This document shows positions 1 to 64,000 of a stretch of 64,000 nt of DNA, one piece after another; position 1 is the first letter of the stretch, and each line of letters begins with the position of its first letter. Under the pieces are notes generated by a model, which saw only the letters and a program-made list of their open reading frames with translations, did no database searches and was not told the origin of the DNA. The position numbers and the translations under genes are program-made. Location: assembly GCA_907163375.1 (NCBI GenBank), contig CAJQUW010007783.1:62001-126000 (forward strand). The letters run 5' to 3'. The DNA is from Prostheceraeus crozeri (taxonomy: Eukaryota > Platyhelminthes > Polycladida > Euryleptidae).

Positions 1-72
1 AAATGTCTGCTCAAATTGCACCATTATCAAGCAATCACCATAAAAATGAATTTCTACAACCAGATATACGAT

Positions 73-214
73 GTCTCTGTGGCACAGCGGTTATGTGATT
101 GACTTTCTGATCTTTTGGTCGTGTGTTCGTGCCCCAAGAGTGTCATTGGAAGTCGACAGGAAAGGCAGTCATCAACAGTGAAGTTACATGCCACAGTGCT
201 CCAGTTATAGTCTG
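73..214 (+). mobile_element. tRNA-derived SINE, family 1, copy 1
   Basis: The head carries a pol III box A-like segment (GTGGCACAGCGGTTATGTG) and continues into a body with CATTGGAAGTCGACAGGAAAGG, shared with five other copies at 10479, 13331, 31777, 58852 and 60485. The family body contains GGAAGGGCATCCG-like and CACCGTCCAAGCC segments. This copy is diverged and stops near CTCCAGTTATAGTCTG. Such elements are non-autonomous and need LINE machinery. It is a repeat, not a tRNA gene. Confidence 0.8.
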
Positions 215-559
215 ATTATTGTTTTTCTTCCTTTCTGTAGTTGTCGTCGTCCTACTAGGTAGTCATCATGATGAGCAGATTCACATGTAGATGTGCAAAT
301 CGGTTGTCTGATCAAGCAAAACCAGAGAAGATAATCCATTCATCAGTAGTCATAATCAACTTCCTGCTGCAGTTGCTTTTCATCATTACTACCACCGGAA
401 TAAAGTGTCAAAAATTGACTTGAATGTCACAAGTTGTAAGGATATTACTTTGAGAATTTTCCAACGGACAGTAAAATGGCTAGACCCGGCTAGAGTGTTG
501 GAAAAAATTCAGCGATTCAGACTGCGTAGGGCGAGTCTAGCGGCAAGTTTGGTCAAGCT

Positions 560-774
560 GTTGCTGTGGCCTTGTGGTAGAGTGTTCGCTCTGCGTCCGG
601 GAGACCTTGGGTCGAACCTTGTTACGGTCAAACCTAAGGCCTTAAAGATAGGTACACTTTGCATTCGTGCTAAACAGTCAGCACAAAAAGAATGAGAGTG
701 GGATAAATAGCAACTCGGCCATATGGAAGAAAGGCTCGGTGTCTAATGTGCTTCCGAGTATAAATGATGTTCAT
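560..774 (+). mobile_element. tRNA-derived SINE, family 2, copy 1
   Basis: A tRNA-like head has box A (CTTGTGGTAGAGTG) and box B (GGGTCGAACC) at normal spacing. A body of about 150 bp follows, containing CATTCGTGCTAAACAGTCAG and GAATGAGAGTGGGA. A second near-full copy lies at 40547-40760 and a partial one at 45525. The dispersed copies, sharing head and body, show this is a repeat family rather than a tRNA gene. Confidence 0.8.
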
Positions 775-2734
775 CTGTTTTTATGTGCAACTGGGGATGA
801 ACTGTGGTTTGCCCGAATTATCTTATGTACTTAATAACTGTTACTTTGTAAATATCGCAGATTCTTTTCTCAATACAATATCTACTGATTCTATAGAGGA
901 ATCAGAAACATCAGAATGCAACCACTCATGTCCTTTTCATCTAATTGGTTCATTGATGAATCTATTCGGATAACGGTTCATACAGACCTGTCAAACAATG
1001 TTGACGATGATGCTTCACAGGCGTCAATTGACTCCATATAATCATGGTCACAATGCAAGAATGAAATTGTTTTGTGTTCTCTCATGTGACATGAAAAGTC
1101 TCATTAAATGACAAAGACATTCATAATTTATAAATTCCTATTTTTTGCATCTGGATGACTGTTGCAGAATATTTCCACCTCATCAGAGCATCAACGCAGT
1201 AAAAAATATCAATCGTTGACTGATAATCGAACGAGGAATGCATAAAAATGACACATCGATTTTCAATGTAATCCTCAGGGATTAAAATCGGCTAATTTAG
1301 TCATTATTATCAGCTTGTCCTTAATACATGACTTATCATTCTGAGAAATCAAGGAAATATTTACTTCAAATGAACAAAACTCAGTAGATACCAATCAATA
1401 ACTGATGTGAACCTGCCGAAGTCATAGGCTGTTAACGAGCCAAAGCAGAAATGTGGAAATTCCATTAGGATATCATTCGACAAGCCTATTCTCCAACCAT
1501 AGGGTAAGATATCTGATAACTCTCAAGTTTGTGCAGCCGAGATCCATATCAAGCTGCAATATAAAAAGCAAGGCAAAAATTATCTTTCCCCTCGAGTGAC
1601 AGACTGTGAAACGACAATGCCATAACTGATTCCTCAGCAATAAATATCTGCTTCAGTAAATTCTTTCGCCATTAACCAAATCTCTATCTCATTGCTTTAC
1701 TTATCTCATTCCATTAAGCATTCCTAATAGAAACTTTCTTCTCTTACAAACCTCTAAGCCATCAATTCTGCATAGCTCTATGATATACATTAAGTTGCCA
1801 ACTGATTAATGGTAAAAACAGCAACTGAGATTGGGACCTCAGGCAATCACCGACAGAATCAACGTCAAAGATGATGGTTATGTTAAGACGTTTTACTCTT
1901 TTGTTCTCTCTGCTTTTCAAATGCGTTGACAGATCGATTATTGTTTTATTCGACGGAAAATCTTTCAAACATCCATGCATGAGAGGATTTCAGGATGTTG
2001 TGCACGAGGGTAGCACTCAGAATACGAATTCCTAACAGTTTCACTCATCTGGGCTTCTTATACGACCTTGATTCAAGCAGAGAAGCACTTCATTTTCATT
2101 CCTAAACTTGCCCTAGTATTAGCGAAAGAAGTTGAACATCATAAGACGCCAATCTTTCTGTCGGATTTCACTCTAGAATGCGCTGCAAAACATCCGACAA
2201 ACTTAAAAACTACTAGCGCTCAAAGTCTCTGTAGAGAGAATTCCTGTACTTATTTATTTGCGCTTAGCGGTAGAAAAAAAGGGAACAGTGTTTTGATTTA
2301 GCCACTGCACTGATGCTGGAGGGGTCACATGACTCACAGCATTGAGAGCAGGAGAGTGCGTGTTTTAATTAACGCCGAACAGGACCTGCCCATCATCAAG
2401 TGAAAGTAAAACCTCTGGCGAACTCTTTGATCAACCATTCCATTTCTCTCTGTTAAGGCAGTGCAGAATGCGTTGTCACTTCGTACAGTAGCGCTAAGGG
2501 CAATAATCCTTCAGAATTTGCTGAAATAAAGGATTCGGTGACCGCGGAGGAAGTTCTATAATAAAGTTGGGAACATGAGGAGGTCATAAGGACAGTTTAG
2601 AGTATGAGTTTTGCGCCTCAAACAAAAAAGTAGAATTGATTTTTTTTACGGTGAAAGATAGAAGATTATCTTACGAATTGAATATTATTCATTATTCGGA
2701 CCGTACCTCTTCTGTGCTGTCATCGCATCGCTAC
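775..2734. other. non-coding stretch, nothing recognised
   Basis: AT-rich sequence with only short random open frames. I see no splice-flanked exon, repeat family or RNA motif here. Confidence 0.6.
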
Positions 2735-2741
2735 GTCCTGT

Positions 2742-3608
2742 GTGTGTTCTAACACTCGTTATGTTAGATACGCTGACGACGTAACTGTACTCCACTTTAT
2801 GCGAGATGCACACGAAGACAACCTCCAACGCGAATTCGAACACATTTGCCAGTGGTCGGCTAGAGCGGGGCTTCCTCTAAACACTTCCAAATCCGTGGTG
2901 ATGGACATCGCCACCAGAACTGGTATTCGACTCGAAGAAATTGCGGGGACGTTGCAGGAACTGTCATTCCAAGCGTGACCTCTATGAAAATCCTCGGTGT
3001 CCATTTCGCAAAGGATCTTCGCTGGGATATTCACTGCAAGGAGATCTTCAAGAAGGCCTCTAAACGCATTTTTGTCCTCAGAAACCTGAAGAGAGCAGGT
3101 TGTAACGCTCAGATTTTATGGAGAGTCTACCGACAAACTATCCAATCCCTTCTCACCTACTGCCATCCTTGCTGCTGCAATATGTCCCAAAAAGGTTACA
3201 AGTTCCTTGTCAAAATAGAGAGACGAGCCTCTAGAATAATTTTCGGTACTTCCCATGGACCAGACTCAATTACTACATTGGCACGCACCAACCAAAGGTC
3301 TGGGACCCGCCTATTCCACAGTGTTATGACAACTATCAACCATCCTTTGCGTCAATTTTTCGACGAAAGGTCCCCAACTCACAGGAATTCTTCCCCCCTC
3401 AAAAAACCCAGATGCCGTACTGTCCGCTTCTCCGGCTCTTTCATCAAGTACTGCTCTACGTGTTCATAATTTCCTCTCTCCATGCTGGTTATCATGCTTC
3501 ATTCATTCATTGTCTCTTTTGTATCATGAACTGTGCATTGTTTGTAACTGTTTCATGCCTCTGTACTGCGCGCACCGCAGATGTGTGCCAATAAAGTTAT
3601 TATTATTA
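2742..3608 (+). pseudogene. 5'-truncated non-LTR retrotransposon (reverse transcriptase C-terminal part)
   Basis: The first part (from about 2742) contains the RT catalytic motif in VRYADDVTVL, followed by the usual palm/thumb sequence (ICQWSARAGLPLNTSKSVVM). After a shift into another frame near 2945-2975 the protein continues as MKILGVHFAKDLRWDIH and a basic, Cys-containing tail to about 3469. The jockey/CR1-like non-LTR class is the best fit. The 3' end has CCAATAAAG followed by a short TTA repeat ending near 3608, as expected for a LINE tail. The endonuclease and most of the RT are missing, so this is a dead, 5'-truncated copy with at least one indel. The frameshift is seen directly; the clade assignment is inferred. 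Confidence 0.85.
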
Positions 3609-3915
3609 TGTTTTCCTGATCATTAGCTACATGCAAATACTAAGTCTTTCAAAACTGAGTATAAAATATTCTCTCGATAAATTCTTACTGGTCGAATTAA
3701 AAATAATAAATCAAATCTAAGTCAGACGAGCCTTCAATGTCCTATTGTCTGATTTTGCATAAATTTTTGTTTCATCTTCCAGTTCTCTATGCATCGAGTG
3801 AATATCACTTTGAAGACATTGATGATTGACTTTCTTCTATTCAGCTCCAAATTGTAATCACGACTCAACCAGTATTCTTGCTGTTTTTCTAATTATGGCC
3901 TCTATTGCTCAAATT
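3609..3915. other. non-coding stretch, nothing recognised
   Basis: About 300 bp of AT-rich sequence between the LINE tail and the left inverted arm of the PLE remnant. Confidence 0.5.
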
Positions 3916-4126
3916 GTCGCCTACTCTGGCCGCTTCAGGAATAGAAAGGAGGTAATTTCACAGACACTTAAATTCGAAATCTGTAAGATATGTTAGATGC
4001 AAATTTATGGATAGATATAGATGTTTACAGAAGGGGACTCAAACACAGAAAGTTAATGAACTTAACAGAATTACTTGTAGAATTATTGAAAGTTTTATTT
4101 CACTAAAAGGAATTGACGATATTCTT

Positions 4127-5166
4127 CACTCTATTCACGTGAATCGATGGTTGGTTTGAACTTCTTTATCAAAGGTGCCTCACGAAGGCTAATGCTGCTG
4201 TTGTCGCTTTTATAAGCCAATATGTCAACTTGTACGTGCGTGTATTCTTGTTTTGACACTGTTGCAAATGTCTAGAAGAGGATGATGTTTCTTTGCGCTG
4301 TATGCTCTTTTACTCTGATATGCAATGTTCTCACAGTAATGCCGATATACAACTGTTCGCACTGTATTTAGGGTTCTTAAGACATGTTACACAGTTCTTG
4401 AGGCGTGTTACTGTGAAAATCACTTTTATCTTGAAGCAAATTTCTCTTTTAATTGAACATGAGACATGCTGACATTTAGTTTCGAATTTAGTTTGGTTCT
4501 TTAATGCGTTTCTCAGAGTACGTGTTTCTCAAACCTTCTTGGCGGAAAATTTTCTTTTTCTGGTAATTCACTCTTTCTGATATGAATGATAATTTCAGAT
4601 GCCACTGTCTTTGTTGTGTCTTGAATGATAATTTCAGATGCCACTGTCTTTGTTGTGTCTTTTCTTCTGTCTCAGCTTTATCTTCTTGGGTCTTCTGAAG
4701 ATCGAATGAATGTTTGTAGGAAATCGTTGACTTTTAAAGTTTCTTCAAATGCTTTAAGTGATATTTACTGCTCTTGGATTTGAGCAGTGAGATATGATAC
4801 GATCTCTTTCGTTTTTTACAGCTGCCATCTTCGTTGAGATTAACATATCTGATTTGAAATTGATGAAAATGTCTTTCTTGGCTGACTTATCATAAAGGTC
4901 GAACGAATTCAACATCATCACTTTCAGTTGTAATTGTAAGTTCAAATAGACTCAAATGATTTCCGTTTTTTTCGGAGCTCGACCTCAAATTTTATGTTTG
5001 GATTTTGAGAATTGAGAAGGTCATGGAATTCTTTTGCAGTAGATTCACCTTTTGTCAGCGCGAAGCAGTCGTCTACATATCCCTTGAAAGTCAAGATAGT
5101 ATAAAGTGATAGAAGTGCTTGTCTTTCGATTTCATCCATAAATCCAACATATGTTACAGATTTCAA
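4127..5166 (-). pseudogene. Penelope-like element remnant: RT thumb plus GIY-YIG endonuclease
   Basis: Read on the minus strand, 5166-4942 has the RT motif in FKGYVDDCFALTKG. 4945-4754 continues with SAKKDIFINFKSDM and AAVKNERDRI, which I recognise as the segment after the YVDD motif in PLE reverse transcriptases. Nearer 4350-4127 a frame encodes YIGITVRTLHIRVKEHT and ends with LREAPLIKKFKPTID, the start and end of a GIY-YIG nuclease. Order and strand fit a PLE (RT then C-terminal GIY-YIG). Frames change between the pieces and at least one in-frame stop is present, so the copy is inactive. It is bounded by inverted arms. Confidence 0.8.
4584..4661. repeat. 39-bp tandem duplication
   Basis: GAATGATAATTTCAGATGCC and the 19 bases after it occur twice in a row with period 39 and no visible difference. 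It lies inside the PLE remnant and looks like a recent local duplication. Confidence 0.85.
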
Positions 5167-5208
5167 ATTTTAAGTGTTTGTAAAATTACCTCCTTTCTGA
5201 GTAGGCGA

Positions 5209-7495
5209 TGATGTGAACAATACAAGTTATAATTACAAAAACAGCAAGTCTTTTTTAATTGTCATAAAATAGAATAGAATAGATATCTATTTTTCAAAAC
5301 AACATGCTGTTCAAAGAAAATACAAAATTTCATATAATACTTTGATCTTTTCGCTGCAGCGACTTTAGTTCTGATTAAATACTGAAAAGTGTTCTTTTCT
5401 TTTCGGAAGAATCTCCCTTTGAATGAGTAATAATCGCGTCTTTTCATACCTTTGATTAGTAGCAACGTCTCTTAAAAGGGCCACCAGTACTGGTTGTGTA
5501 TCAACAAAGCTACAAACAAATACGAAAAGTCTTACTTCATTAGATGGTTCATATTGTAAACCATTGACCGCATACTTCGTCTCTCAGCTTATTTTAACAA
5601 ACTTTTGTTTTATAAACCTGATAATAATCTTCACTTGGCAAAAAATGTGCACATTCGTTTCGGAATTACATTGAATAGAAGCCACGTTTTAATATTTATT
5701 CTTTATGAATTGCTTTAGGACGTGAAATCGAGATGGGATTAGTTCGCAGTCTCCGGAAGCAGTGAGAAAATCCGTCTACAATCATTTGTATTTACTCAAC
5801 GACATGGATCGCTCATCTGAAAGATTCTGTGCTGAGAAGGTCGTCCTTTACGTCACTGTTTTTACAGATCTTGACACGAAAATGGTATCAGGTTGTTTTC
5901 CTTTTGAATGACAAATTCTGGATCAACATTTCCACAAATTTGACTTGCTCAGCAACTTACAATTGACTGCTGTTTGACAAGTAAAACAAGAAATTATTCT
6001 TGAGTGCAGATTTTGTGAAGTCAAATTTACTTCTTAACTTTTTATCTTAATCTGGATAATAGTAGATATGAAAACTATTATTCTTTGCGAAGAATGAAAT
6101 GAATAAGTTGAATCGAAATTACTATTTTTTGTTAAGCGGATGGAATCAACTGACTAATGGCTCATTAAAGTTTTATTCAAACTGCAGCACGACATCTCTA
6201 TGTCTCGCATCGATGGATTTTATAAATAGTTTGATAGATAATGGATATGAGGTAGACAATATTCTTTTATAGCAGTTTCAGACGACCGACGAGATATTTT
6301 CCGTTCAATGAAAAGCTCTTGCTACTGTACTTCGGATGTTTTATTCCTGAAAACAACATCATTATTCAATTTGTTAGTTTTGTTATTTTATCTTTAGTAC
6401 CAAAAATAGAAACTGTATTAAACTCTACAAATATTTTGATTTTCACAATTAGGAAGTGTGAAAAACGAACAATTAACTTACAAGTTTCAGATTCTTTCGA
6501 TGCCAAGCTTGCTCGTGAAACTTATCACCAAGTCATCTTAATATATTGATAAGTATCCCACAAGAACATTTGTCTAATATGTTATTTCTGTCTATAAAGT
6601 TATGGAATCAAAATTCTGAACTTGTAGAAACCGGGCGACCTTGCAGAAACACTGTTGGAGAGTGAATTGTTAGTGACTGATTATTAGTTCCATAGAAAGC
6701 TGTTATCTGAAGTTCTATGGTTAGTCAAGTGGTATATTTTTAGTATGATGCGCATGACCTTTCCATTCCAACTTCGTGCTGAATATCACTGAAGTTTGCC
6801 TTGCGTTGCTCATAATTGCGCCGCTAGTTAACTTCCTTAATCAATTGATCAAGAATTTCAATCAGCAAGTTAGTGAAATTCAAACGAGCATTCATTAAAT
6901 ATCATTTTAAACACACTACTGGCAAATCACCCAAGATAATGTGTCTGCAATAATTAATAAATGCTGCATTTTGAAAACTCAATGTAAAAAGAATAATTAA
7001 ATATTGAGTTACATGTTCAGTAAAAATACAAATGATACAAAAAATATTTATTGTAATGATTTTGTCATTTTGTTCGTCTGTATCACTATTTCATCATCAT
7101 CTGTTCATTTAATTCATTCATGCATAAAACTGCACATTCATTGATCTTTGTTGTTGTCACTAATGATGATGCGTGTATGACGCACTGAAATCGGTATGAA
7201 ATACAATGATGAAATGATATTTATTGTCATTGCTCATTGCTCTCATTTGTATAGATAGCCGAAGCAATGGTGATGAAGACAAATGAGGAGCTCCTCAATA
7301 AGCAAGACCAAGGACTAGCAATGATGTAGAAAGACATCTTCTTGTTTTTGTTATTTAGTACCAGCATCTCTTGGTATTTAAGTTTGATTTCTCTATTGTA
7401 TCTATATATCAAGCTCATTAATAGATATTCGTATAATCATTGAACTAGGATTTGAATTTAGAATCAAGTCAGCTTGTAATATAATTTCATAAGTT
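5209..7495. other. non-coding stretch, nothing recognised
   Basis: Long AT-rich interval. Open frames are short and show no conserved motif, and no repeat family was recognised. Confidence 0.55.
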
Positions 7496-7497
7496 TT

Positions 7498-7534
7498 CCC
7501 TGAAGATGGATGCTGTGGACATCCGAAGCGCTGG
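7498..7534 (+). ncRNA. degenerate hammerhead-like motif (PLE tail relic?)
   Basis: CTGAAGA (7500-7506) matches the hammerhead CUGANGA core. It is followed by a GGATG/CATCC helix II with a 7-base loop, then GAA and palindromic GCGC. Two features argue against activity: helix I is only CC/GG, and the 15.1-16.1 pair is G-C rather than A-U. No PLE coding remnant lies next to it. I treat it as a decayed copy or a chance match. Confidence 0.25.
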
Positions 7535-7539
7535 CTGTG

Positions 7540-10478
7540 CAATAATAAAATAGTTTGCAAGAAGTGCATTTAAGTTTTCAAACAAAGAAACAAAATCAGT
7601 TAATCGGAAATTAGAGAAACATTATGCTGATCTTAATTATATTGACTGTGACATTTTATTTAATAATTCCTTCTTATCAGATTTATAATAATAAATGTAA
7701 GTATTCCTCTCCATTTTCAACTTTTAATACAATAAAAATGAATGAATTAGCATAAATTGACAAAGAAGTATTGCTATGATCTCATACAATTGAGAGATTT
7801 AAAAAATTGCCTTTATATTAATTGAATTCGAAGACATTCGATAAAAGTAGAATATTCCTGTCAAATCCTATCCTCATCCAGAGTACCTCCTCGGAATGTC
7901 TTGAAGCCGTTACATGACCCACTGATTTTCATTCGCTATGTGACTGATCAAGGCAATTTGGTTTATAGCTCAGTTCGAATTCAATCAGATAAAAAAAAGC
8001 TTCACTTACGCCGAACGACTTTTACTCTGTACCGAGTGATTGCTATGTCGCCATTAATTTCAGCCGTTACATTGTTGGCTGATTTGATTCCATACCAAAG
8101 TCGTATTTCTGTTGTGTGCACGGCGCTGACCTGGTTCGCACCATTTGTGATAGGAGACGTGTTTTGAAAGATAAGAAGTTCCTTCATCCTTCTGCGTTAT
8201 TGATGACGGGAATGTAGCGGAAAAGAAGAAGAAAACAGTGTCAAAATCGCTATTTTCTGAAATGACTCTCATCAATCATTGTCTTTGTTTTCATTGAGGA
8301 TGATCTGGGTGAAATGGTCACATTATCAACTGTCCTGCATTTATTGTGTAGAAAACATTGGCAACGAAGTTTTCCAAAATGTTTTGGATGATGGCGTTTG
8401 TTTGTAATTCGTCTCTGGCTGCGCTTGAGAATGGTAATTGTTCTCATCCGTTGATCCTAATTGTTAATTCCCGACAGCTACTGTTGTGAATCTGTGTCAG
8501 AAACGGAAACTGAGAAGATTTTGTCAGGCATGACAATTTTTATCACTACGTTGGTCATTTCCGACGGAGAAAGCGGCAGATGTGTGAAAGATCATTCGAA
8601 GCATCAGCGAAAATTAGAAATGACATCAAATATCGTTCAGCCGTGCGTCTGAATGAATTGCGATAAAATGTGCCGAATTATTCCATATTTTGATAATTGT
8701 ATTGTTTCATCAAGACTAGACTTGGATGTGCATTGGACTGGATTGGATGCTTGCAGAAATATGCGGATACAGATTGGATTACATGATGAGGTTGCGGGCT
8801 TTTGGATTGCCACTGACACATCACTGTTGCCTTTAATGTCTTTTATCAGGAACCCAGCACTGTTGGGCCTTGGTGTGAGGCCGCCGAACCCATTCAGACC
8901 CAGCAATAAAATACATTATTTTGGAGCATTTTAGAGTAGGTGGCCACTTATAAGCATTTTATTTCAGTTTATATCAGGTTTGAATCCGGGTCCAGATCGT
9001 CCGAGTCCTCAACAAAGACGCAAAAGATCTGAACAGTGCAGAATTTCTGCTCTAATTTTCATTAATTCTACTTTTACTTAAAAAGCATGGGCCTACTGGT
9101 GTACTATTTTCAGCTATCTCAGAAGCCAGAAGAGATTGAAGAGAGGTTGAGTGGCTCTTTCAGCTCTTAGTTTTGGGTTTCAAAATGATCTAATCAATAT
9201 AGAGGTATATGCGATTGTAGTGTTATGATAGGCCTACAGCATTTCACAAGAACTTCTTAAGTATTACGTATGTAAGCTTCATCATTGATATTCATTTGTA
9301 ATAACGTATTCAAATAATGTCTCATGATGTAAATGATGTAGCTATAATCAGAAAATTAGATCTGGAAATCAACTAAAATCTCTACTATTTGTCGCATTTA
9401 ATGATACATAACTAAGAATACATCGAATTTGGAAAAGTCGCGCGACTAACTTTGAGATCGCACGATAAATCGTGCAAATTTTAGAAAGTCGATATTAATC
9501 TACTGAATTGAGCATCACAGGAAAAGTGAATGTTGATTATTTTGAGTTTCTTTCAGGATTTAGGATTCATTTGATTCTAACGGATGCATTCTGATGGAAT
9601 TGAATTTTCCTGCACAAGTCCACTCGAACATAGTATTCATAATTAATTGGTCTTGTGCTCACAGCATTCGATGTTGTTGATGTTTGTCTCATCTGGGCGC
9701 TGCCTTCTATGAAACTTTGAGGACAACGAGGAAGAAAGTTTTCTAAGGCGGCTTTTGTCACTTGTCGCTGCGTTTGATCTTCTGATGTTCATTGATGACC
9801 TTAAGGTATCTTCCTACTTTTTGCTTCCTATCTCCATCTGTCCTAACGTCCACTTCCTCTATTCAGCATCAACACAGCCATTTTCAGGACAAGCGTCGAT
9901 AGAGAGTGAGTTGCTGTCTGAGTTAGAAAGGTGTGTGTCACACTAGTGTGGCCCCATGCGATAGACAATGCCCAAATCTTTGTCAGATATTAGCAGATGA
10001 GTGGAGGTCTGCTTCCCGGTTCTCTCTTTGTTTCATGTTTCAGCTGAATCGGCTCCATTACGAGAGTGTTGCATGATTTGATGAGGTCAAAATCATGTGG
10101 GAAAATGCTTTCAAATCCAAAAAAATGACTGAGTTGGCGTTAAATTGGGATTGATTATTTTGACATTTACTTATGAATCACGTACTCATAGTTATTTAAG
10201 CGCTTGTTTCAATTAATTACAATGAACAGTTGTTGATTTTGCAGCTGTTGGATTGCAAAAGTTCTATTTTAGAAAGACAATCAGAAATGTGTTTCTCTCT
10301 CAGTGCAACGATAGCCAGTTTATACTTCCATCATCATGAGACGAAATGGAAACAGAAAAGCAAGGCAAGAGATTAACACGTAAAAGTTCAATTTGATTTG
10401 CAACTAGGTTTGCTAACTAGATGATAACTGCAGAATTTATGTCGAACTCATGGTGAAGATTTATGCGTGACTAAGGTA
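7540..10478. other. non-coding stretch, nothing firm
   Basis: AT-rich. The longest open frames (about 90 codons, near 7901-8167 on + and 8637-8906 on -) overlap each other on both strands and match nothing I know. I do not call a gene here. Confidence 0.5.
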
Positions 10479-10600
10479 GTCTCCGTGGCACAGTGGCTAA
10501 GTGCTTGGCCTAATGATCTTCTGGTCCAGGTGAAAGTCTGACTATGTCAGCACCGTCCAAGCCTCCAGTATGGGGAGTAGTGACGTCAAACCATTGATGA
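10479..10600 (+). mobile_element. tRNA-derived SINE, family 1, copy 2
   Basis: Box A-like GTGGCACAGTGGCTAAGTG is followed by TTGGCCTAATGATCTTCTGG. The copy then skips the box B / CATTGGAAGTC part and resumes at GTGTGAC-type sequence through GCACCGTCCAAGCC and GGAGTAGTGACGTCAAACC. It is therefore an internally deleted copy of the family. Confidence 0.8.
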
Positions 10601-10619
10601 ATGAACGTTTGATTTGATT

Positions 10620-10748
10620 TGAATGTTTCTTTCTTTGTTGTTGCTTATTGATATGTACAAAATTTATGTTTATGTTATTATGTAATAAGCCTCACCATTC
10701 TCAATATTGGGGTATTTATTCAATAAACGTTTTATTATTATTATTATA
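10620..10748 (+). repeat. possible LINE 3' tail
   Basis: The segment ends in CAATAAACGTTTTATTATTA followed by more TTA units. This is the same kind of A/T trinucleotide tail that ends the LINE copy at 3608. No coding sequence is attached, so this is only a possible severely truncated insertion or a simple repeat. Confidence 0.35.
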
Positions 10749-11429
10749 AGAAAATATTATTTACAAATATTCTTTGATAACTTGCAGTTTACCTTTAGTA
10801 ATATTCTTAATAGTATAACAATAACGAAGATCATTTATGATTAACTTACTCGTAGCCGTTACAGTTTCTCAACGTTAAAAGGGTCAGTTGGCTCTCTATT
10901 AACTGTAGACCCGCCGATTGTGCTTCACGCAGATCTGTAGACAATTACTTGTGCACGTTTTCTTCGGTCGTTCTATTAGTCCTCTGCATTCTAATTCAAA
11001 CATAAAATATTTATTTGTTTGGTCGCTATCGTCCTTTTCTCATGTGTTTGCTCCTGTAATGTGCCTCAATCATTCTAACCAGTATACATGATTAGCATTC
11101 ACTGACCTAGAGTGCACTGCATGTTCACCATTTAATGGAAGGACGCGATGAAAGTCGACATTATCACCTCTGAATTGAAAATAGCACCATAAATCTCCCG
11201 TAGAATAACATCATGCCAGTGTCATCCACACCTTGGTGAGGCTGGTAGTAGAGGTTTGAAGCTCAAGCTTCCCAACTTCGTCAGGTTTTTGAAATCTGAT
11301 TTCACGGACTCACTTGTAGATTTATTCAGAAGTCAATGGACGCTGTATGAAAAGCCACTCTAAGACTCGGCAACGCATCTTTCACAGAGGTCGCAGGAAC
11401 AGACGTACGTCGTATTCCTGTGGCCTGCC

Positions 11430-11915
11430 TCAGTGAAAGATGCATTGCCGATGTCTGTGAGTTTCAAAGTGATCTACAAGTACACTTGTAACTATGGAGA
11501 TAGTTACATTGGCAGAACTCGTAGGCATTTGGCGACGCGAATCAAAGAACATGTACCACTTTGGGTAACACGACGAACGGAGAATGCTTTGACGTCTGTG
11601 ACTCGTCATTTAGTTGATTGTTCCTTGGCTCAATGTGACTTAGTAGATCATAGAAGTAGGTTTGTCATTTTATCACGTGGACGATCGAAGAGCCTTTTGT
11701 CCATACTTCAGGCATTGTTCATCAAGAGACAAAAGCCGATTTTATGTCCACAGAAAGACTGTTGCGGCTATCACTGCCGTGGTGATCATGTAAATTGTAC
11801 TCACTTGTCATCAGTTTTTCAACTTTGTCGTTCATTCATTTCAGTATCTGGGTCCACCTTGGAAAGACCAGACGAAAGGTCTTGGTGTAATTTTATATTT
11901 CTTTGTACTTCTTAA
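11430..11915 (+). pseudogene. PLE GIY-YIG endonuclease fragment
   Basis: The open frame has the GIY-YIG signature: VIYKYTCNYGDSYIGRTRRH with a following basic helix (TRIKEHVPLW), then SVTRHLVDC and a C-terminal Cys/His-containing segment (CCGYHCRGDHVNC). This resembles the C-terminal nuclease of Penelope-like retroelements, which nicks target DNA during insertion. No RT is found upstream in the same frame, so it is 5'-truncated. The segment before the first Met continues in frame (SVKDALPM), so the Met is not a meaningful start. A hammerhead-like motif lies 1.1 kb downstream, on the same strand. Confidence 0.7.
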
Positions 11916-13030
11916 ATATGATTTCGAAGTGGCTAGTGGCCTTTACAAAATTTATGAGACAACAAGACGATGATCTGCTATCGTGGGGGTTTGTTGTTTC
12001 TCAATATCGGAACTTTGACTTTCGCGCAGTATGGTTAACTGGGCAAGGAAGTGTCTAAAAACAATGTGTAAATTCGCGTATTGTTCCTCAAGTACATTCG
12101 TATTTCGTTGCACGCTTCCTATTTCCTATACATTTTGTGCAAGGAAGGGCTGCCCTTGTAGATCTTCATGTAGCTTGACGTGAAAGTAGTTACAATCTTC
12201 CACTAATTGTCACCTTTGAGTAGGCTGCATTTGCAATGCGGAGATTGATGGAGTTTGCTGGCCAGTTGATTTCTGATGACCTTGAGTAAATAACAACATT
12301 GGGCGAAATCATCTTCGAGCACTCAAATTGTAGATTATAAGCTGAATAGCGACGAGTGGTGATATTCATGTTCACGCTTAAATTGGAAAGGTTTCCACAA
12401 CAATGCTCGCGTTTTTTAGCAGCTTATTCCATTGGGACTCTCAATAAACACATGAACCAGGAAACGGTTTCTTTTCGTCTAATTTGCCAACCGGTCGTTC
12501 ATCGTTTGTGTTCGACTGTTTTGCGGCATCTTTCGGGTCTGATTATTCGTATTAGGATTGTAAGGAAGGACGTAGTTAACGAAGATGCATCTGCCATATG
12601 AGATACAAATGATAATACATTTTCATTTGATTATCTATGCTCGAATTGATGCTCGATACGGATGGAAACAGAAGCGTGTTCTTTTCAACTCAGCGTTTTT
12701 TTTTCATTGAGGTTCATGGGTACAATCAGGTGTGGAATTGATATCGAGAATATATAAGAAATTTGTTTATTTACATGAACAATGTCTGTTATGATAAACG
12801 AGCGAGAATATTGCGGCTGGTGCAATTGTCAGGAATTTCTTTAACTTCAAATTTTGTGTGGTACGTTCGCGAAATTTAGCAGCACTTCTGACAGCGTCAA
12901 AATTTAAGCAGAATAAACTCCACAATACTTACACGCTTATATTCTTTTCCGCCATTCGGTCATTGATAGTTGGAGTCGATCTGAGAGTGTGAGTGGTTTG
13001 TAATTTCCCCCAGTTTGTAGTTTTGCTTCT
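11916..13030. other. non-coding stretch, possibly PLE 3' region
   Basis: No exon or repeat was recognised. Its position between the GIY-YIG fragment and the hammerhead-like motif at 13036 leaves open that part of it is PLE 3' sequence. Confidence 0.4.
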
Positions 13031-13035
13031 TTTAA

Positions 13036-13088
13036 CTTCCTGATGAAGATTGAGGCAGTTCTCTGACCTCAATTGAAACCGGTTGAAG
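13036..13088 (+). ncRNA. small type I hammerhead ribozyme-like motif, C3-G8 form
   Basis: Helix I is CTTC (13036-13039) with GAAG (13085-13088). The core CTGATGA (13040-13046) is exact. Helix II runs 13048-13055 with 13067-13074 (seven Watson-Crick pairs plus one G-T), closing an 11-base loop. GAA is at 13075-13077. Helix III is only palindromic ACCGGT (13078-13083), followed by T at position 17, so cleavage would fall between 13084 and 13085. One extra A (13047) sits before helix II. Small hammerheads with such short helix III are known from Penelope-like elements and can cleave as dimers. Structure is seen in sequence; activity is inferred. Confidence 0.65.
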
Positions 13089-13330
13089 ACCTTTTGTAAT
13101 TCATCATTGAATAGATTTGAGAAGACATTGACACTTTTCAGCTATAACAATTATTTGAATCGAATATCGATCCGTATTTGAGAAGTGTTTTTAAATAAAG
13201 ATTAAACGTATTCAGAAAAATGACGTTTACGCGCATCCAAATAAATGTGATTCTAATAATATTGATTTGCTGAAGATTTTAACTCATTGTCTATATACAT
13301 GTAGCCATGTGTTTTATATACACCACAGAG

Positions 13331-13490
13331 GTGTCCGTGGCACAGTAGTTAAGTGTTTGGCCGAGCTATCTGTTGGTCTTGAGGTCGGTTTCCGAAAGTG
13401 TCATTGGATGAAGAGCATCCCTGCTATCACAATTCTTCAGAAAAGTCTCACACTATGTCGGTATCGTCGCCGCCCACAGTGGGGTAGTAT
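13331..13490 (+). mobile_element. tRNA-derived SINE, family 1, copy 3
   Basis: GTGTCCGTGGCACAGTAGTT begins the tRNA-like head. GAGGTCGGTTTCCGAAAGTG (box B region) and CATTGGATGAAGAGCATCC follow. It is diverged from the other copies and ends about 220 bp before an Ig exon, inside the preceding intron. Confidence 0.75.
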
Positions 13491-13708
13491 TTGCACTGAA
13501 ACTTCATTTTTTCATGCACGCTGTCATTCACTTTACTACTTTCAATCAATGAAACGTGCTTGATTTCCGAAATTTGTCCGCTCCTGAGTCATAACACGGA
13601 ACTGAGAGTTCCATACCGCTCGATTTAGGTTGGGCTTATTCAACTTCAAAATTGTGAATTAAATCTGAAGTGAAACATAATTTCGTCATTTCTCCTTTTT
13701 CTCCGCAG

Positions 13709-13836
13709 ATACGAAATCCTTTCAAGCGGAACTTTGGTTATGAAATCAGCTCTTCCCGCAGATGCCGGCGTCTTCCAATGCTTTGTTGCCAATGAAATCG
13801 GAGAGGATGTGCAGACAATTTGGGTGAAAGTGAAAA
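13709..13836 (+). CDS. sdk: exon, second half of an Ig I-set domain (Sidekick-like protein)
   Basis: This internal exon encodes 42 codons plus split codons at each end. The start has a pyrimidine-rich acceptor (CTCCTTTTTCTCCGCAG) and the end a consensus donor (GTAAGT). The protein has SSGTLVM, then DAGVFQCFVANEIGE and WVKVK: the E, F and G strands of an I-set Ig domain with its second Cys. It begins with the last base of a codon and ends with the first base of the next, so it joins the exon at 51461 in frame. The FQCF.AN..GE..T pattern and the following residues recall Ig4-Ig5 of Sidekick, a homophilic synaptic and junctional adhesion protein. Ig identity is near certain; Sidekick itself is about 60% likely, with other multi-Ig adhesion receptors as the alternative. 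The first half of this domain was not found upstream. Confidence 0.88.
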
Positions 13837-13839
13837 GTA

Positions 13840-15160
13840 AGTAATGTACTATTTCGACACTTAGTAAATGGATCTTTATTCTGTATCGAGGAAATGGGAA
13901 ATTGATAAAGGAAGTGATTTCTCATTGACACTGATAAGATTACTTTGAATTTGACAATATCTACACATGCATAGACTTCTCTCTAATCTCATTCATTCAG
14001 GAGTCACTAAGACGCCTTACAAAAGTCCTCACGATGGTTGCTCATTGAACTATCGTTTACAGTGCATTGAAGTGCACTGTCGAATTGTCAGTAGCTTCTC
14101 AGCCAAACCTCTTGGCAGTTTTTTTTGTGATGGTTGAAGTTTGCTTGAGGGGAATTAGGAAATCCAAGAACATTTCATTTAATAACCTGATAAGTTTATT
14201 GTCACGCTCCTTTCTCCTCATTGAGCACTTATCAGCTTTGATTAGTTGATGTAGTGAGTGAATGAGGTGAAATTGTAGGATGAGTCGTCTGTTGACGGTC
14301 AAGCAAGAGTCTAGAATGCAAACTGAGTCTGCTTGGGCTGAGATAAATTCCGGAAGGTGCGCGGAAATTCGATCTTCTGTCGAGTTGTTCGGCGAAGTCC
14401 GCAGATAATGAAGCTGACGAACTTTGACAAGCATATCGAATGAATTTTCATGTATTGATCTTCTTGATATGTCTATTGTCATCGATAAACGGATGGTCGA
14501 GTTGGTGAGGTCACATGCCAGATGGGCATGTGATTTGATAGGTCTTGGTTCGAAACTGATTGGTGTCCCTAGCGTACCTCGATATTGTGAGAGTTTAGTC
14601 CTATTGAATTTGAGTTTTGCTGAGGTCAGTTCATCTCTCTAGATTAAACTCCCCAGTGGAGTTGACTCAGATTACGTTTAATGGTGATGCTCGACTCAGT
14701 GGCCTTATATTAGAGTGGTGACCCACTGTCTCGGAATCTATCTAGTCAAATGTAGGTCAGGTGTAACCAAATATGCCATTATAGGCACTCTCATATAGCC
14801 ATAATCGGTGCACTTCAAGATATTGCTTAGCATCCATGCAGTGGTGGTACAGTGGGAGTTAAGCAAGCGCGCTGCACCTGCTCTGTAAGCTTTCAATGCA
14901 TTCAGCAATAAACCGGTTTAATGTCTAACTGAGATGAAAGCAACCTTATGTACATAATGGAGTAGAATTGAGCAATTGACCTTGATGTTTACTTTTGATA
15001 AGAGTTATAGAATCCTCTGTTACTTTGAATGGCCAAGAGAAGTTTTTTGAACAGCGAGTTGTTTGAAATTCATATATAGTAAGCAATTCAAACAGTTATT
15101 TTGAGCAGTACACAAATTTTGTTATTTTTAACTATGCAATATTATAATTATCATTTTATT
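13840..15160. other. intronic, nothing recognised
   Basis: An open frame of 127 codons on the minus strand (14099-14482) has no recognisable motif and no splice or promoter context. I do not call it a gene. Confidence 0.5.
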
Positions 15161-15565
15161 ATCAAATAAATCTATTGACAAACATGTTTAAATGCTCGAA
15201 ACGTACCATCATCAGTGAACAGCAAAAGTGATACATGTGCAAAGACTTAAATACATCCGAAAGTTCACTCAAAAAGAGCGCGAGCAATAATAACAATAGC
15301 AAAGAAATATTGCTAGAACTGATGAATTGCCTTACTGATAAAATCTTATAAGAACCAAAATGTGAAGCTCATGAATACTCAGACGCAGATTGATCAATTG
15401 TTGTTATTTTAAATTTTTTTTCTTTGCTTTTGTTATTATTACTCGCGCTCCTTTTGAATGAACTTTCGGATGTATTTAAGTCTTTGCACATGTATCACTT
15501 TTGCTGTTCACTGATGATGGTACGTTTCGAGCATTTAAACATGTTTGTCGATAGATTTATTTGAT
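15161..15565. repeat. fold-back repeat, about 147-bp arms
   Basis: 15161-15307 is nearly the perfect reverse complement of 15418-15565. The arm includes CGAAACGTACCATCATCAGT and AAGACTTAAATACATCCG. The spacer of about 110 bp is unrelated. CGAAACG next to a CATCATCAG segment recalls PLE terminal regions, so a pair of inverted PLE terminal repeats is a possible origin, but no coding remnant is left. Confidence 0.85.
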
Positions 15566-17213
15566 CATGCAATCTCTGCGGCAATGTTCTTTATTCTCAA
15601 TTATCATTATATTCACATGTATATGTTTTAATTGTATTTTCTCCATATTTTTTGATGAATTTAGTATTCTGCTTCATCATACCTATATTTCTTTATTTTC
15701 CCTTCATCATGACTCTTCCTCTTCCCTCAAAGTTTGATTTCAAAAGAATCAGTGACATTTCCCCTTCATTGTCAGTCAGGTCAAATGCAAATAATATTAT
15801 TGTTGATGCTTACTGGATAAATCTGTGTTAAAATGTGTTAAGATTTTACAAGTCATGTGAATTGGAGAAGAAAAGCAGAGTAAATATTGAGTTACAAAGC
15901 TTTACTTTTCAGAAAGTTTCTGCTGTTAGAGTATTGCAGAATTCTTGTACGTTTTTTTTGAAAAAGTGCTCAAATATCTTTAAAAATTAAATGCATGTAT
16001 AAATCTGTATCATGTCTTGAAATGGACTGGGTATACGAGTATATAGTCCAAACATCGGTGATATTTCATCTTTTCACTATCAGTCTCTTGCATTTGAATT
16101 TTCTTTTATCAATGCGTAACGGGTTTGATAACCACAGAGTGACCATCAATCGAAGTGTTCGTCATTTTATAAATGCAGGCGTCTTGTTCGATTATCAATT
16201 GATATGAATAGTATTCAATTTCCTTACAGAATGATTGTTGTTTTTTTTAAAAAAAGACATGATGTCGATGTCACTGTTGCAATATCAGTTAGTGTTCTAC
16301 AGCGGCATCATCAAGTAATCGAAATCGTGAAAGCTAGAATTAAGATGGACAAAGATAATCAGAACTTTTCGTTTCATTCAGGTGATGTCGAATTTCAGAG
16401 ATTGGCATTTCATAAAGATTGATCGAGTCAGCATGGTATCGATAAGAGCTGAACTTTCTCGAACGATATTTTCACAATACAAAATGTTAATTCAAATTTC
16501 ACGTGTGTCGGAGAATGTAATTTTCGGATTTTTACGTGAAGCCTGGTTGTATGTCAGATAATTTATCAGAAAAAAATCATTGCAGAATCCAATTAACTTC
16601 AGATGCCCTTGTGAGAAGACAGTTCCAACTTGAGGAATCGACCAGAGAAGAGTTGGTAACACTTCATTTGACGATTGAGTGTTTTACTACATTAGAGGAC
16701 GATACTTCTGATTGATGCGATTTTGATACTGCTAGTGCAGACATCTTCCACCCAGAGAATTGTTTCACTTTGACTGTGTGTATGTACGGTTTCTAGTGGG
16801 AGACACAGGATGCTGTAGTTACTTTTACTTACCATGATATCACTTGCTTCAACGACATCATGAGGACTCATTTGCATGTTAATAGAAAGAATTATACTTT
16901 CGATTTGAAAAATATTTTTTTCCATTTCTCATTCATTGACTTTTGGTGATGTTGGTGAGAAAAACCTTGGGCTGATGAATTATATTCAATCTGAAAGCTT
17001 TTGTAATACTTTCCCATTGTGATTTAGAGTAGTATTGATTCGGGAACCTCACATAATTATCTAAGACAGGAATCTGACCCACTTGACCTCAAATTTCATG
17101 TCGGTTATGTGAGCTTTTAAATTCAGCAAGCATAATCTCACGCTCTGTGGAACTGTGAGATAAATAATTAGATATGAGTTGAAAAAGTCATTTTATTTCA
17201 ATGTTTAAAAACT
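15566..17213. other. intronic, nothing recognised
   Basis: AT-rich, with short open frames only. Confidence 0.5.
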
Positions 17214-17640
17214 ATCGATGCCTTTCGATGTCCTTCGGACAAACACGGTAAAAGGCAAAACAGGACATGAAATTCAAAATTACTGAAATGTCAGAAATGC
17301 AAGGAAATTGAGACATAGAATTTAAAGAAATGTGAAGATAGCATAGCACAATAAGGCAAAAAGTTTCATGAGTAGGAGATACTACAATATCTCAATATGA
17401 TATTACAATATATTACAGGTATTACAACAAAATGGAAAAGGGACTCAAAACTCACTGCCTAGGAATGACATTGTTCCGAGCATCACTCAGAGTTATTTTT
17501 TAATCTAGTTGTTCTTCCAGTTATCTTCACATTCCCTAAACTCTATGTCTCAATTTTCTTATATTTCAGTGATTTTGAATTTCATATCCTGTTTGCCTTT
17601 TATCGTGAAGGTTTTCCGAAGGACATCGAAATGCATCGAT
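17214..17640. repeat. fold-back repeat, about 120-bp diverged arms
   Basis: 17214-17340 and 17522-17640 are reverse complements with several mismatches and small indels. Shared landmarks are ATCGATGC.TTTCGATGTCC at the outside and AAATTGAGACATAGA inside. The arms carry a small hairpin (TCC GAA GGA flanked by GAA and a short palindrome) that only loosely resembles a hammerhead. No coding sequence lies inside. Confidence 0.8.
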
Positions 17641-18820
17641 ATTGAAAACTGAATATTTTCGATCGGCTAATTTGCTCTGTCCGTTATTTTTAAACATAAT
17701 CAAATATGTAATTATAATGATAACAAACTGAATGATATCGTCATTCCAATGTGACAACAATAGGCTGATTAATTTCTAATTTCTTTATCACCGAAAAATC
17801 TGGTTTATTTGAAATATAGCGATGCATTTCGACACAACCAATCTCAAAGTCAGAAGTTTTGCTATCAAAAAATTATAAGCCAAATAAAGAGTCATAGAAC
17901 CACAGTCCCTTATCGTCTCTCGTGACAAAGTTCCTGCTTTTTCTTACCTATAACGTACAAATTTCACTCATCGGAATACCACTGTTGCAAAACCTGCTCA
18001 TCAGAAACTTCAGTCTGTGGCAAATCCCTCTTTTCTGAAGGTCAGTTGGTAGAAATCTAATGCATCTTCGAGTCTGCATTCACCACCTTCATCGATATTG
18101 ATATCATTTACAATCATATTCCACTTTTCTCAAGAATGTTATGAATGAAATCCAAATTTTGATCATTTTACGAAGTTTAGAACTAATGATTATTTTGTTG
18201 ATTAATTATTGCCTACATTTTTTATGAGCACCTTCGCTTCATTATCTTTAAATTATTCGGAAAGTAGCCTTATATCGGAATATGACCCGTGATGCAAATG
18301 TTGGTTTTGGCCTGTGGATTGTGCTTGCGCAAGTCTTGGAATTCAGGTTGATTATCGGGGCGCAAGTTGCTGACAGAATTGGTTGGGTGAGTGATGTGAT
18401 GATGTAATTGACAACCTTTTGTGTCTGAAGCTGCTGAAATTATAGTTTGGTGAAGAATTGTGATATTCTAATTGATTTGCGATTCATCAGGTCTCAAAGT
18501 AATCAAGTTGATTAGAAATTCAGCTTTTAGTTTGATGAACTGTCGTCTAATTTGATCCTACTGTCAAGGCATATCTGCTGTTGATGAGGAACAAGTGCTT
18601 TATGGACAAATTTTCGTCTGACAAGTTGCAAATTTCAACTAAGTATCACTCAAAATATATTATATTCAGCCGTAATTTTATGTAATATATTTGCTCCCAA
18701 AGTTCTATTTTTAGTGCTTAACCGTTCCTCATCTTTCTTCTACACATTTTAGCATAAGAGGATGTCCTCTTAATTTAAACTCAAATTGAAGCTTCACATT
18801 TTAAATGTCTTTTTTAAGAT
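17641..18820. other. intronic, nothing recognised
   Basis: No exon or repeat recognised up to the start of the 32-bp array. Confidence 0.5.
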
Positions 18821-20689
18821 AAAGACGACCTATGAGATTGAGGACTCGGGATCAAGACGACTAATGAGATTGAGGGACTCACTATCCAGACGACTTATGA
18901 GATTGAGGACTCGGGATCAAGACGACCTATGAGATTGAGGACTCGGGATCAAGACGACCTATGAGATTGAGGACTCGGGATCAAGACGACTTATGAGATT
19001 GATGACTCGGAATCAAGACGACCTATGAGATTGAGGACTCGGGATCAAGACGACTTATGAGATTGATGACTCGGAATCAAGACGATCTATGAGATTGAGG
19101 ACTCGGGATCAGGATGACTTATGAGATTGAGGACTCGGGATCAAGACGACCTATGAGATTGAGGACTCGGAATCAAGACGACTTATGAGATTGAGGACTC
19201 GGAATCAAGACGACTTATGAGATTGAGGACTCGGGATCAGGATGACTTATGAGATTGAGGACTCGGGATCAGGATGACTTATGAGATTGAGGACTCGGGA
19301 TCAGGATGACTTATGAGATTGAGGACTCGGGATCAGGATGACTTATGAGATTGAGGACTCGGGTATCAGGATGACTTATGAGATTGAGGACTCGGGATCA
19401 GGATGACTTATGAGATTGAGGACTCGGGATCAAGACGACTTATGAGATTGAGGACTCGGGATCAAGACGACTTATGAGATTGAGGACTCGGGATCAGGAT
19501 GACTTATGAGATTGAGGACTCGGGATCAAGACGACCTATGAGATTGAGGACTCGGGATCAAGACGACCTATGAGATTGAGGACTCGGGATCAAGACGACC
19601 TATGAGATTGAGGACTCGGGATCAGGATGACTTATGAGATTGAGGACTCGGGATCAGGATGACTTATGAGATTGAGGACTCGGGATCAGGATGACTTATG
19701 AGATTGAGGACTCGGGATCAAGACGACCTATGAGATTGAGGACTCGGGATCAGGATGACTTATGAGATTGAGGACTCGGGATCAAGACGACTTATGAGAT
19801 TGAGGACTCGGGATCAGGATGACTTATGAGATTGAGGACTCGGGATCAGGATGACTTATGAGATTGAGGACTCGGGATCAGGATGACTTATGAGATTGAG
19901 GACTCGGGATCAAGACGACCTATGAGATTGAGGACTCGGGATCAGGATGACTTATGAGATTGAGGACTCGGGATCAGGATGACTTATGAGATTGAGGACT
20001 CGGGATCAAGACGACTAATGAGATTGAGGACTCGGGATCAGGATGACCTATGAGATTGAGGACTCGGGATCAGGATGACTTATGAGATTGAGGACTCGGG
20101 ATCAAGACGACTAATGAGATTGAGGGACTCACTATCCAGACGACTTATGAGATTGAGGACTCGGGATCAAGACGACCTATGAGATTGAGGACTCGGGATC
20201 AAGACGACCTATGAGATTGAGGACTCGGGATCAAGACGACTTATGAGATTGATGACTCGGAATCAAGACGACCTATGAGATTGAGGACTCGGGATCAAGA
20301 CGACTTATGAGATTGAGGACTCGGGATCAAGACGACCTATGAGATTGAGGACTCGGGATCAAGACGACTTATGAGATTGAGGACTCGGGATCAGGATGAC
20401 TTATGAGATTGAGGACTCGGGATCAAGACGACCTATGAGATTGAGGACTCGGGATCAGGATGACTTATGAGATTGAGGACTCGGGATCAAGACGACCTAT
20501 GAGATTGAGGACTCGGGATCAGGATGACTTATGAGATTGAGGACTCGGGATCAGGATGACTTATGAGATTGAGGACTCGGGATCAGGATGACTTATGAGA
20601 TTGAGGACTCGGGATCAAGACGACTTATGAGATTGAGGACTCGGAATCAAGACGACTTATGAGATTGAGGACTCGGGATCAAGACAACG
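18821..20689. repeat. 32-bp minisatellite, about 58 units
   Basis: The unit contains GACTTATGAGATTGAGGACT followed by CGGGATCA.GA. Two main unit types alternate: CAAGACGAC and CAGGATGAC, with T/C and T/A variants before TATGAG. A rare 33-bp unit with GAGGGACTCACTATCCAG occurs at 18851 and again at 20101. The second block repeats at least the next six units in the same order. The distance of 1250 bp equals 39 units plus two single-base insertions, both visible. Decayed unit-like sequence follows to about 20800. There are no spacers, so this is not CRISPR-like. Confidence 0.97.
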
Positions 20690-21641
20690 TGTAAAGTTGA
20701 TGACCCGACATGCAGACGGAACACGACATTCATGACCCAATATTCACCGTGGGAGTGCATGGAGTCTATGTGCCGTGGATTGATGACTCAAATTCCAATG
20801 TAACCTTGTTGCTGATGACGGAATCATCTGACCGGATTTCTCACTCGCTGTCTAATAGCTCAGTTTATGGGATGATATTACATGATTGATCACTGCAATT
20901 GAGTTACAGACGTAATTACCGGTGGGTCGCCATAAACACCAAAACGCCCTTCACAACGGCGACATAGGTTTCATTTGAGTTGAAGGACAATCTGTCTCAA
21001 TCTAACGCGTTCCTGTGCTTTCTCCAAAGGTTGCTTAGCGAGAGGCTGTGTAATGCATTGGGCAGATGAAGATGCTCAGCAGTGATGAACCTTTCGTCGT
21101 CTGAAGATCGATGTGGTAGCTGCTATTGTACTGACGATAATTAGTACAGTGGAAAGTTTGCTTGAATTTCATGTCTGATGAAGATGTTCTTCCTAGTCGG
21201 TATCTCCTTTGATATTGATTATTATTAGTCGTCAATTTCAGGTGCAAAAATATATATTGATAAGAGGGGAAGGTGTAGGAGAAATACAACAGGTTTTCAA
21301 GTATGAATTATTCAGTTATTGAATAATCAATTAATTATCTCTATTGTCAATAGATTTTGCTTTCCTTATCGATTCACAAATGATGTTGAAGTCGTAATCG
21401 TTAGATTACCGGGTCAAGGTGAAATATGACTCAATTGAGTTTACAGTGAAGAGAAGAAAATGTGAAGAGTTGCGATGTCATCAAGAGGTGGGGGTCTTCG
21501 CACACACACAGAGGTGTTATTTCTTGTGAGGCGGTGGTGCATCCGAGGCGGAATTCGAACCATGTATGAGCCACGACGGAACCATAGAGATGAAAAATCT
21601 CATTAAATTTGTAATTGTGCTGAAACACGCTTGATCACCTA
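20690..21641. other. intronic, mostly nothing recognised
   Basis: The first 100 bp look like decayed 32-bp units (GTTGATGACCCGACATGCAG). The remainder has no recognised element. Confidence 0.45.
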
Positions 21642-22082
21642 GTCCGGCAGCCAGAGAGAGTTTCTGCAGGGAACGAGGCCGAAAGTGAGATTTTCACAGA
21701 ATGATGCACACCATATGCCTACTACGAATCGTCACGTCTGTCGAGTTCTAGTGAGTTCCTCTTCTTGTCAGACAGAATCAAAGAAAAACACATGTAAATC
21801 CAATGGGACGCAGATTGAAGTTTTTGGCTAAAATGAATTTTGCTATGTTTTCTCTGATTAAACGAAAAGTACTAAGCCCAGAGTCATAATTTTTGGCATG
21901 GAATGTCTTCAAGTCATTTCCTTTCATGTTCATGCACTTCTGTCTATAAAGCTAAACACAGTTTTTTTGCGAACCTCTTAATGTCGGCAAACTCAAGCAT
22001 TTTTAGCAACTTTATCCACATTCAACCACATTCTCATATACATTTCCGATTAGATGCATGATAACAGCACATGCACATCATA

Positions 22083-23876
22083 CAGACCCGGCAAAAAGTT
22101 TAGCAACACCCCTGATTTTGCAAACAACAGAATGTAGCGTTTGCTAAAAAGTATTTTAATAATGTTTATGCGTTCAAATTACAATGCAGAAGTATCAAGA
22201 AGCTTACCAACACTGAGAATATGCGATTGTCGAAAGCGAACGACTAATGAGTGTCACATCAATACTTTGTGTGATATCCTTTTGCTGCCAAACATGCTTG
22301 AATACGTTGGGGCATTGACTCAACCAGTTTTCTGCAATAGGCAGGAGTGATCTCGGTGACCCACAAGCGTTTCACCTGTTCCGCTAGAGTACTATGAGAG
22401 GATATATGGCACCTCTGAAGCCTGTCCTTCAATGTTCTCCAGCAATTTTATATGCAATTGAGATCTGTTGAATTACCGGGCCAGCCTTCTAGGATCTGAA
22501 AGTTCTGTTGGGCAATCCAATTCGACACCAGCCTTGCCTTATGCGCCGGTGCTCATCCTGCTGCAAAATCCTTGTTCCTCGAATATTCATGAAAGGCTCT
22601 ACCTTCTGCTTCAATATTTCTAAGTAATTGATCGCCTTAACAGTTTCTGTCTTGCCAAAGACATGAAGTCCACATCTGCCTCTTGCAGAAACTCCTCCCC
22701 AAATCATTAGCTTTGGTGCAGATCGCACAGTGAATGATGTGTAAGATGAACTGAATCGTTCTCCTTTTGGTCTGCGAACATGGGGCTGGTAGCTACGGTG
22801 CTGCGACACAATCGTCTCATCCGCAAACATGACTTCACCCCATTCTTCAGCGCTCATGTTCTGGTAACGCTTGCAAAAGGCTAGCCTGTCACGTACGTTT
22901 TTCGCTGATAGGAGAGGCTTTTTAGCTGGCTTGTATGACTTCAAACCATATTTGTTTCGAAGACGGCTTCTGATAGTTGTCACTGATGAAACATGTGCAC
23001 ATGGAGGCAGATGTGCTTGAATTTCTGTCGCTGCTGCAAAAGGGTTTGCCTTGGAATAACGATGAATGAATCTGTCCGTTTGTGGTGAAGTAGCTGTAGG
23101 CCTACCGGAGCGGCGTTCACTGGCAAAAGATTTGGTATTTTTGATTCGCTTTAAAGTTTGAGACACGCAGGAAGTGGAGACGAATAACTGGGTCGAAATT
23201 TGACGCAAACTAAATCCATTGGAGTGCAATACCAAAATTTGAGCACGTTTTTCAGTCGACAAGTCTGGCTTTTTGCCCATTTTCGGGGAGCACAGAAAGG
23301 ACAGTGACGATGAGATAAGTCACACAAGTATTCGAATGATCAAGGCTATCTCTTAACAGTTTGCTATATATGATGCTGAGCTAAAAATAGAACTGTGGGA
23401 ATCCCTGTGTTCTTAATTTATGTTTGTGCGTGTGTGGTGTGAGCGTTTTTTGGATTAAATCTTGGTATTTCAAACCTGGAGAAGAACACGATAATTTGCC
23501 TCTCACAAGACCAGCCCAATAATGCACCAGACATGCTAGACTAGATTGGTGGACTATCTGGAAATGTACCTTAGATCATCTTATGCCAGTCCAGTGAAAC
23601 ACGCTTACATGCATTGGCGGTCAAGATGTTCTCTACTGTCATATTGCAGAACTCTCTTTGACTCAAAGACCTATCGTCCTCAAGTCTGTTTTACCAGAAA
23701 TGATACAAGAGCAAAATTTAATGCGATATCTAGTCAATGACAACTGAGGGTCAGTAAATTGTCTACACGTCTACAAGGTATTTTGATGTAACAACATGTT
23801 CGAAATGCTTTCAGGTATTGATGCGATCTGACTGTCTTCAAAAACTGGGGTGTTGCTAAACTTTTTGCCGGGTCTG
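22083..23876 (-). mobile_element. Tc1-like DNA transposon
   Basis: The terminal inverted repeats start CAGACCCGGCAAAAAGTTTA and are nearly identical at both ends over about 30 bp. TA flanks both sides (22081-22082 and 23877-23878), as in Tc1/mariner target duplications. The total length of 1794 bp is typical for a full-length Tc1 element. It carries a single transposase reading frame on the minus strand, now broken. It sits exactly between the loop and the right arm of the fold-back element around it. Confidence 0.93.
22258..23280 (-). pseudogene. Tc1-like transposase, inactivated
   Basis: The start MGKKPDLSTEKRAQILVLHS and the following SLRQISTQLFVS form the first helix-turn-helix. TIRSRLRNKYGLKSYK belongs to the second DNA-binding half. 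The catalytic domain begins at VMFADET (first Asp), continues with LMIWGGVSARG, and reaches the second Asp in ILQQDE (22556-22558). Right after that Asp a one-base loss shifts the frame. Reading on in the next frame gives the expected WPGNSTDLNCI, followed by a stop codon (22448-22450) exactly where the catalytic Glu should be, then a normal C-terminus to the stop at 22258. The enzyme has the usual length of about 340 codons but two disabling lesions. Confidence 0.92.
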
Positions 23877-24152
23877 TAGACATGAAGACATTCCATGCCA
23901 AAAATTATGACTCTAGACCTAGTACTTTTTGCTTAATCAGAGAAAACATAGCAAAATTCATTTTAGCCAAAAACTGCAATCTGCGTCCCATTGGATTTAC
24001 ATGTGTTTTTCTTTGATTCTGTCTGACAAGAAGAGGAACTCACTAGAACTCGGCAGACGTGCCGATTCGTAGTAGGCATAGGGTGTACAACATTCTGTGA
24101 AAGTCTCATTTTCGGCCTCGTTCCCTGCAGAAACTCGCTCTGGCTGCCGGAC

Positions 24153-25650
24153 TATGTGGAGGTAAGCGATAAAATGCTTAGTAATGCAACACTGCGTTAT
24201 TTTACTAAAAGTCATTCAACCCGATTGTCTGTCATCAGCATGGAACATACTGATGTTTCATGATTGAAAATATTGTTTCACCGATCCGACTAGCGTAGCA
24301 GTAAATCTTCTTAGACGATTCAGTGAACTCTGAATGGTTGTATTGGTCTGGTTCCATTATTCGATCTTGTCAAAGATTAATCTTTAGTGTTCCACAATTG
24401 CTATACACTGTATTCCATAATCGTGAAGATTCCAAATTGTCGTCTGTGGCTACCAGTATCAAACTTTTTTAAAAATCAAGTTGTAGTACGCATAAATATG
24501 TTCCTGGAAATCTCAAATTTTCACGCTTTAGCATTACTACTTTCCACCCTGCTCTTGGTCGATGCCAACTAGTTAACAAGATGCAGCGTTGGGACTTTGG
24601 GTGCCCCTCCAGTCGTTTGCCGATGATATCTTCGGAGGTTCAATCACACAAACTGGAGAATTCAAGGCTAAGTTATAAATCTCTGTACCGCGGAGGTCTT
24701 CATCATCATTTAATTGATATATTCCATTATTCATGGAGTGATGCTTCAATATTCTCTGGTCAGTCTGGTCTCAATGAATGACAAAAGTTAGAACGTAGGA
24801 TTTTGTTTCGGGTATGATCTATCACTGTTGATACAGAAGTACATGTATGAAACACGGAATTCAAATGTACAACCAACACAGAGCCATACTTTGGAATGTT
24901 GAAGAATTGCACTCGTAGTTCTGTTTTAGTTCTATTTTGTGCGCTTTTCACGTGAGCAGGTTGATGGATGGAGTACGTCCGTTAGATGACGGAATTAGAA
25001 CTCTGGAAATTATGATTTGTGATAGAATAATTAATAGCATGATGAGATAAGAAGAAATTAATTGAAAAATGATCCATGAATTATGAATGCACAGTTATTA
25101 CGCAACGAAAGCAATTCCTTGCAGAGTCGATGTTGTGAGATGCAGTTGATTAATATTGAGAGCATTGTTGAATGTCCTTGTTATGTGAAGCTTGATGTAT
25201 ACTATACAGGATGTCTGATTATGGAGTTGCCAGAAGTTCGCGAACCGCGTCTTGAAAGTGCTCAAATGCAAATTTTTGTAGTCAATGGTTGATTGACGAT
25301 ATCACCCAAGTGCAAAACTGTTCAGTAAGATATTGGCAGAATCTAAAGAATTTAATCGAAGACGTGAATTTGAAACAAAATAAATGTTCATGAACTTTAT
25401 ATGGATAGAAATAAATTACGCATCTATTGCTAATACGCCATTACAGTATATTAATGTACAAAGTTTGAAAATTCGTTCCTATCATGACGATAGCTACGGA
25501 TTGTAGCTGAAATATGTCGCTGCTGAAAAATATATTATATATATATATATATAATAATATAATAATAAATGTTTTTATTTTCCACCTAATTCTGATGTCT
25601 ACATTATGAATGTATACAAATGTGATTGATTCCAATAGATTTACTTCACT
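24153..25650. other. intronic, nothing recognised
   Basis: AT-rich. It ends in a TA-rich stretch at 25531-25560 just before the first PLE hammerhead-like motif. Confidence 0.5.
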
Positions 25651-25692
25651 TCCCATGAGTAGCCTCCCGTGAAGAGGCGAAACCGGTTGGGA
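25651..25692 (+). ncRNA. small hammerhead-like ribozyme, 5' side of PLE, A3-U8 variant
   Basis: Helix I is TCCC (25651-25654) with GGGA (25689-25692). The core reads ATGAGTA (25655-25661) instead of CTGATGA: position 3 is A and position 8 is T, still complementary. Helix II GCCTC (25662-25666) pairs fully with GAGGC (25674-25678) around a 7-base loop. GAA is at 25679-25681. Palindromic ACCGGT (25682-25687) forms a minimal helix III, then T17, so predicted cleavage is after 25688. It lies 200 bp upstream of a PLE coding remnant, with a second copy downstream, the position of PLE terminal repeats. Confidence 0.7.
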
Positions 25693-25762
25693 TAGTTATT
25701 CATGACTTTTTTCTGAGTTTTTGTTTACTTATTTAATGCCATTTTGATACCTGTCTTCATTT

Positions 25763-25765
<3 letters not shown>

Positions 25766-25799
<34 letters not shown>
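25766..25799. repeat. (TA)n microsatellite
   Basis: About 17 TA units, lying 75 bp after the first hammerhead-like motif. A similar tract follows the second motif at 26827, so both may derive from the same terminal-repeat sequence. Confidence 0.95.
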
Positions 25800-25802
<3 letters not shown>

Positions 25803-25854
25803 AGAACTTTTATGAAACATTACTTATATCCTCATAAGACGCATAAGTCGAATT

Positions 25855-26640
25855 GTATCTGATATCGAGATCCGAAAAGTTCGTCATAACGAAATGAAAG
25901 TAAGATTAAGTCAACTTGGATATCCAGAAAAATTAATAGATGATGCTATTTCAAAGTGTTTGCTAGAGATAAATAAAGAAACACCTACAAGTAATGCAGT
26001 ATCAAATGATGAAAAGATGATACCATACATTGAAACATATAATCCCAACAACCCTAATATTTATCAGACCATAATATCTCCAGTTCTTTCGACCTCGAAG
26101 TTAACAAAAACATTTTCTAACTATCGATTAAGACCAACCTAGAGACAACCACCAGCACTCCTACAAATAATTCAGAAAAACAATCGAAAAACAATTACTG
26201 GAGTGAAAAAATGTGGCGACGCAAGCTCTTCGTGCTGCGATTATATAATTGAAGGTATCAAATTTACATATAAAGAAGGAAACATAACTAAAGAGTTTAA
26301 AATAATAAGTAACATGAACTGTTCATCTAACAATTTAATTTATGTCATATAATGTGGAGGTTGTAGTGCCCGTCATGTTGGACAAACGGGAGATGCATTA
26401 AGATCAAGAGTTCGAACACATAGACAGCAAATTCGGGAACTGAAATATAGAACATTGAAAGTTAGTGATCATATATCTACATGTGCTAAAAAATATCTAT
26501 CCTCCTTTCAAGATCATGCCAATTCTACAGCTATCTTCCAATGTTAATAGATCTCTACGGGAACAAAAAGAAAACGATGCATGAAGGTATTGAATTCTAC
26601 CTTAAACCAGGATATCGGATCCATATAAGGTTATGTCATG
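25855..26640 (+). pseudogene. Penelope-like element remnant (RT C-terminus and GIY-YIG)
   Basis: An open stretch at 25894-26142 encodes LSQLGYPEKLIDDAISKCLL and MIPYIETYNPNNPNIYQTI, typical of the end of PLE reverse transcriptases. It then hits a stop. The following sequence (about 26190-26500) encodes a Cys-rich linker (KKCGDASSSCCDYIIEG), then NNLIYVI, an in-frame stop (26349-26351), and CGGCSARHVGQTGDALRSRV: a GIY-YIG nuclease whose YIGQT is changed to HVGQT. It continues into VSDHISTCAKK. It is 5'-truncated and carries stops, so inactive. Hammerhead-like motifs flank it on both sides in the same orientation, consistent with direct terminal repeats. Confidence 0.85.
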
Positions 26641-26720
26641 ATATACATGTTTTATTTAAATGTCTCAGGCTTTTGATTTGAATGTACTTCTACTGTCTGT
26701 AAAGAAAATAGATGTCATTC

Positions 26721-26761
26721 CGCCCATGAATAGCTTGGAAACAAGTGAAACCGGTTGGGCG
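26721..26761 (+). ncRNA. small hammerhead-like ribozyme, 3' side of PLE, A3-U8 variant
   Basis: Helix I is CGCCC (26721-26725) with GGGCG (26757-26761). The core ATGAATA (26726-26732) has A at position 3 and T at 8. Helix II GCTTG pairs with CAAGT (26742-26746, the last pair G-T) around a GAAA tetraloop. GAA is at 26747-26749. Palindromic ACCGGT (26750-26755) precedes T17, so predicted cleavage is after 26756. Both helices differ in sequence from the copy at 25651 but stay paired, so selection on structure, at least in the ancestors, is likely. Confidence 0.7.
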
Positions 26762-26825
26762 TAATTATTTGTTTTTATTTAAAACTTTATACGTGAGGGT
26801 GGGTCAGGGTGTTTCAGTTTTGTAT

Positions 26826-26826
<1 letters not shown>

Positions 26827-26881
<55 letters not shown>
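26827..26881. repeat. (TA)n microsatellite
   Basis: About 27 TA units, 65 bp downstream of the second hammerhead-like motif. Confidence 0.97.
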
Positions 26882-26884
<3 letters not shown>

Positions 26885-27483
26885 TCTACAACACTTTATA
26901 GAATCGGCTCTTTCCAACTTAATAAATGAATCGTACAAAGTATTGCGTCCAATGCTTCCGTATATTGACAGATTGCCTCAACTCGACGGTGTTGGGATTA
27001 TTGTCGACATACAATGAATGATGTCACGAATCGTTCAATGTGATGACACAACTACGTAAAGCTCGCAATATGAGCCTTCATTGTCTGCTTCTTCTTTATA
27101 TATTCAATCATTTTCCATCATTCTTATAAATTTTAGCAACAGAGACTTTCGATTATTCTCCAAAAACTATTGGATTTAGGATTCAGTGCACATTAAATGG
27201 ATAATAAAGTCACGGCAGGAGATGACAGGTTTTCCTAAGTATTTTTCTTAAAATGTATCGAATTATTATTGAAAACGAAGGATTATTTCTGCAGTACTCT
27301 AGTTCTGCAAATTCATCTTTTATGATGCAACTTGCATTGTCATGTTACATATGCTATTCGTAAATGAATAGATTCACATTGCCTAAATCGTGCATCAATT
27401 TATACAATCTCAGATTTAAACCAATTCTATAAGCTTGGAATTGACTCAAACTCGCTGAATTATTCAGGGTTGTGTTTTTTCCG

Positions 27484-27933
27484 ATTTATCGGGAAGTCCT
27501 GATTCTGGGTTTATTTCGGTCATTTTTGAGACAAGGCAGATTATAGAGGGGGGGGGTGGAGGGTCGGGTGGGACTTTATATATTGCTTGATTGTCTTAGA
27601 CTGTAACACAGCCGTTCCTTTTAATTTTTCAAATGTATCCCTAGTTTTATACCACTTCATTTTCAGTAATATCAATCATATTTCAGTCTCTGATGGGTTT
27701 CGCCTAAATATACACGTAGATTACATGGGCTGCATACATTACTTAGCGTGTTGCTTTTGTTTTCATTTTTGTGTCACTTCATTTCTTGCTTATAATCGAA
27801 CTAACCAGGCAATATGTGAATGTCCCAAACTTATGGTTCTATTGTTTATGTAGTAATGACTGTTCATGCTGAACCCCCTTCAAAATTTAGCTTCCTGATT
27901 TTTTTCTCGTTCGGTCAATCACACCCCTGATTA
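27484..27933. repeat. unclassified dispersed repeat, copy 1
   Basis: It shares long, well-matched blocks with 37045-37398: TTTCGGTCATTTTTGAGA, GCCTAAATATACA, GTGTCACTTCATTTCTTGCT, AGGCAATATGTGAATGTCCC and CCCCCTTCAAAA. The middle (about 27544-27690) is unrelated to the second copy. There are no coding motifs or clear terminal repeats, so the class is unknown. Confidence 0.8.
27548..27572 (+). other. potential G-quadruplex motif
   Basis: Four G-runs (nine Gs, then GGG, GGG, GGG) separated by TGGA, TC and T, a perfect match to the usual G3+N1-7 pattern. It sits in the part of the dispersed repeat that is not shared with the copy at 37 kb. Confidence 0.7.
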
Positions 27934-30900
27934 TTAAATGAAATTGTTTCGACAACATCTTCCTTCAAAATTGACCTTAATTGACGATATCGGATACAAC
28001 GTCGTCACTTTTTCAATGTTATTTTTCACGACTAACAAAGTTTATTGATATCTAATGATACAAACCTTTGTTGAAAACCTAGAACAGAATTACAATATTA
28101 CAGATAGTCCGGTTCGGTCAGGTCTTTAGACGGCGGGAGGCATGAGCTGATACTGAAGGCGTTGTCTCTCTGGACTGCAAAACATCATGTTTATCCTAAC
28201 AATGAAATCATTGCTTTCTGGTTGCAGACGCATTGTGTTGCGGAAAGTTATCATTTTGCGACATGCACAAGGTGTTGTTCCGAACTTCAACAGTGAACAA
28301 ACATTACGAAACATTTCATAATGCAAAGTCACTGTCAAAGATAAAGGCGGCTTGCAGTTTGATGAAATTGTGTCACAGCCATTCCGATTTCCAGCTCTTG
28401 GTTAATTATCATCCCACAAGTTTACAGTTTGTGATTATATTTCACTTTATTGCAAATATTTGGCAGGAAATTAGAATTCATTTCAACAGACTGCAAATTT
28501 GACTAATCTTTGTTTCCGTTGCGGTAATGAGTTAGAAATCGCAGTCCTATCATTTCGGGAAACGGTTTTCCTGCGAGTCTGGAGCTATGTTATAGTCTTC
28601 AGTTGCCGCATCTCTCAGTTTGTGCATTGTTTTACAATAAAGTCTCCAGCTTCGTGGGCAGTGGTGGGCAATCAAGTTGGGATAGAGGGCCGAGAGAGCT
28701 CGCCGGCCACCAATTTTAAAAGGCAGAAATAGGTTTGTTGAAAATTCCTTTGATGAGCATCTTTGAGGGTAATTTTAAAGACTACTATACATAGTGGTAG
28801 TACATGACAATTGTATTTGTAAATGCATACAGGGCATTGTACACATAGCTGTTATCTTTTAGGGAACTGTGTTTTACATCCTAAAATCTGCATGAATAAT
28901 AGAATATGAATAGACCAAACCAGTTGCGGAAGGTTTTTTGCGAAATTAAATGGTCATATGACCTCATTGGTAAAATAATAACACCACCATATTTAATCGA
29001 AAAATGGCAGTCTATGGTCTAAATGACGGTCTATAGTAGCCTACCTCTATCCGCCTCCATGCCACACAATGTAAAATGACATAGATAAAAACTGGTTAAG
29101 TTACACGCCCCTAAGTGTACATAGGCCTACTTCACCCAAACATAAACGTCTTTCGAAAGTCACGCATAGGCTCCCCTGATACTCCTGCGATATAAATAAT
29201 TGGTGCAATATGCTTATAAATCTAGATAACATAATATGCAGAAAGAATACTTGAAAGAAAAGCTGGCTTATGAATATCACATATCCTCATGCTCCTTCAT
29301 GCGTAGATACTATATGTATTTATAGGCTAATTGCAACTCTGTTTATTACGTGGTGAAACATGTTCAACAAGGTATCGAACGCCATGTGACTCAGCACTCA
29401 TTAGGAGTTGTTGAAATGTCTACCAGGGGGCAAGGGTTATCTGAGTGCATCACTAATATTGAGAGCGCTTTCCGAATATGCGTGCGACATTACTCACGCA
29501 TTTGTGCTACATTCGTGGCCAGTTAACATAGACCATCCGTAAGACGATTGAAGCCACTGGACGCTGAAGGCCTGCCAGCAGAGAACTTCGTTGGACTTAC
29601 ATCAAATATGCCTGAAACATAGGGAAGTACTGTCTCAAGTTGTTCCACTGGATATGCTCCTTTAAGGCCCATCGTCGGCAGTTTGTGGACAGCTGCTTGC
29701 TAAGTCTGCGTATGATTTGTGGTGGCATCGTCTAGTTAATTCATGCTCTGAAGTTAATGCATTTATTGAAGTTTCAAATTTTATAATATATTTATAAGTA
29801 TGCATATATTTAAGATAAAGTTTTTTAATGATCAAAGTTTTAGCCATTCACGTCATTGCTCCCTCGCAACAACGAACTCTGCAAAGTAAAGTAGCAGTAT
29901 TAAGCAAGGGTAGGAAAATCGCCAAGTTATGTCTTCAAACATTTCACGTGTTCACTGTAGTTAAAACACTCGAACATCTGCCGAGGCGGCATTCAGGAGG
30001 CATGTCAAGCTCAAACAGTACAAACTGATTTCATTTCAAAAAATCCGCTTTATTGCTCGAGTTGGCACAAAATCCTCCTTTTCCCAGTTGACATTGTCAT
30101 CAGTCTTATCTATTGCTGTCTAGTCAGTTTACTATTCGATTCATTTACGTTTTCCTCATCCAACTCTTATATTATTACAGTGTATGCGGATAATTCAGAT
30201 TACATACTCAAGAATTTTGATGCGCAGCATATTTTACAACGTTAAGATGCATACAGTTAACAGCAATACTTACGTATTAACAGAAGTTATAGTTTATCAG
30301 GTGTAACAAGTTGTCAGAGAACAACTACATGCCAATCAAAGTTGCAAAAAATGAAAGAAGATACTCCAATATTTGAAATTCCTTACATTTTCCAATACTT
30401 AACTTGATACCACATCTCAGATTCCATAAAAATCATATCTAGCTGCACGTGTTTACAAGATTTTAAAGTGCATAAAGCATGAAAGATGTTGAATACAACT
30501 TATACAATGACGATATAGGAGGAAATTTTTTTGTTTGAATTGGAAACATTTATAATTCGATGCGAAGTTGTAAAAACATTGAGCATTGTCAGAATTCTAA
30601 TATTTGAGCATTTGGTGATGTGTTTGAGGATGCTGAATAATGTAGTTTTTGGGTGCGTGGATGTACTCGTGGATCCAGACCCATCCCAGGTGAAATTTGA
30701 ATGACATATGAGATGTCTGAAGCTGTTGATTTTCATATTACAATTCACTGTTCTTTGATCACGTTTTATTAAGATTGAGAAGTGTTCCGACTCCATTTCA
30801 TGCGCAATTACTAAATGAGTCAGTAATGAGCATCACATGCGACGATCTAATGACTGACACGTATTTTGTGACAGAATAGTTGTTATAGAAATACTCGCAC

Positions 30901-31196
30901 TAAGATCTGGAAATGACTGTAGTTAGAATCTTGGCCATTTCGAATTACTAAAAGAAGACGACGCAACCACATGACACAGATAATTCGGTCAATGTAAAGG
31001 AATGAAGTGCAATAGAGGGCGGATCGCGAACTCAACTGGAATAACAAGTCTCAGATTCGTATGTAGTTCAAGAGAGGGAGAGACAGAGATCGCGTTTTCT
31101 TCTTAACATCGTAGAGAGTCATGACTGCTTGAGGTTTGACTTCTTTGGAACATAAATTTCAATATGTAATGGCTTGAGGCGGGAGGCGCATAATGA
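27934..31196. other. intronic, nothing recognised
   Basis: 3.2 kb of AT-rich sequence with short open frames only. No motif or repeat identified. Confidence 0.45.
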
Positions 31197-31232
31197 ATAA
31201 AAGGAAAACGTCACAAATCTCTCCCGAAAAGT

Positions 31233-31472
31233 TTGCGGTATAACGAACATAAAAATAGCATCATCAAGCGTGATTGTCATAGCGCCTTGAGCGATCATAT
31301 AAAATTTTACAAGCCGTGTACCAACATAGATAGCTTCAATATCAATTTCTTAAAGTGTGTGCATGATCCGATTGAGACAAGTTTGATGGAATCTCGTTTG
31401 ATCGATTTTTGTAAGCCAGAATTGAACAGGCGTCACGAGGGTGTTGTTGCACCTACTGTTAGAATCATTTAG
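31233..31472 (+). pseudogene. PLE GIY-YIG endonuclease, C-terminal fragment
   Basis: The frame reads RYNEHKNSIIK, SALSDHIKFYKPC, DSFNINFLKCV, then ETSLMESRLIDFCKPELNRR. This is the C-terminal part of a PLE-type GIY-YIG nuclease, with the metal-binding Glu (ESRLI) and the final KPELN. The catalytic N-terminal YIG part and the RT are missing. It ends directly before the hammerhead-like motif at 31476, so the element's 3' end is preserved. Confidence 0.8.
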
Positions 31473-31475
31473 TAA

Positions 31476-31511
31476 GGCAGTGACCAAGCGTCTGGACGCG
31501 AAACGTTTGCC
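31476..31511 (+). ncRNA. small hammerhead-like motif after PLE, G3-C8 variant
   Basis: Helix I is GGCA (31476-31479) with TGCC (31508-31511). The core GTGACCA (31480-31486) has G at position 3 and C at 8, complementary to each other. One extra A (31487) precedes helix II (GCGT with ACGC, closing a short CTGG loop). GAA is at 31500-31502. Palindromic ACGT (31503-31506) precedes T17, so predicted cleavage is after 31507. It lies immediately 3' of the PLE nuclease fragment. Confidence is lower than for the pair at 25.6-26.8 kb because only one copy of this variant is well formed. Confidence 0.55.
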
Positions 31512-31776
31512 GATTTTACCTGTATTATATTTTTACTTGAACCTTTGTGTCTATTCGGCATTATATATTTTTCGGGAGAGATTTGTGACGTTTTCCTTTT
31601 ATAAATTTCAACATGAAGTGCAAACCGACGTGATCTCGTTCTCGAACTTGGTGGACTGACTCTGTCACTCTCGGGGATCGACCACACGACGAAAAGATCA
31701 CGAGGTCAAGCCCTTTGCCATTTTACCACGGAGACAACACCACGCAAAGCTCCAATTTACGAATACTGTCATGTGC

Positions 31777-31987
31777 ATCCGTGGCACAGTGGTTAAGTGC
31801 TTGACCTAGCGATCCTTAAGTTCGGAGATCGAGTCTCCAAGGTGTCAATGGAAGTCGGCAGGAAGGGCATCCGAGCTAAAAGATAATAATGTTCTAGATT
31901 AAAGTGTGACTGTGTCAGCACCGTCCAAGCCTCCAGTACGGGGAGTAGTGACGTTGAACTATCATTTTTTTGTCATGTGCCAAACCG
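31777..31987 (+). mobile_element. tRNA-derived SINE, family 1, copy 4 (long)
   Basis: Head GTGGCACAGTGGTTAAGTGC, box B region GGAGATCGAGTCTCC, body TCAATGGAAGTCGGCAGGAA and GGCATCCGAGCTAAAAG, tail CACCGTCCAAGCCTCCAGTA to ATGTGCCAAACCG. The same tail end occurs in the copy at 60485, so these two probably show the full length. Confidence 0.9.
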
Positions 31988-32863
31988 ATGTCTCCGGCTA
32001 TTTGTCTCCGGCTCTATGGATTGACCCGTGGCAGCCCGATTTCTTGTGTGAGTATGGTAAGCTTAAGTTGGATCCTATTGAGGGAATTCTTTCCTCTGAT
32101 GTTCGACCCGCACTCTCAAGTTCAACACAGCGATGTTTTACATTTAATTCTTAATTAAACTGTAAACAGCATGTCATGGTTAAGTGGGTTTGTAACTTAA
32201 GAGTCATCGAAGTCAATTAACACATGGAGTGAAACTAATCAATGAATTATGATCATGTGATTCTTTCCATAAATAGGGACGACTTCTTTTTTCTGCGATT
32301 CTAATCGTGTGAGAATTTCTTGTACACAAACTGAAATACGCTTTACTTTTTAGATCCACTTTCCAGATACTCTGTCAACTCTAGCAATCTGCTTGAGGAT
32401 AATTTGTGACCGGAACTCGATCACTCTTGCCTTAGATATCCCACCTCAGGTTGCAGGTTGCAATTATTTGTCTTTCATCCCTGGGCAAAGATTGTTCTCT
32501 GCATCAGCTATTATGCTTTCCAGAATGTGAGATCCTGCGTTATTCAATATTCTAGCGCAAATAATTTACTTCCGTCAATTCGAAGAGTTCCCACCTCATC
32601 CGGATTGATTATATAACAATAGGCATGCTTGATCTGTACTCAATCCAACTGCTCCCTGAACGATCTGCACTTTGCTTCTCATTCTCATCTACTGCGGCAG
32701 ATTCTGCACTGCGAAAGTATTTAAAGTCGTTTTTATCGACATAATCTCTCAACAAGAGTAACTTCAAAATTGTTCAACAATGAAAATTGACGAAGCATTA
32801 AATGTAGAAGTGAAAAAATGTAGATAATAATTTTAATAGGTTTTTAATCACGAGAAATTATTG
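31988..32863. other. intronic, nothing recognised
   Basis: No exon, repeat or RNA motif seen. Confidence 0.5.
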
Positions 32864-33058
32864 AAAATAGGTTTGGAAAAAGTCAAGTTATTTATTGTTA
32901 TACAAAGCGAGCAAAAAGTTAATCAACATATTTCGGCTATTTGCTCCGCAGCCATTGTCAAGCGTATTTAATATGGTGTAAATAGCCGAAGTATATTGAT
33001 TAGCCTTTTGCTTGTTTTATGCAACAATAGATAAACTGACTTTTTCCAAACCTATTTT
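32864..33058. repeat. fold-back repeat, about 80-bp arms
   Basis: 32864-32945 pairs with 32976-33058 with scattered mismatches. Both outer ends read AATAGGTTTGGAAAAAGTCA on opposite strands. The centre contains a minus-strand segment resembling a PLE tail (TTGACAATGGCTGCGG ... AGCCGAAATATG). No coding sequence remains. Confidence 0.8.
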
Positions 33059-35760
33059 GAATTATGGTCAACAGTCATGACATATTTCCTTAACAAAGAA
33101 TTATCCTTTGCAACACACAAATAAATGATAAGCTGAGAAGCGACAAATTGGTAAATTGAAATTCAGCTTGAATACAGTTGTCGATACATCTTCTTTTTTG
33201 AAAACGGAAATCATTGAAGAAGTTTGATTCATTCAATTTAATTTGTTTTATTTTAATAATTATCAGTTTAATTAAAATTGTTTAATAGTTATATTTTTAA
33301 GAATTTAATTTTGATTTATCATGCGTAAATAAGAATGAAATAACCTTTTTAGTTGATGCTGTCGTCGACACAGTGTTTGTATATCTTCAACAGAACATTT
33401 AATGATGATTAAACTGACTGAAGCACTTTGCACAATTGTACTTTCTATTCATTGACATTTAAAAATGTTTATTTTGACGACTATTTTTACATTATTGACA
33501 TTCCTTCAGTATGTCATCTACCTTGTTATAACACCAATTATAAACAATGAGCATGCTCCATGAAATATGAGCTTTGTAACGATGTTAATGTGTCTGTTGC
33601 AAGTAGATTGATATTTCATGTGTCTCCATACGATGGATTTTGTACCACTGGGATTTGAAACATTGAAGGAATATTGATAAGGATGATATCAATATTGTTT
33701 AAAGATTACAAATTGTCAGTGATTTCTGTTCAGCTAAACATAGGCGTTTTCTATATATTCTCTTTTCACGCTTGGAATCGGAAGCTCGTAGTTCTGTATT
33801 TACGCATTTAGTGTCTCTATTTATGATTTTCTTGCTCGTATTATAGCTTATTTCAGATTCATTGCCCAAAATGTGTTATAATAGTTCCCCTTCGAGCTTG
33901 TATCGAATCCAGTGATCTTCATGTGTTTCGGAGCTCTATTTCATATCAGTAACGAATAGGTGCGAGTAGACATGTAAGTTTCATCATCAAATTGGAGAAC
34001 AAAAAGATGTTTCTCTCAAATGTTAGAAATTCTGTGTATTACTCCGCTATTTTCATCATTAGATGCCCGTAGATAGCGTGAATGCGCACCTACAGTGTTT
34101 ATGCATTATATTTTCTTCATTTTCTTACATTGAAATGAATTATCTTTTTAATTTACACATAGATAAGAAGACAATAAACCTTCTTAGTTTCATACAATCT
34201 TGAGTGATCTATTGCAGTAATATAATATCTTATGATTGTAATACACATAAGCTGAATAATTTTGTAATTGGTTTCAAGGTGATGTACATTCTTAGAGAAA
34301 AAGCAAAAAAGTTTTCAATGTCACATCTGATTGTAAATATTTGAAATTGTTTTGTTTGAAAAAATTGTTTTGATGACAAAATTAAAGAAACTCATCTCTT
34401 CGATGGTTTTCAAAATCTAGACTATCTTGCGATACCCAGACTCCGCCATCGTTTATGAAAGGTAGCTATGCTGCCCTTTGACGCAGAGGAAGAACATTTG
34501 AATGTATCGAAAATTTCATTACTCCTTTGGGATACTGACCGAATGCATGACTGTGGGGATACATACAGTTTTCTCTAAATCAATAGTAGACTAATATGAT
34601 TGGAACTAGTTCTTTTGAGAGTCAAGTGAACTAGGAGGCCATTTTTTGTATCATTCTAAGAAAATGATCTATTTTTAATTTATTTGCTATTTTGCAATAA
34701 TCGTTGCATTTCACGTGCTTTTAAAAATACATTGATATCATTTCATATCATTATTGAGTTTCACTTTCTGCATCATAATGAGCACCGGCTTTGACTTTAT
34801 GGTGCATAGACAGTCTCATAAAGTGTACTATAGTCGAAATCAGGTAATCAACTTATCAGGTAATCAAGTCGAAAGTGGTCTGTTGTTTTGGAATAGAATT
34901 AAGATGAACTACATTTATGAAAAAGAACGGAATTTCAAATATTGAAAGTAGAAGAATATTTGACTTCTTATCATTCTTGAAGAAATGTGACCCGCTGCAT
35001 AATTTATATAGAAAAGCAAGTGCAAAGGACCGATTCATATATTCATACATTTCATATCTTTCCTTACATTTATTAACAATATAATTCCATTCCTACTAAA
35101 TAATTCATCAGCTATTTCGACCATCATTGTTCATCTAATATTTGAGTTATTGAATATGTAGCAAATGTTTATCTAGGATTTGATAGAACAGATTGCGATG
35201 AAATGTGACTCTATTCACTCGCTGACTGTGAGCTGCCTATCGTATGAGACAATTACAAATGTGTCTGACATTGCCATTTTCCCACGTACAAGCAAATTTT
35301 CTACTTCTCATTTCCTTTGCTTTCGAAATTATGCATCTACATTACCAGGGATATTTGTGGTACACTGGTTGATATTATATTTAGCATCATTATTCCTAGG
35401 AGGAGTTGAAATTCATAGAAGATAAACATTAAAATGTGAGAATCGAAGTCATCACAAGGAGCAAGAAGGAGATCTAGTAGAAGGATTTCAAATCTTCAGA
35501 GATGTTTACGTCTGTGCAAGTGCCGTATTGTTTGAATTCACACAGTCGGAAAGAAGTTATTTGTCTTCTGACAAATTTATCAGAATTTGCAGTCATTCCG
35601 CATTGGATTCAAGTCACAAGAGGACCTTATTTTGGGGACTTTCCCCCTGATATGATATGTTATTCACACGTTCATATTCCACGTTTATATCAAGTATATG
35701 TTATTTGTCTCACATTCGTAAAGAATGAATTTTCCTATCAAGAGGTACAACTAATCCAAA
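33059..35760. other. intronic, nothing recognised
   Basis: 2.7 kb of strongly AT-rich sequence with no recognised element. Confidence 0.5.
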
Positions 35761-36266
35761 ATACTCTTTATTAAGTTACCAAACATGACCATCTTTAGGG
35801 GCAAGTTAACAGTGAACTTGTGAACATGGTCTCAATTCTAAACTTAAATTCTAGCTATATACAGTACTTAATAGAAGTATTGGACAACCTAGTTTTCTAA
35901 CAACCATAAAGATCACAAATAAAAGAAGAAAATATAGCTAAATCCTCCTGCAGCCCGACATTTCAAAATCATCACGAAAACAAATTACCCAAAAACAGCA
36001 GAGATACTGATAATCAAGGTATACAATGGACCATTAATGAACAATCACGCGACATCAAAATTTTACATCTTTTTTAATGCTTGTCATTTGCATTTTTGCT
36101 TTTAATTGTGATCTTTATGGTTGTTAGAAAATTAGGTTATCCAATATTTCTATTAACTACTGTATATAGCTAGAATTTAAGTTTAAAATTTGAGACTGTG
36201 TTCATATGTTCACTGTTAATTTGTCACTGAAGATGGTCATGTTTGGTAACATAATAGAGAATATAG
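35761..36266. repeat. fold-back repeat, about 165-bp arms
   Basis: 35761-35925 is the reverse complement of 36099-36266 with scattered mismatches. Shared blocks include GTTACCAAACATGACCATCT and AACAACCATAAAGATCACAA. The spacer of about 170 bp is unrelated. CACTGAAGATGGTCATG in the right arm resembles the start of PLE-type tails but lacks the GAA half of a hammerhead. Confidence 0.85.
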
Positions 36267-37044
36267 TAAAATGTAATTGAAAGTAATTTCTTTATTGTTG
36301 AGTTCAAGCAATATCATACATAGGTCTAGTATTGAAGTGCGTGAGGTTGAGAGTCCAAGAATTTTAGATGAGCGGATTGAATGGCCATGTTTTCTATTGT
36401 TTATTCATTTTTCATGCAGTGAAGGATTTACATGTAAACATCTTATTACATACACGAACCTACACGAAGAAATCTATTATCCACATGTAGCCAGCCAACA
36501 AGACTTTTCCATCATCGATGAGGCACTTCATATCCGCATCGCCGAATCCATTTACATCAAATTCAATCGGACAATCCAATCATATCATCAAAGAGATCTC
36601 ATCATCCATTCCATCATCGTCTATTCTGATTCAAGCATTTGTAACTGAATTGAAACGAATAAAATTGACCATAGATTTTGATGAATGGTTGATGATTATA
36701 TTGATTTTACTTGTTCTGAGTTTTATAAAGTCGAATTTGATGGAAGACAATGGCTGCTCATATGATTCGTCTTTTTACACAAAAGTCACGGTGGGTGGAA
36801 GTAATTTAATTGAAGCCTGTGATTGTTTTATCACACGTAAATCCTGACTGAATCCCAATTGTAACACTCAAAAGACTCAATAAAAACTATGTCGGTCGTA
36901 TGAAGATTATCATTATAAGGAGGACTCTTAAATACTGGGTATCAATTCTGATGATTTAGCGAAAGGCAAAGATTATAACTTGAACATTCTACTTAATTAT
37001 AATGATAATGTTGAATTTGTAATGTGGAGGGATGTGATTTTTGT
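36267..37044. other. intronic, nothing recognised
   Basis: Two overlapping open frames of 109-123 codons (36277-36847) lack motifs and splice context. Not called. Confidence 0.45.
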
Positions 37045-37398
37045 TGATTTATCATGAAATCCTGATTTTATGGGTTGATTTCGGTCATTTTTGAGAGAAG
37101 GCAGATTCTTCAAAAAAAGATATTAAAGCATTATGACTCAATGCTAGGTTATAATCACATCTGTTGTCACATGGGCTTCGCCTAAATATACATGTTAACT
37201 GTATGGACTGCATGCATTTCTAAGCGCGTTTCATTTCGTGTCACTTCATTTCTTGCTTATAATTTAACTTTCCCAGGCAATATGTGAATGTCCCAAACTA
37301 ATGGTTCTACTGTTAATGTAGTAATGAATGTTTATGCTGGGCCCCCTTCAAAAATTGGTTTCCTGATTTTTTTCGTTTGATCAATCACATCCCCGAAT
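37045..37398. repeat. unclassified dispersed repeat, copy 2
   Basis: Same orientation as the copy at 27484-27933, with shared blocks at both ends and a different middle. It lacks the G-rich tract. Confidence 0.8.
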
Positions 37399-38037
37399 GT
37401 GATACGTATGCATAAAGCCAAGCTGATGCATTATAAAACATTATCAAATAACTGTAAATATGCTATTAACATGAATTTCACACATTCCCCCAGGTGATGA
37501 TGCATTACCAAGTGATGAACAGCAGTGTTGCCGCATATGTACTTCATTCATAAATACTTATATTCAAGCAAGCAATCGATATTGCTGCTCAAGTCAATCA
37601 TTCTCTACACTACTTGATTCGGATCAATCAAACAGGCCAATTTTATTTGCAAAAACGTTTGAATAATAATTGATTAGTTGTGATTATAAAACCAATGACA
37701 AGATAACGCTTAAAGCATGGAAAGCATTTGGAGATTTACAAGGATCATAATGCGGAAAGATGTTCTCAGACTTGAAAAATAGCGCCAAATTCTTCAGCAG
37801 CTGCAGAAGCAGTGGTTTGTCCCTGCTCGAAATGGGCCAAACTGGTTTATAACATCTAGAATGGCTGCACAGGATGAAAGACTGTACACGGGCTGTTCTG
37901 CTTTTATTTATCCTAACTTGCAAAGTGCCAGTTCGCCTGACAGCAACGAGTGGTGCTGGGGAGTCCAACCTCTACTGCTGTCGCGGTAGCACCATATGGT
38001 TATGTGCATATTGCACATGTTTGTAAGCAGTTTGTAA
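37399..38037. other. intronic, nothing recognised
   Basis: A 94-codon minus-strand frame (37684-37968) is the only feature of note and has no recognised motif. Confidence 0.45.
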
Positions 38038-38918
38038 GCGCGACTGCAAGTTTTAAACTTGGCATAAATCTACGGACACGTACATTTTTCAACACCTAAA
38101 TTTTTTTGCTATTGGGAAATATCGACAAATTTATAATCATCTGAAAGAGAATTTTCGGATCTATCATTTGAATGTTGTTGAATTAATTATTTTTGAAATT
38201 GGTGGTTCCTAGAGGCCCATAAACCCGAAAGCCCCACATTTTCTTTGACTTGTTTTGACAAGCACATAAATCAATTTGAAACATTCTCCTTGTGATGTTC
38301 AAAACCGTCACAAGATTGGCTTTCAGAAAATATATACATAGTTTGAAGTTTCTCGAAGTTTATAGGCAATATTTTGAAAGTAGTATAGATAGAAAATGTA
38401 GCGATTTTTTCATTTTCAGAATATTTCTTCGAAGGGCCTTAAATTTACCCAACAAAAGCAGAACACACTAGTTTTGAGGTAAATAAATGTCACCAGTTAG
38501 TTAACAGCGTTATTTCTGTCATTATCGCAACACATTCTGAAAATGAAAAAATCGCCACATTTTCTATCTATACTACTTTCAAAATATTGCCTATAAACTT
38601 CGAGAAAACCCTGTCAAACTATATATTTTCTGAAAGCCAATCTTGTGACGGTTTTGAATATCACAAGGAGAATGTTTCAAATTGATTTATGCGCTTGTCA
38701 AAACAAGTCAAAGAAAATTTGGGGCTTTCGGGTTTATGGGCCTCTAGGAACCACCAATTTCAAAAACAATTAATTCAACAACATTCAAATGATAGATCCA
38801 AAAATTCTCTTTCAGATGATTATAAATTTGTCGATATCTCCCAATAGCAAAAAAATTTAGGTGTTGAAAAATGTACGTGTCCGTAGATTTATGCCAAGTT
38901 TAAAACTTGCAGTCGCGC
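38038..38918. mobile_element. 881-bp near-perfect palindrome (fold-back element)
   Basis: 38038-38422 and 38533-38918 are reverse complements at high identity across about 385 bp. The ends are GCGCGACTGCAAG and CTTGCAGTCGCGC. The outermost 30 bp also hold a small palindrome (GCAAGTTTTAAACTTG). The 110-bp spacer is unique. There is no coding capacity and no convincing target duplication (flanks TGTAA and ACTGT). A MITE-like or fold-back DNA element is the best description. Confidence 0.9.
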
Positions 38919-39206
38919 ACTGTATTTGTTCAATAACAAATATTGTGTATAAATTCAAATATATCTAAGTGTAAATTCCAGTGAAGTGTTTTTATAATCT
39001 TTCAATGCGTAACTTTGGCTACATTTGATAGCAGAGCGTGTGAGTGTTCTACATTCAACATGAGAAAATTATTTTATTGATATTTCTCCAATATTTTTCA
39101 CCTGATTCTCTATTTCATCCTCTCATATATTTTTTCACTCTCTGAGGTGAATTTATTCAAAGCCTTCTATTTTCTGTGTTATATTTGCTATATGACTAAT
39201 TAAAGC

Positions 39207-39586
39207 ATGCCAAGATTGTTAACGACATATAAAAGGTTGATGAAACAATTTGAAGTCAAACATAGAATAGCAGAAATACGCAAAAATGATGCAAACCTCA
39301 TTTTAAGTGATCCTGCTCAAGTAGGCTATTTCACACTGAAAGAAGAAATTAATAACCTAGAGCAGCAACTGTCTGAACTGAAGATTGCTATAACCAAACT
39401 ATGGAAAAGTCGGACAACGTCATTACGCAAATTGATGATGAACTAGTAGAGGAATATGAGCAACAAGCGGTGAACCACGCTCTGCTGCCAAATGCAGCCA
39501 AAGTTACTCAGTGGAAGATTATGAAAACACTTTACTGGAATTTACACTTAGATATATTTGAATTTACACACAATATTTGTCATTGA
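39207..39586 (+). other. unrecognised coiled-coil-like open frames with one frameshift
   Basis: Two overlapping frames, 39207-39446 (79 codons) and 39401-39586 (61 codons), look like one broken reading frame. The first is rich in charged residues and heptad-like leucines (LKEEINNLEQQLSELKIAI). The second continues with acidic ELVEEYEQQAV. It may be a pseudogene or retroelement fragment. There is no acceptor, promoter or known domain that I can name. I list it because its composition is more protein-like than surrounding frames. Confidence 0.3.
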
Positions 39587-40546
39587 ACAAATATATACTT
39601 ACTTGATGCATACAAACAACATGTGCCATATGCACATGACCATGTGGTGTTACTCCGACAACTACTGCCAAGGAATTTACTGCTTAAATTGCGCAAGTCT
39701 GAGGACATCTACCTATTATATGGTCAGACGAACTGACACTTCCCCCTGTGTCATGGCCAGGCGATCCTAAACGTACACGACCCCTCTTTCATGAATATTT
39801 AGCAATACATACCACGGAACAAACCATTGAGTACATTTATGTTAAACTTCTTCGTTTATTGATACTGTGTTCGATAAAGTGTATTCTGAAAATGAATTAT
39901 ATAATTGCCAGTGTAATTAGATATGCACCATTTGTCACATTTATCAGGTCTCTTGAGTCTGAAAGCCCTTAGCAGACATTTGGCTCACATATTAGACAAG
40001 CCTCATATTCAATTTCAGTGACGAATATTTCTGTGGCGCTCCTTCGTGCTATATTTGAAATGTAATCGCAGTCTGGTTCATGTACGCGTGTCTTTTGGCA
40101 GTTGAAGAGAAATTTCTTCGGTTTCGCGTCTCACGAGTTGCTTCCTTCAGGGAAGTCACAGTTTCAGTTCGTGCTCAAGATTAACATGTTTTTGGAAAGT
40201 GGAAATTTCAACTCAAATGCAGATCTGTCGCCTTTACATCCCTCAGTGCTACGCGTGATGAAAAATAAATCATTGTGTACTTTTTGCGAATGCATGATTT
40301 CCTCTCCTATCAAGATATCATTCTAACAGTTTTGTGTTTAGAACTCCTCCACTTCATGAAAGGTAGCAATTATATAGTTCATGATGTCACCAGTTGATGG
40401 GCTCAAATGTTCGTTGTTTATACTTGGAAGTCCATTTAGCAATGCACCTCTCTTCGATGTGGTCGAGCTGTCTTTATCCACTCCACTCTTTCATGCTGTG
40501 TTTGGCAAGAATACAGAGTCTACGTGCCTTAATACTGTCGAACCGT
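39587..40546. other. intronic, nothing recognised
   Basis: No feature seen up to the SINE at 40547. Confidence 0.5.
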
Positions 40547-40760
40547 CGCTGTTGTCTTGTGGTAGAGTGTTCGCTTTGCGTCCTGGAGACCTTTGTTCAA
40601 ACCTTGGTCGGGTCAAAACTAAGACTTTTAAAATAGGTGCACCCTGCATTCTTGCTAAACACTCAGCACAAAAGAATGAGAGTGGGACAAATTACAACTC
40701 GGCCACATGGAAGAAAGGCTCCGTGCCTAAAGTGCTTTCGAGTATAAACAAGGTTTATTA
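40547..40760 (+). mobile_element. tRNA-derived SINE, family 2, copy 2
   Basis: Head CTTGTGGTAGAGTGTTCGCT with box B-like TTGTTCAAACC, then the same body as at 560-774 (CTAAACACTCAGCACAAAAG, GAATGAGAGTGGGA, TGGAAGAAAGGCTC). Confidence 0.85.
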
Positions 40761-41640
40761 ATTTCTTTAAAGTCTTTGGTTTGACCTGACCTAGAATTGA
40801 AACTAAGTTCTTCCGGATGCAGAGCGAACACTACAGCAAGGACACTGTGCCAGCAAATAGTACTTGAGAATAGTTATCAAGCTCTAATAAATATTCAATC
40901 GGCATTAGTCCCAAACATGGTATCCGAGTACTTGTAATGAACCTGCAAATAGAATAATTAGATATTGAGCTGCATTTACAGTGTGCTTGAAAAAAGCAGC
41001 ATTTGATAATTGTTACGTAGAAGTCAGTAGTGCTAAAAAGCAATATTTGTTGAATATTCTCAGAAATTAACTTAACATTCTAATTCCGCACCTCAAATTT
41101 ACCAATTAATGATGGTACAACTTTAAATAAGGAGTAGTGTTGATATTGAGAAATGTGAGCTTATCTAAGAATTAAAAAACAATTTCCTGCGACCGTTGTA
41201 GTTTTATATACCCAATATTTGGGCCTAGACTTTATCAAGGGATGCAGAAAACGGAAATTGTATTAAATGTTGTTAAGAAAATCTAAAATTAACATGAACA
41301 TTGAGACATGCTGACACAGAATTTAACAGAAACATCATGGATTGCTAGGAGTGGATTGCGTTCCTGCGTCGAATCCTTAAACCCGCTGGAGATGAATTGG
41401 ACACCTTGATATTGCATATTCATTTGGATTTCTCAAAATTTGATATTAATCAATAAATGCATGACAATAACGAAGGTAGATTACATAATTGATTCCCAAA
41501 AAAGTGTACACTTCTCTCTGAGAGAACAATTTTTAACTTCTCGTTCTTTTTAGCGGTCAACCGTGAACGATCTTGTTGAGAGTCATGATCGCTAATAAAT
41601 GAATTTGACAACTGAACAATGTACAATTCATTCTCAGCTC
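40761..41640. other. intronic, nothing recognised
   Basis: AT-rich, no recognised element. Confidence 0.5.
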
Positions 41641-41741
41641 TCGTCGAGCTATCAACTCCGAGTGGCAGTTGATTTTAAAGACAGCCGAAAAAGTACAAGC
41701 TTCCATACTTCATTTGAGTAGCTATCAGGTGGGAGAGAGGA

Positions 41742-41750
41742 GATAAAAAA
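41742..41750 (+). promoter_or_regulatory. possible TATA-like box for the candidate exon at 41831
   Basis: GATAAAAAA lies about 85 bp before the ATG. A near-palindrome TTTCACTCCGAGTGAAA lies between them (about 41794-41811). Such a short A-rich string is common in this DNA, so it is weak evidence alone. Confidence 0.2.
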
Positions 41751-41830
41751 CTATTTACCTTGAGCGTGCGAATGATCCCAGTGAAGTGCAAAATGGTTTT
41801 CACTCCGAGTGAAACACCTAGCGAGTGATA

Positions 41831-41902
41831 ATGAAACCGACATGTGGAATCTCAACATCGTTAGCTCTGTTCGTCTTGATTATTGACGTGTTTTGCTTTG
41901 AG
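41831..41902 (+). CDS. candidate first exon encoding a signal peptide
   Basis: ATG starts a 24-codon frame, MKPTCGISTSLALFVLII followed by DVFCFE, ending exactly at a consensus donor GTGAGT. The peptide has the design of a signal peptide: short basic start, a hydrophobic core (LALFVLII), then a polar end with Cys. An in-frame stop lies four codons upstream, and A at -3 suits initiation. The exon ends in phase 0, whereas the next known Ig exon (51461) needs phase 1, so it cannot splice directly to it in frame. It may begin a nested gene, or an alternative transcript via unseen exons. No partner exon was found, so this remains a candidate. Confidence 0.4.
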
Positions 41903-43164
41903 GTGAGTTATCGGTCACGCAATCGAATACCCATGCGCCTGAATGAGCAGTTATAGAAATACAAAGACAATGTAATGACGGATTCACGACGAACGGAGAT
42001 ATTTCGACTGTAAAACCTTTTCTCCTGTGAGAAAGAAACGATACTGAAGCTTGCTCTTACAGTAATGAAGCATTCAGAAAACGAATTATTTTGATGAACT
42101 CAAGGAGGAGGAATTTTTACAAGTCCGCTCCATTTGACATCTTGTTAATTATTCAAATCTGTAATGAAATTATTCCTTATTTTTTAACATTTAAGATTAC
42201 TTTTATGCAATTTTCTTGTCTACGGTATTATCACCCTGATATATAAACCACGCACTCTGACTGCCTTTACCTTCTTTTTAGTGCACTGAGGCAGCGACTG
42301 CGTAGCGAAACGTTTGCCGTGTAAATATTTTTAGCAACTAATTTTTCTTAAAGCCGTTACTAAAGGGAGTGCCGCATTTTTGATTTATCATCCTCATCAT
42401 GAACACCCTCCCGTATAAGGCTATCAACTATTATTTTATGCAATTTTCTTGTGTCATCCTGTGCAGGAGTCAAGCTTTTCTTAGAGCTCATCTTTCATCA
42501 ACTGCTACATCACTGAATTCCTATCACTGAATCACATCATTTCCTAAGTTCAAAGTTGCAGAACAATTGCTTGTTGGTTGCTGTGATACTTCGTTTTGTT
42601 GTGATTAAGAAATTCGCATAATTCATTGGAAATTGTTGCGGATCATGAAGTTTGTAAAGCAACGAGCCATTGGTCAGAAGGTGAAAGAGAAATTGAGGAA
42701 TACATAAATTTGATTTTTAAGAAGAAAGTGTAACATATCATAAAATTTAAGGATAACAAATGGGAAAGCTTTTAAAGAAGCAGGAGTCTCTCTATTGAAC
42801 CTTAACAACCAAATGAATGCATTCTTTTGAACACGTCATGAGAAATGATAACTCAAATCGTATGAATGCCTTCTATTCAATATCAGGAATCACTGCGGTC
42901 AATCGCAAAGATCAGAAGAATGAAGAATTCAGAGTCTTACAGATTTGTTATTGAATTGAGATTCAGACTGATCATCGCTATCCCAGACCGTTATCCCGCT
43001 TTGTAGAAAGAAATTTCTTCACAAACCTTGCCATATGAACGAGGACCGGATCATTGAGAACAAAGGCCTGTCGCAGTGGATTGAATTGAATATATAATAA
43101 GAATGACAACGATTAAGTCAATGAAAGATGCCAACACCCTTGATTCCCCGACCGCATTCCCCTG
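41903..43164. other. intronic; one decayed hammerhead-like string
   Basis: At 42290-42318, GGCA and TGCC could pair around GCGAAACGT, similar to the motif at 31476, but the core lacks the U4 and A9 equivalents. Nothing else was recognised. Confidence 0.35.
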
Positions 43165-43235
43165 ACCAAGGAATCGAACCGAAGTCCGCGGTGGAGACGA
43201 GCTCGCACCTTCTTCACTAGGCCACGCTGATGGTA
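43165..43235 (-). mobile_element. tRNA-like SINE head or tRNA pseudogene
   Basis: On the minus strand, GTGGCCTAGTGAAGAAGGTG resembles box A and GGTTCGATTCC matches box B at tRNA spacing. The acceptor stem is not convincing, so it is not called as a functional tRNA. It is the only tRNA-like head in the window on the minus strand, and unlike SINE families 1 and 2 in sequence. Confidence 0.5.
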
Positions 43236-44138
43236 CAAGAGGAATGCGAGTGAAGGCAGTAGTCATCTCCAAATGATATCGACAGCATATTGCCTTATTA
43301 CTATTGACAGAATGCTACCAGCATTCATGCTGTAGCGAGACAGCATATCAGCTTCTCATTCGACTACGTCACACAGTAGGTTGAACCCCCCCTTGTCAAC
43401 CCATCCATGTATCCCCAAAATATCAGCATTGAAGGATGGTTCAAGGTCTCCCGGAATTCAGCCTCACTTGTCTTCATATTGTAGAAGCATCGACTGAATT
43501 GATGTTGTTTTATTACAACACTTGACTATACAACTCCAGCTTTTCTTTTGGAAGTACAGTAATACACGAATGATGTGTTGCATGAAAATCATGTCAAAGG
43601 CGAATCTTCGTACGTGATCGGGCAAAGAATCAATGAGAAATGATGAGATGAGTTCCTGACCTGATGACTTTAGATGTCATTTATGTATTTTTTCTTTTAA
43701 AATTCACAATTTCGAACTTAAAAGTTAAAAAGAGCATAACAATTCGTAGTCGTTGTATCGTAAAGGCACACATGAATTTCTGTACAAGCAACAAAAAGGC
43801 ACTGTCGATGCATTCTAATTACATAAATATTGCAGGATGCTGAGTTGCCGAAGCATTGACTAGAAAAATGCAATTAGTTAGGTACAAAATTTACTTTTCA
43901 GTCGCAGACGCTGTCTTTCGTCCAACAAGGACCAGATCGGAATAGTCCAAAGTAACCTATGATGTCCATGGCTGAACAACTTGAACGACTGCTCAGCTGC
44001 GTTTATAATTCATAGTCTGCCGTGTGACTGGTGATCATAAAATTTCACTTGTGCATGTAAAAATAGCAGCACTAAATGCTTTTTAATGCAAAAAAACGTA
44101 AGCTAAGAGAATGATGAAAACAGGCTTTATTTGTTTAC
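43236..44138. other. intronic, nothing recognised
   Basis: No recognised feature. Confidence 0.5.
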
Positions 44139-44262
44139 GCATCACCGCGGCAGTGAGTGTGTTCAACTAGGTGTGATTGAGAGACATACAATACGCATGC
44201 GCATCACCGCGGCAGTGAGTGTGTTCAACTAGGTGTGATTGGGAGACATACAATACGCATAG
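44139..44262. repeat. 62-bp tandem duplication
   Basis: GCATCACCGCGGCAGTGAGT begins both copies (44139 and 44201). They differ at only one visible base (GATTGAGAG versus GATTGGGAG). It is GC-richer than its surroundings. Confidence 0.9.
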
Positions 44263-45524
44263 TGGGGTATTACTGGATTCGAGATATTATCATTTTTAGT
44301 CAAACTTTCAGCAGTCAACTTTTGACTGTAGTAGAAGGAATCAATTAATTAATTGCCATTATTCGACTTTTCTAATCGATTAAGTACGATCTACTTATTA
44401 CAATGATCAACGATCAATTAATAACGACCAATCGATTGCAACACATTGATTCTTTATGTCCTCTGGATGTAAACAAATCAGCAATTGCACTCTCGTCGAT
44501 TCTGCCGTTCATTTTCTGTCCATCAAGATTTGTGTCAGACGAAAGGATAATGTCGCGAATAGATTGATATTCAAATACTATGAGTATCTTATGTTATACG
44601 TATGAAAAATGATATATGATACAAACAAGATGATACTGGAGATTCCATTCATCAGACTTTTGTCAGACATAATGGAATTACTACGGAATATTCAAGAAAT
44701 ACATGAGAGATTTTGGTTGTTATTGTATTTCTGTTTTCCTCATTGCCTTTTCTGCTCAATGATTTCTCAAAAGTAGCCTATACAATTTCGTGGAGGTTTG
44801 ATAAAGCCATTCTCTCACATTGACAGTAATATACAACTTTTGCATAATTGAGGAAATTACGTGTCCTCGCTTGTCAGTGGCTACATAATGACATGTTGAA
44901 CATGATACAAATTAAAATTTTGAGCTTTGTCATACTGATCTCTTGATAACTCACATCTGAAGAGCTAGCAGGAGCATACCTCGTTTTCTATAGTCTAATG
45001 ATTTCAGGAGAGCGATCAGATGAAGTGCTCAAGTATAGCCATAAAGAAAAGAGTCAACTGAAAGAAGGGTCAGGAGCTCTATCTAGGAAGCAGCACAACT
45101 CCATGAAACTAAACATCGCTGTGTTGTATCTAGCCCAGCATCCAGCATGTACAAGGGTTATACACGGGATTTCCCGAGAATTCCCGATAATTTCGAGTCT
45201 CGATTCTCGGAAAATTTCGCGAAACATTATGCTCTCTGAAAAATTGGGAAAGACTATTTGAGGACATTAGTCTCGTATATTTGAGGACATATATATAAAT
45301 CAGCAGAATTCGCTGCATAGACAATTCTCTTGCCTACATAGGAATTGTAGCTGTTGCAGTCCTCCAATAAGAGGACGTAATAATACGTTAAAGTTATCTT
45401 TCCCTAGATTTTCAGATTTGGTCATGACCCCTAAATTTTGATTAATCTCCCAAAAATCATGATGCCACTCAACTATTTTTCATTAAAGTAACCAATTTCG
45501 TGATAGAGTGTTCACCTGTGTGAT
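44263..45524. other. intronic, nothing firm
   Basis: A frame beginning after CTAATGATTTCAG at 45008 runs about 80 codons but has no donor or motif I trust. Not called. Confidence 0.45.
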
Positions 45525-45640
45525 AGCCTGGTGGTAGAGTGTTTGCGCTGCGCCTTGGAAATTTGGGTTCAAACTTAGATCAGTTCACCATGAACTAAAA
45601 CAGGTAGGCTATACAATCTCTCTTGGCTAGTCCCACAAAT
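45525..45640 (+). mobile_element. tRNA-derived SINE, family 2, partial copy 3
   Basis: CCTGGTGGTAGAGTGTTTGC and box B-like TTTGGGTTCAAAC match the head of family 2. The body is diverged or replaced. Confidence 0.6.
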
Positions 45641-48600
45641 GACATTACCAGTGGGCTATCCACCTGATTGTGGCGCTTGCAGCGTGTACCAAACGCCTGG
45701 CTCATTAGCTAGAGATTCGGGGGTGAGGTGTACCATAGAATAGGGGAATTTTGCATGTGCATTTGGTATTTTATAGCTTAACTGAGTGGCCAAGATGTCT
45801 TAATGTTCTCTCATACTTGACTAACATTGCATAAATTCATTGGAACATTGAATCACAAGATGCAGATTGCTACAGGATTTAAAAACTAAACATACGAAAT
45901 TGATTTTTGAGGTAAACGCTTAGATATTTGTTCACAATGTATGCATGTTTTATACACAGCAAGCGAGATTCACAAATTGTAATATTGCAAGTACTGCAGT
46001 CTATTTACAGTGTGGTTGAACTTGACAAGAATCAAAATTATCGCAATGTTAAGATTTAAGTAGTACAAATTCGTTGCATTTCGGTAAGCTGTCTGCAGTC
46101 GACGCTCCGCAAAAAGTTAACTTTTGCTTTTGCACTGCTGCTAATGGGAGCATAATTATAGTTTTGGTTACATAGTGTTTCAGCAAGCAAGATTAGAGAT
46201 CGGTCATGCCAACCGACGTCATTGGAATTTATGTTCAACTTCTCTGCATAATCGATGAGAAAAGAAATCGCCTGTCCATTCCACAATCATCTATCTAGGA
46301 GTTTTTTTGCAAGTTCCACTTGTAGATTGGTCTTAGAATCTTGAGTCGAGCGAAATTCATTCCTCTTCTCTGGAAACCAATACTGTTGACCTCATGGCAA
46401 AGTGGATTGCCACTTGAAAGGAGAACAAATGTCTTCCAATATATTCCATTTTTCAGTTGAGAATGATATTAATCGAGTGATCTATCACACATGAATTCTC
46501 CAGGTTAAGGTTCTTGAGACTTTCGTCTTGTTCAATGAGGACATCGATCCGACAGTGAATAATCTCATGATAGAATTGTTGGTTTTGGTTCATATCAGTT
46601 TATTATAAATAATATATCGATACGAAGCAGCCATGCTTAAAACATGAATAAGTATACCGGCACATCATCTCATCGATTTCGGAAGATAAATGTTCTGAAT
46701 CTTCGAATATCAAAAGCTATGTCTTCTCTGAGCCGGTGGCGAGGTGAATGCATGCCTTTTGATATGAGTTGGTTCGATGTTTATCTCTAAGAAGTCAGTG
46801 GGATAAAACATATTCATTTCACAATGCAGGGTCGCAGTTTGCGGTATTCAATCGGTATCGCAGTTTGCGATGCAACTTCGAAAGAAGTATCGCAAGAAGC
46901 TGTGACGCAATTGAGCATGAGCGCTTTGTGTGTGCCTGTGTGTCGATGCCTCGATGAAACAGGCATTACTAAATAACATAGCCATATCTCATTCGCTCTT
47001 GTCATGTTTCAACAATTATTCAATACTTTCATCGCGGAATTTTGATTAGATAGGTGACAATTCAAGTACAGAAATTTGGGGATTTTTGCGAACTTTCGGT
47101 AGATTAAGCACTCAGAATCCACCATGGATGATTGACAGGTCTCTAGGAAGGGTGGAATAAATCAATTTACAACATCAAGTATCTATAATCTCTATCCGAG
47201 CATCTTCTGATCTACAGTGTATCTCATACTTAACTAATGCTACAAAATAAGTTCCAGACAAAATCATTCAATTCAAGTTTAACATTCATTTGATCAGAAT
47301 GTTAAACGGACTTTACATCCTGATCTGATGGAAAGCTGAACAGTCAAATGTAATAAATTCTTTCTATTTGTCTAATATGCATGAAACCCTACAAGTAGCA
47401 TCCAGCTCTTCACTGTGGGTTAGTCGTGCGTCTTCCTTTCATAGCTGTTCGTGCGAGTCCTTGTTGAACGAAACGCGGCGTCTGAGGCTGCTAAAAAGAA
47501 ACTATTGCTTTTGTTGATGCACAAACGAACTGTCACTCTGTAGACTCTATGATTAGACGCATTGCTCAGCCAGCATCAGATGATTAATTACAGAGGAGCA
47601 TTGCTCGACCAATATCTTGAAATTGAGGAGTAAGTTTTAGATGCGAGTTCAATTCTTGTGCTATTTAAATATCAAACTTTGTTTCAGGATTTGACGATAC
47701 TCTTTTATAAGTATTGAGAAGTCACTTAAAATCTTCACATCAGAAAACTAAGTAATATTGTGTTCTGAGCGCATGATTTCCTGTTACGCTGACAGCCCAC
47801 CCCATCGCCGAACTTCTGCCTCACTTCATGCGCCTTCTTTCATTTATCTGAAATGAAGTGTGGTCTAATATTCGACACTCAAAATGCCGCATTTTCCACT
47901 GAAACTAAACGTAGACTCTCAGTGTTCATGTTACGATGACACTTCTATGATGTTTTATGATATGATATTTCAACATACTGTATATGAACAATGAGATTCC
48001 TGTCATGCTCATCAGGGCTCCTCAAAAGTTGGGATGCGTCCCAATAGTTGAGGCGCTTGACAATTTCAGTCGGACACTTACTGAATTTCATTCAGACTAT
48101 TACAAATAGACTATACATATTAATAACGTATTACTATCAAATAATGCTTTTGTCAACTTTTTATGTAGCACTTTTAGTATTTCTGAACTAATGTATGAAC
48201 TTAGCATTAAGACAATTCATGTTGTCTGAACTTCTATAAATCCTATATAATATACTATCGACCTCAGAAGGCGCAGAACTCCGAAGATCCGTCGCGGTTT
48301 ACTGTAAATATAATTCTTCACTTCGAGACCGAAACGTTTCTTTCCCGGGAGTTCTGACAACATGAATGTCTTAATGCAAACTTTATGTTATCCCGGTGCC
48401 TCGTCGATTATGTGATACTGTTTCACCTCAAACAAGCATTCCAAGTCCACTTTGTAACTGAGAGTAAGCTCTGATCCTTCATCTTGCATTTCGCAAAAGG
48501 CAGCATTTATTTCATTTGATAATATTCAGCATGATGGCGATGTAAAAAAGATAACTTCTCTTGTGAAATGAATTTTTTGTTCCCAACAATGTCCATATTC

Positions 48601-49312
48601 ATGTGCTAAAATTTCAGATGATAGAAAATTAAACCGATTGTTTATTCTACCAGTTGAATCTTTAGATAACAAACAGGGCCAATATATCGAACAGCAAATT
48701 ATTTTGCACATAATTTTATGGAAACATATGAAGCATTATCCTGCACTTGCAATGCATTCACTACCGCAGTTTTCACACTTCATGGTGCTATGCTGTGTTA
48801 TTGTATCCAAGTATCAGATTATTGAAGCAAAATCGTAGCTGTGATCGTAGAATCGTAGAATTGATTGATTTTTCCACGTATCACTATAAACACTGACTGG
48901 AATAAAGAAACTTTCATAATATATGCTTCAACTAAAGCGAATCTGAGCATCTCTATTTTGCCAAAGTTTTGATAACGCAGATAACTATGCAAAATCTTTT
49001 ACTTGTGGAGCAGGAAATCTCAAGGAAATTAGTTGAAATTTCAAATTAGATATCATCCAATCTGTTGATCAGTCATGATGTAAAACACATCTGTCATTGC
49101 ATGTTGCTGCATATGAAGTCATTTGTCTCTCACAGAAGTTTGTAATGTGCGATTTGTAGGCGTCCCTATATTCCTCATCGATCGGTAGTGTTTGTGTTCT
49201 TATTTGCTTGCTATTATTGTAACATTGAAAAAAGTTTGAAATCATGGCATTACAAGCCTGAAGGAAGAATACTTTTGAAAGGACTCTAATGAGAGAAGAT
49301 GTTTGCACTTAC
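45641..49312. other. intronic, nothing recognised
   Basis: 3.7 kb with short open frames only. CGAAACG strings at 47467 and 48336 were checked for hammerhead cores and do not have them. Confidence 0.45.
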
Positions 49313-49413
49313 CTGTTAGCAGTTTGACTGATTAGTCGAATCTTGCTTTTGTCTTCTCTTTCTTGCTCATTAATTTTCTCGTCATTTAATTTAGGAAATG
49401 GAGTACGTGCAAG
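49313..49413 (-). CDS. weak candidate exon, minus strand
   Basis: On the minus strand, GTTCAG precedes a 33-codon open frame starting LARTPFPKLNDEKINEQERE and ending ISQTAN. It stops at an ideal donor (CAG|GTAAGT, bases 49312-49307). The highly charged, low-complexity-free peptide looks protein-like and differs from nearby random frames. Against it: the acceptor has no pyrimidine tract, and no neighbouring minus-strand exon was found. I do not recognise the protein. If real, it would belong to a gene nested antisense in the intron. Confidence 0.25.
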
Positions 49414-49639
49414 CTGAACTTTTCATAATTTTAGGATGTAACACGAAGTGCATGTGCATTTTATTGCTGAATTTATATCATGAACTCATGTATGCATATG
49501 TGTATAATACTAATGTCAATGCATGCATTGGGAATCTTTTTCGGATTATTTTCTAGATTATTATAGTGTTGTCGAAAGTCTATGTAGAATTGCAGAATTA
49601 CGATTGATTTACTGAAATATAATTACACTCATAGTGATG

Positions 49640-49985
49640 CGAATACCCAGGTTCAGGTTCAATGCCGTATCACATTCACCGGGCCGTGACGTCCGTCGAA
49701 GATCGTCAATCCACTCATTTCTCCGTCTTCCTCTCTTCTCTCGTCCTTCCACTTCGCCTTCGATCGTCGACTACACCAGGCTGTCGGGTCTCCGCTTCCA
49801 ATGCGCGTACTTTGCGTATTTCCTCCACTTGATAGTCTCCAAAAGTCCATTGTTTTCGGGCACTTCCACTTTGTCTCACACCCATTCGTTTGTTTTCCGC
49901 TGACACCAGCTCATCCTTAGGAGTCTCCGCCAGGCCCACATTTCGAATGCATTGATTCTCCTTTCGTCCACTTTTCTCAATGTCT
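49640..49985 (-). pseudogene. non-LTR retrotransposon relic (C-terminal region)
   Basis: Read on the minus strand from about 49985, one frame gives TLRKVDERRINAFEMWAWRR, LLRMSWCQRKTNEWV, a stop, then LLETIKWRKYAKYAHWKR, another stop, and IEGEVEGREKRGRRRNEWID. This is the stretch after the RT domain in RTE/CR1-like LINEs (WRRMLRISW..., ...IEG...RGRRR..W.DD...). Two stops and the lack of upstream RT mark it as a relic. The region is GC-richer and pyrimidine-rich on the + strand, which produces long but meaningless frames on other phases. Confidence 0.75.
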
Positions 49986-51460
49986 AACTCTCTGCGTTAT
50001 CTCGATATTTCTGCGTTATTACTCTCCATCAGTATCTCATGCAGTATAATGATAGGAAATGTAACTGTTGGGCCATAGAACGCTTAAATAATTGTCGTAT
50101 CTGCATACAGATTACCTGATTATTGAAAATTTAGCAAGGGACAAGTACAAATGAGTACAAGCAAACCGAATCTGACAATATACACGTATGTCATGAGCTG
50201 AATACATCTGTAGCTAGATTTACTCGAGTAGGAAACTTTCGTGAACTTCCCTATTTATCAATATTTTTCAAGCTCTAAGAAACTCTAGAATGAATGCATT
50301 TTGATTCTACGACCTAATCTCTACCGATCCCACAAATTGTTTAAATATACAAACCATGCTTATCTTGCATGAAGTATAATTCTATCCATTTACCTTATTC
50401 GCATTCTTGCTCGTGACAAAGACGAATCCAGCACAGCTGTGAGTTAAAAGCGATTCAAATTATTTCAATATTACAGTGAGAAGATGAACTTTCGCAAAAC
50501 CTCTGAGGATCATGTATTTAGTTACTTATCCAGGTGAAAGTCACTCTTTAAGGCTCATCAGCGTTTCTATATGAAATTCGGTTCATATGATAGCTTTGAT
50601 ATTAGGTCATAGGCAGTGAGGATGGCTTCTTGAAGAATTTTCCGAGGGGAAATTAATAGTACTAGTTTTCTGATTTAAATTTTCTGATCAGCAATTAGGG
50701 GGAAAGAACATCGGCACTTAATTTAGATTTTGAAAATCAGTGCCAAAACCTGTACTATTCTTGCTGGTATTAAAAATACTGGGGAGAAAAAACGGATGCT
50801 TTTTACTGATTCATTAATTTCAAAGAATTGGACCAGACCGTTTAATGAATATATAGACATTCACTGTCTTGAAGTATTAAAAATATCAAATTTCGGTGTT
50901 TTTATCATATTTCTCAGTCGCCAAATTATAGATGTTTTAGCATATGCAGAAGAAGTGACGAAATGCATTTCCAAAACTAGGCTAGATGAAGCCAGGCGAC
51001 CTTATAATACAGTAACTTTAATCTTTCATTTATTCATTAATTGTTTTGGAAATAATGTAATAGCGAGGAAATCATATCCACCTCTCTCTGCAACTTACGG
51101 TGACAAAATGCTGGAAGATATTAAAGAAATAACGCTTGTCATTATCGCAGTAAATTTCGAAAAAAATAGCGCAGTGGCCCATTATGCATATGCATTCCTA
51201 CTCATATTTTGTGGATTCTCAATAATTTCCTCTTAGTAATAGCTTGCTTGGCAAGATATTTCAAGCGAAATTTGACATTTGATGAAACAATGCATTGTAC
51301 TGACATTTGTTTTGAAAGTACTTCACGCGACTGCATACTTTGTATCGCTGATCAGTGGAATATTAAATCTTTTAACCAAAATATTCTCCTCTGATACATC
51401 GAAGTAAATATTTCAATCCAGTTAAGCGGGAAGTTGAAGTCATCATCCCTTTCTCTACAG
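49986..51460. other. intronic, nothing firm
   Basis: A 168-codon frame at 50730-51236 starts without ATG, has no recognised domain and lies just before an Ig exon. I regard it as chance or a decayed repeat. Confidence 0.45.
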
Positions 51461-51577
51461 GTTATGCTCCTGTTATCACGAAACATCCTCAGAACACGAG
51501 CAGTATTGAAGGTGAAGCAACGACCCTCCACTGCACGGCTTCAGGGGCACCAACGCCGACGATTCGATGGAAAAGAG
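51461..51577 (+). CDS. sdk: exon, first half of an Ig domain (Sidekick-like protein)
   Basis: Acceptor CCCTTTCTCTACAG, donor GTGAGT. Starting in phase 1 the exon encodes 38 codons: YAPVITKHPQNTSSIEGEAT, then TLHCTASGAPTPTIRWKR. These are the A to C strands of an Ig I-set domain, with the first Cys (LHC) and the core Trp (IRW). The linker Ser from the previous exon plus YAPVITK and the GAPTPTIRWKRG ending match what I know of Ig5 in Sidekick. The last base G joins the exon at 62242 to make Gly. It has balanced base composition, unlike the AT-rich introns. Confidence 0.92.
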
Positions 51578-51589
51578 GTGAGTTGGCGA

Positions 51590-52582
51590 TGAAATTTCGC
51601 CTTAGGTCACAACATTGAACCTCCGTTGAGAGGGAAAGAGAGAGTCCTACGGAAGTAAGAGGTTGGCTTTTTGAGGAACTAATAAGATCTCCTCGGCTTG
51701 TTCTCTTCAGTTTGTCCTCCTATTGCACTTGTGGCGTTGGGGAATAATGACCACAAGGCGGCATCGTTGGTAATTGGACACTCGAGGTTGGCGTCAAGTC
51801 CTTCGACTATCTTGTCCTCACTGATGGCGGGTTAATGCAATGTTTGAGTAGTTAAGCTCATTGTGTTTAGGACGAGGTAGAGATTCAGGTGAATACAAAG
51901 GAATTGATTAAAGAATGATAGAAATAGGAGTTGATGAAGCAATACTGAGAAATTGCAGTGAAAAGAAAGCACTTTGGATATAGACGACGTCCGAAATGAC
52001 AACCAGACGGAATATATGAAATTCAGATGAATCTGTGAACATTTGTCAGTTTTTGCAAGTGCTTCATAAATGCATCTATTTTCATTTTTGAAAACTTAAT
52101 CATTATTCTTTTCGGTGCATCATTTGCCGTTGTGAGTGATTGATAAGATCTCAATCATGGCCTACTAGAGACCTACTACACTTTACAAAGCCAAATGAGT
52201 TGCATAAGTTACAATGTGGAGATATTTGGGACTGTTCAGTTTGACTTGACCTTCTCTATGATTGGCTAAAAATTTTGTTTAGCAGTTTTACTCTTGAAAT
52301 TCACCTTTTTCTTCTTGAATTCTAAGGATCTATATTTTCCAGTGATATTCAACATTCAGGTCTCCAAATCATTTAAATTATTCTTGTGAATTATGGTAAT
52401 CTGACTCCTATAATCACCATTGTATATTAGGTGGCATATATGCTAATGCATTCACTATCTGTGGAATATTAGGTGACAATGCTCCTTCCAGAATGCCAAT
52501 GGACCAACTATTTCTCAGATGTATCAAAACACGTTTTATATGCATAGTTTTTCACACAATGCTGTGACATTGGATAGCTTTC
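51590..52582. other. intronic, nothing recognised
   Basis: About 1 kb before the 48-bp array with no feature. Confidence 0.5.
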
Positions 52583-55500
52583 ATGACAACAGTGGGTCTC
52601 CAGTCACGTGAATGGTTTTATGACAATTGGATCCAACTTGGCAGGTGGGTCTCCAGTGAATGGGTTTATGACAGTTGTATCCCGCGTGGCAGGTGGGTCT
52701 CCAGTCACGTGAATGGGTTTATGACAGTTGGATCCCGCGTGGCAGGTGGGTCTCCAGTAAATGGGTTTATGACAGTTGGATCCCGCGTGGCAGGTGGGTC
52801 TCCAGTGAATGGGTTTATGACAATTGGATCCCGCGTGGCAGGTGGGTCTCCAGTGAATGGGTTTATGACAGTTGGATCCCGCGTGGCAGGTGGGTCTCCA
52901 GTGAATGGGTTTATGACAGTTGGATCCCGCGTGGCAGGTGGGTCTCCAGTGAATGGGTTTATCACAATTGGATCCCGCGTGGCAGGTGGGTCTCCAGTGA
53001 ATGGGTTTATGACAGTTGGATCCCGCGTGGTAGGTGGGTCTCCAGTGAATGGGTTTATGACAGTTGGATCCCGCGTGGCAGGTGGGTCTCCAGTGAATGG
53101 GTTTATGACAGTTGGATCCCGCGTGGTAGGTGGGTCTCCAGTGAATGGGTTTATCACAATTGGATCCCGCGTGGTAGGTGGGTCTCCAGTGAATGGGTTT
53201 ATGACAGTTGGATCGCGCGTGGTAGGTGGGTCTCCAGTGAATGGGTTTATGACAGTTGGATCCCGCGTGGCAGGTGGGTCTCCAGTGAATGGGTTTATGA
53301 CAGTTGGATCCCGCGTGGTAGGTGGGTCTCCAGTGAATGGGTTTATGACAGTTGGATCCCGCGTGGTAGGTGGGTCTCCAGCGAATGGGTTTATCACAAT
53401 TGGATACCGCGTGGCAGGTGGGTCTCCAGTGAATGGGTTTATGACAGTTGGATCCCGCGTGGCAGGTGGGTCTCCAGTGAATGGGTTTATGACAGTTGGA
53501 TCGCGCGTGGTAGGTGGGTCTCCAGTGAATGGGTTTATGACAGTTGGATCCCGCGTGGCAGGTGGGTCTCCAGTGAATGGGTTTATGACAGTTGGATCCC
53601 GCCTGGCAGGTGGGTCCCCAGTGAATGGGTTTATCACAATTGGATGCCGCGTGGCAGGTGGGTCTCCAGTGAATGGGTTTATGACAATTGGATCCCGCGT
53701 GGCAGGTGGGTCTCCAGTGAATGGGTTTATGACAGTTGGATCGCGCGTGGTAGGTGGGTCTCCAGTGAATGGGTTTATGACAGTTGGATCCCGCGTGGCA
53801 GGTGGGTCTCCAGTGAATGGGTTTATGACAGTTGGATCCCGCCTGGCTGGTGGGTCACCAGTGAATGGGTTTATCACAATTGGATGCCGCGTGGCAGGTG
53901 GGTCTCCAGTGAATGGGTTTATGACAATTGGATCCCGCGTGGCAGGTGGGTCTCCAGTGAATGGGTTTATGACAGTTGTATCCCGCGTGGTAGGTGGGTC
54001 TCCAGTGAATGGGTTTATGACAATTGGATCCCGCGTGGCAGGTGGGTCTCCAGTGAATGGGTTTATCACAATTGGATACCGCGTGGTAGGTGGGTCTCCA
54101 GTGAATGGGTTTATGACAGTTGGATCCCGCGTGGCAGGTGGGTCTCCAGTGAATGGGTTTATGACAGTTGTATCCCGCGTGGCAGGTGGGTCTCCAGTGA
54201 ATGGGTTTATGACAGTTGGATCCCGCGTGGTAGGTGGGTCTCCAGTGAATGGGTTTATGACAGTTGGATCCCGCGTGGCAGGTGGGTCTCCAGTGAATGG
54301 GTTTATGACAGTTGGATCCCGCGTGGCAGGTGGGTCTCCAGTGAATGGGTTTATGACAGTTGGATCCCGCGTGGCAGGTGGGTCTCCAGTGAATGGGTTT
54401 ATGACAGTTGGATCCCGCGTGGCAGGTGGGTCTCCAGTGAATGGGTTTATCACAATTGGATCCCGCGTGGCAGGTGGGTCTCCAGTGAATGGGTTTATCA
54501 CAATTGGATCCCGCGTGGCAGGTGGGTCTCCAGTGAATGGGTTTATGACAGTTGGATCCCGCGTGGCAGGTGGGTCTCCAGTCACGTAAATGGGTTTATG
54601 ACAGTTGGATCCCGCGTGGTAGGTGGGTCTCCAGTGAATGGGTTTATGACAGTTGGATCCCGCGTGGCAGGTGGGTCTCCAGTCACGTGAATGGTTTTAT
54701 GACAATTGGATCCCGCCTGGTAGGTGGTCTCCAGTAAATGGGTTTATGACAATTTGATCCCGCGTGGTAGGTGGGTCTCCAGTGAATGGGTTTATGACAG
54801 TTGGATCCCGCGTGGCAGGTGGGTCTCCAGTCACGTGAATGGTTTTATGACAATTGGATCCCGCGTGGTAGGTGGGTCTCCAGTAAATGGGTTTATGACA
54901 GTTGGATCCCGCGTGGTAGGTGGGTCTCCAGTGAATGGGTTTATGACAGTTGGATCCCGCGTGGCAGGTGGGTCTCCAGTGAATGGGTTTATGACAGTTG
55001 GATCCCGCGTGGCAGGTGGGTCTCCAGTAAATGGGTTTATGACAGTTGGATCCCGCGTGGCAGGTGGGTCTCCAGTGAATGGGTTTATGACAGTTGGATC
55101 CCGCGTGGTAGGTGGGTCTCCAGTGAATGGGTTTATGACAGTTGGATCCCGCGTGGTAGGTGGGTCTCCAGTGAATGGGTTTATGACAGTTGGATCCCGC
55201 GTGGCAGGTGGGTCTCCAGTGAATGGGTTTATGACAGTTGGATCCCGCGTGGTAGGTGGGTCTCCAGTGAATGGGTTTATCACAATTGGATCCCGCGTGG
55301 TAGGTGGGTCTCCAGTGAATGGGTTTATGACAGTTGGATCCCGCGTGGTAGGTGGGTCTCCAGTGAATGGGTTTATGACAGTTGGATCCCGCGTGGCAGG
55401 TGGGTCTCCAGTGAATGGGTTTATGACAGTTGGATCGCGCGTGGCAGGTGGGTCTCCAGTCACGTGAATGGTTTTATGACAATTGGATCCCGCGTGGCAG

Positions 55501-56243
55501 GTGGGTCTCCAGTAAATGGGTTTATGACAGTTGGATCCCGCGTGGTAGGTGGGTCTCCAGTGAATGGGTTTATGACAGTTGGATCCCGCGTGGCAGGTGG
55601 GTCTCCAGTGAATGGGTTTATGACAGTTGGATCCCGCGTGGCAGGTGGGTCTCCAGTGAATGGGTTTATGACAGTTGGATCCCGCGTGGCAGGTGGGTCT
55701 CCAGTGAATGGGTTTATGACAGTTGGATACCGCGTGGCAGGTGGGTCTCCAGTGAATGGGTTTATGACAGTTGGATCCCGCGTGGCAGGTGGGTCTCCAG
55801 TGAATGGGTTTATGACAGTTGGATCCCGCCTGGTAGGTGGTCTCCAGTGAATGGGTTTATGACAGTTGGATCCCGCGTGGCAGGTGGGTCTCCAGTGAAT
55901 GGGTTTATGACAGTTGTATCCCGCGTGGCAGGTGGGTCTCCAGTGAATGGGTTTATGACAGTTGTATCTCGCGTGGCAGGTGGGTCTCCAGTGAATGGGT
56001 TTATGACAGTTGGATCCCGCGTGGCAGGTGGGTCTCCAGTGAATGGGTTTATGACAGTTGGATCCCGCGTGGCAGGTGGGTCTCCAGTGAATGGGTTTAT
56101 GACAGTTGGATCCCGCGTGGCAGGTGGGTCTCCAGTGAATGGGTTTATGACAGTTGGATCCCGCGTGGCAGGTGGGTCTCCAGTGAATGGGTTTATGACA
56201 GTTGTATCCCGCGTGGCAGGTGGGTCTCCAGTGAATGGGTTTG
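52583..56243. repeat. 48-bp minisatellite, about 76 units, with 53-bp punctuating variants
   Basis: The unit includes GACAGTTGGATCCCGCGTGG, then CAGGTGGGTCTCCAGTGAAT and GGGTTTAT; most units carry GGATCC. Common variants are GACAATTGG, TATCAC for TATGAC, GTGGTAGG for GTGGCAGG, and GGATAC/GGATGC. A rarer unit has five extra bases, giving CCAGTCACGTGAATGG, at about 52615, 52706, 54583 (CACGTA), 54684, 54832 and 55461. A 5-unit (240-bp) block is duplicated (starts near 53599 and 53839). Because 48 is divisible by three, several frames stay open for hundreds of codons on both strands. Decayed units continue to about 56360. Confidence 0.98.
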
Positions 56244-56360
56244 TGGCAAGTGCGTCTTCAGTAACGGCCTTGCGCTAAATGGGTTTCTAGTAAGGTCTAC
56301 TTTCCTTAAGGTCTTCTGATGAATGGGTTTCCAATAAGACAGTTTTCCAGTAAATGGTCT

Positions 56361-58851
56361 GAAGTCGGAAATTGATGTGAAACAAAATGTCTTCTATCCA
56401 TTTAAGTAACATCCATTTGTTGCTTATTGACGTCTGCAATATCGCTTAATTGTGATGTCTTTGGCGAAGAAACATGTCGAAGTTTTCAAAGTCTCTTTTA
56501 CATTTATTTTCCTAAATGACTGTACTTTCAGTATACTCACGGATTTGCAGTTAATGTCTTTCACCACAAAACCAGTAAGCAAATAATGAGCCGCTTTCAT
56601 CAAAGTAAAACCCTGGAGATTTATTTTGTATACATGAAAGTTGACGAGGAAATGGAAGTGAGATAATATCAAGAACTCGTGACGATTCCTTGGCCTCAAC
56701 CGTCATCAGTCAACACGAAAAATAATGATTTCATTGAATTGAAAAGGTTTGATTAAATAGCAATGAGAAACAAGAATATTGAAATGAATGGAATGCTTTT
56801 AGGAAAATCAAATTACTCGGATGACTTTCTGGATGACGATATTTTTTGATGCTTTAATTGGGAGTTAAAATGCTTCAATTTTCATGTTAGTTTTGCTGTT
56901 CTCTCGAAGTAGTGAGTCATCATGTAGAAATTCAAGTCAATTCCCGGGTCACTTGAGTTGCCGCAGTGATGGTGTGAACATTTATTCCGAATAAACAGGC
57001 GTGAAAAGACTGCATTATAATGCGAAGCCAAATGTAAACTTAACGTTGTTAGTGACAATTTCATTTAGAACAAAGTTATGAGAAAAGATGACAAAGATTC
57101 GAAAAATAAGTTAGAGGCACTACAGTATTGTGAACTAATGAGCTAAAAATATTTGTGACTTATGATTCGGTACTGAATTGGAATGTAAAAGTCCACGCGG
57201 AGCACCGGAATTCTTGAATTCCCACCGGCACTGGCGATTGTATCGAATGAGCTTTCAGTGAATTCATATCTGCTTGCATTAGCAACTACTTTGAGTGTCT
57301 TTTTCTGAACTAGAGACTGCCACAGAATCTTTGGAGTATCATAAAATGTGGTGTATGACAGAGCATTGAAAAACCATTTTTAAGTGATACCAATAAAGGG
57401 AATTTATGTAGCGACTGCTTTTCTGATATGGAATGTTTAATAAAGGACGATTGATCAAATTATAATGAAGGACACACTTGTGAACGACTGCGCGTTTTTG
57501 GAAGCACTCGTTGAAAATGTTATGTGCACTCTCATACGATGATGAAAATCATCCCAATAGTCATTCACGATAGAGTATAATGCTTACTAATTTGAATAAT
57601 TAATTGAAGTAGTCTGATGAGGACTGATGGCGTTCTCCAATCCGCAAGTGTACAAATGCAATGCTGTTGTAAAACCATTGGATTAATCAGTATTAAAAGA
57701 ACTCAATGGAGCTTTCTCGCGGTAGCGAATTAGAATTGATCAGTCCTGTCCCAATAGCCGGTAAAAATGGAAATCTTAAGACTTGCAACACTACTCATTC
57801 TTAGTGTTAATACACGACTAACACAGATTCCAAACAATGACGCATACACGTTGAACACAGACGTCTTATATACTGTAACGACTACAGATGCTGGCAGTGG
57901 AAATATAAAAAGCATGATATGCACATTTTCTCACTAGTTGTCCAAAGTATGCTTAATTAACCTGTACAAATACATTATGACCCTGCATTGGTCTCACTTT
58001 AAGTTAGATCGCCACGTCTACTCACCCGGGCCCTGGACAATGAAATTAACCAGTCCATTGTTGTTGGACTTTTGCTGAAGCATTGTTGTTTTTCAGCAAT
58101 TAATTTTAGGCACACAATCAATTTATTTTGATTTCAGGAGGAAGCAATAGATTAATTGTAATTACTTGCCATCATCGTTTGAAAGGACATTCTTCATTTT
58201 GAATCTTCCATTCTGTCATTTCAATTTAACGAATTAGGCTGTATGAACCTACATACTCCACAGGTCGCAAAATACTTCATTATCAATTTGTATAGTGACT
58301 TGAGTACACATCACATGAAATGCATGTAACTATATTCTTAATTGGATTTGAATATTGTTATATTTTATCAGAGACTTAAGTTTGTGCACCATAATTGTGA
58401 TGATAGTCAATCATTGAAACAAGGGAATAAATATAGTCACAAGAGCCTATAGCAGAACATAAAATATGGCTCAGAAAGTAGCCGCAAATGTGTTGTAGTA
58501 TGGAAATACTAAATCCAATTGCACCAAACAGTTCCTGATTAGATTCCTGAAAGCGAATAATTGTGAATGAGATATGGTTAGTGGGATTAGTACATAGTCT
58601 AAGGTGGGATGTCTTTTCTCCAACGATTCTGAACGAGGTACTTTATAAATAGACAAGTTCATTGCATAAGTTGAATTCCAATTTAGTGGCAGTAGTGATG
58701 CACTATCACTCATTGAAAGACAATGGCAAAATAGCGACATGTGTAGAAGCCTGTGGGTTCGAGGCCTCCTGTCAGTGTGTCGCCCATTCCAACTCTGCCA
58801 AAGGTAATGGATCCAAGAATAACTTTCTCTCATGAAAAACACTTAGTAGTG
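56361..58851. other. intronic, nothing recognised
   Basis: 2.5 kb of AT-rich sequence without recognised features. Confidence 0.5.
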
Positions 58852-59044
58852 GTCGCCGTGGCACAGCGGTTAAGTGCCTGGCCTAGCGATCCTTTGACAC
58901 AGAGGTCGAGCCTCGAAATTGTCATTGGAAGTCGTCATGAAGGGCATCCGGACTAAAAGTGCCACAACGCTCCAGAAAAGTCTTGCTATGTCAACACCGT
59001 CCAAGCCTCAAATATGGAGGAGTAGTTGCGTTAAAGCGTCATGA
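58852..59044 (+). mobile_element. tRNA-derived SINE, family 1, copy 5
   Basis: GTGGCACAGCGGTTAAGTGC, box B GAGGTCGAGCCTCG, CATTGGAAGTCGTCATGAAG, GGCATCCGGACTAAAAGTG and CACCGTCCAAGCCTCAAATA are all present. Confidence 0.92.
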
Positions 59045-60090
59045 TAAAAGTGTAAATGTGTTATAGAAGCTTCTGAAACAGTCTCAACCAGTTATTTGAC
59101 ATTGAAAACTATCATTTGAATGATACATTTCCCAGAATTGTATACAACTAAAATTTCCATCTTATTTCTCACTTGTAAAATATAAGAATTGAGACTTTCA
59201 CTTGTTATTCTTCAAATCCGAAATCTGCTCACCATCTTTCTAAATACAATATCTACTTCTTCACAAATGAGTTCTCTTCATTAAATTTCTTCCAATATTT
59301 CAATCAGTCCAGCTTTGTTTACAACCGTGCCATTGTTCTCTTTCTTGTCTACAACGTTGCCAATAGAAAATTGACCATCATCTGTGACTTTTACATCACT
59401 CGATCGCATTGTAAGTGGCATCATGCGATTACAAAGCCTTTTCTATGGGAAAGGTCGCGGTTTGATGAAGTTCAATCAATGATCCAAGTTCTTCATTCTA
59501 CCAATGTCACTCATTCTCCAAACCGCTGTTAACATGATTATGCAGATGTGAGCAGGTTGGCGCTTTAGGATGACCCCGACCCTCCCGTCGTCTTTTGTGA
59601 GAAGAGTTTCTTCCTGCGTGACGAATGGCATTGCTTCCAACCTTCTCCACAACACCGGTATTTGACAACTAATTCCCTGTAGTCGGCACTGTTTCGTGTT
59701 TGAACTCACGAACATTACGTAACGATAACATTTGATGTCATGAGCACCGCCTCTTATCCTAAACTTGGCAATTTGTTTGGAACTGTCGCTCAAACTGCTG
59801 TAAAATAGTTAAAACCTCTATTAATTTTTTACAATATGTGAGACAATAAACAAGCTGCCATAAGACAAGTAAGGAGTTAAGTAACTAAAACCCCATATGG
59901 GGAGGAAGGAAATGAAAGTAATCCATCGGAGTTCGGAGGCTGGGTGAGCATTCGGCGGAAGAGTAGGTGTGAGAGACGTTGATTCGAGTCGTTGGGCGGG
60001 TCTGTAGAACTCAGGGATCGAAAGCAGACCACGGATGCTAGGGTTTCGCATGCCTCCTCCCTCCAGCCACTAAAACCCCAACTGCAAGGG
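59045..60090. other. intronic, GC-richer block near its end, unassigned
   Basis: From about 59480 to 60290 the DNA is richer in G+C than its surroundings. ACTAAAACCCCA occurs at 59888 and 60069, which could mark an insertion with duplicated target. No coding motif was recognised. Confidence 0.35.
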
Positions 60091-60100
60091 GTATAAAAGT
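60091..60100 (+). promoter_or_regulatory. candidate TATA box (solo LTR or cryptic promoter)
   Basis: GTATAAAAGT is a near-ideal TATA box in a locally GC-rich block (CAACTGCAAGGG before, GACACCGGCCTCGTCACGG after). An LTR-retrotransposon LTR or an internal promoter are both possible. No LTR partner or polypurine tract was found. Confidence 0.35.
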
Positions 60101-60484
60101 GACACCGGCCTCGTCACGGACGGACGCATGGACTCTCATCTTCCTCTTTTCTGCCAGTTCGAGTGCATGACCAGCGCTGGACGCTGATCCCAAGATTGAA
60201 GCTCTCTGGAAGGAACAAATAACTGACGTCGAGAGCGGCAGGCTTTCCTCGGGTCCAGAAAGGGAGGTATCTGTCAGCAGGTCAAGACTGTGCTAGAATA
60301 GTCAGACATTTTTATCTTCTATGATTAAGACAATTAGCAGACCTATTTTCCATTTACAGGCGTTCTACGGAAGATAAAGCCACAACTATTAACTTTATGA
60401 ATGCAATTACCTTTAACATACAGTTTGGTATCAGGTATTCGTAACTTGACTTCTTGTTGTGATATTCATTTTCACCATTCATTT

Positions 60485-60693
60485 GGTCTCCGTGGCACAG
60501 TGGGTAAGTGCTTGGCCTAGCGATCTTTTGGTCCAGAGGTCGAGCCCCGAAAGTGTCATTGGAAGTCGTCAGGAAGGGCACTAAAAGATCGCAGCGCTCC
60601 AGATCAGTACCGTCTAAGCCCCAAATATGGAGGAGTAGTGACGTTAAACCATCATCATCTCTTTATGCTATTCTTTATACACGTGCCAAACCG
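60485..60693 (+). mobile_element. tRNA-derived SINE, family 1, copy 6 (best preserved head)
   Basis: GTGGCACAGTGGGTAAGTGC, TTGGCCTAGCGATCTTTTGG, box B GAGGTCGAGCCCC, CATTGGAAGTCGTCAGGAAG, then GTACCGTCTAAGCCCC and the end ACGTGCCAAACCG shared with the copy at 31777. A small deletion after GGAAGGGCA distinguishes it. Confidence 0.92.
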
Positions 60694-62241
60694 ACTACTT
60701 TATGCGAGTCATAACATCTTTGGGGATTTATCTATGGTGTCCACAATATGCATCCAAATGAAATGAAACCTAATGTGAATTTACCACGATGTGTCACCAA
60801 ATCTTCCGTCCGATAATTCTTATAACCACTAAAATGAGTGATCAGTTATCTGTGTCATCAAATGCTTATCCTAAGCTTTGTGCATGATACTCAAATCTTG
60901 CATGTCCTTAACATGTCCCTATACAGAACAGAGAACAAACAACAGCAAGAATTTTATTCCGAGGATATCTTAGATAGATTGATTTCTTTGTAGCCTGTAA
61001 TTTCGATCTGTCTTTGTGTTTCGTTTTCATATGTTTCAGCTTGAAGTTAATATATCATCGGCTTGAGCAATGTCTTTTGAGTGTTTATTTGCTCTACAAA
61101 TCCTTGTGTTTGTAGAAATCTGTATAGAGTTTGATTTTGGAAAACAAACATTTCCTGAAACTGAGATTTGATCGGAATTACAAATAAATACACTTCCGCT
61201 TCATTAATACAAGAAGGGAAGCCAAATTGCCGCTTTTGGGCGTAAACAGTCGTCTGTCATCTTATATATTATTGATGTCATCTGAGATGTTCTATAACAT
61301 TTTATTTTCCATGCAAGGACCTTCTGCATAGTTTTCAGCCTATTACCCGCACTACTATAAACAGCTATGTACAAAGAAAAAGTGAAATTGTCTAAACATT
61401 ATCCGTATTAAACTTTATGTCTCTTCCATCCACCATTTCGTCTTTGTGACAACATGCTTTCCATAGAGACGTACTTCATGATAATGTGGCGGACTGTCGG
61501 GTCACTTTCATCATGTCACCATAAAAGTTGTAATTTTGTAAGTTTTGTATCATCAATTCGACTTAGTCTTTTTGCTTGTTTATACCGCGTTACTATCAGT
61601 TTTGTGTTTGATATGACACAGATGAAATCTGAGAGAGCGTATACATCTAGATTCTACCAGCAATTTAGAAAGTGGAATAATTTTTGATTATTCACGGCCA
61701 TGTGCCTAGGAAGGATAGACTGAACGCATGAGAAAGTTCAAGGTGACGGAAGAAGACCAAGTTGTCGTCTGAAGTACAACTTGGACGAATCGATGTCAAA
61801 CACGGTTTATGCGGCTCAATATCAAAATATGCGCTCGGCTTCCTACATTACACGAAGTTTAGGAATAATTAAAGACATGAAACTGGAAAATGATTTGAAA
61901 GTGAAAACAATGTAGGGCAATCTGAGAAAAATTGAATATTGCTTGCCATGCAACACAATCAAAATATCTGAATCTATGTTGATATTAAGAAATGTTTTGT
62001 CAATCTATGGCATTAGAAAGCAAGGCATAGAAGTCGGACAGAAACTCAAAAGTTAGTTTGTGAAATGCATTATACATTCCTATTGTTTTGATGTTCATTG
62101 TCGACTGTCGAAACATAGTCATTGTTACCAAAGGAATTGCCCTGTTGATTTAGTACCCTGAAGCCTTTACCACTTACTGTTTCTACAAGATCATTTTACT
62201 TTGACCTTGCTTATTTTATTTTGCATTTTCACTTTGCGCAG
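60694..62241. other. intronic, nothing recognised
   Basis: No recognised feature before the acceptor at 62241. Confidence 0.5.
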
Positions 62242-62400
62242 GAGAGACGGGGCCGGACGTTGTCACCAGCAGTGTAATTCGAAATGTCGGCGGTTCGCTG
62301 GTCTTCATTGCTCCAAGCCCGACGGAATCTGGTCCGTATACCTGCGAGGCGACGAATATAATGGGATTGGTGCGTGCTACCGCCTTTCTTCGCATCAAAA
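62242..62400 (+). CDS. sdk: exon, second half of an Ig domain (Sidekick-like protein)
   Basis: Acceptor TTTGCGCAG, donor GTGAGT. It begins in phase 1 (GA completing Gly) and ends with one base, so the whole Ig domain is bounded by phase-1 introns, the usual pattern for Ig modules. It encodes 52 codons: ETGPDVVTSS, GGSLVFIAPSPTESGPYTCE, ATNIMGLVRATAFLRIK. The second Cys (YTC) and the E, F and G strands are clear; the normal Asp before the Tyr corner is Glu (ESGPYTC). With the exon at 51461 it forms a complete I-set domain of about 95 residues. The next exon lies beyond the window or was not found. Confidence 0.92.
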
Positions 62401-62914
62401 GTGAGTTGATTGAACACCCAGTGGTTGAGGAATGTTGATGATAACTCAAAATGATTTGCATCTATGTCGCAAGACTTGATTTGAACTGAAGAAAGAAAGC
62501 CAGTGCGTGCCAGGGAAATAGAAAAAGTGATGTTTGAAGTGGCCGGCTGATGGACGAATTTCTGTTCTCATCACGGTCACCTTCAAGGATCTCCACTCTT
62601 CGAATAAGATTCACATTTCCTGTCGAGATGGAACAAAGGCGTTGGCCATGCGGCAGGTGATTGGCGATAATGAGAGGATAATGCGAGCACTTCACTTGAG
62701 TATTTCGTGTCCATCGCTCCTGTTGACTCAGCAAAATGACAAGTTAAATGTCCACTGGACAAATCAGTCATACGGAAATTCCAATAAATAATCATTTGTC
62801 CATCCTTTTATATTGAAGAGATAATAACAAGGAACTACAAGATGAAGGACCACTGAGTCTATTTAATCAAGTTTGATGATATAATTAATTTTTTGCAAGC
62901 TAGAAGCCGTCGAG
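62401..62914. other. start of the next intron, nothing firm
   Basis: Overlapping open frames on both strands (62462-62795) have mixed composition but no splice sites or motifs. Confidence 0.4.
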
Positions 62915-63536
62915 ATTTTGCACGATTACGATTCATTGCCTTACCGGTTTCTAATACCGTGGCATCCATCATGAGTGGCGATAATTCAACAAACGGAAAG
63001 GATTATATGCAGTTTTTGGACATGAAATCGATGATGAACATATATAATAAAGGGACCCAGACAGTCCAAGGCAAGAGCATAAATTAAAATCAACAAGATT
63101 GTCTGTAAGTTTGCATAGAAATCGAATGAGCCACGTATTAAAATTAATGGAGAATTATCTGTCACAAGAAGACACACAAAAATAGCAGAATCAATCATCA
63201 TAAAATCACGCCAAAACCACATGAGCAATCAAATATTATCTGAACTTTTACATATATTTTAGTTGGTGGCCAATTCTACTTCTTTGTTTGCTGACAGATA
63301 TTTCTTCGTCAATTTTAATACGTGGCTCATTTGATTTCTATGCAAACTTACAGACAATCTTGTCGATTCGCACTCATACCTTGCGACTGGCTGGGTCCCT
63401 TTATTTAATGTGTTCCTCATCGATTTCATGTCCAAAAACTGCATATTATCTTGTCCGCTTGTTGAATTATCGCCACGCATGATGGATGCCACGGTATTTG
63501 AAGCCGATATGACAATGAATCGTAATCGTGCAAAAT
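62915..63536. mobile_element. palindromic (fold-back) element, about 255-bp arms
   Basis: 62915-63170 is the reverse complement of 63280-63536 with moderate divergence. The outer ends read ATTTTGCACGATTACGATTC and its complement. Inside, CATGAAATCGATGA and AAATAAAGGGACCCAG-type blocks pair. The 110-bp spacer is unique. The similar short frames on both strands are a by-product of the palindrome. Confidence 0.85.
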
Positions 63537-64000
63537 TTAATATTTACCAGAAATTCTGATATGTATTCTGATCGTCTACGCAAACTTGCATAAACTTGTA
63601 GCGTCTATTACATTTTGCATAATTGTTTAAATATTTAGTTGATTTTATCCAGTCATCAGCTGCCCCTTACAGGGATGGATCTACAGCAGAAATACTTGTA
63701 ATTGGTTTTATTATTTTTGTGTCACATTCGATCACTTCAGCAGTGAACAATGCTGTGGTATCAGTAGATTCCTGAATGGTGTGAAAGAAGTGGACTGACG
63801 TCGCTCGCATGTTGGTAATAAAATACAAGGCACAGCAAGAAATGTAAAGTTCAGGTTTGTGTAAATTTAGCGGATAAAAAAATACAAAGCAAAATAAAGT
63901 TCTTGAAATGAAGTATTGGTCAAATTTTGATTATATAAAAATCAGATTTCTAAGGATTTAATTCCTTCTCGTGTTTATTGCCTCTGAGGAAGAATGGAGC
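63537..64000. other. nothing recognised to the window end
   Basis: AT-rich, no feature seen. Confidence 0.5.

Follow-up and report, generated by a model that had tools for sequence, protein, structure and literature searches.

The hammerhead core is a textbook example of invariant catalytic letters, and the locus analyzed here raises the question of whether the pair formed by core positions 3 and 8 has to be C3-G8 in nature. The window, a 64-kb stretch of DNA from the polyclad flatworm Prostheceraeus crozeri, was searched on both strands with a descriptor (N3-UGA-N7-N8-A9, an optional extra A, GAA, an A...U helix III and H17) that demanded at least 4 bp in helix II and at least 3 bp in helix I and left positions 3 and 8 unconstrained. 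Exactly four matches were found, at 13040, 25655, 26726 and 31480, compared with a mean of 0.1 matches per strand in first-order shuffles of one strand of the window (n = 20). An earlier note on this DNA had described four motifs whose positions 3 and 8 form three different Watson-Crick pairs; its coordinates and letters were correct, and our independent descriptor recovers exactly these four. All four motifs carry a Watson-Crick pair at 3-8, which the descriptor did not demand. A fifth candidate at 42290 looks like a worn copy and is too worn to be classified.

All four motifs lie on the forward strand and can adopt the type I hammerhead fold, with helix I open and three helices around the core. 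The motif at 13036..13088 has C3-G8 (13040/13045), an extra A at 13047, helix I CUUC/GAAG (4 bp), a helix II of 8 bp, helix III ACCGGU and predicted cleavage after U17 at 13084. Two motifs have A3-U8: that at 25651..25692 (25655/25660), with helix I UCCC/GGGA (4 bp), helix II GCCUC/GAGGC (5 bp), helix III ACCGGU and predicted cleavage after 25688, and that at 26721..26761 (26726/26731), with helix I CGCCC/GGGCG (5 bp), helix II GCUUG/CAAGU (5 bp), helix III ACCGGU and predicted cleavage after 26756. The motif at 31476..31511 has G3-C8 (31480/31485), an extra A at 31487, helix I GGCA/UGCC (4 bp), helix II GCGU/ACGC (4 bp), helix III ACGU and predicted cleavage after 31507. Helix III is thus palindromic throughout, as ACCGGU in three motifs and ACGU in one, and a predicted UU cleavage site is common to all four. 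U4 G5 A6, A9, G12 A13 A14, A15.1-U16.1 and H17 are also present in all four, as the descriptor demanded. Only the 13040 motif agrees with the strict consensus CUGANGA...GAAA (C3, G8); the motifs at 25655, 26726 and 31480 do not.

By their sequence and surroundings, the window motifs belong to the minimal type I hammerheads that Penelope-like retroelements carry at their 3' ends. Remnants of a GIY-YIG endonuclease lie directly upstream of the 26726 and 31480 motifs. The first (25879..26544, forward strand) contains in-frame stops and belongs to the Penelope-like element whose 3' end carries the 26726 motif; pieces of it are 85-94% identical to three genome copies (L148, L149 and L159). The second (31290..31469, forward strand) is the C-terminal part of an endonuclease frame whose end lies shortly before the G3-C8 motif, and it is 93-95% identical to L221 and L224, the former of which has a longer GIY-YIG frame with a YIGKT motif. 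Pfam gave no match above cut-off for these two worn pieces, so they were assigned by their motifs and by comparison with better-preserved relatives. The 31480 element also has an inverted copy of its 3' tail at its 5' end (31192..31230, reverse strand; 39 nt, 95% complementary to the tail at 31569..31607 on the forward strand). The 25655 motif lies in the remaining 3' end of a truncated Penelope-like element (25569..25770, forward strand) that is flanked by (TA)n tracts and is 99% identical over 202 nt to L158; its association with GIY-YIG comes through the relatives L158, in which the endonuclease lies 360 nt upstream of the motif, and L163. No endonuclease was seen in the surroundings of the 13040 motif, which has relatives in L238 (88%, 138 nt) and L215 (80%, 158 nt). 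Across the genome, a same-strand GIY-YIG was found 308-504 nt upstream of the motif in 33 of 71 distinct copies. A 64-aa GIY-YIG piece had no relative among viral contigs.

Pattern searches of the 2.05-Gb genome, which demanded most of the hammerhead core letters and were each set against a reversed-pattern control, returned 657 places for the overall pattern versus 5 in the control. With A at position 3, there were 334 places versus 0, and position 8 was U in 97 of 100 among the matches listed. With U at position 3, 260 places were found versus 2 (A8 in 88 of 100 among the matches listed), and with G at position 3, the extra A and ACGUUUG, 380 versus 3 (C8 in 94 of 100 among the matches listed). 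The pattern with A, C or U at position 3, the extra A and ACCGGUUG occurred at 62 places versus 1, and that with G at position 3, the extra A and GAAACCGGTTG at 3 places versus 11, which is not clearly above background. A pattern without the extra A and with GAAACGTTTG (291 places versus 193) was rejected, as it mostly hit an unrelated repeat. Among the matches listed whose helix II reached 4 bp, and counting copies rather than events, A-U and U-A made up 86 and 69 of 201 without the extra A; with it, there were 77 G-C, 30 C-G, 15 U-A and 1 A-U of 152. C3-G8 was found mainly with the extra A.

The extra A that the earlier note had seen in the motifs starting at 13036 and 31476 is genuine and is shared by entire families of the genome. 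We placed it after A9 because covariation between positions 3 and 8 is seen in this register only; the alternative register would give A8 in all 152 listed rows. U3 is the loose class among the listed rows with the extra A (A8 15, U8 7, G8 6 and C8 4).

To compare families rather than copies, we tabulated 26 families in which both helix I and helix II are present, from partly hand-picked loci. This genome-wide covariation test had been set beforehand by the earlier note. Positions 3 and 8 were Watson-Crick in 23 of the 26 families, and all four forms (C-G, G-C, A-U and U-A) occurred in multi-copy families. When the position-8 letters were dealt anew among the families, a procedure that ignores kinship, the mean was 7.1 and none of 20,000 shuffles was as high. 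The stricter family clustering (23/26) was kept, and a looser one that merged families with different 3-8 letters (18/18) was discarded. In the same families, helix I pairs 2.1 to 2.4 showed a Watson-Crick excess like that of 3-8, and the control pairs 3-7 and 7-8 were at chance. These results suggest that pairing of positions 3 and 8 matters more than their letters.

The idea that any complementary 3-8 pair is found holds for all four Watson-Crick forms, but two multi-copy sets, G3-A8 and U3-U8, are not paired in that way. G3-A8, a large clade, was seen in 44 of 49 listed rows with G at position 3 and no extra A, and in 31 of 32 when helix II had at least 4 bp. The U3-U8 sets are smaller, with 8 rows without and 7 with the extra A among the matches listed. 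In principle the main G3-A8 family could be read as G3-C8 if position 7 were missing and an extra A were present. This reading is unlikely, as sister copies within that clade show G or A in place of the C. The G3-A8 elements were mobile: two of their copies, on separate contigs (L194 and L195), are 98.3% alike. Tentatively, and with rather less than even odds, the 3-8 letters of Penelope-like hammerheads may be freely exchangeable: all Watson-Crick pairs and even G-A and U-U might support catalysis in nature, perhaps aided by the element's protein, so that C3 and G8 would not be invariant and G-A and U-U would be living one-step intermediates.

None of the four window motifs was detected by the Rfam hammerhead families, either at the gathering cut-off or at E up to 5, and a search of 20 related loci with E as high as 10 gave no match either. 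The earlier note had expected standard CUGANGA searches to miss the A-U and G-C forms, but the 3-8 letters are not all that hides these motifs: eight of the 20 missed loci are C3-G8, so the missing helix III also plays a part.

The best explanation for the motif anatomy, the 3-8 covariation and the element context, all obtained directly, is that these are type I hammerheads at the 3' ends of Penelope-like elements that would act as dimers and in which any Watson-Crick 3-8 pair would serve, lineages differing in the pair they use (probability about 0.8). The element transcript would cut itself after U17, just past the palindrome of helix III. Neither ACCGGU nor ACGU can close a hairpin, so two RNA copies would probably base-pair at this palindrome and be cleaved as a dimer. 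The core pair 3-8 would set nucleotide 8 in place. On the current view, the proton that this nucleotide donates comes from its 2'-hydroxyl rather than its base, and if so any Watson-Crick pair at 3-8 could serve. Separate element lineages would have fixed C-G, G-C, A-U or U-A, with selection presumably acting on the pairing.

Chance assembly of so short a motif in 64 kb is the least probable alternative. Chance does produce such matches: by the descriptor, the 132 pattern matches in viral contigs (10, 8 and 114) were of this kind, and a slightly looser descriptor applied to these 132 loci (1.15 Mb) gave 12 matches, several of them duplicates. However, 7 of the 12 lacked a 3-8 pair and none ended in GAA-ACCGGU or GAA-ACGU, and chance is refuted by the excess over the shuffles and reversed-pattern controls. 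The motifs without C3-G8 could instead be decayed, inactive copies, and many copies are indeed broken elsewhere, as with the stops in the window GIY-YIG and the worn 42290 copy. Decay, however, would yield single changes, whereas one-sided changes at 3-8 are a minority genome-wide and double changes dominate multi-copy families whose helices I and II are intact; many identical strings among the matches listed also suggest that the youngest A-U, U-A and G-C copies keep their letters. We therefore regard decay as highly improbable. Only slightly better is the prospect that lineages fixed their 3-8 letters by chance and that the covariation reflects shared ancestry. The copies do cluster in few families, and an independent-pairs test on the GIY-YIG tree had only 2 or 3 usable pairs. 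Against this stand the family counts, with 3-7 and 7-8 at chance, and the tree itself, in which A-U and U-A are each present in both main groups and need at least three and at least two changes, respectively, on supported branches.

A stronger rival, though still an unlikely one, is that the hairpin is a landmark for the element protein, marking the start of reverse transcription or an endonuclease binding site, with 3-8 as part of the fold and cleavage incidental or protein-driven. The mobility of G3-A8 elements fits this, as does PAc, a Penelope-like element of Anolis carolinensis, whose RNA needs added protein for cleavage and, with a dead ribozyme, can still be inserted in vitro, according to the sections of PMC11167929 on these assays. 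A mere hairpin would need none of the hammerhead core letters, and their recurrence at hundreds of places, despite differing helices I and II, weighs against the landmark, less than it seems to, as the genome patterns demanded most of them.

Four Watson-Crick pairs at 3-8, in hundreds of copies within one genome, amount to a natural double-mutant experiment on the 2'-hydroxyl view of nucleotide 8, in which the nucleotide needs only a pair to hold it in place. With the G3-A8 and U3-U8 sets one can test directly how such a pair switches letters and keeps its function and mobility. The data also suggest that catalogues based on CUGANGA undercount the hammerheads of animal genomes.

Natural U3-A8 hammerheads and Penelope hammerheads were known already. 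Minimal hammerhead variants in Penelope-like retroelements were reportedly described by Cervera and De la Pena in 2014 and likewise by Lunse, Weinberg and Breaker in 2017. As far as reviews describe them, Penelope hammerheads are of type I with a near-absent, palindromic helix III and a proposed dimer action. The window motifs share with them the type I layout, the diminished palindromic helix III and the link to Penelope-like elements; set against these review descriptions, the window and genome motifs have A-U, U-A and G-C beside C-G. One natural covariant, U3-A8, is already on record: the relevant section of Perreault et al. (2011; PMC3088659) names several natural examples with 3-8 covariation. 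That section names only U3-A8, whereas here four Watson-Crick pairs occur at high copy in one genome, together with G-A and U-U. In the literature consulted on hammerhead core letters and Penelope hammerheads, neither A3-U8 nor G3-C8 is reported as a natural form; coverage was partial, and absence from print is not claimed. Animal retrozymes, as outlined in PMC7229834, likewise place type I hammerheads in animal retroelements, but they are short tandem non-coding repeats, whereas the motifs here end protein-coding elements. PAc, in the parts of PMC11167929 that concern its ribozyme, is also a hammerhead inside a GIY-YIG Penelope-like element; its natural form is C3-G8 and protein-dependent, its other 3-8 forms are engineered, and its authors cite earlier self-cleavage of a Penelope-type hammerhead at 3 to 25 mM Mg2+. 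In PAc, cleavage is lost with either C3G or G8C alone and partly returns when both are combined; in its 3-8 pair this laboratory double mutant matches the natural 31480 motif.

A descriptor holding the hammerhead requirements without the 3-8 pair was run on both strands of the window and returned four matches, exactly the four motifs located in an earlier note, while shuffled sequence gave a mean of 0.1 matches (20 shuffles, one strand). Core positions 3 and 8 are Watson-Crick in 4/4 motifs: C3-G8 at 13040/13045 (helix I CUUC/GAAG), A3-U8 at 25655/25660 (UCCC/GGGA) and 26726/26731 (CGCCC/GGGCG), and G3-C8 at 31480/31485 (GGCA/UGCC), which agrees with the three kinds of pair read there before. 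Helices I and II, the palindrome ACCGGU or ACGU, and U at position 17 were consistent in each motif. A worn motif with a damaged core was also seen at 42290-42320, with helix I GGCA/UGCC and the GAAACGUUU end as in the 31480 motif.

The window motifs are the 3′ ends of Penelope-like retroelements, a name that comes from the GIY-YIG link and the literature. A worn GIY-YIG stretch, CGGCSARHVGQTGDALRSRVRTHR, starts 374 nt ahead of the 26726 motif, and a GIY-YIG reading frame ends ahead of the 31480 motif. The latter copy has relatives elsewhere in the genome (L221 and L224); the frame of L221 extends further upstream and shows a YIGKT motif. The 39-nt tail of the 31480 copy is present inverted at the element's other end (31192-31230 vs 31569-31607). 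The 25655 motif lies inside a 202-nt truncated element end with 99% identity to locus L158, in which GIY-YIG lies 360 nt upstream of its own motif. L238 and L215 are relatives of the 13040 motif in a dispersed family, for which a coding part was looked for and not found.

Patterns open at positions 3 and 8 were searched in the genome (2.05 Gb, 14,165 contigs) with the reversed pattern as control. With GAAACCGGTTG and without the extra A before helix II, 657 places were found vs 5 in the control: 334 vs 0 for N3=A, 260 vs 2 for N3=U, 49 vs 3 for N3=G and 15 vs 0 for N3=C. With the extra A, GAAACCGGTTG gave 62 places vs 1 for N3=A/C/U, and N3=G gave only 3 vs 11 genome-wide. With GAAACGTTTG and the extra A, N3=G gave 380 places vs 3 and N3=A/C/U 147 vs 39. 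The N3=A/C/U GAAACGTTTG set without the extra A (291 places vs 193) is largely background and was left out of the 3-by-8 tables.

In these tables, built from the matches listed (at most the first 100 per search), the 264 rows without the extra A had at position 8, among the matches listed, A1 C1 G1 U97 for N3=A and A88 C2 G1 U9 for N3=U; the other rows had A12 C0 G2 U1 for N3=C and A44 C0 G2 U3 for N3=G. When helix II had at least 4 bp, the matches listed without the extra A (n=201) comprised A-U 86, U-A 69, G-A 31, U-U 8 and 7 others, and those with it (n=152) G-C 77, C-G 30, U-A 15, A-U 1 and 29 others, chiefly U3 with U8 (7), G8 (6) or C8 (4). The tables with and without the extra A together demonstrate that each of the four Watson-Crick pairs occurs in multi-copy families.

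To collect families, 93 motifs were taken from 68 search-cut loci, 39 fetched loci and the window, and sorted into families sharing the letters at 3 and 8, the helix III and the string of helix II; 3 bp in helix I and a score of 3 for helix II were required. This gave 26 families (U-A 8, A-U 7, C-G 5, G-C 3, and one each of G-A, U-U and G-U), of which the G-U family is an altered copy of an A-U family and some others are near kin. Positions 3 and 8 were Watson-Crick in 23/26 families, against a shuffle mean of 7.1 (0/20,000 as high; the shuffles ignore relatedness). Helix I pairs 2.1 to 2.4 covaried likewise, and no comparable covariation was found in these families at 2.5, 3-7 or 7-8. On the best GIY-YIG tree (40 copies, 122 columns), the 3-8 labels require 7 changes, with at least three for A-U and at least two for U-A on supported branches; the window's two A-U motifs belong to different families and to different main groups (L158 with L163 vs the window copy). 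A tree-aware pairs test had very few pairs available. The extra A tracks strong pairs: C-G or G-C was found in 7/8 Watson-Crick families with it vs 1/15 without it (Fisher p 0.00025, which is optimistic as families share ancestry), possibly reflecting structural coupling or shared ancestry. The weak A-U and U-A families mostly lack it.

The reading of 3-8 as an exchangeable pair is supported by the covariation and by all four pairs being multi-copy, but the G3-A8 and U3-U8 sets are not Watson-Crick. The G3-A8 elements form a clade (support 98/95) in which position 8 is constantly A while position 7 varies between C, G and A. Two of them on different contigs, L194 and L195, share 98.3% identity, and L195 and L196 carry stretches of 284 codons free of stops, which end 190 nt ahead of the motif. 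The U3-U8 family and the window's A-U family fall together on the tree, at a support of 89/88 that is not starred. Either non-Watson-Crick pairs are tolerated in these sets or spread does not require the ribozyme; in vitro data reported for PAc, the Penelope-like element of Anolis carolinensis, permit spread without it (PMC11167929). A hammerhead-like U3-G8 motif was also seen in L217 and similar strings, ~100 nt behind a likely LINE reverse transcriptase C-terminus (read by eye).

Motifs were frequently observed in outward-facing inverted pairs in the genome. Among the 100 N3=G extra-A GAAACGTTTG matches listed, a hand count gave 14 same-contig pairs within 10 kb, all minus then plus; the N3=A matches listed without the extra A also included a few pairs in other orientations. 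Loci L241-L243 consist almost entirely of the element end duplicated in inverted orientation, with arms of 95-148 nt that are 95-98% complementary (47-191 and 213-357 in L241), and this set includes a 42-nt perfect inverted duplication. Such pairing agrees with the reported cutting and extension of both DNA strands by a Penelope-like enzyme (PMC11167929). Elsewhere, the window holds a minus-strand reverse transcriptase fragment with YVDD (4945-5169) that by eye resembles those of Penelope-like elements and scores below cut-off for Pfam RVT_1, a minus-strand Tc1/mariner-type transposase fragment (22489-23280; HTH_Tnp_Tc3_2) and a long minus-strand hairpin (15236-15490) that is probably an inverted-repeat transposon. 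The match of this hairpin to MIR8562 (65.7 bits, E 1.8e-9) did not reach the gathering score. Two tandem arrays were found, one of 58 copies of a 32-bp unit (18818-20685) and one of 75 copies of a 48-bp unit (52608-56242) with open frames on both strands and nothing above cut-off in Pfam.

Nucleotides 3 and 8 are described as paired in the full-length hammerhead (PMC3088659, PMC2837043), and the general acid may be the 2′-hydroxyl of nucleotide 8 (PMC6155905); because of both, exchange of the pair would be expected to be tolerated. The helix III palindrome predicts cleavage as dimers, a mode of action already proposed for the hammerheads of Penelope-like elements. Within the limits given above, the sequences support a new set of core variants, well populated and predicted to cleave, of a known kind of ribozyme in a known kind of retroelement. 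In PAc, C3G or G8C alone is reported to kill cleavage and the double change to rescue it partly (PMC11167929), and U3-A8 was reported in nature in 2011 (PMC3088659); the natural A3-U8 and G3-C8 families go beyond both the PAc double mutant and the natural U3-A8.
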